Shown here: positions 1 through 64,000 of the stretch, one piece after another | Layout of the letters: every line of letters begins with the position of its first letter | Position numbering within the stretch: the first letter of the stretch is position 1 | The notes under the pieces: generated by a model | What the model saw: only the letters and a program-made list of their open reading frames with translations | Databases searched by the model: none | Told to the model about the DNA's origin: nothing | Program-made: the position numbers and the translations under genes | Assembly (NCBI GenBank): GCA_004293915.1 | Contig: RDZG01000054.1 | Location: 62,001-126,000, forward strand | Reading direction: 5' to 3' | Source: Bacteroidota bacterium | GTDB taxonomy: Bacteria; Bacteroidota; Bacteroidia; Cytophagales; UBA9547 | DNA: 64,000 nucleotides

Positions 1-1197
1 AATAACAAAAAGATAATTGATAAAAACGAGTTTTTATTCAAAGAATTTGAAAACAAAAATTTAGAATTCGAAAAAAATGAAAACAAACTAAATGAATATA
101 TTACTGAAATTAATAATAAAAAAGAAGAGGAACAAAAACGTACTTGGATTACAGATGGACTAGCCAAATTTTCAACTATTTTTAGCAATGCAGATAAGCT
201 GGATGTTTTAGGCGATAAAATTGTATATAATGTTGTAAAATATTTGGGTGCAAATCAGGCAGCACTTTATATGGATTTGAATGATGAAAATCCACAAGAT
301 GCTTATCTTGAGATGATTGCTTGCTATGCACACAACCGAAAAAAGTATATCAATAAAAGAATAGAACCTGGTGAAGGACTCGTTGGGCAGGTGTATTTAG
401 AAAAGGATCACGTTTATTTAACCAAAATACCAGACAATTATATCAAAATTGAGTCTGGACTAGGTGATGCCAACCCGAAATTTTTGCTGATTATGCCTTT
501 AATTGCTAAAGATGAAATTGAAGGCATTTTAGAAATAGCATCTTTTCATCCTATCGAACCTCATCAGATTGAATTTGTTCATAAAATTTCTGAAAGTATT
601 TCTTCTGTAATAACATCTGTAAAAATTAGTCAGAACACCAAAGTTTTGCTCGAACGCTCACAAATTCAAACCGAACAATTGAGAGCTCAAGAGGAAGAAA
701 TGCGTCAGAATATGGAAGAAATTATGGCTACGCAAGAAGAATTAACACGTAAAAATGCAGATCATGAAAGTCAAACAGAAATGTTAAATTTAATTATTGA
801 TAATATACCTTTTCCTGTTTTTATTAAGGACGAAACCGGGAAATATACACTTGTAAATAAATCTGAAGCAGAAATTTTTGGGGTTAGTAAAGACGAGTTT
901 ATAGGCTTTGATGATAGTAAATTTATTACAGATAAAAATGAAGTGCGCAGAATAGCAGAATCAGATAGAAAAATTGTAGAGGAAAATCAACCTGTATATT
1001 TTCCTTCGCAACAAATCAAACTGCATAATGGTGTTATTCGAGTATTTAAAACTTCTAAAGTACCATTTTATAACAAGCAAACGGGAAAAAATAATATATT
1101 AGGGGTATCCGTTGATTTAACAGACTCTAGTTTGAGAGAAACTGAAATGATAAAAGAAATATCTAGAATGAAATACGAATTGGACAAACTTAAATAA
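1..1197 (+). CDS. GAF and PAS domain sensor protein, N-terminus cut by window edge
   Basis: The frame is open from base 1, so the gene starts before the window. A TTG at 244 is an internal codon, not the start. The visible 398 residues begin with a charged Lys/Glu/Asn-rich coiled coil. A GAF-like domain follows (about residues 50-205; EPGEGLVGQVYLE is a typical GAF stretch). Next is a second coiled coil rich in Glu/Gln (about 205-255) and a PAS domain (about 258-380, beginning near LIIDNIPFPVFIKDETGKY). No kinase, cyclase or output domain follows, and the protein ends in a short helix. Multi-domain GAF-PAS proteins of this kind act as cytoplasmic or membrane-tethered sensors in Bacteroidota. 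The ligand and the N-terminal domain cannot be seen. Its stop codon lies inside the 45-bp palindrome that follows. Confidence 0.85.
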   Translation, partial: NNKKIIDKNEFLFKEFENKNLEFEKNENKLNEYITEINNKKEEEQKRTWITDGLAKFSTIFSNADKLDVLGDKIVYNVVKYLGANQAALYMDLNDENPQDAYLEMIACYAHNRKKYINKRIEPGEGLVGQVYLEKDHVYLTKIPDNYIKIESGLGDANPKFLLIMPLIAKDEIEGILEIASFHPIEPHQIEFVHKISESISSVITSVKISQNTKVLLERSQIQTEQLRAQEEEMRQNMEEIMATQEELTRKNADHESQTEMLNLIIDNIPFPVFIKDETGKYTLVNKSEAEIFGVSKDEFIGFDDSKFITDKNEVRRIAESDRKIVEENQPVYFPSQQIKLHNGVIRVFKTSKVPFYNKQTGKNNILGVSVDLTDSSLRETEMIKEISRMKYELDKLK

Positions 1198-1237
1198 TTA
1201 TGCTTTACAAACATAATGTTTGTAAAGCATAATTATT
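1193..1237. repeat. 45-bp perfect palindrome, copy 1 of 2
   Basis: Two 22-base arms are perfect inverted copies around a single central base at 1215; the core of the left arm is TTATGCTTTACAAACAT. A further base pair (1192/1238) can form. It contains the stop codons of both convergent neighbours: the GAF/PAS gene (1195-1197) and the ATPase gene (1233-1235). The same 45-mer occurs at 2652-2696 on the other side of the ATPase gene, differing only in the central base (A here, T there), so the two copies are in inverted orientation. It may serve as a bidirectional terminator, a mobile-element end, or both. Confidence 0.9.
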
Positions 1238-2630
1238 TTAAAATCGATACAACATCCTCACAATCAAGAATATAAATCGAATCTTCTTTTTTTATAGCAG
1301 ATTTATCCATAACAAAAATGGCTATATGTATGGATTCGTAGCGATTTGCAATACCCAAAATGGCTAGCTTGTAGCGAAGCCCAGCCAAAATTTCTGATAT
1401 TTTTACACTACTACTCCATTTAACTTCGCCAATCAACAGCGATTTTTTATCGTATGATTCTGCCAAAACATCAATCTCAATTTCGTTTACTTTGTCTGGC
1501 TTTCCCCAATAGCGATATGCCATACTCCAGTCTATGCCACCAATTGATGAGTATGGAATGGCATTTCTAACTAATTCTTCCCAAACATTTGCGTAAAGGT
1601 GTGGGATTTTTATATCCAATTGCTTTTTTATCACACTCCAAAGTCCCATTTCTATCATCGATTTATTGGATGCCACAAATTGCATGTAGAAATTCAAAAA
1701 TGGGTCTGATATCCAATATAAGCTTTTTTTGGAATCTTTTTCTTGTTCTCCAAAAGGCACTTCTTTTCGTAAATATCCCATTTCAATTAGATTCGACATA
1801 GGTCTCGAAAAATGTGTAGTCGGTTTTTCGAGTTTATTTGCTATTTCGCTTATTCTGTGATTTCCATTCCCAACTAAATTAACTATTGAATAGGCTTGAA
1901 CGGCACTTCGCATATCATCCAAAAATAGCCTCATAGGTTCTTCTGCCAATATGCCATTTTTATCAAACACAGCATAGTGAATTGCTTCTTCGTAAGAATT
2001 ATAGTTTTTGCGAATTTCCCAATATCGAGGCACACCTCCCCATGTTGCATATTCTTTTACTGCTTCTATTGCACTGCAATTCAAATATTCTTTCAGCCAG
2101 AAAATTTTCATGGCAGATATATTTAACACAGAATCTGCTCTGCCATAAAGTGGCGAAGTTGTTCCTAAAAACAATTCTCGCATCATTTGTTGTGATGAAC
2201 CGCACAAAACCAGATTATAGTTTTTCTTAAGTTCCAAATCTACTATTTTTTGTATCACACTTGGCAACTCAGGTGCTGCGTGTACCATGTAAGGGAATTC
2301 GTCTAAAACCAATGTAATTCTTGTTTTAGTAGAATTGTCTAATGCCCTCAAAATGGATTCCCAAGTTGGATAAATTACTTGGTCAAAATCTGGGATAAAG
2401 TTAGCAATGGCTTTTGCTAACATATTGATTTGCATTGATTTTTCCGTAAAATCTGCTAAAAAATATATGCCTTTGTCGGCAATAACATTTTTTAAAAGTG
2501 CCGATTTGCCAATTCTACGTCTGCCATATACTATTGCAAATGCAGATTCTTCTTTGTTTAGTAAGCGGTCAAATGTGGCTCTTTCGTCTATTCGGTCAAG
2601 AAAATCTATCATAATCCCTTTATTTTCCAC
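1233..2630 (-). CDS. AAA ATPase with C-terminal DUF234-type nuclease-like domain
   Basis: This 465-residue protein belongs to the archaeal-type P-loop ATPase group (COG1672-like). Near the N-terminus is a Walker A variant, YGRRRIGKSALL (about residues 35-46). Walker B is LVLDEFPY (about 107-114), followed by a sensor stretch LVLCGSSQQMM. A winged-helix region lies near residues 250-300. The C-terminal part has the pattern EIEIDVLAES...LLIGEVKWS, which resembles the D...ExK core of PD-(D/E)XK nucleases and is typical of the DUF234 tail. The cellular role of this family is not established. The gene is alone on its strand, bounded on both sides by the same palindrome. Multicopy ATPases of this type are common in Bacteroidota and are often patchily distributed. 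The start ATG at 2630 is consistent with the family; residue 7 (MIDFLDR) is an alternative. Confidence 0.85.
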   Translation of the reverse strand: MENKGIMIDFLDRIDERATFDRLLNKEESAFAIVYGRRRIGKSALLKNVIADKGIYFLADFTEKSMQINMLAKAIANFIPDFDQVIYPTWESILRALDNSTKTRITLVLDEFPYMVHAAPELPSVIQKIVDLELKKNYNLVLCGSSQQMMRELFLGTTSPLYGRADSVLNISAMKIFWLKEYLNCSAIEAVKEYATWGGVPRYWEIRKNYNSYEEAIHYAVFDKNGILAEEPMRLFLDDMRSAVQAYSIVNLVGNGNHRISEIANKLEKPTTHFSRPMSNLIEMGYLRKEVPFGEQEKDSKKSLYWISDPFLNFYMQFVASNKSMIEMGLWSVIKKQLDIKIPHLYANVWEELVRNAIPYSSIGGIDWSMAYRYWGKPDKVNEIEIDVLAESYDKKSLLIGEVKWSSSVKISEILAGLRYKLAILGIANRYESIHIAIFVMDKSAIKKEDSIYILDCEDVVSILK

Positions 2631-2651
2631 AAAGGTAATTCTTTTTTTTGT

Positions 2652-2696
2652 AATAATTATGCTTTACAAACATTATGTTTGTAAAGCATAATTATT
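2652..2696. repeat. 45-bp perfect palindrome, copy 2 of 2
   Basis: The two 22-base arms around base 2674 are identical to those at 1193-1237. The central base is T instead of A, as expected for the same sequence in reverse orientation. A T run follows on the + strand and the J-domain gene stops four bases away at 2700. The element therefore sits between the 5' end of the ATPase gene and the 3' end of the J-domain gene. It could terminate transcription of the J-domain gene, but it also lies directly upstream of the ATPase start. Confidence 0.9.
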
Positions 2697-2699
2697 TTT

Positions 2700-3443
2700 T
2701 TAAAAATCTAGGTTAATTTGTTCTTTTTCTGCTAGGTTTTGGGTGTTGTTTATTTTTAATTTTAACTTTTCTTGAGGTTTTTTATAATTCTTTTCGGCTA
2801 ATTGATAATCTAGTAAAGCCATTTTGTATTTTTTTTGCAAAAAACGTATATTGCCTCTCATTTCTAACACTTCTGGATAATCTTCTTCATATTTTAGGGC
2901 ATCGTTACAAGCTCTAAAAGCATTAAAATAATTTTCAGAATTATAATATAAAACGGCTTTTTCATAATGCTCTTCGGCTGCAAGATGGTTCATGTATGTG
3001 CCAAAAAGTGTTGCAGCGGCTCCAATAATGACACAAAGTGTAAATCCAATGATATAATAAAGTGAGTTGCTTTCTTTTTTAGGAATTTCTTTCGATTCAT
3101 AAAATTTGCCTTGTCCAGAATAATCTCCCGAATTAAAATCGGGCATATTTTGGATTTCGCTGTACGATTTATATTGCCAGTCGGCTTTTGCATCTACTGT
3201 GTTTTCTGGCTTTTTAGCTTGTGAATAGGTTTGATTATCTAATTTTTGATTAAAAACATAGCGTTTTTCAGCATCTGTTAAAACTTGATACGCTTCATTT
3301 ATTAACTTAAATTTTTCCTCAGCTGTTTTATTGCCCTGATTTTTGTCTGGATGAAATGCCAAAGCCAACTTTTTGAAAGCGGCACGAACTTCTCTATCTG
3401 TGGCAGAGCGTTTTATCCCTAATATTTCGTAGTAATTATTCAA
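2700..3443 (-). CDS. membrane-anchored J-domain (DnaJ-like) protein with TPR-like tail
   Basis: Residues 2-66 form a J domain (NNYYEILGIKRSATDREVRAAF, then the diagnostic HPD in LAFHPDKNQ). A polar linker follows, then one hydrophobic segment (about residues 128-151, SLYYIIGFTLCVIIGAAATL). The C-terminal helical region resembles tetratricopeptide repeats (AVLYYNSENYFNAFRACNDAL). J domains stimulate the ATPase of DnaK/Hsp70. This protein lacks the Gly/Phe and zinc-finger regions of true DnaJ, so it is a specialised co-chaperone. The start is TTG at 3443: an in-frame stop lies just upstream and the J domain begins at residue 2, leaving no alternative ATG. The client and the orientation of the TPR part are unknown. 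Confidence 0.85.
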   Translation of the reverse strand: MNNYYEILGIKRSATDREVRAAFKKLALAFHPDKNQGNKTAEEKFKLINEAYQVLTDAEKRYVFNQKLDNQTYSQAKKPENTVDAKADWQYKSYSEIQNMPDFNSGDYSGQGKFYESKEIPKKESNSLYYIIGFTLCVIIGAAATLFGTYMNHLAAEEHYEKAVLYYNSENYFNAFRACNDALKYEEDYPEVLEMRGNIRFLQKKYKMALLDYQLAEKNYKKPQEKLKLKINNTQNLAEKEQINLDF

Positions 3444-3570
3444 TTTATTTGATTTTTATGCAATAAAAAATACTTTTTCGAATATTTAACCCTTTTTATT
3501 TCAATTTGTTGGATTTAACTTTTTGATTCTACTATTAATTTCTAGTTTTGAACTGAAAATTTGAATAAAA

Positions 3571-4707
3571 ATGAAACTATTTGATGTTTATCCGATTTAT
3601 GATATTTCGGTTGTAAAAGGAAAAGGAAGCTATGTTTGGGACGAAAAAGGCACAAAATATTTAGATTTATATGGCGGTCATGCCGTAATTTCTATTGGGC
3701 ATTCGCATCCGCATTATGTGCAAATGCTTAAAAATCAATTAGATAACATTGGATTTTATTCAAATTTTGTGCGTTTGCCTTTGCAAGAACAACTTGCAGA
3801 AAAACTCGGAAAAGTAAGTAATTGCGAAGATTACCAACTTTTTTTATCTAATTCTGGTGCCGAAGCCAACGAAAATGCACTCAAACTGGCTTCGTTTGCA
3901 ACTTGCAGAAAAAAAATTATAGCTTTTTCAAAATCTTTTCACGGAAGAACATCTTTGGCTGTTTCTTGTACGGATAATCCGAGTATTATAGCTCCTGTAA
4001 ATCAGACAGATAACGTTATATTTTCTGCATTTAATGATATAAATGCACTAGAAACTATTTTCAAAATGCAAGGACAAGAAATTGCAGCTGTAATTATTGA
4101 AGGAATTCAAGGTGTGGGTGGAATAAATATTGCTTCAGATTCATTTTTACAAAAAATCAGAAGCTTGTGTACACAATATGGCGCAGTTTTTATTGCCGAT
4201 TCGGTACAATGCGGATATGGCCGTTCGGGTAAGTTTTTTGCACATGATTTTGCAAATGTTAAAGCCGATATTTATTGCACAGCAAAAGGAATGGGAAATG
4301 GTTTTCCTATTGGTGGCACTTTAATTGCTTCGCATTTGAAACCAAAAATGGGAATGTTGGGAACAACTTTTGGTGGAAATCATTTGGCTTGCACAGCTGC
4401 TTTGGCAGTTTTAGATGTTATTGAACAAGAAAATTTAATAGCAAACGCAGAAAAAGTAGGTAATTATGTAATGTCCCAACTCAAATCGTTTTCAGAAGTT
4501 AAAGAAGTTAAAGGACATGGTTTGATGATTGGCATAGAACTTTTTGAACCTTGTGACGAAATTCGTAAGTCATTGATTTTCAATCATCACGTTTTTACTG
4601 GCAGCTCTTCAAACAAAAATCTATTACGTTTGTTGCCTTCGTTGGCAGTTTCTAAAACCGAAATGGATATTTTCTTAGAAAAATTTAGTTTAGCATTACA
4701 AAAATAA
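3571..4707 (+). CDS. argD: acetylornithine aminotransferase family protein
   Basis: This 378-residue class III aminotransferase uses PLP. It carries the N-terminal LDLYGGHAVISIGHSHPHYV motif, the phosphate-binding SGAEANENALK, the HGRT loop (KSFHGRTSLAVS) and the PLP lysine in TAKGMGNGFPIGG (near residue 238). It most closely resembles N-acetylornithine (or N-succinylornithine) aminotransferase, which converts the semialdehyde to N-acetylornithine in arginine synthesis in the cytoplasm. Length and start fit the family. No other arg genes are adjacent, so it is not in an arginine operon here. The stop lies one base from the end of the convergent DCC gene. The choice between ArgD and a related omega-aminotransferase rests on motif similarity only. 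Confidence 0.85.
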   Translation: MKLFDVYPIYDISVVKGKGSYVWDEKGTKYLDLYGGHAVISIGHSHPHYVQMLKNQLDNIGFYSNFVRLPLQEQLAEKLGKVSNCEDYQLFLSNSGAEANENALKLASFATCRKKIIAFSKSFHGRTSLAVSCTDNPSIIAPVNQTDNVIFSAFNDINALETIFKMQGQEIAAVIIEGIQGVGGINIASDSFLQKIRSLCTQYGAVFIADSVQCGYGRSGKFFAHDFANVKADIYCTAKGMGNGFPIGGTLIASHLKPKMGMLGTTFGGNHLACTAALAVLDVIEQENLIANAEKVGNYVMSQLKSFSEVKEVKGHGLMIGIELFEPCDEIRKSLIFNHHVFTGSSSNKNLLRLLPSLAVSKTEMDIFLEKFSLALQK

Positions 4708-4708
4708 T

Positions 4709-5128
4709 CTACAAAAGAAACCGTTCTATTTCTGCCGAATTTGGAATTCGGCATGTTTCTTTTTTGCCAAATAATTTGTACCGATATTTTGCAACAAAAT
4801 CATATACCCAATCTCGAACAAAATGGGGAATCCAAAACAACATATAATAAAAAACAGCATATTGAAATGGCAGTTTTTTAAAAATGCGTAAAACAGCATT
4901 TGATTTTATAAACAGTTCATTATCAGCAAGTAAAACAACGGTATTGAGTTCGCTAGCATCAAATTTATATTTTGTTAAAATTTCTTTTGCTAACTCAGAT
5001 TGTAAAGAACAAAATTTAAAAACGTATTTTTTGTCTTTCTGAATCAAAAAATCTATAAAACCATTGCACAAACCACAAACGCCATCAAAAAATATAATTT
5101 GTGTATGTTTTTCGATAGCGTTTGACAT
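4709..5128 (-). CDS. DCC-family thiol-disulfide oxidoreductase-like protein (DUF393)
   Basis: This 139-residue protein begins with FFDGVCGLCNGFIDFLIQKD, the DxxCxxC signature of the DCC1/YuxK family (DUF393). It continues with a thioredoxin-fold-like pattern and the usual aromatic tail with two short hydrophobic stretches (AVFYYMLFWIPHFVRDWVYDFVAKYRYKLFG). The two cysteines make a redox role plausible, but substrates are unknown for the family. The start ATG at 5128 gives the motif near residue 18, as usual. It is downstream of the cupredoxin gene on the same strand, with about 17 bases between the genes, so the two may be co-transcribed. Confidence 0.85.
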   Translation of the reverse strand: MSNAIEKHTQIIFFDGVCGLCNGFIDFLIQKDKKYVFKFCSLQSELAKEILTKYKFDASELNTVVLLADNELFIKSNAVLRIFKKLPFQYAVFYYMLFWIPHFVRDWVYDFVAKYRYKLFGKKETCRIPNSAEIERFLL

Positions 5129-5145
5129 AATTTTATTATTCCTTT

Positions 5146-6882
5146 TTATTCTTTCAACAGTTTGCCGCTGAAAATTGTTTTTTTAGCATCTAAAATACGA
5201 ACAAAATAAATACCGTTTTGTAAGCTAGAAATATCGATTTCGCTAGTTCCCGGGCATAAACAATCTTTACCTTTTCCGCCTTCGCAAATTCCTTCATAAA
5301 AAGTTGAATTTAAAACGATTTTATTGCCTACATCATAAATAAAAATTTTCAAACCACTTTTTTTAATTCCACCCGAAGAAGCTATTAGCAGTTTTTCTTT
5401 CGCAGGATTTGGATACATGGTGATTTTTGATTTTTCTTCGGTTAAAGAAATTACAGAAGTTGGATTGTATTGAAAGTTGTAATCTTGACTATAAGCTGGA
5501 CAACCATAGTTTGAATATTTCACACTATAAAGCCCAGAAAGTGTTGAGTTTATAGATGTAGATGTCGTTAAAATAATCGAACCATTATAATACCAATTTA
5601 ATATAGGAGGATTTGTGCTACCGTAAGTAAATATAGTTGTTCCCGTTGATGTTAATGCTACAAATAACTCGCCTAATGGTATTGGTAAATTTTCAAATAC
5701 TAAAACATTAGAAGTAACCGAACTCGGATTAGCACAACTAAGCGAAGATGTCAAATTTGCTTGTACAGTTCCGCCAAACATACTTAATGTTGTAGTATTA
5801 AAATTCGAACCAATAGTTGTTCTTCCCCAAAAAGAATTAATAATTGTCCAAGTTATGTTTGGAGAAGTTCCACCTCCTGATATGTTTGCTGAAATGGTTG
5901 TTACACTTTCGCTACAATTTTGAGGATAATTTCTAAAACCAGTAATTGAAATACTTGGTACTACAGCTGACAAAACTGTCGTAACTATGGTATTTGATGC
6001 CACTGTAACAACCGAACTACTGCAACCACTTGGCTGTGCAGTGATAGTACAAATAATATTATCTCCATCTGCTAATGTATTGGTAGATAATTGATTACTG
6101 TTTGTTCCCACAACTGAATTATTGATTTTCCAGCCATAATTTATATTTCCAGATATGTTTAAGCTATTGGCAGTTATAGTTACTGGAGTGTTTACGCAAA
6201 TACTTCCAGCTGCATTTGAAACAATATTTGCAACTGGATTTCCAGTAACATTAAGCGATAAATCTGTTCCATTGTTATTACTTTGAATTATAGGATTTGA
6301 AGAAACTAACCTAAATCTATAACCAGTTCCCGAGGAAATTGTTGGCAAAGTAAATTGTACATTTGCACCCGAAATAGTTGGCAAAATTGTTGTAGGGCTA
6401 CTAAAACTCCCCAAATTATTTGACAATTCAACATTAAACACATTGCCTCCCGCAAATGTGCCAGTAAGGGTGTGTGTAAAACTTATCGTATTTCCAATGC
6501 AAAAAGTATTGCTACTGCTCGAACTAATATTAATTGCAAGTGGTGGATTTACTGTTAAAGAAAATGTCATGCTAGGGTGTGCTTGGCAAACAAAAGAATA
6601 CGCACCTGCAACCGATGGAGCAAAATCTACAGAACGCACATTTGTACTCAATGCATCAGAAGTATAGGCAGAAGCTCCATTTGGTATAGAAGTGGTGGCG
6701 GCATTATGAAATCCACTAATAAAATTGAATGTTATTTTTTCGCCAAGCGTTATGGTTTCGGCAGAAGGAGAAAATGAAAAACTAGTTACGTTAATTATTT
6801 TATCTGCAAAAACTTGGTTGGAAATTAAAATTCCAAATAAATATAGAGTTTTTAAACTGTAGATTTTGATACATGGTTTCAT
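5146..6882 (-). CDS. secreted cupredoxin-domain protein with T9SS sorting domain
   Basis: I chose the ATG at 6882, not 6927, because it directly precedes a signal peptide (KTLYLFGILISNQVFA). The mature protein starts with a cupredoxin (plastocyanin-like) domain of about 100 residues. It has a likely type 1 copper site: His in SGFHNAATT and the C-x-x-H-x-x-M loop in FVCQAHPSM. Ig-like repeats follow, including a module also found in the giant adhesin at 46,360. The C-terminus carries a type A T9SS sorting domain (MYPNPAKEKLLI ... LQNGIYFVRI). That domain contains an unusual Cys-rich insertion (EGICEGGKGKDCLCPG). The product is expected to be exported across the outer membrane and anchored or released. 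Its electron partner or function is unknown. The ORF is 578 residues from this start. Confidence 0.8.
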   Translation of the reverse strand: MKPCIKIYSLKTLYLFGILISNQVFADKIINVTSFSFSPSAETITLGEKITFNFISGFHNAATTSIPNGASAYTSDALSTNVRSVDFAPSVAGAYSFVCQAHPSMTFSLTVNPPLAINISSSSSNTFCIGNTISFTHTLTGTFAGGNVFNVELSNNLGSFSSPTTILPTISGANVQFTLPTISSGTGYRFRLVSSNPIIQSNNNGTDLSLNVTGNPVANIVSNAAGSICVNTPVTITANSLNISGNINYGWKINNSVVGTNSNQLSTNTLADGDNIICTITAQPSGCSSSVVTVASNTIVTTVLSAVVPSISITGFRNYPQNCSESVTTISANISGGGTSPNITWTIINSFWGRTTIGSNFNTTTLSMFGGTVQANLTSSLSCANPSSVTSNVLVFENLPIPLGELFVALTSTGTTIFTYGSTNPPILNWYYNGSIILTTSTSINSTLSGLYSVKYSNYGCPAYSQDYNFQYNPTSVISLTEEKSKITMYPNPAKEKLLIASSGGIKKSGLKIFIYDVGNKIVLNSTFYEGICEGGKGKDCLCPGTSEIDISSLQNGIYFVRILDAKKTIFSGKLLKE

Positions 6883-6948
6883 ACTGTATGTGTTTGATTT
6901 ATGTTTTTGTTTATCAAATGTAATCAATTAAACACAAAAAACTCATTG

Positions 6949-8196
6949 TTATACCAAATAATCATATAAAACTGGCATGTCTTTTAGCGGGATAAAATCG
7001 AAACCAAATTTTTGCATATTTGTGCGTAAAGCTTCGCAATCTTTGGCTTTTTTATATTCAACTCCTATTAAAGCTGCACCCGTTTCTTTGTTGGTTTTTT
7101 TCAAATATTCAAAACGCACAATATCATCGCTTGGTCCCAAAACATCATCTAAAAACGAACGCAAAGCACCAGGTCGCTGCGGAAAGTTTACAATAAAATA
7201 TTCTTTCAAACCCTCAAAAAGCATCGAACGTTCTTTTATTTCTTGCATTCGGTCGATATCGTTGTTGCTTCCACTAACCACACAAACGATATTTTTGCCT
7301 TTAATTTGATCTTTATAAAAATCCAATGCAGCTATAGATAGCGCACCTGCAGGCTCAACAACAATGGCATCGGTATTGTATAATTGCAAAATAGTGGTAC
7401 AGGTTTTGCCCTCAGGCACCAAAATCATTTCTTTTATGGTTTCCTTACAAATCGAAAATGTAATATCTCCCACACGTTTCACTGCTGCTCCATCCACAAA
7501 TTTATCTATTTTTTCGAGCGAAACCACATTGCCATTTTCTAGTGCTTTTTTCATCGATGGAGCACCAGTTGGCTCAACTCCAATTATTTGAGTATTAGGC
7601 GATTTATGCTTAAAACAACTCGATACACCAGCCGCTAATCCACCACCGCCTACTGCCATAAAAAGATAGTCGATAGGTGTGTTTTTCATATCTGCTAAAA
7701 TCTCTAAACCAACTGTACCTTGCCCAGCAATGGTATCTAAATTATCAAACGGATGGATAAATGCCATGTTGTTAGCATTGCAAAATTCGATGGCTTTGGC
7801 ATAACTATCGTCAAAAGTATCGCCTTCGAGCCTTACCTCAATTCGGTCTTTTCCAAACATTTTTACTTGGTTCACTTTTTGTTTTGGCGTTGTGATGGGC
7901 ATATACACAAAGCCTTTTATACCGAGCAAACTACACGATAAAGCAAAACCTTGTGCATGGTTACCCGCACTAGCACACACAATTCCATTTTGGGTTTCGG
8001 CTGCCGAACGGCTACTTATATTATTGTACGCACCTCTGATTTTGTACGAACGTACCACCTGCAAATCTTCTCTTTTGAGGTAAATATTTGCTTGATAATA
8101 TTCAGAAAGATTACGATTTAATTCTATGGGTGTATGTTTGGCAACGTTTTTAAGACGTTGATAGGCTGCTTCAATTTTTTCTAATTCGAGTATCAT
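6949..8196 (-). CDS. ilvA: threonine ammonia-lyase (threonine dehydratase)
   Basis: This is the PLP enzyme that converts L-threonine to 2-oxobutanoate and ammonia, the first step toward isoleucine. Visible motifs are the PLP lysine segment REDLQVVRSYKIRGAYNN (Lys52), the asparagine loop SAGNHAQGFA and the glycine loop VGGGGLAAGVSS. The last 85 or so residues form an ACT-like regulatory domain (FIVNFPQRPGALRSFLDDVL), so feedback control by isoleucine is possible. I chose ATG 8196 because the family begins with this MILELEKIEAAYQRL helix; the longer reading from 8217 adds seven unconserved residues. It stands alone without other ilv genes. Confidence 0.9.
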   Translation of the reverse strand: MILELEKIEAAYQRLKNVAKHTPIELNRNLSEYYQANIYLKREDLQVVRSYKIRGAYNNISSRSAAETQNGIVCASAGNHAQGFALSCSLLGIKGFVYMPITTPKQKVNQVKMFGKDRIEVRLEGDTFDDSYAKAIEFCNANNMAFIHPFDNLDTIAGQGTVGLEILADMKNTPIDYLFMAVGGGGLAAGVSSCFKHKSPNTQIIGVEPTGAPSMKKALENGNVVSLEKIDKFVDGAAVKRVGDITFSICKETIKEMILVPEGKTCTTILQLYNTDAIVVEPAGALSIAALDFYKDQIKGKNIVCVVSGSNNDIDRMQEIKERSMLFEGLKEYFIVNFPQRPGALRSFLDDVLGPSDDIVRFEYLKKTNKETGAALIGVEYKKAKDCEALRTNMQKFGFDFIPLKDMPVLYDYLV

Positions 8197-8337
8197 TTTT
8201 TGTATTCTGAAATGCAAAATTAGATAAAATTTCTGATTTATATTTTCATAGTATAGACTTTAAAAATAATTGCTTTTTTTATTTTTATGAGTTACCAAAT
8301 TGCAAATTGAGATATAAATCTAAAAAAATAATATCTC

Positions 8338-8883
8338 ATGTTTAGCAAAGGCGAAATATTATTATCCGAACCTTTTTTACCTGATCCAAATTTTACACGA
8401 TCGGTTATTTTACTTGCTGAACATGGCGAGGGTGGCTTGCTTGGTTTTGTACTCAATAATAAATCAACAATGGTTTTAGAAGATCTTGGCGAAGAATTTC
8501 GAAACATCGATTTGCCAGTTTATATTGGTGGACCTGTAGAACAAAATACATTACATTTTGTACATACTTTAGGTAATAAAATAGATCAAACTGTGCCTAT
8601 TTCTGATGTGGTTTATTGGAGCGGAAATTTGAAAGATACTCTAAATTTGATTCGCTTAGGAATTATAAAAGAAACTGATATTCGCTTTTTTTTGGGCTAT
8701 TCGGGCTGGGGAAAAGGTCAATTACAAACAGAATACAATCAAAAAAGCTGGTTTCAAATCAAAAATATTAAAAAAGATATTTTTGAAATCGAGCCACAAA
8801 ATCTCTGGCGGCAAGTTCTCAAAAATCAAGGTGGAGAATTTAAACAATATGCCAATTATCCACTTGATCCACGTTTGAATTAA
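8338..8883 (+). CDS. YqgE/AlgH family protein (DUF179)
   Basis: This 181-residue protein matches the YqgE/AlgH family along its length. Examples are the N-terminal KGEILLSEPFLPDPNFTRSV, the central GGLLGFVLNNKS and YIGGPVEQNTLHFVHT, and the late FFLGYSGWGKGQLQTE. These are the most conserved blocks of the family. AlgH was first linked to alginate regulation in Pseudomonas, but its biochemical function is not known. The size is typical and the start is the only ATG near the conserved N-terminus. It precedes the toxin-antitoxin pair, separated from it by a probable promoter. Confidence 0.9.
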   Translation: MFSKGEILLSEPFLPDPNFTRSVILLAEHGEGGLLGFVLNNKSTMVLEDLGEEFRNIDLPVYIGGPVEQNTLHFVHTLGNKIDQTVPISDVVYWSGNLKDTLNLIRLGIIKETDIRFFLGYSGWGKGQLQTEYNQKSWFQIKNIKKDIFEIEPQNLWRQVLKNQGGEFKQYANYPLDPRLN

Positions 8884-8906
8884 AGAATTTTAATTTTGAA
8901 ATTCTG

Positions 8907-8937
8907 TTTGCTTTCGATTCAAAATTGTATATCTTTA
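8907..8937 (+). promoter_or_regulatory. probable promoter of the toxin-antitoxin operon
   Basis: TTTG at 8907-8910 and TATCTTTA at 8930-8937 are separated by 19 bases. This matches the Bacteroidota consensus TTTG-N19-TAnnTTTG except for the last base. The antitoxin ATG is 27 bases downstream. Confidence 0.5.
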
Positions 8938-8964
8938 TAATCTCATAATTGTCATTAAGAAATC

Positions 8965-9201
8965 ATGGTAACAACATTTTATTTAGAGTCAGCCCAAGAT
9001 GTAAATAATTCGATTTTAGATGTAATAAAGTCTAAATATCAGTCCAAGCCTATTTCTATAAAAATTGAGGATGATTTTGTGTCGGATGACTTGACAGATG
9101 AGTTTAAAAAAGAATTGGATTTGCGCTTATCCGAAGATGATTCAGATTATTTAACGGCATCAGAATCAGTAGCTTTGCTGAAAGAAAAATATGGAGTATA
9201 A
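8965..9201 (+). CDS. probable antitoxin of a ParE/RelE-type module
   Basis: This 78-residue acidic protein precedes and overlaps a ParE/RelE-like toxin by 11 bases, the usual arrangement for a type II antitoxin. Its C-terminal half (ELDLRLSEDDSDYLTASESVALLKEKYGV) looks like the flexible toxin-binding tail of small Bacteroidota antitoxins. No clear DNA-binding fold can be read from the N-terminal half. It would neutralise the downstream toxin and may autorepress the operon. The identification rests mainly on position, size and charge. Confidence 0.7.
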   Translation: MVTTFYLESAQDVNNSILDVIKSKYQSKPISIKIEDDFVSDDLTDEFKKELDLRLSEDDSDYLTASESVALLKEKYGV

Positions 9202-9493
9202 AATTTTTGTTTCCCCAAAAGCTCAAAAAGAAATTTATAAATCTATTGAATACTATAATCAAAAAAGTTCTTACGCTCCTAATCTTTTTATAAACGAAAT
9301 TCATAAAATTTTTGATTTGCTATCAGTAAATCCATTTTATAATGTTAGATACAAGAATATCAGATCAATACCAATTAAAAAGTTTCCTTTTTCTTTTTAT
9401 TTTACAATAGATGAAAATAAAAAAGTAGTAAAAATAATTTCTTGTTTTCATGAAAAACAAAATCCAAGAAAACGACCTAATTTAGGTAATTGA
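9191..9493 (+). CDS. ParE/RelE superfamily toxin
   Basis: This 100-residue basic protein has the start pattern of the family, YKIFVSPKAQKEIYKSIEYYN. The two-helix segment continues, then FDLLSVNPFYNVRYKNIRSIPIKKFPFSFYFTID, the core beta-sheet with its characteristic 'P-F-x-Y' turn. ParE members inhibit DNA gyrase and RelE members cleave mRNA on the ribosome; the sequence alone does not decide between these. The ATG at 9191 lies inside the antitoxin gene, so translation is probably coupled. Confidence 0.8.
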   Translation: MEYKIFVSPKAQKEIYKSIEYYNQKSSYAPNLFINEIHKIFDLLSVNPFYNVRYKNIRSIPIKKFPFSFYFTIDENKKVVKIISCFHEKQNPRKRPNLGN

Positions 9494-9494
9494 A

Positions 9495-11405
9495 TTAAAG
9501 AATTTTACATTCAATTCTACGATTTAATTTTCGTGTTTCCTCGTTTTCGTTTGGCGAAATGGGTTGCAAATCGCCATATCCTTTGTGCGTGATTCTGCCT
9601 TCTTCTACACCTTTTTCTACTAAATAATCGAAAACAGATTCGGCTCTTCGGGTACTCAAATTTAGGTTATTGGCTTTCAAACCAACATTATCGGTATGTC
9701 CACTTATTTCGACTTTTAGTGTTGGGTTTTGGTTTAAGAAATTTACCAATTTATCTAGTTCGGCTTGCGATTTTTTTTCTAATTCGTATTTTCCTGTTCC
9801 AAAAAATATATTATTTAGCGTTATCAACGAACCTTTTCGGATGGGTTCTAAATAAATATCTAAATTTATGGGGTCGAAAGTTGTGATGTTTTCAAACGCA
9901 AAAGCATGACTTTTATATAAATAGCCTGGTTTGGTGGTGTAAATTCCATATTGTGTATTTTCATTTAATACAGCCAAATATGTGCCGTTTACGGCATCAG
10001 AAGTTAATAAACTTTCGGTTTTTCCTGTTTTTAAATTTATAACTTCAACATCGGCACTAATTTTTTTTTTTGTATAGGCATCGTAAACAGTGCCTTTCAT
10101 ATAAGTACTAACGTTCTGACAACCAGCCTCTTTTGGCACATCAAATTCGTATAACAAATAGCGTTCACCAATTTTGTCGGATGTTGCTTCGCCAGAAAAA
10201 TATGCTTTTTTGCAATCAGAAGTAATAAATATAGAGCTTTCTTCTAAATGCGTGTTTATAGGATAGCCCAAATTGCGAGGTTCGAGCCAATTAACTGAAT
10301 CTCTGTAACTTACAAATAAATCAAAACTGCCAAATCCGGGATGATAATCAGAAGAAAAATACAATGTAGTTTGACTTGGATGGATAAAAGGTGCAACTTC
10401 TCTGCCTTTTGTATTTATCAAATCGCCAAGATTTATGGGTTCGCTCCATCTTCCGTTTGCATCTGCCTGTGTCATCCAAATATCTTCCTCACCCATCCCA
10501 CCTTTGCGTTTTGAGCTAAAATAAAGTGTTTTTCCATCGGCAGAAAGTGAAGGTTGCGAATCCCAAAATGGTGAATTTACACGATCTCCCATATTATATG
10601 GTCTGCCCCAAATTTCACCTTCTTTATACGAAATATACAAATCGCAATCTTTGTCGCCTTTGCTTTTGCCTCCGCAAATCGTAAAAGCCAACACTCTGCC
10701 ATCTGCCGAAATGCTACATGTGCCTTCGTTCAAATTTGGCGAATTGATATTGTCCGAAATCGATTCGGGCTGTGTCCAAACTCCATTTATTTTTTTTGAA
10801 ATAAAAATATCTTCATATTCTTGAAAACCTATAAAATCTCGGATTGTAAAAACCAAGCTTTGTTGATCAGCAGTTGTAACTGGAAAATATTGTTTTCTAT
10901 GATTATTTACAATATTTGGCAAAGCATTTACTTGAATGTCTACTTTTTTACTTTTGTTTTCAAGTGCAAAATTGCAATTGCGAAGCAATATTTTTGATTT
11001 TTCGAGATAATTTGCAGGCTCTTTTTCATTTAATATATAGTCAGAAAAATATTTTTTTGCTTCCAAATAATTGCCTTCGTGCAAATATATTTCTCCTAAA
11101 ATTCTTTTGATACTTGGATTTGAATAAGTAGGATTACAACTTAAAATTTTCTCAAAATGCATTTTTACTTTTTCTGGCGTTCTAACATATTGTTTATACA
11201 AAATACCTAATTGATAATGTGCATCTACAAAACAGGGATCTTTTTCGGTGGCGGAAACAAATAATTTTGTAGCATCGTCAAACTGGCGTTGCGAAAGTTT
11301 TGTGATGGCTTCGTCATACAATTTTTGTGCTTTTTTGTTGGATGACTGTGCAAAACTTAAGCCTATTGAAATAAAGTATATGGTTACAAAAATATTAACT
11401 TTCAT
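9495..11405 (-). CDS. PorE-like outer-membrane protein: TPR, PD40 propeller, CRD, OmpA domain
   Basis: The 636 residues comprise a signal peptide (1-19, ends LSFAQ), TPR repeats (about 21-150) and a PD40/WD40-like beta-propeller (about 165-400; repeats such as SADGKTLYFSSKRKGG). A carboxypeptidase-regulatory-like domain follows (about 415-505, starting MKGTVYDAYTKKKISADV). The C-terminal OmpA peptidoglycan-binding domain (about 530-636) contains ISGHTDNVGLKANNLNLSTRRA. This domain order is that of PorE, the periplasmic T9SS component thought to tie the secretion machine to peptidoglycan. PorE of Porphyromonas is a lipoprotein; here no lipobox cysteine is seen. Bacteroidota carry several paralogues of this architecture, so assignment to the T9SS itself is inference. 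Confidence 0.8.
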   Translation of the reverse strand: MKVNIFVTIYFISIGLSFAQSSNKKAQKLYDEAITKLSQRQFDDATKLFVSATEKDPCFVDAHYQLGILYKQYVRTPEKVKMHFEKILSCNPTYSNPSIKRILGEIYLHEGNYLEAKKYFSDYILNEKEPANYLEKSKILLRNCNFALENKSKKVDIQVNALPNIVNNHRKQYFPVTTADQQSLVFTIRDFIGFQEYEDIFISKKINGVWTQPESISDNINSPNLNEGTCSISADGRVLAFTICGGKSKGDKDCDLYISYKEGEIWGRPYNMGDRVNSPFWDSQPSLSADGKTLYFSSKRKGGMGEEDIWMTQADANGRWSEPINLGDLINTKGREVAPFIHPSQTTLYFSSDYHPGFGSFDLFVSYRDSVNWLEPRNLGYPINTHLEESSIFITSDCKKAYFSGEATSDKIGERYLLYEFDVPKEAGCQNVSTYMKGTVYDAYTKKKISADVEVINLKTGKTESLLTSDAVNGTYLAVLNENTQYGIYTTKPGYLYKSHAFAFENITTFDPINLDIYLEPIRKGSLITLNNIFFGTGKYELEKKSQAELDKLVNFLNQNPTLKVEISGHTDNVGLKANNLNLSTRRAESVFDYLVEKGVEEGRITHKGYGDLQPISPNENEETRKLNRRIECKIL

Positions 11406-11463
11406 TTTTGATATAAATATGCTATAAAAGTATGGATAATTGTTAAACAGAAAAAATTTTACC

Positions 11464-11471
11464 TAATTTTG
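11464..11471 (+). promoter_or_regulatory. probable -7 element close to the methyltransferase start
   Basis: TAATTTTG fits TAnnTTTG exactly and ends only seven bases before the ATG at 11479. The transcript would have a leader of just a few bases. No clear -33 TTTG is present at the right spacing. Confidence 0.4.
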
Positions 11472-11478
11472 CGACCTT

Positions 11479-12249
11479 ATGCAAATTACAACTGAAATCA
11501 CATCATCGCAAATTGCTTCTGATAATCCAATACATCAGCGTTTGCTTTTTGCTTACGAAGCTGCAAATCAATACATTAATGGTTCGGTTCTTGAAGTTGG
11601 CTGTGGCGAGGGTAGGGGATTAGAAACCATTGCATCAAATTGTAAATCTTATACAGCATTAGATAAAAACGATGCACTATTAGCACTTTTAGCTAAAAAA
11701 TATCCAACATTTTCGTTTATTCACACAAATGTTCCGCCTTTTGAAAATGTTGCAGACAATAGTTTTGACACTATTGTTTGTTTTCAAGTAATCGAACATA
11801 TTCAAAACGATAATCTATTTGTAAGCGAAATTGCTCGTGTGCTAAAACCTGGCGGCAAAGCCATAATATCTACCCCAAATATTGATTTGACTTTGAGTCG
11901 CAATCCTTGGCATATTAGAGAATATAAACCTAAGCAGCTCAAAGACTTGCTTTCAAAATATTTTTCAAATATCGAAGATAAAGGTATTTCGGGCAATCAA
12001 AAAGTGATGGATTATTATGAATTGAATAAAAAATCAGTAAAAAACATCACACGTTGGGATATTTTTAATTTACAACATAATCTTCCAGCATCTATTTTGA
12101 GAATACCGTACGATATTTTAAATCGATTTAATCGAAATAAAATGATGAAAAATGATGTTAAATTAGTGTCAGATATAGCTTTGAGCGATTATTTTGTAAC
12201 AAATGATTTTACTAAAAGCTTCGATTTGTTTTACGTTTGTCAAAAATAA
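11479..12249 (+). CDS. class I SAM-dependent methyltransferase
   Basis: This 256-residue protein has a Rossmann-type SAM site. Motif I is VLEVGCGEGRGLE (about residues 37-49). An acidic residue follows the second strand (ALDKND), and FDTIVCFQVIEHIQND lies near residues 95-110. LKPGGKAIISTPN follows, as in the UbiE/UbiG-like methyltransferase 11 family. The substrate is not predictable. The gene stands alone between the PorE-like gene (divergent) and the tRNA cluster. Confidence 0.8.
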   Translation: MQITTEITSSQIASDNPIHQRLLFAYEAANQYINGSVLEVGCGEGRGLETIASNCKSYTALDKNDALLALLAKKYPTFSFIHTNVPPFENVADNSFDTIVCFQVIEHIQNDNLFVSEIARVLKPGGKAIISTPNIDLTLSRNPWHIREYKPKQLKDLLSKYFSNIEDKGISGNQKVMDYYELNKKSVKNITRWDIFNLQHNLPASILRIPYDILNRFNRNKMMKNDVKLVSDIALSDYFVTNDFTKSFDLFYVCQK

Positions 12250-12362
12250 ATCATAAATCAAAAACTTTTTTTTACAATAGATTTGTCTATAACGAATTTC
12301 CAATTAATTTTGCACTCCCTTTCGAGAGAGAGGGGTGTTCTTTGATACATAATTAATAATTT

Positions 12363-12446
12363 GGGGAGATACCAGAGTGGCCAAATGGGACAGACTGTAA
12401 CTCTGTTGTTGTAATGACTTCGAAGGTTCGAATCCTTCTCTCCCCA
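12363..12446 (+). tRNA. tRNA-Tyr (anticodon GTA)
   Basis: The acceptor stem is GGGGAGA/TCTCCCC with discriminator A. The anticodon loop reads CTGTAAC within a CAGA/TCTG stem, giving GTA. The long variable arm expected of bacterial tRNA-Tyr (class II) is present, making it 84 nt, and the T loop is GTTCGAATC. CCA is not encoded. It is the first of three tRNAs upstream of tuf. Confidence 0.93.
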
Positions 12447-12536
12447 CTTTGAAATAGAGGAAAATAGTATTTTAGATTTTGAATAATTTATAAAATATTT
12501 CAAAATTTGAGAAATTAAAATCCAAAATTTCAACAT

Positions 12537-12609
12537 GCGGAAGTAGCTCAGTTGGTAGAGCGATAGCCTTCCAAGCTATAGGTCGCGGGTTCGAGCCTCG
12601 TCTTCCGCT
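12537..12609 (+). tRNA. tRNA-Gly (anticodon TCC)
   Basis: The acceptor stem is GCGGAAG/CTTCCGC with discriminator T. The anticodon loop CTTCCAA gives TCC. The D loop (AGCTCAGTTGGTAGAGC) and T loop (GGTTCGAGCC) are standard. CCA is not encoded. It lies in the tRNA-Tyr/Gly/Thr run before tuf. Confidence 0.93.
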
Positions 12610-12691
12610 CATTTTGGCATAAGATAGAAGACTTGAGATATAAAGAATTTAAAGCATTTCTATCTTATGTTTTCTGTCTTAAGTCCCAAAA

Positions 12692-12763
<72 letters not shown>

Positions 12764-12827
12764 CATATTAAAAAAGTAAAAACGTTAAATTAATATATCT
12801 TTAAATCTGAATTAAATTTTAAATAAA

Positions 12828-14015
12828 ATGGCTAAAGAACAATTTGACCGATCGAAACCTCACGTTAACATCGGTACTATCGGACACGTTGATCATGGTA
12901 AAACCACATTGACAGCAGCAATTACTATGGTGCTTGCAAACAAAGGTCTTGCCGAAAAAAGAGATTTCTCTTCTATTGACAATGCTCCTGAAGAAAAAGA
13001 ACGTGGTATTACAATCAATACTTCACATGTTGAATATTCGACTGCAAACCGTCACTATGCACACGTTGACTGTCCAGGTCACGCGGATTATGTGAAAAAT
13101 ATGGTTACAGGTGCTGCTCAGATGGATGGTGCAATTCTTGTGGTTGCTGCTACTGATGGTCCAATGCCACAAACACGTGAGCATATCCTTTTGGCTCGCC
13201 AAGTAGGTGTACCTGCTCTTGTAGTGTTTATGAATAAAGTGGATATGGTTGATGATCCAGAATTATTAGAACTTGTTGAAATGGAAGTACGTGAATTGCT
13301 TACATTCTACAAATTCCCTGGTGATGAAATTCCAGTTATCCAAGGTTCTGCTTTGGGTGGTTTGAATGGCGATGCTAAGTGGGTTTCTACTATCGAAAAA
13401 TTAATGGACGAAGTAGATCGTTATATTCCAATTCCAAAACGTTTGGTTGATCTTCCTTTCCTAATGCCTGTTGAGGATGTGTTCTCAATCACTGGTCGTG
13501 GAACTGTTGCAACTGGTCGTATCGAAAGAGGTGTTGTTAATGTTGGCGACAATATTGATATCATTGGAATGGGTGCTGAAGGTTTAAAATCTACTTGTAC
13601 TGGTGTTGAAATGTTCCGTAAATTATTGGACAGAGGCGAAGCTGGTGACAATGTAGGTGTATTGCTTCGTGGTATTGATAAAGAACAAATCCGTAGAGGT
13701 ATGGTTCTTTGCAAACCAGGTTCTGTACAACCACATACGCAATTCAAAGCTGAGGTTTATGTATTGTCGAAAGAAGAAGGAGGTCGTCATACACCGTTCT
13801 TTAACAAATACCGTCCACAGTTTTATTTCCGTACTACAGACGTTACAGGTGAAATTGATTTGCCAGCAGGTGTAGAAATGATTATGCCAGGTGATAATGT
13901 TTCAATCAATGTAACTCTTATTGCTTCTGTTGCTATGGAAAAAGGCTTACGTTTTGCTATCCGTGAGGGTGGTCGTACAGTAGGTGCTGGTCAGGTAACT
14001 GAAATTGTAAAATAA
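12828..14015 (+). CDS. tuf: translation elongation factor Tu
   Basis: This is the GTPase that delivers aminoacyl-tRNA to the ribosome. The full 395 residues are present. They include P-loop GHVDHGKT (residues 19-26), switch [19 protein letters not shown], the NKVD guanine-specificity motif, and domains 2 and 3 through the C-terminal [13 protein letters not shown]. Codon use is visibly more GC-balanced than in neighbouring genes, as expected for a highly expressed gene. It is followed 79 bases later by tRNA-Trp, secE, nusG and rplK, the usual order in Bacteroidota. Confidence 0.98.
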
Positions 14016-14094
14016 TTTTACAAAAATAAATATTCAAATGGCAGTTAGGTAAAGTAAAATTTGCCAACTGCCTTTTGTTGATTAATAAACACAA

Positions 14095-14167
14095 GCGGAA
14101 GTAGCTCAATTGGTAGAGTGGCGGTCTCCAAAACCGTAGGTTGTAGGTTCGATGCCTGCCTTCCGTG
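14095..14167 (+). tRNA. tRNA-Trp (anticodon CCA)
   Basis: The acceptor stem is GCGGAAG/CTTCCGT (one G-T pair) with discriminator G. The anticodon loop CTCCAAA gives CCA. D and T loops are standard, and the 3' CCA is not encoded. It sits between tuf and secE, its usual place in Bacteroidota, with its 3' end 18 bases before the secE ATG. Confidence 0.93.
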
Positions 14168-14185
14168 CTAAAATTTTTAAAACAA

Positions 14186-14380
14186 ATGTTTGAAAAAATA
14201 AAATTATTCGTAAACGAATCTGCGGATGAGGTAAAAAACAAAGTTACTTGTCCAACAGCCAAAGAACTACAAAACAGTACTGTTATTGTTTTGGTTTCGG
14301 CTCTTGTTTTTGCCGTTTTGATTGGGTTGGTTGATTTCGTTTTCGAAAATGGAATGACTTGGTTTTATCGTTCATTCTAA
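14186..14380 (+). CDS. secE: preprotein translocase subunit SecE
   Basis: This 64-residue single-span SecE has an amphipathic N-terminal helix (MFEKIKLFVNESADEVKNKV), the conserved CPTAKELQNST cytoplasmic loop and one transmembrane helix (IVLVSALVFAVLIGLVDFVF). It stabilises SecY in the inner-membrane Sec channel. I chose the ATG at 14186; the GTG at 14165 lies inside the 3' end of tRNA-Trp and would add an unconserved extension. nusG follows after seven bases. Confidence 0.92.
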   Translation: MFEKIKLFVNESADEVKNKVTCPTAKELQNSTVIVLVSALVFAVLIGLVDFVFENGMTWFYRSF

Positions 14381-14387
14381 GATAGTT

Positions 14388-14954
14388 ATGAGTATAACAA
14401 TGGAAAATAATTGGTACATTCTAAGAGCTGTTAGTGGGCAAGAAAAAAAGTTAAAAGCTTATTTAGAAACCGAACTAACACGCCAAAATCTTTCGGAACA
14501 TGTTGCCGAAATACTTATTCCTTCAGAAAAAGTATACGAAATGCGTAATGGAAAAAAAATGATTCGTGAGAAAATTTCTTTTCCTGGCTACATGTATGTT
14601 TCGGCTAATTTGTCAAATGGAGAAACATTTTATTTATTAAACAATGCACCTGGTTCGCTTGGTTTCTTAGGCGAAGGCAAAACAAAAGCATTAAAAGTTC
14701 CCGAACCCATTAAACAATCTGAAATTAATCGTATTTTAGGTAAAATAGAAGAAGGTAATCTTGCTAATATTAAATCTGAAACAAAATACATTGTTGGCGA
14801 ATCGGTAAAAGTAATGAATGGACCATTCAGTGGATTTATTGGAAACATCGAAGAAGTTTATGACGATAAGAAAAAAGTAAAAGTAATTGTAAAAATATTT
14901 GGTAGAAACACGCCAATGGAATTGAGCTATATAGAGGTTGAGAAAGCTTCATAA
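14388..14954 (+). CDS. nusG: transcription termination/antitermination factor NusG
   Basis: This 188-residue protein begins the NGN domain with NWYILRAVSGQEKKLKAYLE. It contains the conserved SFPGYMYV and APGSLGFLGEG, and ends with a KOW domain (GESVKVMNGPFSGFIGNIEEV). NusG binds RNA polymerase and links it to Rho or to the ribosome. An internal ATG at 14400 is an alternative start four codons in. It is in the secE-nusG-rplK operon. Confidence 0.96.
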   Translation: MSITMENNWYILRAVSGQEKKLKAYLETELTRQNLSEHVAEILIPSEKVYEMRNGKKMIREKISFPGYMYVSANLSNGETFYLLNNAPGSLGFLGEGKTKALKVPEPIKQSEINRILGKIEEGNLANIKSETKYIVGESVKVMNGPFSGFIGNIEEVYDDKKKVKVIVKIFGRNTPMELSYIEVEKAS

Positions 14955-15014
14955 TCAACCGGTGACACCTCAATTCGTGTTTAAAAAAGTTTAAGTTTTA
15001 ATCGAAAATATAAA

Positions 15015-15452
15015 ATGGCAAAAGAAATAACTGGCTATGTAAAGCTACAAGTAAAAGGAGGAGCTGCTAACCCATCTCCACCAATCGGACCTGCATTAGG
15101 TTCTAAAGGTTTGAATATCATGGAGTTTTGCAAACAATTTAATGCAAGAACGCAAGACAAACCAGGACAAGTATTACCCGTATTAATTACTGTTTATTCA
15201 GACAAATCGTTTGAATTTGTAATTAAAACGCCACCAGCAGCTAATTTGCTTTTAGATGTATCTAAAAAACAAAAAGGAAGTGCCGAGCCAAATCGTAATA
15301 AAATTGGTTCTGTAAGTTGGGATGATGTTAAAAAAATAGCTGAAATCAAAATGCCTGATTTGAATTGTTTTAAATTAGAATCTGCAATGAGTATGGTTGC
15401 TGGTACCGCTCGCTCTATGGGCTTAACTGTAACTGGTAACAAGCCTTTTTGA
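15015..15452 (+). CDS. rplK: 50S ribosomal protein L11
   Basis: The 145 residues match L11 throughout: the proline-rich N-terminal domain ([22 protein letters not shown]), [18 protein letters not shown], and the rRNA-binding C-terminal domain ending [19 protein letters not shown]11 sits at the GTPase-associated centre of the 50S subunit. In most Bacteroidota rplA, rplJ, rplL, rpoB and rpoC follow directly. Here two strong hairpins follow and the next gene is on the opposite strand. Confidence 0.97.
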
Positions 15453-15469
15453 TTTCAATCAAATTATTT

Positions 15470-15505
15470 ACAAAAAAGGTCTATCGAAAGTTAGACCTTT
15501 TTTTG
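15470..15505 (+). terminator. intrinsic terminator after rplK
   Basis: The arms AAAAAAGGTCTA and TAGACCTTTTTTT enclose an 8-base loop, giving a stem with a terminal T7 run. It starts about 20 bases after the rplK stop, so the rplK transcript probably ends here. Confidence 0.8.
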
Positions 15506-15513
15506 TGAAAATT

Positions 15514-15560
15514 ACAAAGAAAAAGCCTTGCTTAGTTACTAAGCAAGGCTTTTTCTTTGT
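15514..15560. terminator. 47-bp perfect palindrome between convergent rplK and DUF3467 genes
   Basis: The arms 15514-15536 and 15538-15560 are perfect inverted copies of 23 bases around a single base; the core is AAGCCTTGCTTAG. Runs of A and T at the arm ends let it act as a rho-independent terminator in both directions. It serves the DUF3467 unit on the minus strand and backs up the rplK terminator on the plus strand. Confidence 0.8.
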
Positions 15561-15575
15561 AATCTTTTGAGCAAC

Positions 15576-15908
15576 TTATGCTTCACCCATTGTACCTCCA
15601 AAATTCATTGGAAATGCTGGAAATTGATTTGGCATATTTATTGAACCAAAATTTTCTTCGTATTTATTGATATTATCTGCAAGCGCTTGCAAAAGTCTTT
15701 TCGCATGTTCAGGAGTTAAAACAATTCGAGCTTTTACTTTTGCTTTTGGTAAACCTGGCATCATACGAATAAAATCTACCACAAACTCACTATTTGAATG
15801 AGCTATCATGGCTAAGTTTGAATATACACCTTCTGCTATTTCTTCAGAAAGTTCGATATTGATTTGATTCTCTGGATTATTTGCTGGGTTTTGTTGTTGT
15901 TTTGCCAT
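15576..15908 (-). CDS. DUF3467 domain protein
   Basis: This 110-residue protein carries the DUF3467 core (QINIELSEEIAEGVYSNLAMIAHSNSEFVVDFIRMMPG, then KAKVKARIVLTPEHAKRLLQAL). A Phe/Met/Pro/Gly-rich tail follows. The domain has no assigned function. In Bacteroidota a gene of this family commonly lies just downstream of rpoC, as here (with two tiny genes between). That conserved linkage suggests a role near transcription, but it is only positional evidence. The start ATG at 15908 precedes an unconserved Gln/Asn-rich stretch. Confidence 0.85.
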   Translation of the reverse strand: MAKQQQNPANNPENQINIELSEEIAEGVYSNLAMIAHSNSEFVVDFIRMMPGLPKAKVKARIVLTPEHAKRLLQALADNINKYEENFGSINMPNQFPAFPMNFGGTMGEA

Positions 15909-15977
15909 TTTGAAATGTGTAATTTTTTCTTAAGTTTGTTATTATTAATAGAATAAAAATAATATAAGAATTTGCAT

Positions 15978-16097
15978 TTAACTAACACTTGATTTGGTAG
16001 AGGATGTACTTTGTTTTCTGTCCGAAATTTGTACAAAAAGCAATGCTCCAAATGCCATTAACAAGCATAAAATTACGAATAAGATATATGGTGCCAT
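15978..16097 (-). CDS. 39-residue single-span membrane protein
   Basis: This is a small ORF with ATG at 16097 and TAA at 15978-15980. The product starts MAPYILFVILCLLMAFGALL and ends in a short polar Ser/Lys-rich tail, so it is predicted to be one membrane helix with a cytoplasmic or periplasmic tail. It begins one base after the stop of the upstream 62-residue gene, which strongly suggests translational coupling. I do not recognise the family. Support comes from the tight spacing, the clean hydrophobic segment and the absence of any competing gene. Confidence 0.55.
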   Translation of the reverse strand: MAPYILFVILCLLMAFGALLFVQISDRKQSTSSTKSSVS

Positions 16098-16098
16098 A

Positions 16099-16287
16099 TT
16101 ATTCTTTTTTTAAAATAAATAATCCAATTACAATAAATAAAATGGTTAATGTTACACCCAAAGATATTAAATAAATTTTATCAATAGTATTATATTGAAC
16201 TATTAAAGATAAAACTACACCTGCAAATATATATTTACCAATATCAATAAGTGTTTTAGCTAACTCTTCTCTTAATTTAATATTCAT
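16099..16287 (-). CDS. 62-residue two-span membrane protein (DUF6722-like)
   Basis: The product has a short charged N-terminus (MNIKLREELAKTLIDIGKY) and two hydrophobic helices (IFAGVVLSLIVQY and ISLGVTLTILFIVIGLFIL) ending in KKE. The N-terminal 'ELAK-DIGKY' pattern resembles small Bacteroidota membrane proteins annotated as DUF6722; this is a recollection of pattern, not a search. It follows the rpoC terminator on the same strand and precedes the 39-residue gene by one base. Function is unknown. Confidence 0.6.
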   Translation of the reverse strand: MNIKLREELAKTLIDIGKYIFAGVVLSLIVQYNTIDKIYLISLGVTLTILFIVIGLFILKKE

Positions 16288-16319
16288 TTATACAAATAAT
16301 AAATTTTTATTTTTAAAAC

Positions 16320-16350
16320 AAAAAACCACTTTATTAGAAAGTGGTTTTTT
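16320..16350 (-). terminator. intrinsic terminator of rpoC
   Basis: Read on the minus strand, a stem of AAAAACCACTTT and AAAGTGGTTTTT encloses a short loop and is followed by T residues. It starts about 10 bases after the rpoC stop. Confidence 0.8.
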
Positions 16351-16359
16351 GCTTTAAAA

Positions 16360-19300
16360 CTATTCAGAAACCTCTACTTCTCTTCTGCGTTTGAAAGATT
16401 TTTTGGTTTCTACCAATTGATCGTATTCCTCTTTTGAGCCAACGATTATGTCTTGGTAGTCTTTCAATCCTGTACCTGCTGGAATTAAATGTCCAACAAT
16501 TACATTTTCTTTCAAACCTTGTAGTAAATCACGTTTACCACGTACAGCAGCTTCGCTCAATACTTTTGTAGTTTCTTGGAAAGAAGCAGCCGAAATCCAG
16601 CTTTCTGTACCTAAAGAAGCTTGAGTGATACCTTGCAACATCGGACTTGAAACAGATGCTTGTGCATCTCTTACTGAAATCAATTTTTTATCTTGACGTT
16701 TTAATGAAGAATTTTCATCTCTTAATTTACGAGAAGTAATTATCTGACCCGGTTTTAAGCTCGAATCTCCAGCATCTTCAACCACTTTTTTATCTAAAAT
16801 AGCATCGTTTTCTTCACGGAATGTAAATTTATCAACAGCTTGTCCTGGCAAGAAGTTTGTGTCGCCTGGCTCAAGAATTTCTACTTTTTGTAGCATTTGA
16901 CGTACAATTATCTCAATATGTTTATCATTGATTTTTACACCTTGCAAACGATAAACTTCTTGAATTTCGTTTACTAAATACTCTTGTACCGCAGTTGGAC
17001 CTTTGATAGAAAGAATATCAGAAGGAGTAATGGCACCATCTGACATTGGCGCACCAGCTTTTACATAATCATTGTCTTGAACAAGGATATGTTTAGCCAA
17101 AGGAACCAAATATTTTTTCTTAACTCCATCGCGAGATTCGATATTTACCTCACGGTTACCACGTTTGATAGTTCCATAAGTAACTACACCATCTATTTCT
17201 GATACTACAGCTGGGTTAGAAGGATTACGTGCTTCGAAAAGCTCTGTTACCCTTGGCAAACCTCCCGTAATATCTCGGTTTTTACCAATAGAACGAGGTA
17301 ATTTGGCAAGTACTTCTCCTGATTTTATTTTTTTGCCTTCTTCTACAACCAAACGAGCACCAACAGGAATATTATATCCTCTTATTTCTCCATTTTTTTG
17401 TTTTACTAAAAGGGCTGGATTTTTTAATTTATCTTTTGTTTCGATGATAACTTTCTCTCTATGTCCAGTTTGCTCATCAAATTCTTCTTTGTATGTGATA
17501 CTTTCTTCGATTGCATCAAATTCAATAGTTCCTTCAACTTCAGATACGATAACTGCATTATAAGGATCCCAGAAACATAGTTCCTCGCCTTTTTTAACTT
17601 TATCTCCGTTCTTAACTTTCAAGATTGAACCGTAAGGAACAATGTTTGAAATCAAGGTACGACCTTCTTTATCAACAACTTTTATTTCGCCAGAACGACC
17701 AATTACTACTGCAACTTTTTCGTTTTCAGCATTTGTAGAATCTACAAAACGTAACTCATCAAATTCAACTTTTCCATCGAATTTAGCTCTGATGTTTGAT
17801 TCCACAGAAACGTTACCAGCCGTACCCCCAACGTGGAATGTACGTAAAGTAAGCTGTGTGCCAGGTTCTCCAATCGATTGTGCTGCCACAACACCAACTG
17901 CTTCGCCTCGTTGTGCGATTCTGCCGTTTGATAGATTTCTACCGTAGCATTTTGCACATATTCCTCGTTTAGTTTCGCAAGTTAATACCGAACGAATTTC
18001 AACTTCTTCTGTTATTTCTTCTAATAATTTTGCAATTTCTTCGCTAATTTCACTTCCAGAAGAGATAATTAGTTCATTTGAAACTGGATGATAAATATCA
18101 TGAACTGAAACTCGTCCTAAAATACGTTCTGAAAGTGGCTCAACGATATCTTCATTATCTTTCAATGCGGTCATTGTAATTCCTCTCAAAGTACCACAAT
18201 CAACTTCATTGATAATTACATCTTGAGCAACATCGACCAAACGTCTAGTTAAATAACCAGCATCTGCTGTTTTTAAAGCCGTATCTGCCAAACCTTTACG
18301 AGCACCATGTGTAGAAATAAAATATTCTAATACATCCAATCCTTCTTTAAAGTTAGAAATAATTGGATTTTCGATAATCTCTCCAACTGAACCTGCAAGA
18401 TTTTTTTGCGGTTTTGCCATCAAGCCCCTCATTCCACCTAACTGACGAATTTGCTCTCTCGAACCACGTGCACCAGAGTGCATCATCATATAGATTGAGT
18501 TAAATCCTTGTTGATCAGACTCTTGTTTTTTCATCAACGTTTCTGTTATCTGAGAATTTACACGAGTCCAAATATCAATAATTTGATTATAACGCTCATT
18601 ATCTGTGATAAGACCCATATAATAGTTATTCCAAACGATATCAACTTCTTCTTTTGCTTTTTGAATAAGTTCGATTTTATTATCTGGAGTCATAATATCT
18701 ACAACACCCATTGATAAACCACCTCTAAATGCATATTGGAATCCTAATTCTTTGATTCTATCCAAGAACTCAGCTGTTTTTGCATTTCCAACTGCTTTAT
18801 AAACTGTTCCAATAATTTGTTGGAGTTTTTTCTTTGTTAATAATTCATCAATATATCCTAATTCGGCAGGAACATATTGATTTACCAACACACGACCAGC
18901 TACAGTTTCTATGATTTTGTTTTCTAATTCGCCTGTTGTTGCATTTTTAACTTTAGTTTTAAGTTTAATATGTGCATGTTTCGAAAGTTTACGTTCGTTT
19001 AATGCAATGATTACTTCCTCAAAACCATAATACGTATGCCCTTCACCCAGTTCTGGTTTTTCTGGCGAACCTTTTCTGCCTTTAGAAATATAATAAAGTC
19101 CCAAAACCATGTCTTGTGATGGCACCGTTACTGGAGCACCATTTGCAGGATTTAAGATATTATGCGATGCTAACATCAATAATTGAGCTTCTAAGATGGC
19201 TTCATGTCCAAGTGGAACGTGAACAGCCATTTGATCACCATCAAAATCGGCATTGAAAGCCGTACAAACTAATGGGTGTAATTGGATTGCTTTTCCTTCA

Positions 19301-20667
19301 ATCAATTTTGGTTGGAAAGCTTGAATACCTAATCTATGCAAAGTAGGAGCACGATTCAAAAGAATCGGATGTCCTTTCAATACATTTTCTAAAATATCCC
19401 AAACTACTGCATCTTTTCTATCTACTATTTTCTTAGCTGATTTTACAGTTTTAACAATTCCTCTTTCGATTAACTTTCTGATAATGAATGGTTTGAATAA
19501 CTCAGCACCCATATCTTTTGGTAAACCGCACTCATGTAATTTCAACTCTGGACCAACTACAATTACCGAACGACCCGAATAATCTACACGTTTTCCTAAT
19601 AAGTTTTGACGGAAACGTCCTGCTTTTCCTTTCAACATATCTGAAAGCGATTTCAACGCACGATTTCCTTCTGCACGTACCGCATTTACTTTACGTGAGT
19701 TGTCAAATAATGAATCAACAGCTTCTTGCAACATACGTTTTTCGTTACGTAAAATCACTTCTGGAGCTTTGATTTCAATTAGTCTTTTCAGACGATTGTT
19801 TCTTATAATAACTCTTCTATATAGGTCATTCAAATCTGATGTAGCAAAACGACCGCCATCAAGTGGAACCAATGGACGCAATTCCGGTGGAATTACAGGA
19901 ACCATTTTGATAATCATCCATTCTGGTTTGTTTTGAATTCTAGTATTTGCATCACGGAATGCTTCTACAACTTTCAAACGTTTCAAAGCATCAGCTTTAC
20001 GTTGTTGCGAAGTATCGTGCGAAGCTTGGTAACGCAATGAATACGATAAACTATCTAAATCCAAACGATTTAAAAGCATTTCTAGCGCATCAGCACCCAT
20101 TTTTGCTATAAATTTATTTGGATCAGCATCTTCCAGCATTTGGTTTTCACGTGGAAGTTTATCTAAAATATCTAAATATTCGTCTTCAGTTAAAAAATCA
20201 AGTTGAGCAACGCCATCTTCGGCTTTGATACCTGGATTTACAACTACATAACGTTCGTAATAAATAATTTGATCTAATTTTTTAGACGGCATTCCTAAAA
20301 GATACCCAATTTTGTTTGGCAAAGAACGGAAATACCAAATATGAGCCACAGGCACAACTAATTCGATGTGTCCCATACGCTCTCTGCGTACTTTTTTCTC
20401 TGTAACTTCAACGCCACAACGATCGCATATAATACCTTTATAACGAATACGCTTGTATTTGCCGCAATGACATTCAAAATCTTTTACAGGACCAAATATT
20501 CTTTCGCAGAATAAACCACCCATTTCGGGTTTGTAGGTTCTGTAATTGATGGTTTCTGGTTGGGTAACTTCACCATACGAAGTTTCTAATATTGATTCAG
20601 GTGAAGCTAAACTAATGGTGACTCTTGTGAAGTCGGGATTAAACTTTTTGTTTTTTCTTAAAGCCAT
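16360..20667 (-). CDS. rpoC: DNA-directed RNA polymerase subunit beta'
   Basis: This is the full-length 1435-residue largest subunit. The N-terminal zinc site is [20 protein letters not shown] (about residues 66-86). The active-site motif [12 protein letters not shown] lies near residue 470. The second zinc cluster ([14 protein letters not shown], near residue 905) and the bridge-helix/trigger-loop region with [16 protein letters not shown] are present. The C-terminus is normal. rpoB is not upstream. The preceding gene is a divergent SPFH lipoprotein, and rpoC has its own consensus promoter. In nearly all bacteria rpoB and rpoC are adjacent and co-transcribed, so this is an unusual arrangement. 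Confidence 0.98.
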
Positions 20668-20727
20668 AATTGCTTGGTTACCAAATGTTTAGTTAAGAGT
20701 AAACGTATTACTCCCATGAGAAGACCG

Positions 20728-20759
20728 CAAATATAGAAAAAATAAAATTTTTAGTCAAA
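20728..20759 (-). promoter_or_regulatory. consensus promoter of rpoC
   Basis: On the minus strand TTTG (20759-20756) is followed after 20 bases by TATATTTG (20735-20728). This is an exact match to the Bacteroidota housekeeping promoter. The rpoC ATG lies about 60 bases downstream. It supports independent transcription of rpoC. Confidence 0.75.
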
Positions 20760-20962
20760 CTTTTTAGTTAATAAATTGAAATATTTTTATTTTAAACTTT
20801 AGACAATGATTTTGTAACAAGACAATTTTATTTTATAATGCCTTAGGATTGAATTACTTTAAAGTATAGATTTAACACAAAAGATACACTGATATCAGAA
20901 ATGTAAATTTTTTTAAACATTCTATACCAAAATCAATTTTATATTTATAAAAAAAACTAAAA

Positions 20963-21808
20963 ATGAAAACTCATTATATATTATTAAGTGCGATTGCATT
21001 GTGTTTTTTGTCATCTTGTTCAGTTATTCGTCCAGGAGAAATAGGTGTTAAAACTACATTTGGTAAGCTAAAAGAAAAAACTTTTGAGAGTGGAGCGGTT
21101 TTTTATAATCCTTTTGCAACAGCAGTAATTAAAGTACCAACTAGAACTATAAATCGAGAAATGTCGATGAATTTACCATCAAAAGAGGGTTTAACAATTC
21201 TTGCAGATGTGTCTATATTATATAGGATAGAAACAATCAAAGTTATAACTGTTATTAAAGAAGTAGGTCTTGATTTTGATAAAATCATTACAGCCGTTTT
21301 TCGTTCGTCTGCATCTGATGCTTGTTCTCAATATTATGCCAAAGATATGCATAGTGGGGAAAGAAGAAATATCGAGAAAAAAATTAATGATTTAATGAAT
21401 GAATATTTGGGACCAAGGGGTTTTATAATCGAAAATGTCTTGCTCAAAAGTATTTCTTTGCCCACAGGATTATCAAAAGCTATTGAGCAAAAATTAGAAT
21501 CAGAACAAGATGCACTCAGAATGGTGTTTATCAAACAGCAAGAAGAAAGAGAGGCTGAGCGTATTTTAATTAAAGCAGAAGGGCAGAAAAAAGCCAAAAT
21601 TATAGAAGCTGAAGCAAAAGCAAAAGTTATTGAAATTGAGGCAGATGCAAACAAAATGGCAAACGATAAACTTAATAGTAGTATTACACCTAACATCATA
21701 AAAATGAAACAAATTGATGCTATGTTAGAGCTTTCAAAATCTCCAAACTCAAAAGTTATGTTTATAGATAATAAAAATCCATTTATGAATATTTTAGAAC
21801 AAAAGTAA
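20963..21808 (+). CDS. SPFH/prohibitin-family lipoprotein
   Basis: This 281-residue protein starts with a lipoprotein signal (ALCFLSSCS, lipobox cysteine about residue 19). An SPFH (band 7) domain follows, starting VIRPGEIGVKTTFGKLKEKTFESG and running to about residue 200. A long Ala/Glu/Lys-rich coiled coil comes next (EREAERILIKAEGQKKAKIIEAEAKAK). Prohibitin-like proteins form large ring or cage assemblies at membranes and often modulate membrane proteases. Most bacterial SPFH proteins have a transmembrane anchor, so the lipidated N-terminus is slightly unusual. Neighbours give no further clue: rpoC is divergent, gltA follows after 384 bases. Confidence 0.85.
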   Translation: MKTHYILLSAIALCFLSSCSVIRPGEIGVKTTFGKLKEKTFESGAVFYNPFATAVIKVPTRTINREMSMNLPSKEGLTILADVSILYRIETIKVITVIKEVGLDFDKIITAVFRSSASDACSQYYAKDMHSGERRNIEKKINDLMNEYLGPRGFIIENVLLKSISLPTGLSKAIEQKLESEQDALRMVFIKQQEEREAERILIKAEGQKKAKIIEAEAKAKVIEIEADANKMANDKLNSSITPNIIKMKQIDAMLELSKSPNSKVMFIDNKNPFMNILEQK

Positions 21809-22192
21809 AATCCGTAATACGCTTAATTTTATTAGCAGCAACTAGATTGATTAGTTGATTTTTTGGCAAAATCAAAATACAAAAAAAATAAAATAGTAAT
21901 ATTTTTAAAAATAGATTTGCGTTTACATCATTTATAAACGATTTTTTTTTTAGTATATCCAGTGGCTTCAAAATGTATTTAATTAAGTATTTGAAATTTA
22001 TTAAAGTTAATTATGAAATTTGTAATGATTATGAAAGTATTTCAAATAAATCAGAAGTGTGCTTAGCATATTTAACTATCAAAACTACAATAATGCATAA
22101 TATTTTGGTTTGCATTTGATTTTTTTATATTTAATTCGCAATATTGTAACAATTCTCAATATATAACCACAAAAATCATAACACTATACAAA
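21809..22192. other. gene-free AT-rich interval upstream of gltA
   Basis: I see no convincing coding sequence, RNA gene or repeat in these 384 bases. It must hold the gltA promoter: TTTG (22109-22112) and TATATTTA (22126-22133) are present, but their spacing of 13 bases is shorter than the consensus. Confidence 0.6.
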
Positions 22193-23476
22193 ATGGCAGA
22201 CCAAACCGCAGAGATTATCTTGGAAGGCAAGTCGTATAAATTTCCAGTAATTACTGGAACCGAAAACGAAAAAGGTATCGATATCAGCAAACTTCGTGAC
22301 GAAACTGGATACATTACTTATGATGTAGGCTACAAAAATACAGGTGTAACTAAAAGTGAAATCACGTTTTTGGATGGTGAACAAGGTATTTTACATTATC
22401 GTGGTTATCCAATTGAGCAATTAGCAGGTACTTCTTCGTTTATAGAAGTTGCATACTTATTAATTTATGGCAAATTGCCTAACAAAGAAGAACTCGAAAG
22501 TTTCACTACTCGTATGAACAGACGTTCGCTTGTGCACGAGGATATGAAAATAATTTTGGATGGTTTTCCATCTTATGCTCATCCAATGGGTGTTTTGTCT
22601 TCTTTAGTTTGTTCAATGACAGCGTTTTATCCCGAATCATTGAATCCAACGCCTACTGATGACGAAATGGATTTGCACATCGTAAGACTTTTAGCAAAAA
22701 TGCCAACAATGGTTGCTTGGTCGTATAGAAAATCAAAAGGATTGCCTTTTAATTATCCTAAAAACGGATTGGATTATTGCTCAAACTTTTTGCAAATGAT
22801 GTTTGCTCAACCTTCTGAGGCTTATCATGTAGATCCAGTAGTTTCTGATGCATTAAATAAATTGTTGATTTTGCATGCCGATCACGAGCAAAACTGTTCT
22901 ACATCTACTGTTAGAATCGTTGGTTCTTCTCAAGCAAGTTTATACGGTTCGGTTTCGGCAGGTATAAACGCACTTTGGGGACCATTGCATGGTGGTGCAA
23001 ATCAGGAAGTTATCGAAATGCTTGATGAAATAAAAGCTACGGGAATGTCTACCAAAGCTTTTATCGAAAAAGTGAAGAAAAAAGAAGTTCGCTTGATGGG
23101 CTTTGGACATAGAGTTTATAAAAACTTTGATCCACGTGCAAAAATAATAAAAGTTGCTTGCGATCAAATTTTGAATAAATTAGGTGTAAACGATCCTATT
23201 TTGGATATTGCAAAAGGCTTAGAAGAAGCTGCTTTGAATGATCCGTATTTTATCGAACGTAAATTATATCCAAATGTAGATTTTTATTCGGGTATAATTT
23301 ATCGTGCATTGGGAATTCCAGTTAATATGTTTACCGTAATGTTTGCCTTAGGTCGTTTGCCTGGTTGGATTGCTCAATATAAAGAATTGAGAGCCAACAA
23401 AGAGCCAATTGGTCGTCCTCGCCAAATTTATACAGGAGCAACTAAAAGAGATTTTACAGTTATCGCAAAAAGATAA
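22193..23476 (+). CDS. gltA: citrate synthase
   Basis: This 427-residue type II (hexameric, Gram-negative type) citrate synthase condenses oxaloacetate and acetyl-CoA in the TCA cycle. It shows FLDGEQGILHYRGYPIEQLA in the N-terminal part, HADHEQNCSTSTVR with a catalytic His, LWGPLHGGANQEVIEM, and MGFGHRVYKNFDPRA with the second catalytic His. The C-terminus ends RPRQIYTGATKRDF. Length and start are standard. It is a single-gene unit followed by a terminator. Confidence 0.97.
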   Translation: MADQTAEIILEGKSYKFPVITGTENEKGIDISKLRDETGYITYDVGYKNTGVTKSEITFLDGEQGILHYRGYPIEQLAGTSSFIEVAYLLIYGKLPNKEELESFTTRMNRRSLVHEDMKIILDGFPSYAHPMGVLSSLVCSMTAFYPESLNPTPTDDEMDLHIVRLLAKMPTMVAWSYRKSKGLPFNYPKNGLDYCSNFLQMMFAQPSEAYHVDPVVSDALNKLLILHADHEQNCSTSTVRIVGSSQASLYGSVSAGINALWGPLHGGANQEVIEMLDEIKATGMSTKAFIEKVKKKEVRLMGFGHRVYKNFDPRAKIIKVACDQILNKLGVNDPILDIAKGLEEAALNDPYFIERKLYPNVDFYSGIIYRALGIPVNMFTVMFALGRLPGWIAQYKELRANKEPIGRPRQIYTGATKRDFTVIAKR

Positions 23477-23494
23477 TTTTAGTTTAACATCTTC

Positions 23495-23540
23495 AAGAAG
23501 GGAATTTAACCAAAAGTTGAATTCCCTTCTTTGTTTTTTG
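23495..23540 (+). terminator. intrinsic terminator after gltA
   Basis: The arms AAGAAGGGAATTTAAC and GTTGAATTCCCTTCTT pair with one G-T position, followed by TTGTTTTTTG. It begins about 19 bases after the gltA stop. Confidence 0.8.
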
Positions 23541-23570
23541 CTTCTTATGTCATCTTTTTAATTATTTTTG
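23537..23570 (+). promoter_or_regulatory. probable promoter of the amidase-ccmB pair
   Basis: TTTG (23537-23540) and TATTTTTG (23563-23570) are 22 bases apart, close to the Bacteroidota consensus. The ATG at 23586 is 15 bases downstream. The TTTG overlaps the tail of the gltA terminator. Confidence 0.55.
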
Positions 23571-23585
23571 TACAAAATAGATTGT

Positions 23586-24449
23586 ATGTCGAAAGTAAAA
23601 ATTGGTATTGTACAAACATCATGTACGGCTGATATTCAGCTAAATATGCAAAATACAACACGAGCAATTAAGCAAGCGATTTCAAATGGTGCACAAATTA
23701 TATGTTTGCCCGAAATGTATCGCACATTGTATTTTTGCCAAACCCAAGATTATGAGCAGTTCAAAACTGCCGAAACTATTCCTGGTCCTTCTACCGAATT
23801 ATTTTCTAAAATTGCGAAAGAAAATAATGTTGTTATTATTGCACCACTATTTGAAAAACGTACAGATGGATTATATCATAATACCATAGCCGTAATAGAC
23901 GCTGATGGCTCAATCACAGACATTTATAGAAAAATGCATATCCCGCATGATCCTGGTTTTGAAGAAAAATTTTATTTCACACCTGGTGATTTAGGATTCA
24001 AAGCCATAAAAACTAAATATGCAACTATTGGTACGTTAATCTGTTGGGATCAGTGGTATCCAGAAGCTGCCCGATTGACTGCATTAAAAGGTGCACAAAT
24101 TTTATTTTATCCTACAGCAATTGGTTGGGATGCAAAAGAGCCAGATGCGATAAAACCCTCACAATTAGATGCTTGGCAAACGATTCAACGCAGCCATAGC
24201 ATTGCTAACGGGTGTTTTGTTTGTGCTGTAAATCGGATTGGAACAGAAGGCGATTTACAATTTTGGGGCAGTAGTTTTTTGAGTAATACCATGGGAGAAA
24301 TTGTTGCTAATACTGGACACGAACAAGAAGAAACCCTTGTTGTAGAAATTGATTTATCCGAAATTGACGATACACGTACGCACTGGCCCTTTTTTAGAGA
24401 TAGAAGAATCGATTTTTATGGAGATTTAACAAAACGATTTATCGACTAA
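23586..24449 (+). CDS. aguB: N-carbamoylputrescine amidase (carbon-nitrogen hydrolase)
   Basis: This 287-residue nitrilase-superfamily enzyme has the catalytic triad visible: Glu43 (CLPEMYRT), Lys116 (YRKMHIPHDPGFEEK) and Cys153 (GTLICWDQWYPEAARL). The segments PGFEEKFYFTPGD and the ending THWPFFRDRRIDFYGDL are typical of N-carbamoylputrescine amidase. That enzyme makes putrescine in the agmatine route. The partner agmatine deiminase is not in the window. I chose ATG 23586; the six-codon extension from TTG 23568 is not conserved. Its stop is immediately followed, in the same frame, by the ccmB reading frame. Confidence 0.85.
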   Translation: MSKVKIGIVQTSCTADIQLNMQNTTRAIKQAISNGAQIICLPEMYRTLYFCQTQDYEQFKTAETIPGPSTELFSKIAKENNVVIIAPLFEKRTDGLYHNTIAVIDADGSITDIYRKMHIPHDPGFEEKFYFTPGDLGFKAIKTKYATIGTLICWDQWYPEAARLTALKGAQILFYPTAIGWDAKEPDAIKPSQLDAWQTIQRSHSIANGCFVCAVNRIGTEGDLQFWGSSFLSNTMGEIVANTGHEQEETLVVEIDLSEIDDTRTHWPFFRDRRIDFYGDLTKRFID

Positions 24450-25127
24450 ATTTTATTAACAATCAAAAATCAAATTATAGCTTTATTTTTAAAAGAAATT
24501 AAATTAGAATGGCGAAATAAATATGCCCTAAATGGTATTTTACTTTATTTAATCGGCTCAATTTTTATTTGTTATTTATCTTTTCAAGTAAAAAGGGGAG
24601 TGTTGAATCCTATTACTTGGAATGCACTTTTTTGGATTATTATACTTTTTAGTGCTATTAATGCTATTGCAAAAAGTTTTTCAATAGAAAAAGAGGGCAG
24701 GTTATTGTATTATTATCAACTTTGCCGACCCGAAGCCATGATTATTGCCAAAACTTTATATGGTTTTTTGTTACTACTATTTTTGGGATTTGCAGGGTTA
24801 GGATTTTATAGTTTGGTTTTAGGAAATCCAATCCAAGATTTGGGCTTGTATAGTTTAGGTTTATTTATTGCCATTTTAGGCTTTTCTGTTATTTTAACTT
24901 TGGTTTCCGCCATTGCATCAAAAGCCCAAAACAACGGGACGTTGATGGCAATTCTAAGTTTTCCAGTTTTGATTCCTTTATTATTATTGGCAATTAAATT
25001 ATCCAAAAATGCAATGGATGGCTTAGATTGGTCGGTAAGCCTAGATGAAATATATACTTTATTAGCCATTGACGCTATTGTAATGGCTATTTCGTATATC
25101 TTATTTCCTTTTTTGTGGCGAAATTAA
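24450..25127 (+). CDS. ccmB: heme exporter protein CcmB, no standard start codon
   Basis: The conserved CcmB N-terminus (LFLKEIKLEWRNKYALNGIL, encoded from 24483) is intact and is followed by six hydrophobic segments, for example WIIILFSAINAIAKSFSIEKEG, the family's signature stretch. CcmB is the membrane subunit of the CcmAB ABC transporter in cytochrome c maturation. No ATG, GTG or TTG lies in frame between the amidase stop (24447-24449) and this block; the first GTG (24600) would delete the first helix. I placed the start at ATT 24450, directly after the amidase stop, giving 225 residues, close to family length. ATT 24474 or ATA 24477 are alternatives. No ccmA or ccmC is adjacent. Confidence 0.75.
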   Translation: MLLTIKNQIIALFLKEIKLEWRNKYALNGILLYLIGSIFICYLSFQVKRGVLNPITWNALFWIIILFSAINAIAKSFSIEKEGRLLYYYQLCRPEAMIIAKTLYGFLLLLFLGFAGLGFYSLVLGNPIQDLGLYSLGLFIAILGFSVILTLVSAIASKAQNNGTLMAILSFPVLIPLLLLAIKLSKNAMDGLDWSVSLDEIYTLLAIDAIVMAISYILFPFLWRN

Positions 25128-25128
25128 C

Positions 25129-26154
25129 CTAAACCACATGATGGAATTGGCGTAAAAAGCGTACATCATTTTCTGAAAACAATCGCAAATCTTTGATTTG
25201 ATATTTTAGCATTGTAATTCGTTCGATTCCCATTCCAAAAGCAAAACCTGAATATGTTGCGGAGTCTATTCCACAGTTTTCCAACACATTAGGATCAACC
25301 ATTCCTGCTCCCATAATTTCCACCCAACCCGAATGTTTGCAAACATTGCAGCCTTTACCGCCACAAATCATACACGAAACATCTATTTCCACACTTGGCT
25401 CAGTAAATGGAAAATAACTTGGACGCATTCTGATTTTGGTTTCTTTTCCAAATAGCTCTTTTGCGAAATATAATAAGGTGTCTTTGAGGTCTTTAACAGA
25501 AACTTTTTCGTTAATATATAGCCCTTCTATTTGATGAAAAAAACAATGAGCACGAGCGGTAATGGCTTCATTTCTAAAAACTCGACCTGGCGAAAGAATT
25601 CGTATCGGAGGTTTTTGTTTTTCCATCGTGCGAACTTGTACAGATGAAGTATGCGTACGAAGTGCCAAATCTGGGTTTCGCATCACAAAAAAAGTATCTT
25701 GCATTTCTCTTGCAGGATGGTTTTCAGGAAAATTAAGAGCCGAAAAATTATGCCAATCGTCTTCTATTTCTGGACCTTCTGCTACGGAAAAACCTACTCG
25801 AGCAAAAATTTCAATAATTCTGTTTTTGATTATAGCTAAAGGATGTCTTGTTCCTGTATGGTTTGGAATGGCTGGTAAAGACAAATCTAATAACGCATCG
25901 TTTTCGCCTTCGTTTGCATCTTCAAATTTAGCTTGTAAATCAGCAAAAATTTGTTCTGCAAATTGTTTAAGTATATTTATTTCTGCTCCTAAACTCTTTT
26001 TTTGTTCGTTTGGTACAGATTTGAAATCTTCAAATAAACTTGGAATCAACCCTTTTTTACTTAAAAATTTAAGTCTAAAATCTTCTAATTCTGCTTTTGA
26101 TTGGATATTTAAGGCAGTTATTTCTTCTTTATATTTTTGTATTTTTTCGAGCAT
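25129..26154 (-). CDS. pheS: phenylalanyl-tRNA synthetase alpha subunit
   Basis: This 341-residue class II synthetase subunit has an N-terminal coiled coil (residues 1-80). The catalytic core contains HPAREMQDTFFV, motif 2 FRNEAITARAHCFFHQIEGL and motif 3 GMGIERITMLKYQIKDLRLF. It also has the Cys-rich insertion CMICGGKGCNVCKHSGW seen in many Bacteroidota. It charges tRNA-Phe together with PheT, which is not adjacent. The gene ends one base from the convergent ccmB stop. Confidence 0.96.
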   Translation of the reverse strand: MLEKIQKYKEEITALNIQSKAELEDFRLKFLSKKGLIPSLFEDFKSVPNEQKKSLGAEINILKQFAEQIFADLQAKFEDANEGENDALLDLSLPAIPNHTGTRHPLAIIKNRIIEIFARVGFSVAEGPEIEDDWHNFSALNFPENHPAREMQDTFFVMRNPDLALRTHTSSVQVRTMEKQKPPIRILSPGRVFRNEAITARAHCFFHQIEGLYINEKVSVKDLKDTLLYFAKELFGKETKIRMRPSYFPFTEPSVEIDVSCMICGGKGCNVCKHSGWVEIMGAGMVDPNVLENCGIDSATYSGFAFGMGIERITMLKYQIKDLRLFSENDVRFLRQFHHVV

Positions 26155-26299
26155 GGGGCAAAAATACTAAAAAAATCAACTTTATAGATTTTGTAAAAAT
26201 AATTTAAGTAATTATTTGGCAATTAGATAGCAAGTTTTAAGTGTTTTTGAATCTTAAAAACGAAATACATATTTTTTTCATACAAACACTTTTTTCAAA

Positions 26300-26307
26300 T
26301 AACTTTG
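26300..26307 (+). promoter_or_regulatory. probable -7 element abutting the pstA start
   Basis: TAACTTTG fits TAnnTTTG and ends four bases before the pstA ATG at 26312. If it is the real -7 element, transcription would start at or next to the start codon, giving a leaderless mRNA. Confidence 0.4.
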
Positions 26308-26311
26308 CAAC

Positions 26312-27163
26312 ATGTCTGCAAAACATATAGAAGAAAATATTTTTAAATCATTGATGATTATAAGCCTAATTTTTGTGATTGGCTTGTTATTATCGGTTGT
26401 TTTAGCTGTTTTGATAAAAGGTTTGCCATCTTTATCGTGGGAAATGGTAAGCCAAGGTCCGATTGGTGGGTATTATATGGGCAAAGAGGGTGGTGTGCTT
26501 AATGCCATTTTAGGTTCGGTTTATTTGGCTTCTGGGGCAACAATTTTGGCTTTTATTATAAGTTTACCTGTGGTTTTATATATAAATGTATATCGCAAAG
26601 CAAATTCTAAATACTCATCATTTATAAGATTAGCAATGGATGTTTTGTGGGGAGTTCCGTCAATTGTTTATGGGGCTTTTGGCTTTTCGATTATGATATT
26701 TTTTGGAATTAAAACTTCACTTTTGGCTGGTATTTCTATTTTAACATTATTAATTATCCCTATTGCTATGAGAGCTATGGATGAGGGTTTTAAAATGATT
26801 CCAACAGGAATGATTGATGCTTCTTTAGCGTTAGGTGCCACACGTTGGGAAACTTCTTTTAAAGTTGTGGTTCGTCAGGCACTTCCAGCAATTACAACTG
26901 CTTTATTATTGTCATTTGGAAGAGCAATTGGCGATGCGGCTTCTGTTATTTTTACAGCAGGATATACCGACCGTTTGCCAAGCTCGATAATGAAACCTGT
27001 TGGTTCATTGCCGCTTTCCATATTCTTTCAACTCGCAGCACCTATAAAAGAAGTTCAAGATAGAGCCTATGCTTCGGCAGTCATTTTAACTCTTATTATC
27101 TTAATTATCAGCATTTTGTCTCGCTATTTATATTCAAAATATGATAAAAATAGAATTTTATAA
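26312..27163 (+). CDS. pstA: phosphate ABC transporter permease PstA
   Basis: This 283-residue membrane protein has six predicted helices and the binding-protein-dependent permease signature in DASLALGATRWETSFKVVVRQALP (EAA loop). The typical PstA motifs GVPSIVYGAFGF and FGRAIGDAASVIFTAGYTD are present. It forms the inner-membrane channel for phosphate import with PstC. PstC is encoded about 12 kb away (38,309); pstS, pstB and phoU are not in the window, so the operon is dispersed. A nucleotide-sugar dehydrogenase follows after 36 bases. Confidence 0.92.
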   Translation: MSAKHIEENIFKSLMIISLIFVIGLLLSVVLAVLIKGLPSLSWEMVSQGPIGGYYMGKEGGVLNAILGSVYLASGATILAFIISLPVVLYINVYRKANSKYSSFIRLAMDVLWGVPSIVYGAFGFSIMIFFGIKTSLLAGISILTLLIIPIAMRAMDEGFKMIPTGMIDASLALGATRWETSFKVVVRQALPAITTALLLSFGRAIGDAASVIFTAGYTDRLPSSIMKPVGSLPLSIFFQLAAPIKEVQDRAYASAVILTLIILIISILSRYLYSKYDKNRIL

Positions 27164-27199
27164 ATAATACATTTTTCATACTCATTCAATTCTTTTATT

Positions 27200-28492
27200 T
27201 TGATTTTAGATTCTTTAAAAAACAAAAAAACTTCTTTAGCTGTAATCGGACTGGGTTATGTTGGTTTGCCTGTTGCACTTTCGTTTGCAAAAAAAATAAA
27301 AGTTGTTGGTTTTGATATAAATGCCTCACGTATAGCAAGTTTGCAAAAAAATATTGATCCTTCTGGTGAGCTTCCTGCTGCTGATTTTGAAGATGCTGAT
27401 ATTCTTTTTTCTTCAAATAGTAAAGATTTGGCTCAAGTTTCTTTTTTTATAATTGCCGTGCCAACACCAATAGATGAGTATAATCAACCTGATTTGTCTC
27501 CTTTGTTAAAAGCTACACAAACTGTTGCTAAAGTTTTAAAAAAAGGAGATTATGTGGTTTTTGAAAGTACTGTTTATCCAGGTTGTACAGAAGAAAAATG
27601 TGTGCCAATACTTGAGCAAGAAACAGGTTTAGTTTTCAATAAAGACTTTAAAATTGGGTATTCTCCCGAACGTATAAATCCTGGCGATAAAGAACATACA
27701 TTAAAAAATGTTATTAAAGTAGTTTCGGGTTCTGATGCCGAAAGTTTGGCTGCGGTTGCCTCTGTTTATGAAATGGTGGTCGAAGTTGGTGTGCATAGAG
27801 CTTCGTCAATAAAAGTTGCCGAAGCCTCAAAAGTAATCGAAAATACCCAACGCGATTTGAATATTGCATTGATGAATGAACTCTCAATGATTTTTGATAA
27901 ACTCAACATAAGTACCTACGAAGTTTTAGAGGCAGCAGGAACGAAATGGAATTTCTTGAAGTTTTTCCCGGGTTTGGTTGGCGGACATTGCATAGGTGTA
28001 GATCCATATTATCTTACTTTTAAAGCTGCTCACATGGGGCATTTTCCAAAAGTAATTTTGAGTGGCAGAGAAATAAATGATGGTATGGGAGCATATATCG
28101 CCAAAAAGACCCTACAATTGATGATTTCGCAAAAAATTGATATTTTAAATTCAAGAATTTTGGTTTTGGGTGCAACTTTCAAAGAAAATGTTTCTGATAT
28201 CAGAAACTCAAAAGTTGTGGATATGGTTCGTGAGTTGCAATCTTTTAATTTGCAAGTCGAAATTACTGATCCTCATGCTTCTAAGGATGAGTTTTTACAC
28301 GAATACAAACAAAATTTAGTTGAAAAACCTACTGGAAAATACGATGCAGTTATTTTAGCTGTCGCACATAAAGAATACAAAAACAAAACAGAACAATATT
28401 TTACAGATTTAACAAAAAATACAGGCATTTTAATTGATTTAAAAGGAGTCTATCAAAATCAGATCAAAAACTTAGTTTATTGGAGTCTTTAA
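27200..28492 (+). CDS. nucleotide-sugar dehydrogenase (UDP-HexNAc dehydrogenase type)
   Basis: This 430-residue enzyme has an N-terminal NAD-binding fold (AVIGLGYVGLPVALSFAKK, then VVGFDI), the catalytic-domain motif GYSPERINPGDKEHTL, KVIENTQRDLNIALMNEL, and the active-site cysteine in GGHCIGVDPYYLTFKA. The C-terminal UDP-binding domain holds GATFKENVSDIRNSKVVDM. It resembles TviB/WbpA, which oxidise UDP-GlcNAc or UDP-GalNAc to the uronic acid for surface polysaccharides. The exact sugar is not decidable here. The start is TTG at 27200; no in-frame ATG lies nearby, and the motif spacing needs this N-terminus. Its 3' end overlaps the convergent kinase gene by 21 bases. Confidence 0.88.
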   Translation: MILDSLKNKKTSLAVIGLGYVGLPVALSFAKKIKVVGFDINASRIASLQKNIDPSGELPAADFEDADILFSSNSKDLAQVSFFIIAVPTPIDEYNQPDLSPLLKATQTVAKVLKKGDYVVFESTVYPGCTEEKCVPILEQETGLVFNKDFKIGYSPERINPGDKEHTLKNVIKVVSGSDAESLAAVASVYEMVVEVGVHRASSIKVAEASKVIENTQRDLNIALMNELSMIFDKLNISTYEVLEAAGTKWNFLKFFPGLVGGHCIGVDPYYLTFKAAHMGHFPKVILSGREINDGMGAYIAKKTLQLMISQKIDILNSRILVLGATFKENVSDIRNSKVVDMVRELQSFNLQVEITDPHASKDEFLHEYKQNLVEKPTGKYDAVILAVAHKEYKNKTEQYFTDLTKNTGILIDLKGVYQNQIKNLVYWSL

Positions 28493-30595
28493 TGCCATTT
28501 CAGCTAATTTTAATTGCGTTTTGTCTAAAAGTATTGGCAATCTAATTTCAAAAATCGTTTCTCCAACTCTGCTGCTAATTAATTTTACATCGCCACCAAG
28601 TCGCTTAGTTGCAATTTTTGCAATATAAAGTCCTAATCCAGAACCGCTAGCGTATTCCGAACCTCTAAAGAACATATCAAATACTTTATCTTTAATTTTT
28701 TCATCAATACCATCCCCATTGTCTAAAATAGTAATTACAAGTTCATCTTCAGCTTTTTCAATAATGGTTTTGCAAAATGGTTTTTCGTTTTTGTTTGTAG
28801 TTCTAAATCGAATAGAGTTGTCGATTAAATTTTGAATTGTAGTTTGTAAAAGATTATAATCTGTGTAAATTTCTGTGTTAAGAGGCAATTGGTATTGAAT
28901 ATTTACTTTTATTCTATCTGGATTTGCAATCAAAAGTGCAGATACACCTTCTGTTAAATCTTGTAAATCAAATGTAGTTCTATGTAATGGATTGTTTTTC
29001 AGGTCATTAACTCCCAAAATTCGGTTTAAAGTTGCTTGTGTGCTTTTAGAATATTTATCTAAAATCATTAAATATTCTTGACATTTTCCAAAATCTTTTT
29101 CGAGTAAAGCAATGTTACACAAACCCATAATGGTTGTAATTGGTCCACGAATGTCATGAGCAGCACGATAAATAAACGAATCTAATTCATAGTTTAAATT
29201 TAATAAATCTCGGTAGGCTTTTTGCAGTTTTTTGGTTCTTTCTTTTACTTTTTCTTCTAGCTGAGCATTCATAGCTGAAATCTCATCACGTTGTTTTCTC
29301 AATTCTCTTGTACTTTCCAATATTTTATATTTGAGTTCCATCCCTTTTTCTTCAATCAATTCTTTCCGTTCATTTTCACTTTGAATTTTTTGGATAGCAA
29401 TGTCGCGTTCTAGTGATTTGATTCGAGTTGATAAGCCAACGCAAAAAACACCAATTACAAAAATGGATGAAAGTTGAATGAGGTATTCAATGTATTTTGT
29501 GCTTGGAACATGTGGGATAATTGAAGTTAAATAAGCAACATAGATTACACAACTTAAGAATATAATTGTAGTGCCAAAAAAGAAATATTTGGCTGGAAGC
29601 GTTTTTTTCTTTGCATAAATAATAGAAACATAAAAAATCATTGACATAGATAAAACTATCGATGCAAACAAGTAAATCCTTCCAACAGCCCATAAACTAC
29701 GCATAAAAAACACGTAAGATAAAATTGTAAGCAACATACTAATTAGTATATACTTGTCGAGTTTTGGAAATATTTTTTCTGTATCAATATATACTCTCGA
29801 AAACTGCGCATATGCAATTGTCATTAATGGTGCAATTAAAAAGCGTAACATCTTAAAATATAGTCCGCTCTTACCTTCAAAATCGACAAATAAAAATCCA
29901 TCGGTTGCAAAATTGAATGCAGAAAAAAGCAAAATATAAAAAGAAAAATACATATATGCTCTGCTCCTGATAGAAAAAGATAAAAAAGTAGTATACAAAA
30001 GCAATACCATCATTGCCCCATAAAACAATAAATTAATATCTCTAATCCTGCCAAAAGTATAAAAATAGGCTTCAGTATCGTATAGATTAAAGTCTTTTGT
30101 AGAATAAGCAAATAGTTGTTTTGAGAAAATGCCTTCGTTATGAATTTTTAGAAGGAAAAGACTAGATCTATTTGCTGGAAGTAAAATTTTAATAAACTCT
30201 GTTCTTGGATTTTGTGCACTTTTCTTTTCATTAGTTACAATTAAACCTGTACGATAAGTTTTAATTATTTGGTTACCAATGATTTGATAAAGTGTTATTT
30301 CTTCGTTTGTATAACCAAAACTAATGTATTTTTCTATTTGAGCTGCCTCATTGTTTTGAAGATTAAATCGCAACCAATGTACACTATTGTTTTTGTCGAT
30401 TGCCGAATCAGTTAGTTTTACAAAGCCATTACCTTTTACAATTTCAGCAATATTTAAAATTTGCTTGTCATGTTCTTTAGCTTCATAAATTTCAGAAATA
30501 GGTGCCAAACTACTGACATTGTTTCCAAATGTTAGCGTGGTTAAAAATATTAATAAAAAGTAAATAAAATTAGTAACTGTTTTTTTATTAAGCAT
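28472..30595 (-). CDS. 7TMR-DISM sensor histidine kinase
   Basis: The 707 residues comprise a signal/anchor helix (about 8-24), an extracellular 7TMR-DISM domain (about 30-175) and seven transmembrane helices (about 180-400). A coiled coil follows (about 400-465, with ELRKQRDEISAMNAQLEEKVKERTKKLQKAY). The HisKA domain carries the phospho-acceptor His in AAHDIRGPITTIMGL (near residue 481). The HATPase domain has N box NLIDNSIRF and G boxes ILDNGDGID and GSGLGLYIAK. The DISM part is thought to bind sugars or small ligands outside the cell. No response regulator is adjacent, so its target is unknown. Confidence 0.92.
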   Translation of the reverse strand: MLNKKTVTNFIYFLLIFLTTLTFGNNVSSLAPISEIYEAKEHDKQILNIAEIVKGNGFVKLTDSAIDKNNSVHWLRFNLQNNEAAQIEKYISFGYTNEEITLYQIIGNQIIKTYRTGLIVTNEKKSAQNPRTEFIKILLPANRSSLFLLKIHNEGIFSKQLFAYSTKDFNLYDTEAYFYTFGRIRDINLLFYGAMMVLLLYTTFLSFSIRSRAYMYFSFYILLFSAFNFATDGFLFVDFEGKSGLYFKMLRFLIAPLMTIAYAQFSRVYIDTEKIFPKLDKYILISMLLTILSYVFFMRSLWAVGRIYLFASIVLSMSMIFYVSIIYAKKKTLPAKYFFFGTTIIFLSCVIYVAYLTSIIPHVPSTKYIEYLIQLSSIFVIGVFCVGLSTRIKSLERDIAIQKIQSENERKELIEEKGMELKYKILESTRELRKQRDEISAMNAQLEEKVKERTKKLQKAYRDLLNLNYELDSFIYRAAHDIRGPITTIMGLCNIALLEKDFGKCQEYLMILDKYSKSTQATLNRILGVNDLKNNPLHRTTFDLQDLTEGVSALLIANPDRIKVNIQYQLPLNTEIYTDYNLLQTTIQNLIDNSIRFRTTNKNEKPFCKTIIEKAEDELVITILDNGDGIDEKIKDKVFDMFFRGSEYASGSGLGLYIAKIATKRLGGDVKLISSRVGETIFEIRLPILLDKTQLKLAEMALKTPIN

Positions 30596-30728
30596 GTCAA
30601 AATTTTATCATATTTCAATTTAAAGTTAATGGGTTATACTCAAAGTAACAAATAACTTAACACGGTATGTTGTAATAATACGTTTAAGAATTAAGGATGT
30701 TTCACGAAAAAGTAAAAAAAAATATAAA

Positions 30729-30782
30729 AATAATTATATTAGATTGTAATATGAAATTGCAGTACAATCTAATATAATTATT
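30729..30782 (-). terminator. perfect 20-bp-arm hairpin downstream of hpf
   Basis: The arms 30729-30748 and 30763-30782 are exact inverted copies with a 14-base loop; the core is ATATTAGATTGTA. It lies directly after the hpf stop (30789) on the minus strand. The stem is very AT-rich and lacks a strong GC core, so terminator function is likely but not certain. Confidence 0.6.
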
Positions 30783-30788
30783 ATAAAT

Positions 30789-31091
30789 TTAAACATGTGC
30801 CAAATTTTTCTCTTTTTGCTTTTTAATTTGAATTTTAAGTGTTTCTATGGCTTCATCCGTTGCAGCTTCAAAAGATTTTGACTTCTCTTTTACAAAAAAA
30901 TGATGTCCAGGTACGTTTATTTTAAATTCTACAACTTTATTTTCTTGATGTGCATCTTTATCTAATTTTAAAAAGACTTCGCCATCAATAATTTTATCAT
31001 GAAATGTTTGAAGTTTTGTCGCTTTTTTTTGAATAAATTCTAATAGTTTTTCGTCAGCATCAAAATGAATAGATTGGATGTTTAGTTTCAT
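30789..31091 (-). CDS. hpf: ribosome hibernation-promoting factor (short HPF)
   Basis: This 100-residue protein of the HPF/RaiA family starts MKLNIQSIHFDADEKLLEFIQKK, continues with GEVFLKLDK, and ends in a Lys-rich tail (IKIQIKKQKEKN-like). It binds the decoding region of the 30S subunit in resting cells. The length matches the short form, without the C-terminal dimerisation domain. In Bacteroidota it normally follows rpsU and xer, as here. Confidence 0.92.
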   Translation of the reverse strand: MKLNIQSIHFDADEKLLEFIQKKATKLQTFHDKIIDGEVFLKLDKDAHQENKVVEFKINVPGHHFFVKEKSKSFEAATDEAIETLKIQIKKQKEKNLAHV

Positions 31092-31121
31092 GACAACTTA
31101 TATTTAGGGTGGAACAAATAA

Positions 31122-32003
31122 TTACGCTTTTGGATGTGCTTGTTTGAATATGTTTTTTAACTTTTCAATCGAATTGTGGGTATAGATTTGAGTAGCTGCT
31201 AACGAAGAATGCCCCATCAAATCTTTAATAGCAGTTAAATCTGCACCATTATTGAGCATGTGTGTTGCAAAAGTATGTCGCATCACATGTGGACTTTTTC
31301 TGTCGGCTGGGCTTATCATTGTTAAATATTTTTTCACAATTCGCTGAATAAAAACTGGATATGCATTTTCTCCTTTATCAGTAAGAATCAGATTTTCAGT
31401 ATTTAATTGTTGAAACGTTTGCGATTTAATAATGTTGTATTTTTGTATAATTTCTTTTGCGTTTTTGTGAATCGGAATCACTCGTTGCTTATTCCCTTTT
31501 CCTAATACACGAATGGAGTTGTCTATCAAATTAATGTGTTCGTTTTTTAAAGCTAACAATTCGGAAAGTCGGATGCCAGTGGCATACAAAAGTTCTAAAA
31601 TTAACCTATCTCTGATATCTTCAAATGTATCTTTAAATACAATATTTTTGAATAATAAATCAATATGCGACTCTTCGATAAAAACGGGAAGCCTTTTTTG
31701 GATTTTAGGAGCTTTAATTCGGTCAACTGGATTAATAGTAATTCTATTTTGTCGCAACAAATATTTGTAAAAAGATTTTAATGTAGCAATTTTTCTATTT
31801 ACAGTTCTCGGTTCAATTTTATTTTCTACTAATGATAGAATCCATGTTCTTATCATTTGATAATCAGCCAATTCTGGATTTGAAATCGAAAATGTTGATT
31901 CTAAAAATATAATATATTGTGATAAATCTATTGAATACGAGCTGATAGTGTGTTTGCTATATCGTTTTTCAAAAGCAATAAAATTTAAAAATGAATCTAT
32001 CAT
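31122..32003 (-). CDS. XerC/XerD-type tyrosine recombinase
   Basis: This 293-residue recombinase has an N-terminal SAM-like domain (MIDSFLNFIAFEKRYSKHTISSYSIDL). The catalytic residues are Arg in YATGIRLSELL, Lys in GKGNKQRVIPIH, H-x-x-R in SPHVMRHTFATHML, His in LMGHSSLAATQ and Tyr in IYTH. Its position between rpsU and hpf is the conserved place of the chromosomal Xer recombinase of Bacteroidota, which resolves chromosome dimers. I chose ATG 32003; the TTG at 32021 lies inside a hairpin stem. The ATG touches the base of that 19-bp stem, so no normal ribosome-binding leader exists between them. Confidence 0.9.
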   Translation of the reverse strand: MIDSFLNFIAFEKRYSKHTISSYSIDLSQYIIFLESTFSISNPELADYQMIRTWILSLVENKIEPRTVNRKIATLKSFYKYLLRQNRITINPVDRIKAPKIQKRLPVFIEESHIDLLFKNIVFKDTFEDIRDRLILELLYATGIRLSELLALKNEHINLIDNSIRVLGKGNKQRVIPIHKNAKEIIQKYNIIKSQTFQQLNTENLILTDKGENAYPVFIQRIVKKYLTMISPADRKSPHVMRHTFATHMLNNGADLTAIKDLMGHSSLAATQIYTHNSIEKLKNIFKQAHPKA

Positions 32004-32044
32004 AAACGAAAACAGAGCCAATGCAATTGGCTCTGTTTTCGTTT
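32004..32044 (-). terminator. perfect 19-bp hairpin between rpsU and xer
   Basis: The arms 32004-32022 and 32026-32044 are exact inverted copies with a 3-base loop; the core is ACAGAGCCAAT. On the minus strand the stem ends in CGTTT and is followed at once by the ATG of xer. It looks like the rpsU terminator, but its position means it could also fold in xer mRNA and occlude the start. Confidence 0.75.
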
Positions 32045-32065
32045 TACGAATAAAACTTGTTTGGG

Positions 32066-32263
32066 TTACAAATCGTTATGATGCCCAAATTTATTTGATT
32101 TATAAACAGCATCTTTCCATTGTTCTCTGATGGTAATAGATGGTTTTTCAAAAGCTTGTCTTCTGCGAAGCTCTTTTAAAACACCTGTTTTTTCAAACTT
32201 TTTCTTAAAGCGTTTTAATGCTTTATCTATATTTTCGTTTTCTTTGATATTTATAACTAACAT
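32066..32263 (-). CDS. rpsU: 30S ribosomal protein S21
   Basis: The 65 residues match bS21: MLVINIKENENIDKALKRF, then KKKFEKTGVLKELRRRQAFEKPS. The tail is the longer C-terminal form common in Bacteroidota. bS21 sits near the 16S 3' end at the anti-Shine-Dalgarno region. In this phylum it has been linked to hiding the anti-SD, in line with the weak SD use seen here. The gene follows rpsB by 21 bases. Confidence 0.95.
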   Translation of the reverse strand: MLVINIKENENIDKALKRFKKKFEKTGVLKELRRRQAFEKPSITIREQWKDAVYKSNKFGHHNDL

Positions 32264-32284
32264 ATTGCTAATGTATTTGAAATC

Positions 32285-33040
32285 TTAATTTGATACAACT
32301 TCTGAAACCTCTTCAGTAGACTCTTCTTTTTCTGACTGTGCTTCTTTATCCATTTTGCGTTCAGCCAAACCTTCTTCAATGGCTCTTCCCATAGCAGAAA
32401 TAATAATTTGTATAGATTTATACGCATCATCGTTTGCAGGAATTGGATAGTCAATATGAGTTGGGTCTGTGTTTGTGTCCACAATTCCAAAAACTGGAAT
32501 ACCTAATTTTTTTGCTTCTGCAACAGCTAAATGCTCTTTTTTAACATCAACTATAAATAAAGCAGCAGGAAGTCTAGTTTGGTCTGCAACACCACCTAAT
32601 ACGCGTTGAAGTTTTTCACGCTCACGAGTCAACATCAATTTTTCTTTTTTGTTGATTCCAGTGTATGTATCTTCTTTTACTAAACGATCGATGTAAAACA
32701 TTTTTTTCAATGATTTACGCACAGTAGCAAAGTTGGTAAGCATACCACCTAACCATCTTTCTGTAACATAAAGCATTTTATATTTTTCGGCTTCTAAAGC
32801 AACAATCTCTTTTGCTTGTTTTTTAGTTGCTACAAACATAATTTTTTTACCAGACTTAATAATGCCTTTCATTGCATTATAAGCTTCGTCAATACAAACT
32901 ACTGTTTTGTTCAAATCAATAATGTGTATGCCATTTTTCTCCATAAATATATACGGAGCCATTTTTGGATTCCATTTGCTGGTAAGATGTCCGAAATGAA
33001 CACCTGCATCTAACAAATCTTTATATTCAACTTTTGCCAT
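32285..33040 (-). CDS. rpsB: 30S ribosomal protein S2
   Basis: The 251 residues match uS2: YKDLLDAGVHFGHLTSKWNPKMAPYIF, WLGGMLTNFATVRKSLKK, and LPAALFIVDVKKEHLAVAEAKKLGIPVFGIVDTNTDP. The C-terminus is acidic and extended. tsf (EF-Ts), usually directly downstream of rpsB, is missing here, and rpsU follows instead. Confidence 0.97.
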   Translation of the reverse strand: MAKVEYKDLLDAGVHFGHLTSKWNPKMAPYIFMEKNGIHIIDLNKTVVCIDEAYNAMKGIIKSGKKIMFVATKKQAKEIVALEAEKYKMLYVTERWLGGMLTNFATVRKSLKKMFYIDRLVKEDTYTGINKKEKLMLTREREKLQRVLGGVADQTRLPAALFIVDVKKEHLAVAEAKKLGIPVFGIVDTNTDPTHIDYPIPANDDAYKSIQIIISAMGRAIEEGLAERKMDKEAQSEKEESTEEVSEVVSN

Positions 33041-33076
33041 AATTTTTGTATCGCTTCTATAAATAACAGAAAAATA

Positions 33077-33463
33077 TTACCTTTTAACCCACTGAAATCT
33101 TTTACGTGCTTTTCTACGACCTGGTTTTTTACGTTCAACCATACGCGAATCACGTGTTAAAAACCCTTCTTTTTTGATGATTGGTTTTTCTTCAACGGCA
33201 TTTTTTACTAATGCTCTTGATATTGCAAGTCTGATTGCCTCAGCTTGTCCTGTTATTCCACCACCATCAACATTGATTGTGATATCAAACTTTCCTATTT
33301 TTTCTGTTAAAACAAGTGGTTGGTTAACAACTATTTTTTTGATTTCAGTCGAAAAATAGTTTTCTAATGGTTTGCCATTCACTGTAATATTACCTGTGCC
33401 TTGTTGCATATACAAGCGAGCTACAGATGTTTTTCTTCTACCTATTGTATTTATTACCGACAT
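33077..33463 (-). CDS. rpsI: 30S ribosomal protein S9
   Basis: The 128 residues match uS9: NTIGRRKTSVARLYMQQGTGNITVNG, then VDGGGITGQAEAIRLAISRALV. The C-terminal tail ends KKPGRRKARKRFQWVKR, which reaches the P-site tRNA. Its ATG overlaps the rplM stop by one base, so the two are translationally coupled. Confidence 0.97.
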   Translation of the reverse strand: MSVINTIGRRKTSVARLYMQQGTGNITVNGKPLENYFSTEIKKIVVNQPLVLTEKIGKFDITINVDGGGITGQAEAIRLAISRALVKNAVEEKPIIKKEGFLTRDSRMVERKKPGRRKARKRFQWVKR

Positions 33464-33909
33464 TATGAGAGGGTGATTGATTTAGGGTTTTGTGCAACAT
33501 GAGGGTGATTTGTACCTTCATATACATATAAATTAGTATATATCTGACGACCTAATCTGTTTTTAGGTAACATGCGTTTTACAGCAAGTTCGATTAAGCG
33601 TTTTGGATTTTTATCCAAAATTTCAGCTGGCGAAGCAAAACGCTGACCACCAGGATAGCCTGTGTAGCGAACATGAACTTTATTGTTCATTTTTTTGCCT
33701 GTTAATCTGATTTTTTCTGCATTGATAACTATAACGTTATCACCACAATCTACGAATGGTGTGAAAGATGGTTTTCTTTTACCTCTTAATACCATTGCGA
33801 TTTCGCTGCTTAATCTACCTAAGATTGCCGCTTCTGCATCTACAACAACCCAGTTTTTCTTAACTGTTTGGCTGTTTAAATATGTTGTTTTGTAACTTTG
33901 AATATCCAC
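33463..33909 (-). CDS. rplM: 50S ribosomal protein L13
   Basis: The 148 residues match uL13: KNWVVVDAEAAILGRLSSEIAMVLRGK, GDNVIVINAEKIRLTGKKM and AVKRMLPKNRLGRQIYTNLYVYEG. It is an early-assembling 50S protein. It heads the rplM-rpsI-rpsB-rpsU group and has a consensus promoter just upstream. Confidence 0.97.
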   Translation of the reverse strand: MDIQSYKTTYLNSQTVKKNWVVVDAEAAILGRLSSEIAMVLRGKRKPSFTPFVDCGDNVIVINAEKIRLTGKKMNNKVHVRYTGYPGGQRFASPAEILDKNPKRLIELAVKRMLPKNRLGRQIYTNLYVYEGTNHPHVAQNPKSITLS

Positions 33910-33950
33910 TTGCTTATTCTTATTAGAATCTATTTCTTCAAAAAGGACTG

Positions 33951-33981
33951 CAAATGTAGAAACTTTTTTTTGATTACCAAA
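33951..33981 (-). promoter_or_regulatory. consensus promoter of the rplM operon
   Basis: On the minus strand TTTG (33981-33978) and TACATTTG (33958-33951) are separated by 19 bases, an exact match to the Bacteroidota consensus. The rplM ATG is about 40 bases downstream. Confidence 0.75.
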
Positions 33982-34037
33982 GCTAACATTAATTATTTGT
34001 GTTATTTTTGAGAAATATTTTACAACACCCTTCGTAT

Positions 34038-34553
34038 ATGCTTGATAATCAGTTAAAAAATGTAATATTTTTTTTCGTCCTTTGTTTTCAGTCGTTGGTT
34101 TTTGCTCAAATTGATGATGACATAGATAAATATTCGCCTAGTTTTGAATATAATAAACAACAATCGAATCAGGCAAATATTATAGAACAAGTAATTAGCA
34201 GAGAAAAACCTACTCTGCCAAGTTATAATCATTCGTTGCGTGTAAATTCACTTTTAGATTCTATTTATTCGGCAAATAAACAAATCAAATTTATGGAAGG
34301 TTATCGCATACAAGTTTATAGTGGCGAAAACAAAGAATTGGCAAATCAGGCTAAAGAATTGGTATATAAAATTTTTCCGAATGCAGATATTTACACCATA
34401 TATAAACAACCAACTTATCGTATAAAATTAGGCGATTTTATTGACAAGTTAGAAGCAATTAGAGTTTTAGATAGCAAAATCAAAAAACCTTTTCCAAAAG
34501 CTCTATTGATAAGTGATAATGTTTTTATAAAAAGAAAAGTAAAATACGAGTAA
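34038..34553 (+). CDS. SPOR-domain secreted protein
   Basis: From the ATG at 34038 the protein has 171 residues with a signal peptide (NVIFFFVLCFQSLVFAQ). It has a polar linker and a C-terminal SPOR-like domain (MEGYRIQVYSGENKELANQAKELVYKIF to the end). SPOR domains bind peptidoglycan stripped of stem peptides, often at division sites. The longer reading from 33999 would put 13 residues before the signal peptide and is less likely. The gene lies two bases upstream of an M20 peptidase gene, so the pair is probably co-transcribed. Confidence 0.8.
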   Translation: MLDNQLKNVIFFFVLCFQSLVFAQIDDDIDKYSPSFEYNKQQSNQANIIEQVISREKPTLPSYNHSLRVNSLLDSIYSANKQIKFMEGYRIQVYSGENKELANQAKELVYKIFPNADIYTIYKQPTYRIKLGDFIDKLEAIRVLDSKIKKPFPKALLISDNVFIKRKVKYE

Positions 34554-34555
34554 AA

Positions 34556-35749
34556 ATGCAACTTTTAGCAGTAAAAATAAAACAATTAGCCTTAGAATAT
34601 GCATCAGAAATTTTGCATAATAGACGGCATTTGCATCAGCATCCAGAACTATCTTTTGTAGAATTCGAAACCGCAAAATTTGTAGAACAACAATTAAAAT
34701 CATTTGGAATTGAGGTTCAAACTCAAGTAGCTGGCACAGGAGTAATTGGTATTTTAAAAGGTAAAAATCCAGAAAAAAATACTTTTGCTTTGCGTGGCGA
34801 TATGGATGCATTACCCATAAAAGAAGCAAATGATGTTTCGTATAAATCTGTAAATGAAGGTGTTATGCACGCTTGTGGACATGATGTACACACGGCTTCA
34901 TTACTAGGTACGGCACGCATTTTGAGTAAAATCACATCTGATTTTGAAGGAACTATAAAGTTTATTTTTCAACCTGGAGAAGAAAAATCACCAGGTGGAG
35001 CATCGTTGATGATAAAAGAAGGGGTGTTGCAAAATCCAACACCAAATGGCATTTTAGGACAACATGTTGCACCGCAAATCACGGCTGGAAAAATTGGTTT
35101 TAGAGAAGGGATTTACATGGCAAGTGCCGATGAGGTTTATATAAAAGTGATTGGAAAAGGCGGACATGCAGCCATGCCCGAGAATAATATCGACCCGATT
35201 GTGATTGCATCACATATAATAATAGCCTTGCAACAAATTGTGAGTAGATTTGCAAGTCCGAAAATGCCAACTGTGCTTTCTTTTGGTAAAATTGTGGCTA
35301 ATGGAGCAACAAATGTGATTCCAAACGAAGTTTTAATTGAAGGAACTTTTAGAACCATGAACGAAAAATGGAGAGAAGATGCAAAAGCAAGAATGAAAAA
35401 AATGGCTGAATCGATGGCTGAAGGAATGGGTGCCAAATGCGAATTGACTTTTGCACCTGGCTATCCTTATTTAGAAAACAATCCTGCTCTGACCAAAAGA
35501 GTTCGGGCTTATGCAACCGAATATGTTGGTAGTGAGAATATTATTGACTTAGATTTATGGATGGCATCAGAAGATTTTGCATTTTATACGCATCATACTG
35601 ATGCTTGTTTTTACAGATTGGGAGTTAGAAACGAAGAAAAAGGTATAACTTCGCCTGTGCATACGCCAACTTTCGATATTGACGAATCTGCCCTTGAGCT
35701 GGGAGCTGGTTTGATGGCTTGGTTAGCAGTAAATGAATTGAATAAATAA
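34556..35749 (+). CDS. M20 family amidohydrolase
   Basis: This 397-residue zinc peptidase/amidohydrolase of the M20D group has HLHQHPELSFVEFETAKFV, the metal-ligand stretch GVMHACGHDVHTASLLG, FQPGEEKSPGGASLM, a dimerisation domain (GGHAAMPENNIDPIVIASH) and LWMASEDFAFYT. Relatives hydrolyse N-acyl amino acids or IAA-amino acid conjugates; the real substrate is unknown. It follows the SPOR gene by two bases. Confidence 0.9.
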   Translation: MQLLAVKIKQLALEYASEILHNRRHLHQHPELSFVEFETAKFVEQQLKSFGIEVQTQVAGTGVIGILKGKNPEKNTFALRGDMDALPIKEANDVSYKSVNEGVMHACGHDVHTASLLGTARILSKITSDFEGTIKFIFQPGEEKSPGGASLMIKEGVLQNPTPNGILGQHVAPQITAGKIGFREGIYMASADEVYIKVIGKGGHAAMPENNIDPIVIASHIIIALQQIVSRFASPKMPTVLSFGKIVANGATNVIPNEVLIEGTFRTMNEKWREDAKARMKKMAESMAEGMGAKCELTFAPGYPYLENNPALTKRVRAYATEYVGSENIIDLDLWMASEDFAFYTHHTDACFYRLGVRNEEKGITSPVHTPTFDIDESALELGAGLMAWLAVNELNK

Positions 35750-35777
35750 ATTAGAAATAGTAAGAATAATAATATAT

Positions 35778-36716
35778 ATGAAAATTAGCATTCCGTTTTT
35801 ATACCTTGCGGTAGGTGTATCTATACAAAGTTTTTCGCAATCGGTATTTAAACCAGAAACAGATGAATTTTATAAAATTGTTCCGAAAGATGGAATGGTT
35901 GAGCAAGTTGCATCAGGCCATATTTTTACCGAAGGTCCCGTTTGGGATAGAGTAAATAACTGCCTATATTACAGCGATATACCAGCAAACACAATTTTTA
36001 AATTAACAGAACATGGCGAAAAAACAGTACATCATATTCCTTCTGGAAATTCAAATGGCTTGACTTTTGATAAGCACGGACATTTGGTAGTTTGCGACCA
36101 GTTTAATAAACGAGTTGCAACTTTAAAACATGGAAAACTACATAATATTTTAAATAAATTTGAGGGCAAAACATTTAATAGTCCAAACGATGTTGTGATG
36201 CGAAGCAATGGCGATTTTTATTTTACAGATCCGCCATATGGACACAACCAATTTAATGGAAAAACTACACGACAAATGAATTATTCAGGTGTATATTTCC
36301 ATAAACATCACAAAACTATTTTGATAGATTCTTCTTTAGTTAGACCAAATGGAATTTGCTTGTCGCCAGACGAAAAAAAGTTATATGTGGCTCAATCAGA
36401 GTTTGATTGGCTCTGGAAAGTTTATGATTTAGATACCAATGGAATGGTTAAGAGTAGTAAAATATTTCATAAATCCGATAAAATTACTGGAAATCCTGAT
36501 GGGATTAAAGTAGATATAAATGGCTATGTATATGCAACAGGAAACCATGGCGTAGTGATTTTTACTCCCGATGGAAAATTTTTAGGAACAATTATTTTGC
36601 TTGAAAATACCTCAAATTTAGCTTGGGGAGGTCAAAATTTAGACCAATTATACATTACAGCAGATAAATATGTATATCGTATTAAATTAAATACAAAAGG
36701 GTTTGTGCATTATTAA
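35778..36716 (+). CDS. SMP-30/gluconolactonase-like secreted beta-propeller protein
   Basis: The 312 residues start with a signal peptide (IPFLYLAVGVSIQSFSQS). A six-bladed SMP-30 propeller follows, with the metal-site residues in place: Glu in IFTEGPVWDRVNNCLYYSDI, Asn in NSPNDVVMRSNGDFYFTDPPYG and Asp in GNPDGIKVDINGYVYATGN. The family includes calcium- or zinc-dependent lactonases, so periplasmic sugar-lactone hydrolysis is likely. It is 28 bases after the M20 gene and may share its transcript. Confidence 0.87.
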   Translation: MKISIPFLYLAVGVSIQSFSQSVFKPETDEFYKIVPKDGMVEQVASGHIFTEGPVWDRVNNCLYYSDIPANTIFKLTEHGEKTVHHIPSGNSNGLTFDKHGHLVVCDQFNKRVATLKHGKLHNILNKFEGKTFNSPNDVVMRSNGDFYFTDPPYGHNQFNGKTTRQMNYSGVYFHKHHKTILIDSSLVRPNGICLSPDEKKLYVAQSEFDWLWKVYDLDTNGMVKSSKIFHKSDKITGNPDGIKVDINGYVYATGNHGVVIFTPDGKFLGTIILLENTSNLAWGGQNLDQLYITADKYVYRIKLNTKGFVHY

Positions 36717-36745
36717 ACCGAAAAAAGGTATTTTAAATCGCATTT

Positions 36746-37372
36746 CTATTGTTCAAAAATTTGTTTTAAATCTATTTCAAATCCTATGATAACTTCAGAA
36801 GCAATGCTTCCTTTATGTAGCAATTTTTCGGCAATTTGGTAATATCCATTATGAAGTAAATATTTTTCAACGATTTCTTTTTCGGGGTCTATAATCCAAT
36901 ATTCTTCCACTCCATGTGCAGCATAATCTAGCAATTTTTCGCCTCTATCTATTTCTTCTGTTGAAGCAGACAAAATTTCGATAATAAAATCAGGAGCAGG
37001 AAAAATCAATTGCTCGCCAGTAAATTTTGCCGCTTTTTCGTTTCTAAAAAACACAATATCAGGTTCGTAATCGTTGCGTGTGAGCCTAATCATGACTTTT
37101 TCAACCCCAACCCTGCCAAGTTTGTTTGAAACAACATGGGGGATAAGTTTTCCTAAAATGCCACTAGATGCCATCCAATGCCTGCCTCTAACTGGCGAAT
37201 GAAAAATAATTTGTCCATTTATAAATTCTGCTTTTACATTTTCATGAACTAAATTATAAAAACGCTCTCTTTCGCTCCTTTCACTTTCGATAATGGCGTG
37301 AATATCGTTTGCCAAAAGTGCAATTTCTGGCGAATTTCGGATGTCATTTAATATTTCAACACGAGTTTTCAT
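36746..37372 (-). CDS. Uma2-family PD-(D/E)XK nuclease-like protein (DUF820)
   Basis: This 208-residue protein has the Uma2 pattern: GRHWMASSGILGKLIPHV, NDYEPDIVFFRNEK (acidic residue), PDFIIEILSASTEEIDRGEKLLDYAAHGVEEYWIIDPE (the E-x-x-S and D-x-Y-x-x-x-G-V-x-E-Y-W-I signature). The family has a restriction-endonuclease-like fold and is abundant in cyanobacteria and many Bacteroidota. Its function is unknown. It stands alone on the minus strand. Confidence 0.87.
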   Translation of the reverse strand: MKTRVEILNDIRNSPEIALLANDIHAIIESERSERERFYNLVHENVKAEFINGQIIFHSPVRGRHWMASSGILGKLIPHVVSNKLGRVGVEKVMIRLTRNDYEPDIVFFRNEKAAKFTGEQLIFPAPDFIIEILSASTEEIDRGEKLLDYAAHGVEEYWIIDPEKEIVEKYLLHNGYYQIAEKLLHKGSIASEVIIGFEIDLKQIFEQ

Positions 37373-37500
37373 GATTATTTTACAATTCTAATACCAAATT
37401 AAGTAAAAAAATGCAGTTCAAACATTTTTTGGTAGTTTATTTTGTGTTTTAAGCTACATCGCAATAATTATTTTATATTTTTGCACCATAATATTTTACT

Positions 37501-38298
37501 GTGATAGAACAAAAATTTATACAATTACTTTTTCAGAAACACACCAACACGCCTGCCTATCCATCAACAAGTGCAGTTTCGAGGTTTGTAACCAAACTTT
37601 TGCTGTTGTTGTTTCCAGAACAAACTAAAAATCATTTTGATTCGCAAGACAAATTAGCCGAAGCTTTTGTACAACTCGAAACCGAATTGGCAACTATTTT
37701 GAGTGTCATGCAAGTTCACTTATCAGAAAACAGTGATATTATTGCAAACAAGTTTTTTAAATCTATTCCAGAAACTTATCGTGTTTTAAATACAGATATT
37801 CAAGCTATTTTTAGTGGCGATCCTGCTGCAAAAAGCGAATACGAAGTTATTCGTGCCTATCCGGGTTTTTATGCCATTGCATTTTATCGTTTTGCTCATG
37901 TGCTTTATGATCTTGATGTACCGCTTATTCCACGAGTAATTACAGAATATGCACATTCTAAAACAGGTATTGATATTCATCCTGCTGCCACAATTGACGA
38001 ATATTTTTATATTGATCATGGCACTGGAACTGTAATTGGAGAAACATGTCATATTGGTAAGAATGTAAAATTATATCAAGCTATAACCTTGGGTGCGTTA
38101 AGCGTAAGCAAAAACATGGTTTCGCTCAAACGCCATCCAACTATTGAAGATAATGTGGTAATTTATTCGGGTGCAACAATACTTGGAGGCGAAACTATTA
38201 TCGGACACGATAGTATTGTTGGTGGAAATGTTTGGCTCACAAAATCTATTCCGCCATTCACGAAAATCTATCATCAAGAACAAGTTAAGATTAGTTAA
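37501..38298 (+). CDS. cysE: serine O-acetyltransferase
   Basis: This 265-residue protein has an N-terminal helical domain and a C-terminal left-handed beta-helix of hexapeptide repeats (GIDIHPAATIDEYFYIDHGTGTVIGETCHIG). The catalytic His lies in the DHGTG block, and KRHPTIEDNVVIYSGATILGG is typical of the enzyme. It makes O-acetylserine for cysteine synthesis. The start is GTG at 37501, with a good TAnnTTTG element (37476-37483) 17 bases upstream. pstC follows after 10 bases, so the two probably share a transcript. Confidence 0.9.
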   Translation: MIEQKFIQLLFQKHTNTPAYPSTSAVSRFVTKLLLLLFPEQTKNHFDSQDKLAEAFVQLETELATILSVMQVHLSENSDIIANKFFKSIPETYRVLNTDIQAIFSGDPAAKSEYEVIRAYPGFYAIAFYRFAHVLYDLDVPLIPRVITEYAHSKTGIDIHPAATIDEYFYIDHGTGTVIGETCHIGKNVKLYQAITLGALSVSKNMVSLKRHPTIEDNVVIYSGATILGGETIIGHDSIVGGNVWLTKSIPPFTKIYHQEQVKIS

Positions 38299-38308
38299 AA
38301 TCCACATA

Positions 38309-39205
38309 ATGAGTTTAAAATCAAGGCTTTTAAAAGATAAATATGGCAAAATGCTGATGCTCGCATTAGTAGTTTTTTGTCTTTCTATTGCTTTTTTTAT
38401 TGGCTTGGGTTTGTATTCTCGTTCGGTGCCTTTGCTCAAAATATTTCGTTCGTTTGAACTATTAAGTTCTTCGGAATGGGTTCCTGGAAAAATGAAATTT
38501 GGACTTTTTCCTTTTATCACTGGCACACTGTGGGTAACAGTTCTTTCCATGTTAATAGCCATTCCACCATGTGTTTTAGCTGCTATTTATCTTACAGAAT
38601 ATGCCAATCAACGAGTAGTACGCATTGTTAGACCTGTGATTGATGTGTTGGCTGGTATTCCATCTGTTATTTTTGGAGTTTGGGGCATTATTTTAATTAT
38701 TCCGTTTATTAGAGATGTTTTAGCTCCTATTTTTGGTGTACATACATCGGGTTATACCGTTTTGGCAGGTGCTATTGTGTTGGCCGTTTCGGTTTTTCCT
38801 ATAGTACTGCAATTGTTAATTGAGCTTTTCAAAACAGTACCCGAAGATTTGCGAAATGCCTCGCTTTCGCTTGGAGCAACACAATGGCAAACTATTAAAT
38901 TTGTGATGTTGCGAAAAGCAGGACCTGGAGTGGTTTCAGCAGTTGTCATTGCCTTTTCGAGAGCCTTTGGCGAAACCATGTCGGTTATAATGGTTACGGG
39001 CAATGTACCCATTGTGCCAAGTTCGATTTTCGATCCTGCATATCCACTTCCATCACTCATTGCCAACAATTTTGGCGAAATGCTTTCTATTCCACTTTAT
39101 GATTCGGCTTTGATGTTTGTGGCATTGGTATTGTTTTTAATTGTATTGATATTCAATATTATATCTCGCTATATTTTGCGACAAGTTGAGTTGAGTAGTG
39201 TTTAA
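38309..39205 (+). CDS. pstC: phosphate ABC transporter permease PstC
   Basis: This 298-residue membrane protein has six helices. The PstC motifs GIPSVIFGVWGIILIIPF, RNASLSLGATQWQTIKFVMLRKAGPG (EAA loop) and FSRAFGETMSVIMVTGN are present. I chose ATG 38309, ten bases after the cysE stop; the longer frame from 38171 overlaps cysE. It pairs with PstA, encoded at 26,312, about 11 kb away. Confidence 0.92.
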   Translation: MSLKSRLLKDKYGKMLMLALVVFCLSIAFFIGLGLYSRSVPLLKIFRSFELLSSSEWVPGKMKFGLFPFITGTLWVTVLSMLIAIPPCVLAAIYLTEYANQRVVRIVRPVIDVLAGIPSVIFGVWGIILIIPFIRDVLAPIFGVHTSGYTVLAGAIVLAVSVFPIVLQLLIELFKTVPEDLRNASLSLGATQWQTIKFVMLRKAGPGVVSAVVIAFSRAFGETMSVIMVTGNVPIVPSSIFDPAYPLPSLIANNFGEMLSIPLYDSALMFVALVLFLIVLIFNIISRYILRQVELSSV

Positions 39206-39218
39206 AACTGATTTTGAA

Positions 39219-39464
39219 ATGATATATATTGGAATTATTGCAGCCATTTTAACAACCATTTCGTTTGTACCACAAGTAATTAAAATTTGGAAAACGAACG
39301 ATACAGCCTCTATTTCGCTCGAAATGTTTGTGCTTTTTTCGCTTGGTGTTTTACTTTGGTTGATTTATGGATTTTTGAAACAAGATATTGCCATAGTAAT
39401 AGCCAATTTTTGTACACTCATTATGGCATCATATATTTTGTACAAAAAAATTAAGGGAAAATAA
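39219..39464 (+). CDS. SemiSWEET-type sugar transporter (PQ-loop)
   Basis: From ATG 39219 this is an 81-residue protein with three helices. The PQ-loop motif is in TTISFVPQVIKIWKTNDTASISLEMF, and WLIYGFLKQDIAIVIANFCT follows in helix 3. SemiSWEETs work as homodimers and move sugars across the membrane without an energy source. The start at 39198 lies inside pstC and adds unconserved residues. Confidence 0.87.
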   Translation: MIYIGIIAAILTTISFVPQVIKIWKTNDTASISLEMFVLFSLGVLLWLIYGFLKQDIAIVIANFCTLIMASYILYKKIKGK

Positions 39465-39524
39465 ATTAAGTAGGGATTTGTATCAACGGTTTATTTGAAC
39501 TATAAATTTAACGCAATAATAACT

Positions 39525-39558
39525 TAAAAACCGCTAAACACTTTTCGAGCGGTTTTTT
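39525..39558 (+). terminator. intrinsic terminator after the SemiSWEET gene
   Basis: AAAAACCGCT and AGCGGTTTTTT pair around a 12-base loop and end in a T6 run. It closes the cysE-pstC-SemiSWEET unit. Confidence 0.8.
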
Positions 39559-39841
39559 CAACCCTCGAAAAGTTTGAATGAAGATAAACCCAGTCTGCGT
39601 TTAATAGTTTGATTTTAGCCATTTACTTTTTCGTAGAAAATATATAGTTTAAGGAAAATGCAAAGTTTTAAAAAATGTTTGAATGTTATTGTAAAGATTT
39701 TTTTGATTTTACGTTTCAAGTTTAACATGGACTAGAAAATAAAAATAAATATCTTTTTTGAGAAATATATCGTCCTTATTTTTTTATTCAAAAGTTATCT
39801 TTAATATTACATCATTATTTATATCTAAACAACCAAAAATC

Positions 39842-40421
39842 ATGACTTTAAATTTTACCCCCCCCCATTTTTTATATTAATTTACTAAAAATTAGCACAT
39901 TTTTTATAACATCTTTTTTTGAAAATAGTTTACAGATAAAAAGTGCAGTTTTTCTAACTTTCATTTTTAGCACATTTTCGGTTGTTACCAATGCCCAAAG
40001 CAAGGTTTTGAGTGCTGGTGGAAATGCCACAGGAAATTCGGGTTCGGTTTCTTATTCGGTAGGGCAAATAGATTATGCATCGACATCGGTTTCTAATAAA
40101 GGCTCTATTGGTTTGGGTGTGCAACAACCTTTGATTATCAGCCCAATTACAGGCATCAAAGGTTCTGAGAGATTAACGATTTCATGCAATATTCATCCAA
40201 ACCCAAGCTCTGATTTTGTAGTTTTAGGTTGGGATGCAAGTTTTGAAGTATCTTCTGTAAACTATAAAATAGCGGACATAAACGGCAAAAATATCGTTTC
40301 GGCAACTGCACAAAACCAAACCAAAATTGAAGTTAGCAATTTTGCCACGGGCATGTATATCATAACTGTATATGATACTAAAAATAAATTTATCAAATCG
40401 TTTAATCTCATCAAAAACTAG
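39842..40421 (+). CDS. T9SS sorting-domain protein interrupted at a C9 tract
   Basis: A frame with no stop runs from 39852 to 40421. It encodes a signal peptide (SAVFLTFIFSTFSVVTNAQS), a short Gly/Ser-rich segment (GGNATGNSGSVSYSVGQIDY) and a type A T9SS sorting domain (CNIHPNPSSDFVVLGW to KSFNLIKN). No ATG precedes the signal peptide in this frame; TTG 40008 lies after it. The only well-placed ATG (39842, preceded by an AAAAATC leader) is in another frame, and the C9 tract (39858-39866) lies between. Removing one C, or adding two, joins the ATG to the open frame. The gene may be phase-variable, mis-sequenced or decayed. The mature product is small (about 140 residues) and its function is unknown. 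Confidence 0.6.
39858..39866 (+). repeat. poly-C tract (C9)
   Basis: Nine consecutive C residues lie in an otherwise AT-rich stretch, six codons after an ATG. Homopolymer tracts of this length are prone to slipped-strand mispairing. It separates the only likely start codon from the T9SS reading frame. Confidence 0.9.
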
Positions 40422-40457
40422 AATAACTCATTATTCATAACTCCTATAAATAAATCA

Positions 40458-42242
40458 ATGAAAAAACTCATATCAACAATCGCAATCTCAACCATGTCTT
40501 TTGTGTCCATGGCACAAAGTCCCGACAAATTTACTTACCAAGCGGTAGTACGTTCAGCAAGTACTGCCTTGGTGGCAAACTCCACCGTAGGCGTAAGGCT
40601 TACTATATTACAAGGCTCTGCAAGTGGCAGTGTAAGCTATAGCGAAACGCACACACCCACCACCAATGCCAATGGCTTGTTTACTCTAGAAGTAGGCGGA
40701 GGCACAGCCACTATTGGCACATTTGTAGCTATCAATTGGACAAATGGACCCTATTTCTTAAAATCAGAAATAGATGCCACTGGCGGAACGAGTTATGATA
40801 TAGTATCTACAAGTCAACTTTTGAGTGTACCCTACGCTTTGCATTCCTCTAGTGCTGGTAGTATAGAGTGGGCAAATGTGCAAAATAAACCAAGCATGAA
40901 TTCAAATACCTTTTCGGGTTCTTATGCCGACCTAACCAACAAACCAACAATTCCAGCTTCATTTTCAGGTTCTTATTTAGATTTGACTGATAAGCCAATA
41001 ATCATAAACAACACATTTACAGGTAGTTATAGTGATTTAACTAACAAACCAATTATTCCTGCCTCTTTCTCGGGTTCTAATTTAGATTTGACAAACAAAC
41101 CAGTAATTACAAACAACACATTTACAGGTAGTTATAGTGATTTAACCAACAAACCAACAATTCCAGCTTCGTTTTCTGGTTCTTATTTAGATTTGACTGA
41201 TAAGCCCGTAATCATAAACAATACATTTACAGGCAGTTATAGTGATTTAACCAACAAACCAACAATTCCAGCTTCGTTTTCAGGTTCATATTTAGATTTG
41301 ACAAACAAACCCGTAATTGTAAACAACACATTTACAGGTAGTTATACAGATTTAACAAATAAACCAATAATTCCTGCTTCATTTTCAGGTTCTTATCTAA
41401 GCTTAACTAATAAACCTAATTTTGCAATTGTAGCTACTACAGGAAGTTATAATGATTTAATAAACAAACCCATGATAACTACTTTTACAGGTGGCAATGG
41501 CATAACAATAAATGGCTCAAACCAAATAGTTAATACAGCACCCGACCGCACCGTGAGTATTACAGGTGTAAACGTTACTGTTTTTGGTGTTTACCCTGCT
41601 TTTACAGTTACCTCTGGAATTAAAAACGGCACCATATCAGGACAGATGCTCTATTGGAACGGTACTATTTGGGCAAATGTAAAACCAGGATTAGACAACC
41701 AAGTACTTACCTACTGCAAAGGCGTGCCTACTTGGTTGCCTTCAGGCGGTCTTTGTCCTGTTTCAATTGGCGACAGCCACCAAGGTGGAATTGTAGCCTA
41801 TATTTTACAATCTGGCGACCCAGGCTACGATGCCAATGTGCAACATGGCTTAATTGCTGCCCCTAGCGACCAAAGCACTGGCATAGTATGGTATAATGGA
41901 AGCTACATTACTACAGGAGCAACTGCAACTGCCATAGGATCTGGGAATGTAAACACCAACGCCATTGTAGCTGCCCAAGGAACAGGAAGCTATGCCGCTC
42001 AATTATGTGCCGATTTAACACTAGGGGGATATTCAGACTGGTTTTTGCCATCAAAAGACGAATTAGTGCAGATATATACCAACAGAGCAGCTGTAGGAGG
42101 ATTTAATACTGTTTTATATTGGAGTAGTTCAGAAAACAATGTTAACGATGCTTGGGATGTCTGGTTTGGCAATGGCAACGTCTATGGTTGGTCTGGCAAG
42201 AATACTACGATTACGCGTGTTCGTGCTGTTCGTGCTTTTTAA
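40458..42242 (+). CDS. repeat-rich secreted protein with C-terminal DUF1566 (Lcl-like) domain
   Basis: The 594 residues start with a signal peptide (ends SFVSMAQ). An N-terminal Bacteroidota domain follows (about 21-135, FTYQAVVRSASTALVANSTVGVRLTI). About eleven copies of a motif like GSYxDLTNKPxI lie between residues 150 and 345. A linker of about 95 residues leads to a DUF1566 domain (about 440-594) with GGYSDWFLPSKDELVQIYTNR, YWSSSE and a final RVRAVRAF. DLTNKP repeats occur in fibre-like proteins, including phage tail fibres. DUF1566 has a C-type-lectin-like fold and is a known target class of diversity-generating retroelements. No T9SS domain is visible. It follows the T9SS protein by 36 bases and probably shares its transcript. 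Confidence 0.75.
   Translation: MKKLISTIAISTMSFVSMAQSPDKFTYQAVVRSASTALVANSTVGVRLTILQGSASGSVSYSETHTPTTNANGLFTLEVGGGTATIGTFVAINWTNGPYFLKSEIDATGGTSYDIVSTSQLLSVPYALHSSSAGSIEWANVQNKPSMNSNTFSGSYADLTNKPTIPASFSGSYLDLTDKPIIINNTFTGSYSDLTNKPIIPASFSGSNLDLTNKPVITNNTFTGSYSDLTNKPTIPASFSGSYLDLTDKPVIINNTFTGSYSDLTNKPTIPASFSGSYLDLTNKPVIVNNTFTGSYTDLTNKPIIPASFSGSYLSLTNKPNFAIVATTGSYNDLINKPMITTFTGGNGITINGSNQIVNTAPDRTVSITGVNVTVFGVYPAFTVTSGIKNGTISGQMLYWNGTIWANVKPGLDNQVLTYCKGVPTWLPSGGLCPVSIGDSHQGGIVAYILQSGDPGYDANVQHGLIAAPSDQSTGIVWYNGSYITTGATATAIGSGNVNTNAIVAAQGTGSYAAQLCADLTLGGYSDWFLPSKDELVQIYTNRAAVGGFNTVLYWSSSENNVNDAWDVWFGNGNVYGWSGKNTTITRVRAVRAF
40914..41423 (+). repeat. tandem repeats of 105 bp (DLTNKP region)
   Basis: The coding sequence repeats with a 105-base period (35 codons, two DLTNKP motifs per unit). 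For example, GGTTCT...TTAGATTTGAC occurs at 40968 and again at 41073. Several units are almost identical in DNA, which allows copy-number change by recombination or slippage. Confidence 0.85.
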
Positions 42243-42270
42243 CAATTTTAAAAAAATCGCTTAGCCAGAT

Positions 42271-42560
42271 ATTCCAAGTTTTTGAAACTTGGAAGGTCTC
42301 CTTTGCCGATGTAAACCAACCAAAAGATACCATCCCTCCTTTGCAATAGCGAGGAGGGATGGTATCTTTACGAAAACCTGCGGTAGTCACTAGACATTAG
42401 CCACCAGACCTTCCAAGTTTTAAAAACTTGGAAGGTCTCCTTTGCCGATGTAAACCAACCAAAAGATACCATCCCTCCTTTGCATCAGCGAGGAGGGATG
42501 GTATCTTTACGAAAACCTGCGGTAGCCGCTATACCTTCCAAGTTTTTAAAACTTGGAATG
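42271..42560. repeat. REP-like palindrome block: two 139-bp tandem units plus a half unit
   Basis: Each unit has hairpin type 1 (TTCCAAG...CTTGGAA; 42272-42294, 42407-42437 and a third copy 42534-42560). A spacer with TTTGCCGATGTAAACCAACC follows. Hairpin type 2 has 17-bp arms of AAAGATACCATCCCTCC and their complement (42323-42369 and 42462-42508). The unit closes with ACGAAAACCTGCGGTAG. The unit offset is exactly 139 bases. The block sits directly upstream of a REP-associated transposase gene, as in classical REP/RAYT systems. Confidence 0.9.
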
Positions 42561-42588
42561 TTTTTTTAATTTTTACTACTTTCGTTCT

Positions 42589-43248
42589 ATGAAAGAAAAT
42601 TTCTATCCTGCGTTGCTCGAAAACGAGTTTTATCACATCTACAACCGTGGCAACAACCGTGATATTATTTTTTTTAAGCACGAAAACTACGCCTATTTTT
42701 TGCGAAAATATGACGAATATCTTTCCCCTTTTTTAGAAACATACTGTTACTGTTTGCTGCCCAATCATTTTCATTTGTTGGTCAGGGTAAAATCAAGCGA
42801 GGATGTAGTTACTGCGGTTGAAAGGATTCCATCCCTCTCTCGCTTTCGTCAAGGAGGGATGGAATCCTTAGTTTCGTCTATCATCAGCGAGCAGTTCAGA
42901 CGCTTTTTTATCTCTTATTCCCAATCCATCAACAAACAGCAATCTCGTGTGGGCAGTTTATTCCAGAAAAATTTTAAAAGAAAACATATCGATAGTGAAA
43001 GCTATTTTACATCTGTAGTGCATTATATTCATGCCAATCCACAATCGCATGGCATTTGTGAAGATTACAAATTATATCCCCATAGTTCTTATGGAAGAAT
43101 ATTAATTGATAAGCCAACAAAACTTATGAAAAATGAAATTTTGGAATGGTTTGGTGGAAAGGAAGGGTATCTGAAATTTCATGAAGCTAATTTGAATGAT
43201 GTAAAAGAAAGAAGTATGTATGAGATTGAGGATTCTGCGACATCGTAG
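42589..43248 (+). CDS. REP-associated tyrosine transposase (RAYT, TnpA_REP, Y1 HUH)
   Basis: This 219-residue Y1 transposase has the N-terminal NEFYHIYNRGNNRDIIFF, the HUH metal motif in LLPNHFHLLVRV and the catalytic Tyr region SYFTSVVHYIHANPQSHGI. The conserved block FFISYSQSINKQQSRVGSLFQKNFKRK lies between. RAYTs cut and join single-stranded REP hairpins and are thought to spread them through the genome. I chose ATG 42589; the frame is open further upstream (42553) but enters a hairpin. Residues about 70-105 contain an in-frame REP-like palindrome. It is flanked by type 1 hairpins on both sides (42534-42560 and 43265-43291). Confidence 0.9.
   Translation: MKENFYPALLENEFYHIYNRGNNRDIIFFKHENYAYFLRKYDEYLSPFLETYCYCLLPNHFHLLVRVKSSEDVVTAVERIPSLSRFRQGGMESLVSSIISEQFRRFFISYSQSINKQQSRVGSLFQKNFKRKHIDSESYFTSVVHYIHANPQSHGICEDYKLYPHSSYGRILIDKPTKLMKNEILEWFGGKEGYLKFHEANLNDVKERSMYEIEDSATS
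42822..42869. repeat. REP-like palindrome inside the RAYT coding sequence
   Basis: The arms AAGGATTCCATCCCTC (42822-42837) and its exact complement (42854-42869) are separated by 16 bases. Read on the minus strand it matches hairpin type 2 of the upstream block: CCATCCCTCCTT, a loop with AGCGAG, then AGGGATGG. It is translated as part of the protein (RIPSLSRFRQGGMES) without breaking the frame. Confidence 0.85.
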
Positions 43249-43264
43249 CAGAATGTTTACTAGT

Positions 43265-43291
43265 CTTTCCAAATTTCAAAAACTTGGAAAG
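43265..43291. repeat. REP-like hairpin type 1, downstream copy
   Basis: CTTTCCAAATTTC and AAACTTGGAAAG form a hairpin closely related to the three type 1 copies upstream of the RAYT gene. It starts 16 bases after the RAYT stop, so the gene is bracketed by this palindrome. Confidence 0.75.
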
Positions 43292-43349
43292 TATCAGTTG
43301 CCATTTACTTTTTTCTTCCAAAATGTATATATTGCAGACGAAAAGTACA

Positions 43350-43357
43350 TATTTTTG
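43350..43357 (+). promoter_or_regulatory. possible -7 element of the adhesin gene
   Basis: TATTTTTG fits TAnnTTTG and lies 53 bases before the adhesin ATG. No clear TTTG is found at consensus spacing upstream, so the call is weak. Confidence 0.35.
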
Positions 43358-43410
43358 TATACAAAGTTCAAAAGACTTATTTTATGTTTTTTAAAGCAGT
43401 TTTATTATAG

Positions 43411-46400
43411 ATGAAAAAAATATTATTTACACTTATTTTTGGGGCTTGGGCATTGATGTCGCATGGTGCTACTCGGACATATACTGGGCCTACTAATGGA
43501 AATTGGCATGTAGCAAGTTACTGGAGTGGTGGAATAGCACCAACTATTTTAGATGATGTGATCATCCCAACAGGGAAAATTGTAAATATTGCCACAGGCT
43601 CTGTACCAGTTTCTCAATGTTTAAATCTTACTGTAAGTGGTACTGGTACATTAAACATACCAGGTACAAAATCTATTACCATTGCAGGAGATATGTTTGG
43701 CAACGGCACAATTGCCACTACTGCTTTTATTGGAGTATTTGGGAGTATTTATTTAAGAGGCGATAACAACCATACAGGAATATTTACACACAATAATTTT
43801 GGTTACTTTTATTATGATGGTGCTGGTTTTCAAAATATGAGATGCATAAACTACGGCAATCTTTACATTGCAGGAAGTGGTACAAAAACAATAAGCAATT
43901 ACTCTCTCAATATAGTAACTGTTGCTAACGATTTGAATGTGGCAAGTGGCTCAACTTTTCAAATTTTTGGAAGTGCAACTGCGAAAGATTTTTTAGTTTC
44001 TGGTGTAGCAAACATTAATGGGATAGTTAATTTTGGTTCTGGTAACGGGAATTCTGTTTCTGTTGTAGGTGCTTTTTTGGGAAACGGAAGCGTTAATATG
44101 GGATTGGCTACAAGTTATTTAACTTTAAGAGGAGCTACTAATCCATTTGCTGGCACACTAAGTTCTTCGGCAACATCAATTGTGATATATGACCGTGTTG
44201 GAGATCAAACTGTATTTGGAAGTAATGATTATCCTTTGTTAAACATATCTGGAGGAGGTGTAAAAACAATTACAGGTACTTTAATTTGCACTGCTTTTAG
44301 TTTGCAAAATTCTACAGTTCAGTTAGGAGCAATGGCAACAGCATCTGGCACTAATTGGAGTTTTTGGAATCAGGGGACTACAGCACTTACAAGTGGAGAA
44401 TTTCAATTTCTAACACCAGCCAAACGAGTATTTTTGCAAGGGAATGTAAATGGTGCTGCCAATATAAATATGACAAGTGGCAATACAATTGCACATTACT
44501 TGAAATTTGGAGGTAATGGCAATTCTATAACTCCAACCCAAATATTACCTACTGCCACTACAGGCTGTTTAAATACGATTGAATATTCGGGTCCGAGTAC
44601 TCAACCCGTACTCAATAGAGATTATTGCAAACTCATCATCTCGGAATTAGGAGTTAAATCTATGACTGGTTCTGGTTTAACCTATGTATATAATGACATG
44701 GTAATTGGAAGTAATGCTACATTTGATGCAGGTGATTTACAAACATTTAGAACTGCTAATCTAACAGTAGGGGGTACTTTTCAAGATGTAACGGGTGTGC
44801 TATCTGATGAAATATATTTATTGGGTGGTAATGTACATATTTTACCCACAGGTAGAATGATTGGAAATGGACAAACTCGCTTTTGGTTTGCAAATAATGT
44901 ATTAAATCAAGGTATTATTAGCATCTCTGGGGCAGGTAGTTACGATCAGATGGGTGGTGGCGTAAGAACTTTTAATAATCAAGGAACTGTATCATTCAAC
45001 AGAGAGGTACGTGTAGATAATAATTTTACCCTTATTGGTAATCCTTTTTATTTTGGAGATAATGTAACTATTAATGGAGCAAGTAATTCATTAACGATTT
45101 CAACCACAGGAATAAATACAATTGTGGGGATTTTAAATGGAGCTACTGCTTTGAATGGTTTTGTACACTTAGCAAATTCGCATACAAGATGTATGTCTTC
45201 AATTCCAATGGCGACAGGAAGGTTCAATGTTTCAGCTACTGGAAACACTTTTGAATACGCAGGAAGTTTAGTTAATCACACCATCAATAGCTCCGCAGTA
45301 TATGCGAATCTCCTTATCAGTGGAGGGGTGCGAAAAGTGGCTCAATCTTCTTTTAGAGTGCTTGAAAATTGCAGCATTGTTGGTACAAACACCGATTTTT
45401 TATTGGGAATAATCCCGAGTTCAGTGGCAGTTGATATTGGTTCTGATTTGGTTATTGGCAATAGTTCTCGCCTAACTTTTAGTCCAAACGCTACAGTTAT
45501 CATGAATCTGCGAGGAGAACTTCTAGGCAATTCGACCAACTCTACCATTAGTTTTGCAGGAATAAATCCACACAATTTATATGTTTATGGTCAAAACAAT
45601 TCGCTTCAATCAATGATGGGAACGGCTTCTAATACTGTATCTAGTGTGCATTTTGTTTCCAATGATTATAGCCAAAACATTCCACGTGTTAATTACCCAA
45701 ATTTGGTGCTTTCAAGCACGGGTGTTACTAATACTAAAATATTTTCAACAGGAGTAACTAACCCTGTCATAAGTGGAAATTTAACTATGTTTAATACTGT
45801 TTTTGATATTGCTAATACCGATGTTACGCTTTCAAACAATGCTTCTACTGTGATTGGTATTGGTGGCTTTGGCATTGCCAATATGATAAAAACTTCTGGT
45901 ACTGGTAATTTGATAAAAAGATATGCAACAGCAATTTCGGGAGCACAGGAGTTTCTTTTTCCAATTGGCTTAACAGGTTATTCTCCATTAGTAATGAGAA
46001 CCACTGGAACTACCTCTTTTGCTGCAGGCTCTGTTATTTTGGCTTCAGTAAAAAGAAGTATTGCCCCCAATTTGAGAGATGGTACTTACGCACTAAACAG
46101 ATATTGGAATACAAGCTCAATTGGTCTTAGTGCAATAAATGCTACATTAACTGGTTCGTATGTTGATGCTGATTTAAGGGGAATTGAGACCAGTTATGTT
46201 GGAGGATGGTGGAATAATACTTCATGGCAAATTCAACAACCTATTAATTCGGTTGCAAACACAGTTAGTGCCACTTTTACTAGTGCAACTGCTCTCAACG
46301 GAAATCTTACCGCTGCCTACCCCGCTGCTTTCAACTCTTCTATTTCTCTCGGCAATATTGCTACTCCAAGCTTTTGCCAAGGGCAAGTAGTTACTGTTCC

Positions 46401-49400
46401 TGCTCAAAGTTTTGGGACTGCATTTGTGGGTGGAAATCAATTTATCATAGAGGTTTCTACAACGGTTGGTTTTACATCTTTTATATATTCTTTAGGTACA
46501 ATTTCCGCTACCAGTATAGGAGCTTCGGGTATTTCTACCATCATACCTACAACTTTGCCTGCAAGCAATTTCTATAGACTAAGAATAAGAGCCACTAATC
46601 CTTTTTATATTAGTAGTTTAGCTGGCTATGTGTTAACTGTGAACGGAAGTCCGAGTTTTATATCTTCTGTAAATACTAGTATTTGTAGAGATGGTGTAAG
46701 CACCATTTCATTAACTCCAACAGGTGGAACGTCTTGGATAGTAGTGCCAAGCAATTTAGGAACATTTGTTGGTGATGTTTTTACTCCTACTTTGTTTGAA
46801 GGCAATGCAACTACAACTGGTACAATATTTCGTGCTGTAACTGGCGGATGCACAAGTCCAGGTTTGAGCCTTGCTTTTAAAGATATTCCAAATAATGCAA
46901 CATTAGGTAGTTTATTATGTACTAGTCAAACTTTAAATTTAATAACAAGTGCAACCGGAGGTGTTTGGACAACCACAAGTACGCCAGTGTTAAATTTTGG
47001 TTCAATAGCTAGTAATGTTTATACTCCAGGAGTTGGTAACACAGTTAATGTAAATGTAAGTGTAAGTTATATCAAAGCAGGTTGCAAAAGTGCTGAGATT
47101 ATATCTACAGTTTTTCCTAATACTACTATTACATCACAACCAGTCGGAGATGTAGAAGGAATTGGTGGAAATCCTATATTTTCGGTTGTGGCAGCTGGCA
47201 AAGGTCTTACTTACGCTTGGCAAGAAGGAACTCCTTTTGTTTTTTTAAGTCCCAATGCTACCTATACAGGTACAAATACAAACACATTAAGCATTTCAAA
47301 TGTACCCTTATCGCTCAATAACAAACAATACCGAGTTGTGATTACAGGTGCTTGTGGACCAAACATTACCTCCACAGGTGCAGTCCTAACTGTTATCAAC
47401 GTAAGTGCTGCCATGTATCGCTCAGTTAATTCTGGAAATTGGACTACAGCAGGTATTTGGCAAGTTTCTAATAATGGCGGAATTTCTTGGGGAACTACTA
47501 TTAATACACCAGGAACTTTAGTTCCACAAGATTTGGTGAGTATTACAGGAGGTACAAATGTGCAAATTACGGGTGCTTTGGTTAATAAATTATTACATTC
47601 CCTTACCATTTCGGGCAATTTGCAACACAATGGCGTAGATAGTTTGCGGATTGCGGGAGCCACAAACGTGATGGCAACTGGAACGCTTAACGGCTTAAAT
47701 ACATTTTCAAGCATAGTTTTTAATGGACCTTTGATAAATCGAGGTGAGGTTATGTCAAGCTCAAATTCTTTGTTTGTATTCAGAAATGGGATTGTAAATA
47801 ATGGTATAAATCCAAGTACGGGTTCAATGGTATTAAATGGAAATAATACTTTTGGGCTCAATAATCAAACCATATCGGGCACAGCTGCTTTTGTACTTTT
47901 TGTAAATGGATTAGTAAGTATCAATAGTGGTATAGAAGTAACACAAACCATTTCTCCGGTTCAAATAACTGGAAATCTTAACGGTGGAGGAGCAAATTCA
48001 AAATATATACTAGGAAGTAATAAACAACTCTTTTATGCTGGTAATGCCGCACCCATGAACACGGGTCAGCTTGTGGCAAATGCTACGGGTTCAAACGTAT
48101 ATTATGCTTCAAGCTCAGGAACGCAAATCATGAAAGCTACTAATTATTATGATTTGACTTTCAATAACAATGCAATAAAAGAGTTTACAGGTAACATAAA
48201 TGTGGTAAATGATTTTACAGCTGTGAACTCCACAAATGGGGCTTTGCGATTTAGTAGCATCTCTGGAAGCATGCTTTCTGTGGCTGGAATTACCAATCTA
48301 CCAGGAATGACAAGCATTGATATGTCTTTCGGAAATCAACCTCACCAACTCATCCTCTCAGGACCTGTTACTAACATTTCTGGTACGTTCACAAAAGGCT
48401 CAGGCACTGTTATTTACAACGGAACTATGGCTCAAAACGTAATGCCATTTAATTATAATAATTTGATTATTGATAAGGCAAGCACAAAAACACAAGTAGG
48501 AAGTATTTCAGTAACTGGATTTACGGTAACTGGCGGTGCTACTTTAAATGCAAGTAGTAATCAAATAACAGGAAACACAGTAACAGGTTCAATGTTATTA
48601 GATGCCAATACAACTTTAATTTTGGGAAATACAACATCTGGTGCAAATATTACTATGCCAGGATTTAATAGCTTGAATACAATGGTTGATTTAACTAGCA
48701 CTATTATTTTCCAAAGCAACACCAACCAATCTGCTCAAATCCTTAATGCTCCATTTGGAAATTTAATTTTGAGAGGTGGAGGAATAAAAACAGGAGGTTT
48801 TTCTAATGTAAATGGCAATTTGACTGTTGAAAATAATACAGATTATAGAACGAGCAATATTAATTTCTCTGGAAAATTACTTACTAACAATGGATTACTA
48901 AGCTATACCGCTCCTACTGCTAATTTTTATTTTATTGGAGATGGGTTTGCAGCTCAAACAATTGCAGGAACAGCTATTTCTAATTTTGCTAATATTTTTG
49001 TTGATATTAACACAAATATTGACTTAAAACAATCTATATCAGTTACAGGTACATTGGGATTTAACGATGATGGAAACTATATTTTAAATAATAATAACAT
49101 CATACTTTCTGGCAATAATGCCACCATAGTAGGAGCAAATGCCAATCGATGTATTTCTTCGAACGGATTAATTTCTGGCGGAGCGGTTGTTTTGCAAAAA
49201 GGAAATATAGCTACGGATTACGATAAAGTAATACTCCCATTTGCCTTGAACTCAGATGCCGATTTTGTGCAATACAGAATTTCAAACATAGGTGGAGGAA
49301 CAACCAATAGCATTAGTCTGAAACCATTAGCCACTACTATTGGTACAAATTATAATAAATATGGCTTTTGGGCAGATAGAAATGGAACAGGTGGTGCTAC

Positions 49401-52400
49401 TTCATTTACAGTTGGTGTATCCGTGCCAGGTACTTCTTGGGTAGGAAATCCAACCAATATTTTGGCAAATGGCGTCCTACAACCGACAGGTGTAGTTAAT
49501 CAGCCAAATAATACTTATTCTTCCAATCAAATTAATCCTACATTTCCAAGCACCTATTTTGCTGCTGGAAATACACCTGTGGCTAAGAAATATCGCTCTA
49601 TTTCTAGTGGTGCTTGGAATTTTACAGGCAGATGGGAACAAAGCTCGGACGGCACAAACTGGATACCTGCCACTACTAGCCCAGGGATGAGTATCGCTGG
49701 TGATGAAGTAGAAATCAATAATTTTGTAATTATTGATAATGCTATTCCGTATTCAATTTCTACAGTAGGAATAAATGCAGGGGCTACTATGCGATGCGGA
49801 GCTGTTACTGCTAGAAACTTAACCGTAACTGGGAATTTCACTTGTGCAGGAACACTGGATATGACTACAGGTTTTCCTCATAACTTGTATTTGGGAGGAT
49901 TGAATAACAGTATGAGTGGCACTTTATCAGCAAGTGCAGGAAGCACTATACACTACAATGCCAATACAGCACAAACGGTTTTTGTTTCTAATGGATACGA
50001 AAACCTAAATATAAGTGGACTTGGAGAGAAAACCATAAATGCAGATTTTAGAGTAAATAATCTTGTAGTGGCTCAAAATGCTACTTTTACAGGATTGAGT
50101 AATGGGAATCAATCTGCCCAAATTTCAGGTACTTCTGATATTTCTGGAACTTTAAAATTTAAAACACAAGCAGGAGGAGATGGTTGGAATATAGCATTTA
50201 GAGAAGTAGTACAAACTTATCCTACAGGAAAGTTGGTATTGGATAATGCAGGAGATGGAATAGGACTTGATTTTCAAGGAGATTTTATAAACAATGGACA
50301 ATATGTAGATATTACCTCTTCAGCAGACAATTATATCACATTCTCAAACACAAATCCTAAAAGTGTAGTAGCTAATCAACCCATCAATTTTGGGACTGCT
50401 ACAGTAGATGTAACTACTGATACTGAGTTTTCAGGCACTTCATCATTTACCATCTCAAATACATTTACTGTTTCATCGGGAAGTACACTTACTAACCAAT
50501 CTACTATTAATGCTACCACCCTTATCGGTTTAGGAAATTTTGTAAATGCTACTAATGCCACATTTATATACAAAGGGGCTACCATTCCATTGACATATCT
50601 TGATTTTTCTGCTTCAAACAATTTAGCAGTTTTTAATAATACTAATAATTCACAAACTATTCCAGCTATCAATTTTTATAATCTTTCTGTAGTTGGTGTA
50701 GGTTCAAATGGAATGACCTTAGAAGCTGGAGTTATTAATGTAGATGGCAACTTGTATAATGAAACACAAGCTGTTCAGCCTTTGGGAATCTTATCATCAA
50801 ATACTACGCTCAAAATCAGAGGCGATATTGTTGGATCTGGCGTTTTAGCAGTTGCCAATGCTATTACAAATACAGTAATCGAAGTGAGAGGAAACTATAG
50901 TGGTTCAAATAATTTTTCAGTGGGAAATACGAGCGACAATCAATTTATATATGCTGGTTCAGGCAATCAAATTGTAAATGCCAGTAACTATGCTACATTA
51001 GAAGTAAAAAACGGGGGAGATAAAACTGTAAATAGTGCTATCGATATCTATAAAGCACTTTCGCTAAGTGGTGCAAATTTAGTTTTGAATGGGTCAACTA
51101 CTTTAAATTTGTTTAATGGCTCTGTTAATATTGGTGGTTCTGTTCCTTTTGGATTTGGGAATGCGGTGGTGGCGAGTACAAGTGCTAATGCGTTAATTAA
51201 GAATGGCTCGGTAATATCTGATTTTATAAATTTTGTTTTTCCATTGTCTACACCTACTGTATATACTCCACTTACAGTTACAAGTTTCAATTATCCTGTT
51301 GGTAATCAATTTCTTAGTTATGCAGTTACGGACTATACCTCGGCTTATTTAGACTATATTAAACACCAATATTTTATAAACCCATCTTCTGTTTTTAATA
51401 ATTTCAATTTCACTATTGAAGTTACTCCTTCTTCTTCAGTAGGTAATGAAGGTAATTTGCATCTTTTTGATGGGGTTGGTCTCAATGATTTAGGTTTAGT
51501 TAGCAATCCTATTGCAAATAAATTGAGTCATACTATATTATTAAACATGGGAGCTTCTCCATTTACCTTTAATAGCACCACCAACAAACTCTATCGTTCT
51601 GTAACTTCCACCCCTTTCAATTGGACAGCCTCTAACACCAATTGGGAAGAAAGTGCTGATAATGGAGGAACTTGGTCTCCAGCAGCTCAAACCCCTGGTG
51701 CAACGGGTGGTGAAATTTATTCTGTCATTATATCTCCAACCCATACTGTAACAAATAGATATACCAATGCTGCTCCTCAAAATTTATCCATTTCGGGTGG
51801 GGCTTTGTTGGATTTGGCAAATAATGCTTTTTCGGTGGCGGGACAAACTTTTGTAGATGGAGAATTAAGGGCAGGAGGTACTGCCGGGGAAAATATAATA
51901 TTAGGAAAAACTAGCATTGGCTCATTAGGGAAAATACAAGGAGGCACAGATAATGCATTCAATATTACTGATTATTTAGTAAATGATGGGTTGTTTTTCA
52001 ATCCAAGTAATGATGTTGAATTAAATGCACTTTCTGAATTTACAATATCAGGTATAGGACAGAATATTTTTAATGGAGTAAGATTGATGAATGGAACTGC
52101 CAATGTCCTTAATCAAGCACAAGCGTTGACTGTTACAGGTGCGTTAACTGATGACGGAGGAAGTGGGATTGTTTGGAAAAACGATGATAACTCATCTTTT
52201 ACATATAAAGGTTCTGGTACATTATGGTCAGGTACAGGTATCTTCGATGCCACTTCAACAGGCAATACCTTTGAATATGCATTAAATGGAAATCAAACTA
52301 TCCAACCTATTACCTATTTTAACTTAGCTGTTTCTGGAACTGGCACAAAATCTATAACTGCAAACACAACCGCTTTAGGCGATGTGTTGGGTGCTGGTAC

Positions 52401-53187
52401 TCTTGCAGTTGGAAATAATATTACACTTTTTTTGGCAGGAAATTTCGATCACACAGGCACACTTACACCTGCTGTTGGCTCAATTATAGATTATTTTGGT
52501 TCTAACACACAAAATGTAAAACCCACAACTTATGCCAATATGCGAGTGAGAGGCGGTGGAGATAAAATTTTGATAGGTAATGTTACTATTGGAGATGGCA
52601 CTAATTCTTCATCTTTAAATATGGCTGGGGCTAAAGTTGTGTTAGGAGATAATAACCTGATAATAAATAATGCAAGTGGCATTGCTGAAATAACACCTTA
52701 TTCCACCGCAAATTATGTAGAAACCAACGGGCTGGGTTCTTTAGGTAGAAAAGGTCCCGGTGCGATTATTCCATTATATCCCATTGGTTCAAATGGCTTT
52801 TTAGCAAGTGTTACTGGTGCATCTTTTAATATCGCACCTACTAATGGCACTCTATTTTTCCGTACAGAAGCCACAGAAGCTCCTTTGCAAATTAATTCAT
52901 TGTCTTCGTTAAAACGCCATTGGGTGAGTACATGTGTTGGTTGTACTATTTCCAGCGGTACTTATACTTTTAAATATGACGATGCCGATATTCAAGGTTT
53001 GGAAACAAATTACAAATCTGCATATAAAACGAGTGTTGCAAACTGGGTAGTTGGAACACCAGGAGTAACCCCAGCCTCAAACGAAATTAGTATTGTGAAT
53101 CCAGGTGCTACCAGTGTGATGCTTTTTACCGCTGGTCCAATTTTTTTAGAAGCATTGCAACTTTTGGTGATTGGTCAAACAGTTTAG
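43411..53187 (+). CDS. giant repeat adhesin, first part up to the frameshift (3258 residues)
   Basis: It starts with a signal peptide (KKILFTLIFGAWALMSHGA). Long stretches of Asn/Thr/Ser/Gly-rich beta-strand repeats follow, in which phrases like GNGNSI..GTLSASAGS and YNNLxISGxGTKT recur. They are punctuated by a Trp-containing module (YRSxxSGNWxxxxxWExSxDGG) at about residues 25, 1335, 2060 and 2727. Ig-like segments lie at about residues 980-1330, one shared with the cupredoxin gene. The last 13 codons after a T7-A tract are unlike the family and end in TAG. The -1 frame continues the conserved module at that point, so this stop is probably not the true end. No T9SS domain is present in this part. 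It is expected to be exported and displayed on the surface if the frame is restored. Confidence 0.85.
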   Translation: MKKILFTLIFGAWALMSHGATRTYTGPTNGNWHVASYWSGGIAPTILDDVIIPTGKIVNIATGSVPVSQCLNLTVSGTGTLNIPGTKSITIAGDMFGNGTIATTAFIGVFGSIYLRGDNNHTGIFTHNNFGYFYYDGAGFQNMRCINYGNLYIAGSGTKTISNYSLNIVTVANDLNVASGSTFQIFGSATAKDFLVSGVANINGIVNFGSGNGNSVSVVGAFLGNGSVNMGLATSYLTLRGATNPFAGTLSSSATSIVIYDRVGDQTVFGSNDYPLLNISGGGVKTITGTLICTAFSLQNSTVQLGAMATASGTNWSFWNQGTTALTSGEFQFLTPAKRVFLQGNVNGAANINMTSGNTIAHYLKFGGNGNSITPTQILPTATTGCLNTIEYSGPSTQPVLNRDYCKLIISELGVKSMTGSGLTYVYNDMVIGSNATFDAGDLQTFRTANLTVGGTFQDVTGVLSDEIYLLGGNVHILPTGRMIGNGQTRFWFANNVLNQGIISISGAGSYDQMGGGVRTFNNQGTVSFNREVRVDNNFTLIGNPFYFGDNVTINGASNSLTISTTGINTIVGILNGATALNGFVHLANSHTRCMSSIPMATGRFNVSATGNTFEYAGSLVNHTINSSAVYANLLISGGVRKVAQSSFRVLENCSIVGTNTDFLLGIIPSSVAVDIGSDLVIGNSSRLTFSPNATVIMNLRGELLGNSTNSTISFAGINPHNLYVYGQNNSLQSMMGTASNTVSSVHFVSNDYSQNIPRVNYPNLVLSSTGVTNTKIFSTGVTNPVISGNLTMFNTVFDIANTDVTLSNNASTVIGIGGFGIANMIKTSGTGNLIKRYATAISGAQEFLFPIGLTGYSPLVMRTTGTTSFAAGSVILASVKRSIAPNLRDGTYALNRYWNTSSIGLSAINATLTGSYVDADLRGIETSYVGGWWNNTSWQIQQPINSVANTVSATFTSATALNGNLTAAYPAAFNSSISLGNIATPSFCQGQVVTVPAQSFGTAFVGGNQFIIEVSTTVGFTSFIYSLGTISATSIGASGISTIIPTTLPASNFYRLRIRATNPFYISSLAGYVLTVNGSPSFISSVNTSICRDGVSTISLTPTGGTSWIVVPSNLGTFVGDVFTPTLFEGNATTTGTIFRAVTGGCTSPGLSLAFKDIPNNATLGSLLCTSQTLNLITSATGGVWTTTSTPVLNFGSIASNVYTPGVGNTVNVNVSVSYIKAGCKSAEIISTVFPNTTITSQPVGDVEGIGGNPIFSVVAAGKGLTYAWQEGTPFVFLSPNATYTGTNTNTLSISNVPLSLNNKQYRVVITGACGPNITSTGAVLTVINVSAAMYRSVNSGNWTTAGIWQVSNNGGISWGTTINTPGTLVPQDLVSITGGTNVQITGALVNKLLHSLTISGNLQHNGVDSLRIAGATNVMATGTLNGLNTFSSIVFNGPLINRGEVMSSSNSLFVFRNGIVNNGINPSTGSMVLNGNNTFGLNNQTISGTAAFVLFVNGLVSINSGIEVTQTISPVQITGNLNGGGANSKYILGSNKQLFYAGNAAPMNTGQLVANATGSNVYYASSSGTQIMKATNYYDLTFNNNAIKEFTGNINVVNDFTAVNSTNGALRFSSISGSMLSVAGITNLPGMTSIDMSFGNQPHQLILSGPVTNISGTFTKGSGTVIYNGTMAQNVMPFNYNNLIIDKASTKTQVGSISVTGFTVTGGATLNASSNQITGNTVTGSMLLDANTTLILGNTTSGANITMPGFNSLNTMVDLTSTIIFQSNTNQSAQILNAPFGNLILRGGGIKTGGFSNVNGNLTVENNTDYRTSNINFSGKLLTNNGLLSYTAPTANFYFIGDGFAAQTIAGTAISNFANIFVDINTNIDLKQSISVTGTLGFNDDGNYILNNNNIILSGNNATIVGANANRCISSNGLISGGAVVLQKGNIATDYDKVILPFALNSDADFVQYRISNIGGGTTNSISLKPLATTIGTNYNKYGFWADRNGTGGATSFTVGVSVPGTSWVGNPTNILANGVLQPTGVVNQPNNTYSSNQINPTFPSTYFAAGNTPVAKKYRSISSGAWNFTGRWEQSSDGTNWIPATTSPGMSIAGDEVEINNFVIIDNAIPYSISTVGINAGATMRCGAVTARNLTVTGNFTCAGTLDMTTGFPHNLYLGGLNNSMSGTLSASAGSTIHYNANTAQTVFVSNGYENLNISGLGEKTINADFRVNNLVVAQNATFTGLSNGNQSAQISGTSDISGTLKFKTQAGGDGWNIAFREVVQTYPTGKLVLDNAGDGIGLDFQGDFINNGQYVDITSSADNYITFSNTNPKSVVANQPINFGTATVDVTTDTEFSGTSSFTISNTFTVSSGSTLTNQSTINATTLIGLGNFVNATNATFIYKGATIPLTYLDFSASNNLAVFNNTNNSQTIPAINFYNLSVVGVGSNGMTLEAGVINVDGNLYNETQAVQPLGILSSNTTLKIRGDIVGSGVLAVANAITNTVIEVRGNYSGSNNFSVGNTSDNQFIYAGSGNQIVNASNYATLEVKNGGDKTVNSAIDIYKALSLSGANLVLNGSTTLNLFNGSVNIGGSVPFGFGNAVVASTSANALIKNGSVISDFINFVFPLSTPTVYTPLTVTSFNYPVGNQFLSYAVTDYTSAYLDYIKHQYFINPSSVFNNFNFTIEVTPSSSVGNEGNLHLFDGVGLNDLGLVSNPIANKLSHTILLNMGASPFTFNSTTNKLYRSVTSTPFNWTASNTNWEESADNGGTWSPAAQTPGATGGEIYSVIISPTHTVTNRYTNAAPQNLSISGGALLDLANNAFSVAGQTFVDGELRAGGTAGENIILGKTSIGSLGKIQGGTDNAFNITDYLVNDGLFFNPSNDVELNALSEFTISGIGQNIFNGVRLMNGTANVLNQAQALTVTGALTDDGGSGIVWKNDDNSSFTYKGSGTLWSGTGIFDATSTGNTFEYALNGNQTIQPITYFNLAVSGTGTKSITANTTALGDVLGAGTLAVGNNITLFLAGNFDHTGTLTPAVGSIIDYFGSNTQNVKPTTYANMRVRGGGDKILIGNVTIGDGTNSSSLNMAGAKVVLGDNNLIINNASGIAEITPYSTANYVETNGLGSLGRKGPGAIIPLYPIGSNGFLASVTGASFNIAPTNGTLFFRTEATEAPLQINSLSSLKRHWVSTCVGCTISSGTYTFKYDDADIQGLETNYKSAYKTSVANWVVGTPGVTPASNEISIVNPGATSVMLFTAGPIFLEALQLLVIGQTV
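53141..53148 (+). other. frame change at a T7-A tract (U UUU UUA heptamer)
   Basis: Seven T residues (53141-53147) are followed by A. In the incoming frame the codons are ATT TTT TTA, so 53142-53148 reads T TTT TTA, the heptamer used for -1 frameshifting in HIV-1 gag-pol. Shifting -1 gives TTT AGA AGC ATT and the residues FFRSIATFGDWSN, matching the adhesin's own FRSIATGNWND module at 56,223. One extra T in the DNA would have the same effect. No clear downstream stimulatory hairpin is visible. Confidence 0.85.
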
Positions 53188-56100
53188 GAGGGATTTGGGA
53201 ATCTTCTCCAGATGGTATTAATGGGTGGACTTCAGTTCCTGTTGGAGATTATCCTGGAAAATATTTACCTGGCAATGTAGTAGATATTGATGCTGGAACT
53301 ATTGTAACTTTAGATGTAACACCACTTGAATTAGGAAATGTAACGGTAAGTGGTACATTAAATTCTAATACCAACACAAAAATTACTTTTGGACAAAAAA
53401 TGTCGAGTATTGGCACTGGTACTGTTGCATTAAATGGTGATGCTGAATTCAAAAATGGAATAATCTATAATTCTACAAATAGTTTTTCCTTAAATCGAAA
53501 TACTTTATTTACAACTAATAATCAAACCATTAGTGGTATTGGCACTTCTAATTTCAGTACTGGCGCAAGTACGATTGCTGGCATTATAGTAACCAACCAA
53601 TTAAATCCAATTTGGGTTATGACTGGTTCAGTTACGGGTACAGATGTTAATTCAACTTTGGAAAACGATAAATTATTGTCCATTAGATTTGCAGCAGAAC
53701 CTATGGCAATAGGAAATTTAGTTTCTACCTCCACAAGTTCTATTTTATGGTACGAAAATACAGGGATTAGAACCATAAAAGGGGGGACATATTATACTAT
53801 TATTCTTGCTGGAATAGGTACAAAAACGTTAAACGGAGATGTAACAACAAACATAATTGGAATAAATGGTGCGTTGAGTTTTGGAAATTCGGTTGCTCGT
53901 ACTTTGAGCGTTACAGGTACACTTACCGTTAGCAATACCATTGATATGTCTGGCACGCTTGCTCATCAATTGTATATCTCTGCAAATGCGATTAACTCTT
54001 TAGCAGGGTTAAATTTATTGGCGGGAAGTGGAACGGTGCATTACAACAGAGCTAGCATACAAAATATTCTACCATTTACTTACAATAATCTCATTTTAAT
54101 TAATTCTCAAAAAAATCTACTTAACAGCACCACCATCACTGGGAACTTAAATATAGCCACCAATGCCACCCTTTCTTGTTCAAATGTCGCCAATCAAAAT
54201 ATATTATTTGCTTTAGGAAATTCCACCATCAATGGTATGTTAGATTTTGGAACTACTGTGCATACCATGGCTTTTGGTAGCGATGTTGGAATTCAAAATT
54301 TAGTTGGAAACGGTACCATCCGCATGAAAGGTTCAGGTTTGGCTCATGTTTGGGATAATAAACTCGATAACAACAATTTTACAGGAACCATAGATGCTGA
54401 TTTGCCAAGTGTGGTGGCTTTTACAAAAGATAATATGGTCTTTGGACAACCTTTGCCATCCAAAAATGGCATAAATGCTTATCCAAATGTATTGATGTCT
54501 GGACAAAGCCCTAAACAACAAACTTTTTTGAGTTTAATCAATGGTGATTTGACAGTAACAGGTGCAACTTTCAATACAGGTTCTGCAAATGGCGAAATTT
54601 TGACTGTAGTCGGAAATACTTTATTGGATGGTTCTACCGCAATACTAAGTTCACTAAACGCATCAAGTCCGCAAATATTTGTTTTCAAAGGCGATTTTGA
54701 AATTAAAAACGATGCTAGATTAAATATTAGTTTAACAATTGGCAACAAAGCCGTGATGTACGGAGCAAATAATGTAGCTACAAATGGTAATTTAAGTGCT
54801 GACTGCAATAACACCTTAGAATATGCACTTTTGGGTAACCAACGTATGTTTGATTTTGGAAATGCAAATGCAATAACTCATCAATTATTGATTTCTGGTT
54901 CAGGCACCAAAACTGTAACTTCTGCTATAAATGTATGCGGTTTGAGTATTACTGGCACTTCTACCTTATACACAAGCGACAAACAAATTACGGGTACAGT
55001 CACAGAAAAAATGCTGATGGAAAGCGGCACTAGTTTGATATTGGGAAACCCTGCAAATGCCACAGCTGTTTTATTTCCAACTAATTTTACAAGACCCAAT
55101 ATAAACCTTGCTCCAGCCAGTACAGTAGTTTATCAATCTTTTATCAATCAAAATATAAGTGCAGTGCCTACCTATGGAAATCTGTATATAGATGGCTCTG
55201 GAATTGTAAAAAGTTTAGATGGCAATACAACTGTTTTGGGTAGCCTATGGATAAAAAATGGACATTTAGATTTCAATACTTCTGTTTCTAATCTTGATGT
55301 GATAGGGGCAAGTACGGTAAATGGTGTATTGCAATTTACAGGAGCTACTACCCAACTGGTTGCAGTTACGTTTAATAGCGATTTATTAGTTACTAACCAA
55401 TTGAATTTTGCCAACAATTTTGCACACAATGTAAATGTGCTAGGTGATTTTAATTGTAGCAATACATTAAATATGACTGGTGTTGCAACTGCTCCGTATA
55501 GTTTGAATTTGTTTGGAGCTAATAATACAATCAATCAATCAAATTTTTCAACCAATCCTAATGGGACTGTAGCTTATAGAGGAACAATCACTCAAAATAT
55601 AGCCCAATTAAATACAAATCCTTATGCCAATTTGGTAGTTAGTGGAGGAGGTATCAAAAGTATTTTGAATGATACCAAAGCTAATACCTTGCATTTGGAT
55701 GGAGCAGTAGTGCAAATGGTTTCTCCAAAACTTTTGTATGTAAATTCTATTACGGGTTCAGTCGTTTATGATGTCAATAATATGGTCAGTGCAGATCCCT
55801 CTGGCGTTGGAGGAACCCTTGTGAAATTAGGCACTGCCAATAATCAATTCAAAGATTTTGTATTCCCTATTGGCGTAAATGGAATTTATTCTTCAGTTTC
55901 TATTGTGGGAATAAATGCATCAAGTTATAATGGCACAGGAGAAATTAGGATAAAACCCATAGATACAATTTTGGGGTCAAATTATATGAGCAGAATGTTT
56001 GAAATTTCTAGTGCTAGTATCGTAGGAATTACAGATTTTAAAACGCAATTTTTTGTAGATCCAAGTCAAGTAAATGGCACACCAAATTTAGTAAAAATAA

Positions 56101-59100
56101 ATGGAATAACATTGCCAAATAGCTTTGTAGATGGTTCTAGTGCAAGTTTTGGATATATTAACGCAGCTAATAATTCCTCTATTAACGGTACTTGGTTTGC
56201 AACTGCAAACCCAATTCCTACCTTTTTCCGCTCTATCGCTACAGGAAACTGGAACGACCCTACCAAATGGGAAGGTTCGGCTGACGGCATAAGCTATTAT
56301 AGTTTAGTGAGTGGGCAATATCCTGGAGCTAGTGCAAGTGGGGATATGGTAAGTATCAGTGGAGCAACCACTATTACTGGAAATGTAAGTCCTTTGGAAT
56401 TAGCCTCGATAACGGTAAGTGGAACTTGGAATATAGGAGCTAATAATTACACCATTGCAGGACAAACATTGATTAATTCGGGTGGTGGTTACATTACTGG
56501 AATTGCAGCTCCAAGAACTTATTTTATTGATAAAGTATTTATGAGTGCAGGTAGTCAATTTTTGACTGGAGCAAATGCCTATCAAGAATTTCAAAACGGA
56601 TTTGTGAATAATACTTCATTTCCTGCTGATTTTAGCTTGAATGGACACACTAAGTTTGCATTAAATAATCAAACAATTTCAGGTTCATTAGCTAACTATA
56701 CTTTTTGCTACGGTTTATTAGAAGTAGATAATGATGTAACAGTCGAGAGCCAATCTAGGTTTGTTGATTTGGCTGCAAATACTTCTTTGATAGGTTTAAA
56801 TGCGAATTCTACTTGGAGATTAGGTTCAAATAATAATGCAATTTATACAAGTAGTAGTGTTGAGTTAATGAAAGGCGGTATTTTGAACGCTACGTTGCCA
56901 AGCACATTTGTTGCCTATTTAGGTAATAATCAAAAAATAAAAAACACAAACTATTATACTATTCAAATTGGTAATCCTGGTACTAAAATTATTGAAGGAC
57001 AAGTAAATGCTACTTTTTTAGGAAATATTTCTGGATTTGCTACACTTTCGTTTTCGGGGGCACAGCTTTCTGTATTATCCGTAACAAGTGATTTTTATCT
57101 TAATTATAACACCAATGGAGCGGATATGTCTGGTGGTGGATTTGCACATCGATTATATATTGGAGGAGCTACAAATACTATTTCTGGTGCTTTTACTGCT
57201 GGAAACGGAAATATTATTTATAACGGTACGGGCAGTCAGGAAATCATTGATTTAGATTATAATAATCTCGAAGTATCTGGGAATAGCACCAAATCTCTAA
57301 CAGGAAACACCTCCATATCAGGTACTTTGAATATGAATGGCGGAGTTTTAGACCTTGGAATTTATAGTTTAACTACTTCTGGAATTACGCCTACTACCGT
57401 GTATTCTCCTCTGAACATGATACGGATGAGTGGTACTACTACTTTGGGTATTTTGTGCTTACGAAATCCTATTTCTGGTTTTGAAATCGTATATCCTGTA
57501 GGTACCGCAAACGACTATACTCCTGTTTTCTTTAGCACACTTAATTCTAGTTTGATTTCTACGGAAAAGTCAGTTCGTATTCAAATTGTAACATTAACAG
57601 GAGGCACTAATAGGATAAACAGAGCCTTCAATATCAGTACAAATGGCTTAGAACCTGCTAATAATTTTACTGCGGAATTTATTTTTGTACCAAGTGATAT
57701 TGTAGGTACTCCAAATAATGTAAATAGGTATAGCCCTACTCAAAATGCCATTGCTAGTGGTGTGGTAGATTTTGGCTTATTCAAATATACTGTAAATGAA
57801 ACTGCGAGTGGAGCTTTGTCCGTTTCTGGACTTTGGGTAGCAGAAAGCAATCCTGTTCCCACCATGCCACTAGGCAATAGAGGTATTTATTTTGATGGAG
57901 TAGATGATTATGTTTCATGTGGAAGCTCAATAAATACGGTTCTTCATTCTACTGCATTTACAGTTGAGGCGTGGGTGAAACTTCCCAAAGTAAATGCTGA
58001 ATATATTATTTTATCTAACAGAACAACTTCGAATAATGGGCTTTCAGTAAGTATAGGAAGTGGTCAGCTATCATTTTCTTTTGGGAATGTTGCTGTTGTA
58101 TCTTCTCCAAGTGTTTTAACAGATGTTAATAAATGGTATCATGTAGCAGTGAGTTATGGAGCTGGAAATGTTAATTTTTATGTTGATGGAGTCTTGGTTC
58201 ATAATTCAACAATTAGTCCTATAAATCCATCAAATATTGGTGCAACTTTAGGCAGAAGTGAATTTTTATCGGTCTACTCTAATTTTCAAGCAGACGAAAT
58301 CAAAATATTCAACACCGCTCGCACTGCATCAGAAATACGAGCAGATATGAGCAGTACAGCTACAGGTACGGCTGGCATGGTAGCATATTGGAACTTTGAA
58401 GACGATGCAGCGGTTGGAAATCAAACTATTGCTACCGATGTGACAGCCAATACCAATGATGGAACTTTAACAAACGGTCCACTTTGGGCTTTGCGTGTAA
58501 CCGACAACACCGATAACGGAGGTGCAGGGCTTGGTTCTCTTCGCCAAGCGATTACAGATGCAAACTCAGATAATGACAAAGATTATATTGATTTCAGTAT
58601 GCCAAGTGGAACGCAAACCATACAGCCAACCACAACCTATAATTTAACACAACCTGTTTTTATTGATGGATTTTCACAATTAAATACCATTGCAGGAGAA
58701 AATTCTATACCAAATTCAAATTCTTTTGGACTGCCAATAAATGCCAAATTGAATGTTGTTATTTCTGGTCCTGCACCTGGAAATGCCACATGTTTTGATT
58801 TGGGTAATACATCAAGTGGAAGTATTTTTAAAGGGTTGGTCGTGAACCACTTTGGCTTAAATGGAAGTACAGCAGCTTTCAATTTAGCTTCAGATTCCAA
58901 CAATCATACAATTTCAGGATGCTTTTTAGGTGTAAACAGAGATGGAACTGCTGTAACTGCGGCAGAACTTAATAATGTGAGTTTGTTGGCCCTTTCAACC
59001 AGTGCATTAGTTCTTGGTGGGAATTCAGATGCAGACCGGAACTTGGTTTCTTCTGGTGAATTGTTTTGGAATGGCAGTACGAATAATACCATTACAGGAA

Positions 59101-62100
59101 ATTACTTTGGTACTAATGCAGCGGGCGACACTTATCTGTCAAATGTTATAATTACATCCATTTGGGGTAATTCACCCATGTTGTTTCAAAATAATGTGAT
59201 TAGTGGTACTTTGTTGATAGAATCAGCCATCTCAAATACCAAAATTATTAATAATAGGTTTGGCACAAAAGCTGACGGTACTGGTGTAGTTACAAATGGT
59301 GCACAAGCCATTCAGATAGGAAATACAAGTCAATCGAGAGGTTCTTCCAATGTGTTAATTGCAAATAACATCATTGCGAATAAATCAACTGGTGTAATTG
59401 TAGATGGAAATCTTTCTTATCAAAGTTTGAATAATTCCATTACTGGTAACAATATTTATGATAACACTATCGTGGGTATATTTCTGCAAGGAACGGGAAA
59501 CAACAACAAACCTACTCCACTTATCACTTCGGCTAACCCAGGCTTAATTTCAGGTACTTGCGTAGCAGGAGATGTGGTAGAAGTATTTAACGACACTCCA
59601 CAGAGTGGCACTACCAACCAAGGTAGAACATTCTTAGGTAGAGCCACTACGACAGGTACAAACTGGTCGTTTGTTGGTATATTTACAGTTGGTAATCGCA
59701 TAACAGCTACTGCTACCGATGCTACTAATGGTACAAGTGCATTTAGTGTGGCTGCTTTAGTTTCTAATCCACCTGTTCCTACCATGCCACTAGGCAACAG
59801 AGGCATTTATTTTGATGGGGTAAATGATGAAATATCTGCTCCAGCTCCTACTACAAACCTTGATAATATTACTTTAGAAGCTTGGGTAAAAATGTCGCCA
59901 GATTATTTAGGAGGGCAAATCGTTAGAGTAGGACAAACAGGAGGTGGATATGCAATTTTCCATTCACCAGTATCGATAGAGCTTAGTGGAGTTGGATATT
60001 TATTTACTGGTCATACTTTGACTCCAAATCAGTGGACTCATATAGCTATTGTGCGTAATGCATCTGTTTGGAATGTATTTGTAAATGGAATCTTAGAACC
60101 TATCACATCTACTGGAATTCCGTCAAATTCAACTCCAAATGCTATTAATGGTAATTTTTTAAATATTGGGGGACGAAACAACGGCATTTATAAATTCTTC
60201 AAAGGTCAAGTTGATGAGGTACGTTCGTTTGATACGCCACGTACACAAGCACAAATACAAGCGGATATGTCTTCTACTTTACCTAACGGTGCCGTGGGTT
60301 ACTGGAATTTTGATGAAACGACAGGAAATACTTTGTTAAATGCAGGTACAGTTGGAGCACCATCTAATGGAACATTTATAGACCAACCACTTCGTGCACT
60401 CCGTGTAACCAACAATTCCGACAACGGAGGTGCAGGACTAGGCTCTCTTCGCCAAGCCATCATTGATGCCAATACAGATGCAGATAAAGATTATATTGAT
60501 TTTAGTTTGCCTAGCGGAACGCAAACTATACAGCCAACCACAACTTATAATTTAACACAACCTGTATTAATTGATGGATTTTCGCAGTTAAATACCCTTG
60601 CAGGAGAAAATTCTATTCCAAATTCAAATGCATTTGGGCTGCCAATAAATGCCAAATTGAATGTGGTAATAAATGGAGTTAGTGCTGGAACTAATAATGG
60701 ATTTTTATTCGCTGGAGATTTTGCTGTGTTGAAGGGTTTGGTAATTAATGGATTTTCTTCAAGTTCAGCTGTGGAATTTAACACAGCATTGCCTGATGTA
60801 AGATACAATCAAATTTCAGGGTGTTTTATAGGGACAAATAGAGAAGGCAACATTGCTGTTACAAATAGCTTAGCCATAAGGGCAACTAGCACTACTGCTA
60901 ATACTAGAGCTTTAAACACTATAGGAGGTTCAAATATTGAAGATTTTAATTTAATTTCAGGAAATCAAACTGCATTACCTGATTTAAACGGTTTTGGAAC
61001 AGGATTAATCATGCATAATTATATTGGCACAAATGCACAAGGTACAGCTGCTTTATCTAATACAATGGCTCAACCATCAATCTCAATTATTTGGTCGCTC
61101 AATACAACCATTACAAGTAATGTTATAAGTGGAAACGCAGGTGGCGGTATTACAATTGGTTCAAATACAAGTAGTAATATAATTATCACTAACAATAGAA
61201 TTGGAACTCTAGCCGATGGCACAGGAACTCTTCCAAATGCCGGAAATGGAATAGTTATTGACGCAAATAATTCAAATAAAATTGGCGGAAATGGAGCAAT
61301 GGATGGCAATATAATTGCGAATAATGTTGGTTATGGTATTGTTATAAATAATTCTAATACTAATAATGAAATATTTGGAAATAGTATTTTTAATAATACA
61401 AATGGTGCAATTCTTTTATCCAATAACGGTAACAACAACAAGTCAGCTCCCATTATTTCTTCTGCTTTCCCAACCCTCATTTCAGGAACTTGCACGGCTG
61501 GTGATATTGTAGAAGTATTTTACGATTCTCCACAAAGTGGCACAACAGACCAAGGACGAGTGTTTTTGGGTACTGCTGTTACCGTTGGCACAAATTGGAG
61601 TTTTGCAGGAGTGTTTACAGTTACAAGTAGAATTACCGCCACTGCAACAGATGGTACAAGTGGTACAAGTGCATTTAGTGTGGCAGCTATAGTAATCCCA
61701 ACTACACCTGGAGAAGCCTTGGCTTTTGATGGCGCAAACGATTATGTCCAAACCAATAGCTTGTGGCTTACTCTGATTAGCGACTTTACCTTAGAAGCCA
61801 GTGTGTTATGGAAAGGTAATACAGGTTCTAATCAAGCCATTATCTACAATGGCAATGCAGGTGCAAATGGCTATGGAATTGTAATTGAGGCAGCAAGTGC
61901 TAATTCATTAAATATATTGGTAGGAGGTGTTCAATGGATTTCAACAGGTGCTGTACTTCCTATAAATGTATGGAGCAAAATAGTAGTTGTTAATACAGCT
62001 GGCATATGGACACTTTATCTAAATGGATTAGCGCAAACATTAACTCCTGTAAACAATAGTGTGCCTACTACAATATCTGGAGTTACTAACTCTTATATTG

Positions 62101-64000
62101 GTTCTGATAATACACCTGGCAGCTTTTTTAATGGTATAATAGACGAAGTACGCATTTGGGATAGAGCCCTTTGCCCAACAGAAATTACAAGCATTTCAAG
62201 TTGCGAAACGCCTTCTTTTACTAGTGGTTTAGTTGCTAAATATGATTTTAATCAAGGTTTAGGCTCTGGTTCTAACACCAGCATCAACACCCTTGCGGAT
62301 GCTAGTGGAAATAACAACACTGGTACATTGAATAATTTTAGCTTAAATGGTTCTATATCTAATTTTATTACTGGCGGTGGAGTAGTTACAGGTAGTACAT
62401 GCACATCCAATGTTTGTATTACACCAACCCTCACAGGCATATCCCTTACAGGTTCTAGCCTTTGTGCAGGTAGTACCTACAACCTAAGCATAGCAGGTAC
62501 AGGCACATTTACAGGCGGTAATATCTTTAAAATCGAACTTTCGGATTATGCCGGGAATTTTGGAGCACATACCTTCTTAACTTCATTCACAGGCATTTTA
62601 CCAAATACGGTTGTAGGTATAACTATTCCAGGAGGTGTTTTAGAAGGTACTGCCTATAATATTCGTGTGAGTTCTTCTCTACCTTCTACCCTCTACCTTT
62701 TACCAAATCTAACTATTACTAATTTAAACATCGACCTCAACTCAGGCTTAGTAGCTTACTATCCTTTTGATGGCAATGCCAACGATGCGAGTGGAAATGG
62801 AAATAATGGGGTAATTACGGGTGGGGTAGTACCAGCACCAGACAGATTTGGGAAGGTTTCGGGGTCCATGTTATTTAACGGTGGTTCAGATATTGTACGA
62901 GTTGCAAATTCAAGCTCACTTAATAGTATAAATACAGGAATAACAATATCAATGTGGCTAAAACAAACCGCTACGAATTGTGCATCAGGTTGTGATGAAA
63001 ATATCCCATCAGGTGGATATGTAATTTTAGACAAAGCTTTGTGGAATTCTTCTGATGGAGGATATCGAATTGACGCTAGGGGAACTACGAATGTTACAGG
63101 AAAAAGAACTAGATTTATATCAGGTAATGGAGCTTTACCGGTCGATCAAGAAGCAAATGTTGATTATAGTTTGAATAAGTGGGTCAATCTTACTGTCAAA
63201 TACGATTTAACCAATGTCTATTTTTATTACGATGGGCAGTTAACAAATATTGTAAATTCACCATTGGCTCAAATTTCTTCCAATACATTTGATTTGGCAA
63301 TCGGAGGAATTCAAGACGCACTTTTGAATAATACTGGTTTTAACTTCAAAGGCTCACTTGATGACATCCGTATTTACAACAGAGTACTCTCCGATGCCGA
63401 AATAGCTGCTTTATATCAAGGGTCGCAAGTTTGCGAAGGTACAGCTTTCACTCTCCAATCTCCTACTTTTGCTGGTGCAAACTATGTTTGGACAGGTGGT
63501 ACAGGTACATTGAGTAGCACTGCAATTTCAAACCCTACAGTTTTTGGTGCCTCAGCAGGTACTCAAATTTATTCTTCTACCATTACTAAAAACGGTTGTA
63601 CTGCACCACTTTACAACACTACTGTGGTGGTAAATTCATTGCCTGGTTTAGGAACTCCAGTAGTTGTTATTCAACCTTTAAAATGTGTAAATCAACAAAT
63701 CCAAGCTGTACAAGTTGGTGGGGATCCTAATGTAAGTTATACTTGGCTTGGTTCAAATTTAGAATACCACAATAATAGATTTATACCAAATACAACGTAT
63801 ATCCCAACCACATCAGGTATCGCATCTGTTAGTTTAACAGGGATAAATACGCTCACAGGTTGCTCCAATTTATGGGATAGAGGTACATACACTATTTCAG
63901 GTATTCCAACTATCACAGGAGTTGCACCAAATCCAGTCGTACCAGGCACTCCAGTTACCTTTTTTGGTACAAACTTTGTAGGTCAAATTACAAATGCTGG
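53148..64000 (+). CDS. giant adhesin, continuation after the frameshift, cut by window edge
   Basis: The frame beginning AGA at 53148 is open through 64000, about 3,617 codons. It first repeats the Trp module (FFRSIATFGDWSNSLGGIW) and more strand-repeat sequence, with another module at 56,223. Then come a LamG-like domain (57,870-58,420), a beta-helix region starting GGAGLGSLRQAITDAN (58,500-59,770), a second LamG (59,795-60,340) and a second beta-helix (60,410-61,690). A third LamG lies at 61,700-62,350, an Ig-like domain at 62,410-62,730 and a fourth LamG at 62,740-63,420. PKD/Ig-like sequence follows, and the start of an IPT/TIG domain (ITGVAPNPVVPGTPVTFFG). The C-terminus, where a T9SS sorting domain would be expected, lies beyond the window. 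Confidence 0.85.
57862..61690 (+). repeat. tandem duplication of a LamG plus beta-helix unit (about 1.92 kb)
   Basis: Unit 1 starts at about 57,862 and unit 2 at about 59,782. Both open with ACCATGCCACTAGGCAA and encode MPLGNRGIYFDGV. Both later encode NGGAGLGSLRQAI, DYIDFS, SGTQTIQPTTTYNLTQPV and IDGFSQLNT at the same offsets. They end with a shared Ig-like module (PLISG or TLISGTC, then AGDVVEVF or AGDIVEVF, then TSAFSVAA). The DNA is nearly identical in patches, pointing to a fairly recent duplication. Confidence 0.85.

Follow-up and report, generated by a model that had tools for sequence, protein, structure and literature searches.

The window gene, a small exported-protein gene at positions 39842-40421 of the window (the whole 64,000-nucleotide stretch of DNA analysed here), carries shortly after its ATG a run of nine C residues (C9), which is probably the slippage-prone element of a translational ON/OFF switch, i.e., a case of localised hypermutation. 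We put the probability of this reading at roughly 60%, since the layout of a start codon followed by a C run recurs in front of other surface-protein genes in the same bacterium and in a relative.

Start region of the window gene

The features of the locus are as follows.

39842-39857, + strand: ATG and AT-rich leader codons (MTLNF and the first base of a Thr codon), read directly; the ATG-tract phase is the same in six of six leaders
39858-39866, + strand: C9 tract, proposed slipping element (sequence read, tract counts)
39867-39935, + strand: AT-rich stretch in open frame, an N-terminal extension at C8
39936-39998, + strand: signal-peptide-like frame IKSAVFLTFIFSTFSVVTNAQ, recognised by eye; intact relatives start normally about here
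39999-40421, + strand: body of the small exported protein, with a T9SS type A sorting domain at about 40191-40397
40458-42242, + strand: next gene, 594 aa, with fibre-like repeats and an Lcl C-terminal domain (PF07603, E 2.2e-11)

A preliminary description of this DNA had placed the C9 tract between the ATG and the signal peptide of a T9SS protein, and the sequence is as described. The product carries the C-terminal sorting domain of T9SS type A cargo, recognised by both PF18962 (E 4.7e-13, 49.7 bits with a cut-off of 27) and TIGR04183 (35.7 with a cut-off of 23). A putative signal peptide was recognised by eye in a frame that lacks a normal start. This frame, which carries IKSAVFLTFIFSTFSVVTNAQSKVLSAGG..., stays open between 39867 and 40421, and the earliest ATG, GTG or TTG codon in it is TTG 40008, located 3' of the signal peptide; up to the signal peptide the frame is indeed devoid of an ordinary start, as had been noticed earlier. 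ATA 39936 may be the lost ATG of the gene.

The tract follows ATG 39842 at a distance of 16 nt (five codons plus one base). At the assembled length of C9 the frame from this ATG stops after 12 codons, and at C10 after 15 codons, while the loss of one unit (C8) joins it to the otherwise open frame of the gene and extends it to 192 codons. By arithmetic from the C8 result, C11 joins the ATG to the signal peptide too. The earlier statements that the ATG is out of frame at C9 and that C8 or C11 restores a full protein are thus both borne out. The N-terminus joined at C8 is unusually long and has two hydrophobic stretches. Because the assembled C9 puts ATG 39842 out of frame, the gene is apparently OFF in the assembled genome, which is the state proposed for it in the preliminary description.

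The switch can be pictured as follows. Translation would begin at ATG 39842 and run through the tract, and the signal peptide would be reached only at some tract lengths. Slippage at replication would alter the tract length within the population and hence the frame. In the ON state the small T9SS protein would be exported. When the gene is OFF, little of the message would be translated, which could also lower the expression of the Lcl-domain gene by a polar effect.

A search for a promoter upstream of 39842, which had been suggested as a check, gave a negative result: there is no exact match to TAnnTTTG, the Bacteroidota -7 motif, on the + strand of the upstream gap, and sigma-70-type sites are found there near the shuffle level. 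DNA inversion as a way of switching the start of this gene was considered and rejected, as the region 39400-40500 holds only imperfect AT-rich pairs and no suitable inverted repeats.

A leader recurring in the genus

All 14 tracts of at least seven Cs in the genome (G000, a 3.85 Mb draft in 156 contigs and one assembly of the species) were read in context, signal peptides being judged by eye. Four of the eight tracts of C8 or longer have the layout of the window gene, with an ATG 16-22 nt upstream and a signal peptide downstream: the window gene itself and genes on contigs C99, C93 and C21. In each of these leaders the ATG is followed by a small number of AT-rich codons, by Thr-Pro-Pro codons that contain the C run and by a hydrophobic signal-peptide stretch. 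The C99 leader has a C9 tract and is in frame (MKVTLKFTPPHFILISIFSICFAMQTNAQT); the window gene (C9), C93 (C8) and C21 (C8) leaders are out of frame. None of the six exact-C7 tracts of the genome has a leader. The C8 tracts on contigs C9, C30 and C44 (L001, L003 and L004) apparently lie within coding sequence of the opposite strand, as judged by eye.

Two further leaders were found in G006, a genome of the same genus. The one on contig 36 (C7, out of frame) belongs to a relative of the C99 gene, and the one on contig 7 (C10, out of frame) to a different protein of 1030 aa; the DNA 3' of the tract is common to both while the proteins are unlike. Altogether, six leaders from two species have tract lengths from C7 to C10, with one in frame and five out of frame. 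The ATG-tract distances are 16, 16, 16, 22, 19 and 19 nt, so that all six share a single phase.

The flanks of the tract are shared as well. Of the 20 flanking positions compared (13 preceding the tract and 7 following it), 18 are identical between the window gene and C99, whereas the best of 10 control tracts from the same genome matches the window leader at 9 of 20, and none of 2517 AT-rich stretches reaches at least 18 against C99. In the alignment of C93 with C99, the first block spans 840 columns at 93% identity and starts 8 bases before the tract; no similarity upstream of this block was reported. C99-type leaders have a stop in both other frames within 18 codons of the ATG, and the leader copies are dispersed over different contigs.

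The leader type of the genus can be described as an ATG with five to seven AT-rich codons behind it, then Thr/Ser-Pro-Pro encoded by C7-C10, and finally a signal peptide. As it precedes several fibre-like surface proteins, these would form a small set of switchable surface genes.

The remaining C8 tract of the genome, on contig C72 (L005:7026-8012, G000:C72), is located around codon 11 of a 328-aa gene with a GTG start and is currently in frame. The gene looks glycosyltransferase-like by eye and lies immediately 3' of an acyltransferase-like gene. It is a possible further switchable gene.

Tract counts and controls

The number of tracts as such was rejected as an argument. The pattern CCCCCCCC is found in two rows in the window, with a shuffle mean of 0.21 and at least two rows in 5 of 100 shuffles. 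Genome-wide there are 10 rows, which represent eight C8+ tracts (two C9 and six C8), against about 12.6 expected when the window shuffle mean is scaled by hand to 3.85 Mb. Since the C8+ count fits the shuffles, abundance says nothing in favour of a switch. It is the placement of the leaders and their shared flanks that exceed chance. In addition, CCC makes up 9% of Pro codons and ACC 14.5% of Thr codons in the 26 open reading frames of the window, so the chance of Thr-Pro-Pro being written as ACC CCC CCC is about 0.001.

The leader pattern WWTTTACCCCCCCCAT has matches in 5 of 291 genomes of the order, one of them G000. A wider spread of the leader was rejected, as the four matches outside G000 are intergenic or opposite other frames by eye and include no start leaders. 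For tracts of C9 or longer, 118 genomes were searched and 101 had a match; the control consisted of the first-listed place in each of 28 of these. Eight of the 28 loci have an ATG at most 75 nt upstream and a frame of at least 90 codons; by eye, none of the 28 is an ATG-tract-signal-peptide leader, and the notion that start-proximal tracts are general was dropped. Where control tracts lie inside long frames, most leave the frame intact, with L123 and L130 as the exceptions. In L134 a G12 tract is located 60 nt 3' of an ATG and is out of frame. Because the controls lack leaders and mostly keep the frame, random tracts or assembly errors would not usually be expected to yield out-of-frame leaders.

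At one locus of the order, L152 (G029:C1:2296000-2309000), C9 tracts occur three times at intervals of about 2.4 kb, and their flanks are almost identical (GGAATTA-C9-ATTTTATTAC). Every tract is located roughly 150 nt before a small gene starting with MNSLKKKFGKFAV. The flanks resemble the window leader, and there is no ATG just before the tracts.

Other repeats at the same point

A third paralogue of the genome, on contig C96, has (AC)7 in place of poly-C, directly before the same remainder of the leader. This is the only place in G000 with a repeat of (AC)6 or longer, and G005 and G006 have none. With the seven units present, a TTG codon located 12 nt before the (AC) repeat is out of frame; five or eight units would bring it into frame. 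In G005, the contig with a relative of the fibre genes (L086:1-110, G005:C105) starts inside a (CACAT)n array which ends shortly before the ATG. In G001, a genome of another genus of the same family, four paralogues (L061-L064) have G7, G8, G9 and G11 at one site towards the end of the signal peptide; three of their four contigs begin at most 90 bases from the poly-G tract. The relatives G006:C9 and G000:C30 have ordinary starts without a repeat.

We tentatively suggest that exported proteins with no relation to one another, namely a small T9SS protein and a number of fibre proteins, may each have acquired a portable start module as it spread through one genus of Cytophagales, and would have become switchable by it. 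The module would comprise the ATG, the slippery poly-C and the first part of the signal peptide, both alternative frames being closed by stops, and the tract could be replaced at the same joint, e.g., by (AC)n. Such a scheme is possible rather than likely.

Gene integrity and alternative explanations

Seven repeat-bearing genes of the genus (six with poly-C leaders and the C96 gene) were followed to their ends, and four of them have a second lesion. C93 has lost its 3' end and also has a gap of one base a short way past the tract; C99 has a deletion relative to C96, its frame ending at 782; G006:C36 has a frame change near the C-terminus; in C96, 679 codons are followed by a deletion. Apart from the tract, the window gene, C21 and G006:C7 are apparently complete and open to the end.

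These lesions lend some weight to the view that the window gene is a decaying pseudogene, which has lost its start near 39936 (now ATA) and retains the poly-C leader as a functionless remnant. Its orthologue in G005 is a pseudogene, truncated at the 5' end and with an internal TAA, located near a pstC-like gene as in the window (L032 and L113, probably one record, the MAG Cytophagales bacterium PH2015_03D_30_9). The closest intact relatives (L117-L120 left out) have a normal start at about the equivalent of 39936 and need no tract. However, the window gene is open over its whole body and already from the tract on, and the leader flanks are common to this gene and the in-frame C99 gene. Pairwise comparisons of the body gave dN 0.35 and dS 1.24 with G006, and dN 0.17 and dS 1.28 with G005, ratios well below 1 when averaged over the whole divergence. 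As far as the alignments go, they show a gene body under constraint, although pairwise dN/dS is no proof of present function. We consider decay unlikely, yet it is the alternative that deserves most attention. The proposal of a phase-variable gene made in the preliminary description is therefore kept in part: the recurrence of the layout with varied lengths and frames and the (AC)7 paralogue speak for it, while decay with loss of the start, favoured by the lesions in sister genes, stays beside it as an alternative.

The poly-C leader could also be mainly a recombination joint, at which partly broken copies swap bodies and 5' ends (antigenic variation by gene conversion), with frame effects being secondary. 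The similarity of C93 and C99 that begins at the tract and is preceded by unlike DNA, the G006 leaders with the same DNA after the tract and different proteins, and the presence of several broken copies would all suit such a role. Nevertheless, the single ATG phase in six of six leaders and the frame-breaking tract lengths suit a frame switch better, and the copies are dispersed on different contigs, which makes the joint an improbable explanation.

It is more improbable still that translation simply starts after the tract, at ATA 39936 or another unusual codon, and that the tract is irrelevant. Relatives do start at about that place, but no in-frame ATG, GTG or TTG precedes the signal peptide, ATA is a very poor start codon in known bacteria, and the shared leader would be left without an explanation. 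That the tract length is merely wrong in a draft assembly of 156 contigs, the real gene being always in frame, is hardly credible, given that most C9+ tracts inside long frames at the 28 order-level loci keep the frame and that five of six leaders are out of frame in two assemblies. A slipping switch is the reading that we prefer.

Downstream gene and neighbourhood

The Lcl-domain gene begins 36 nt downstream of the window gene and is possibly its operon partner. It includes 105-base tandem repeats; its score against Bdello_MAT_N (41 bits) is under the cut-off of 60. Further downstream, a near-perfect hairpin TTCCAAGTT-N5-AACTTGGAA is present in four copies, with none expected, at 42267-42561 and 43267-43289 of the window. 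The hairpins and a 139-base tandem unit lie beside an open reading frame at 42553-43248, which gave no Pfam match when searched from 42589 and which we take to resemble a REP-associated tyrosine transposase. It is followed by two giant open reading frames in tandem, one at 43411-53187 (3258 aa), without a Pfam match, and the other at 53400-63998 (more than 3500 aa), which runs off the window.

Comparison with known switching systems

In Neisseria, Haemophilus and Helicobacter, phase-variable genes for surface proteins are known that carry repeats close to the start; such genes are listed in a recent review (PMC11868660). Judged from its sequence, the anatomy described here is that of SSR phase variation in Campylobacter, Helicobacter and Neisseria, with a simple repeat near the 5' end of the coding region (the C9 tract close behind the ATG). 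The Neisseria, Haemophilus and Helicobacter genes are similar in having the repeat in the 5' coding end and in being turned ON or OFF by frame. The present case differs in phylum, in protein families (T9SS and fibre proteins) and in having a leader that is common to unrelated genes. The poly-G/poly-C contingency loci of Campylobacter jejuni are comparable in several respects: G/C tracts of at least 7 in an AT-rich genome, surface products and a frame set by tract length; switching frequencies there are 0.004 for G8 and 0.02 for G11 (PMC4965091). C. jejuni has 29 tracts, most of them in the main body of a reading frame (PMC4965091), whereas the tracts described here, recognised from sequence alone, are few and located right after the start codon within a shared leader.

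The inversion switches of Bacteroides, a member of the same phylum, likewise produce surface diversity, but they require inverted repeats and a recombinase, and the start of the window gene has no suitable inverted repeats. The 2025 review of phase variation treats Bacteroides under inversion and, in its accessible part, names no Bacteroidota example of repeat slippage (PMC11868660). Slippage was suggested in a run of four Cs in an acetyltransferase gene of B. fragilis (PMC3090145). We recognised no repeat-slippage switching of Bacteroidota T9SS or fibre genes in a partial literature, mostly without subscription papers and including parts of PMC3711429, PMC4322650 and PMC8698959, which is weak evidence of absence.

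Bacteroidota are best known for inversion switches. If our reading is true, a set of frame switches based on poly-C and dinucleotide repeats in genes for T9SS and fibre proteins would add a second and simpler mechanism, and would explain genes which are annotated as broken or startless. For bacteria living in water, we speculate that such switching could play a part in escape from phages or predators and in attachment.

Follow-up and report, generated by a model that had tools for sequence, protein, structure and literature searches.

Giant multidomain surface proteins of Bacteroidota that are secreted through the type IX secretion system (T9SS) and carry a type A sorting domain (Por_Secre_tail, PF18962) are the closest described counterparts of the gene considered here, which likewise has thousands of residues of repeated modules, after a start that looks signal-peptide-like by eye. 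Its reading frame is broken in the available assembly. In a large survey of frame transitions (PMC3711429), unclustered (singleton) transitions with an intact homologue were regarded as mostly sequencing errors, and a conserved site was required before a programmed frameshift was called. The T tracts associated with transcriptional slippage are usually longer than eight nucleotides (Tn, n>8; PMC3711429), and the slippage runs examined in another study were runs of nine (PMC1088944).

A giant gene in two frames and its uninterrupted orthologue

The window, which is the whole 64,000-nucleotide stretch of DNA that was analyzed, corresponds to positions 62001 to 126000 of contig C143 in a draft assembly (G000) of 156 contigs and 3.85 Mb. 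The features of the gene, in window coordinates, are as follows.

43411 to 53187, plus strand: 5' part of the giant gene, 3258 codons, with a signal-peptide-like MKKILFTLIFGAWALMSHGA start and a repeated YRS..W..W module
47240 to 47247, plus strand: second T7-A tract, also holding an in-frame U UUU UUA; frame 0 continues across it unchanged, which makes it an internal control
53141 to 53148, plus strand: T7-A tract with the -1 frame change, holding an in-frame U UUU UUA (53142 to 53148)
53149 to 53187, plus strand: out-of-frame tail of the 5' ORF, 13 codons, ending in TAG; the last residue that is similar to the orthologue, 3243, lies just before it
53148 to 64000 and on to 69242 (L003:5242), plus strand: rest of the gene (3' part), read in the -1 frame; 5,365 codons with the stop counted

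At the tract (A at 53140, T7 at 53141 to 53147, A at 53148), the incoming codons are ATT TTT TTA, so that U UUU UUA is in register with the incoming frame; the 13th codon past TTA is a TAG stop (53185 to 53187). The -1 frame is already open ahead of the tract and stays so up to the window end (3,617 codons counted from 53148); it continues for a further 1,746 codons, with a stop that ends at 69242 (L003:2-5242). These findings agree with a preliminary description of the region, which had reported a 3258-codon ORF ending 13 codons past T7-A, a -1 frame carrying on for another 3,617 codons, and a -1 slippery heptamer in register. A codon-usage frame scan located the switch at the tract (score, 37 to 40). 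Because this was the strongest such signal in 0.98 Mb of the genome, the frame change in the assembly is not a chance event.

Together the two parts make up a single gene of about 8,610 codons, split over two frames in the assembly. No Pfam or NCBIfam match was found in the 5' part, the N terminus of which was judged by eye to resemble a signal peptide. Pfam detected four Laminin_G_3 domains in the portion of the 3' part that lies within the window, and a Por_Secre_tail (type IX secretion sorting domain) at the C terminus, outside the window and so out of reach of the preliminary description (31 bits, cut-off 27; P0003 residues 1668-1739). On the basis of its domains, the giant protein is predicted to be a T9SS-secreted surface protein with a C-terminal sorting domain. 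All of these domains are 3' of the break, which bears out the earlier suggestion that a short form would lack the LamG region and the C-terminal sorting signal.

Directly 5' of the giant gene (42553 to 43248, plus strand) is an ORF resembling a REP-associated tyrosine transposase (53.9 bits, below the NCBIfam cut-off of 80). Positions 40458 to 42242 (plus strand) encode a 594-amino-acid protein with a C-terminal Lcl_C domain and an N terminus that resembles mosaic adhesive trimer fibre proteins, below the model cut-off.

The orthologue in G001, a MAG of the same genus (Cytophagales, JAAFIH010000039.1), runs through 9,981 codons in a single open frame without internal stops. It occupies C33:381-30302 (L014, L015) and is itself very large for a bacterial gene. 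Residues 1 to 3243 of the 5' part align with residues 15 to 3287 of the orthologue (40.6% identity), and the -1 frame resumes the alignment at orthologue residue 3289 (41.2% identity), so that the alignment stops and restarts within a few residues of the tract. At the tract position the orthologue has CCTTATTATCGCTCA, and the T tract is absent. The break falls inside a repeat module, other copies of which in the same gene read ...FFRSIATGNW or ...LYRSVASGGNW, with CCTTATTATCGC in the orthologue. Reading across the break in the -1 frame restores a normal module, AGPIF-FRSIATFGDW, beside TANPIPTFFRSIATGNW and NLYRSVASGGNW. The 60 residues preceding the break, used as a query against the genome contigs, returned no relative, and literature searches found nothing on frameshifted T9SS giant adhesins or on the sister MAG.

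The alignment bears directly on the notion that the two parts are separate, abutting genes. The downstream ORF does have an ATG at 53400, from which a second gene might start. However, orthologue similarity and coding signal continue without a gap through the 250 bases preceding this ATG, and the junction lies inside a repeat module. Since the colinear orthologue is one ORF, the two-gene reading was dropped as extremely improbable; for practical purposes it is refuted.

Past the break the gene shows no sign of decay, because identity is equal on both sides of it and the 5,365 codons downstream contain no second stop or shift. The break is thus either not real or very young. It is a singleton, and an intact homologue (G001) extends across it, as for a sequencing or assembly indel. 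The frame break at T7-A is probably a consensus or assembly indel in one continuous gene. The living cell would then encode a giant T9SS-secreted surface protein in a single gene of about 8,610 codons, and the full protein would be made without any frame switch. The draft would lack a single T here, or a somewhat longer stretch whose loss also breaks the frame.

The heptamer and the T tract

The headline of the preliminary description was that the gene switches frame at the slippery heptamer. If ribosomes were programmed to shift to the -1 frame at U UUU UUA, or if transcription slipped there, an intact gene would yield two products, one short and one long. In favor of this reading, the heptamer has the correct register, no stop interrupts the -1 frame across the junction, and shift-prone heptamers without stimulators give some -1 shifting in E. 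coli, at low frequency (PMC4066793). However, the heptamer itself is unremarkable and common in the genome: 210 in-frame copies were found in about 218,000 non-N codons of sampled long ORFs (~1 per 1,000 codons). About eight would be expected in a gene this long, and seven were observed, starting at 43989, 45396, 47241, 53142, 57014, 60155, and 64805. The frame change coincides with only one of the seven (53142), the other six being read straight through. T7-A occurs 28 times in the window compared to 41.7 expected.

The surroundings of the heptamer likewise count against recoding. The 102 nt past it (53149 to 53250) fold worse than the average shuffle (z, +1.28), in line with the earlier observation that no obvious stimulatory structure follows, and folding of the 151-nt stretch around it is average (z, +0.52). 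None of the SD-like stimulator motifs GAGG, GGAG, AGGA, GGNGG, and AGGKG (PMC4066793) was seen 6 to 17 nt upstream. Neither the heptamer nor the two-frame arrangement is conserved in the G001 orthologue, a single ORF that has no tract and needs no shift. For transcriptional slippage, T7 is below the usual tract length (n>8; PMC3711429). Furthermore, the short product would be without its secretion signal. Recoding at this site is thus highly improbable. The proposed switch at the heptamer is not supported: the site is not conserved, a stimulator is lacking, and the heptamer recurs in frame at six other places in the gene where no shift is needed.

A real, recent indel in the sequenced cells that truncates the giant protein is possible but rather unlikely. 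It might be reversible, through slipped-strand on/off switching, or the cells might simply be mutant. The short product would keep its putative signal peptide and, without the LamG region and the T9SS sorting domain, would not be displayed. Homopolymers are mutable, and the short form does lack the Por_Secre_tail. Surface proteins are also common targets of on/off switching (PMC3711429). Evidence against a switching tract is that T7 is short for a contingency tract and is not an unusually long repeat (A/T runs of exactly 7 number about 1,000 per Mb in sampled coding sequence); that the gene stays in frame at its second T7-A (47240), at a T7 at position 52427, and at its A7 tracts; and that the tract is absent from the G001 orthologue. 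The single sequence analyzed shows one tract length. It seems very unlikely that a real T7, by tract-length change or low-level slippage, sets the ratio of a short, nondisplayed form to the full 8,610-residue form displayed via the T9SS.

Frame breaks elsewhere in the draft assembly

A custom codon-usage frame-break scan was applied to samples of both genomes, with 0.98 Mb (G000) and 0.41 Mb (G001) of non-N bases. Its sensitivity was ~56%, with 99 of 176 simulated one-base losses in A/T runs recovered. There were 21 candidate frame breaks in G000 versus 7 in G001, a rate not clearly higher in G000. Conserved genes among the other G000 candidates were gatA and the following, each with an apparent out-of-frame break.

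C120 near 57395, minus strand: ABC-F ATPase
C20 near 37261, minus strand: M20 peptidase
C30 near 96010, plus strand: YfhO-like membrane protein
L045:4759, plus strand: LytS-like histidine kinase
L055:1490, plus strand: HlyD-like adaptor

At least one half had a Pfam match in four of the broken conserved genes; in the ABC-F ATPase, ABC_tran is followed by ABC_tran_Xtn in another frame. The membrane protein, which we take to be YfhO-like, had no Pfam match. Other G000 candidates include repeats and mobile-type sequence, and one arises from the edge of an N run. Frame changes were also seen inside near-identical tandem repeats of large surface-protein genes (L079:15755 in G001 and L105:14205 in G000), which could reflect real recombination or repeat misassembly.

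Results that speak against an artefact at the T7-A tract include the frame-break rate, not clearly above that of G001, and the retention of longer runs: the coding sequence of a 0.67-Mb G000 sample contained 35 T8 and 7 T9 runs, so that long T tracts are not systematically shortened in the assembly. A/T9 runs were scarcer in G000 (46 per Mb) than in G001 (150 per Mb), a difference that was kept out of the weighing.

The informative gene here is gatA. The sole gatA (TIGR00132) of the genome, at C2:32346-33655 (L107, L108), is split over two frames, with pieces that score 261 and 269 bits in different frames (cut-off, 481), and it is without about 22 codons that G001 has. The gene is whole in both G001 and G006. 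No GlnRS above the cut-off was found in the genome; the one match, of 54.7 bits over profile positions 1 to 206, was GltX-like, as would be expected for a glutamyl-tRNA synthetase. An AsnRS above the cut-off is present. Where GlnRS is absent, Gln-tRNA has to be made through GatCAB. A working GatA should therefore be required, and the gatA break most probably results from an assembly error, which indicates that the assembly contains false out-of-frame losses.

Because the only gatA of the assembly also carries an implausible break, an artefact is the best fit for the break in the giant gene as well, and we infer that this particular break is of the same false kind. The gatA break is no proof that the one at 53141 is also false, and the loss in gatA is of tens of bases rather than a single T. 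The breaks in the ABC-F ATPase and M20 peptidase genes also look like losses of tens of bases. These three breaks show that the assembly is faulty, but not through the same error. Among the three readings offered in the preliminary description, the assembly error fits best, supported by the implausible gatA break; the length-variable tract, an unlikely reading, finds no positive support, and the programmed shift finds neither conservation nor a stimulator.

Significance and comparison with known systems

If it were true, a frame switch at the tract would add a new means of controlling how one of the largest surface proteins of bacteria is displayed. As things are, the main lesson is that frame breaks occur in the draft assembly, one of them in a gene that the cell should need. 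Frame-based claims from this assembly therefore need read support. On the positive side, the gene could be followed over its full length, about 8,610 codons through to a T9SS sorting domain, with an orthologue of 9,981 codons in the same genus.

The locus resembles programmed -1 cassettes, such as dnaX and orfAB of IS3/IS911, in having an X_XXY_YYZ heptamer in register. Unlike these cassettes, it lacks both a stimulatory hairpin and an SD-like element, is not conserved, and would give a truncated product of no obvious use. It is more like the singleton frame transitions of the GeneTack class (PMC3711429), in that the break is found in one genome, an intact homologue extends across it, and there is no conserved shift site; it differs from the usual singletons in the extreme length of the gene and in the position of the break on a T7-A tract. 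The four Laminin_G_3 domains and C-terminal Por_Secre_tail are features shared with the giant T9SS surface proteins of Bacteroidota. Unlike in those proteins, the frame is interrupted once in the assembly, whereas that of the G001 orthologue is uninterrupted.
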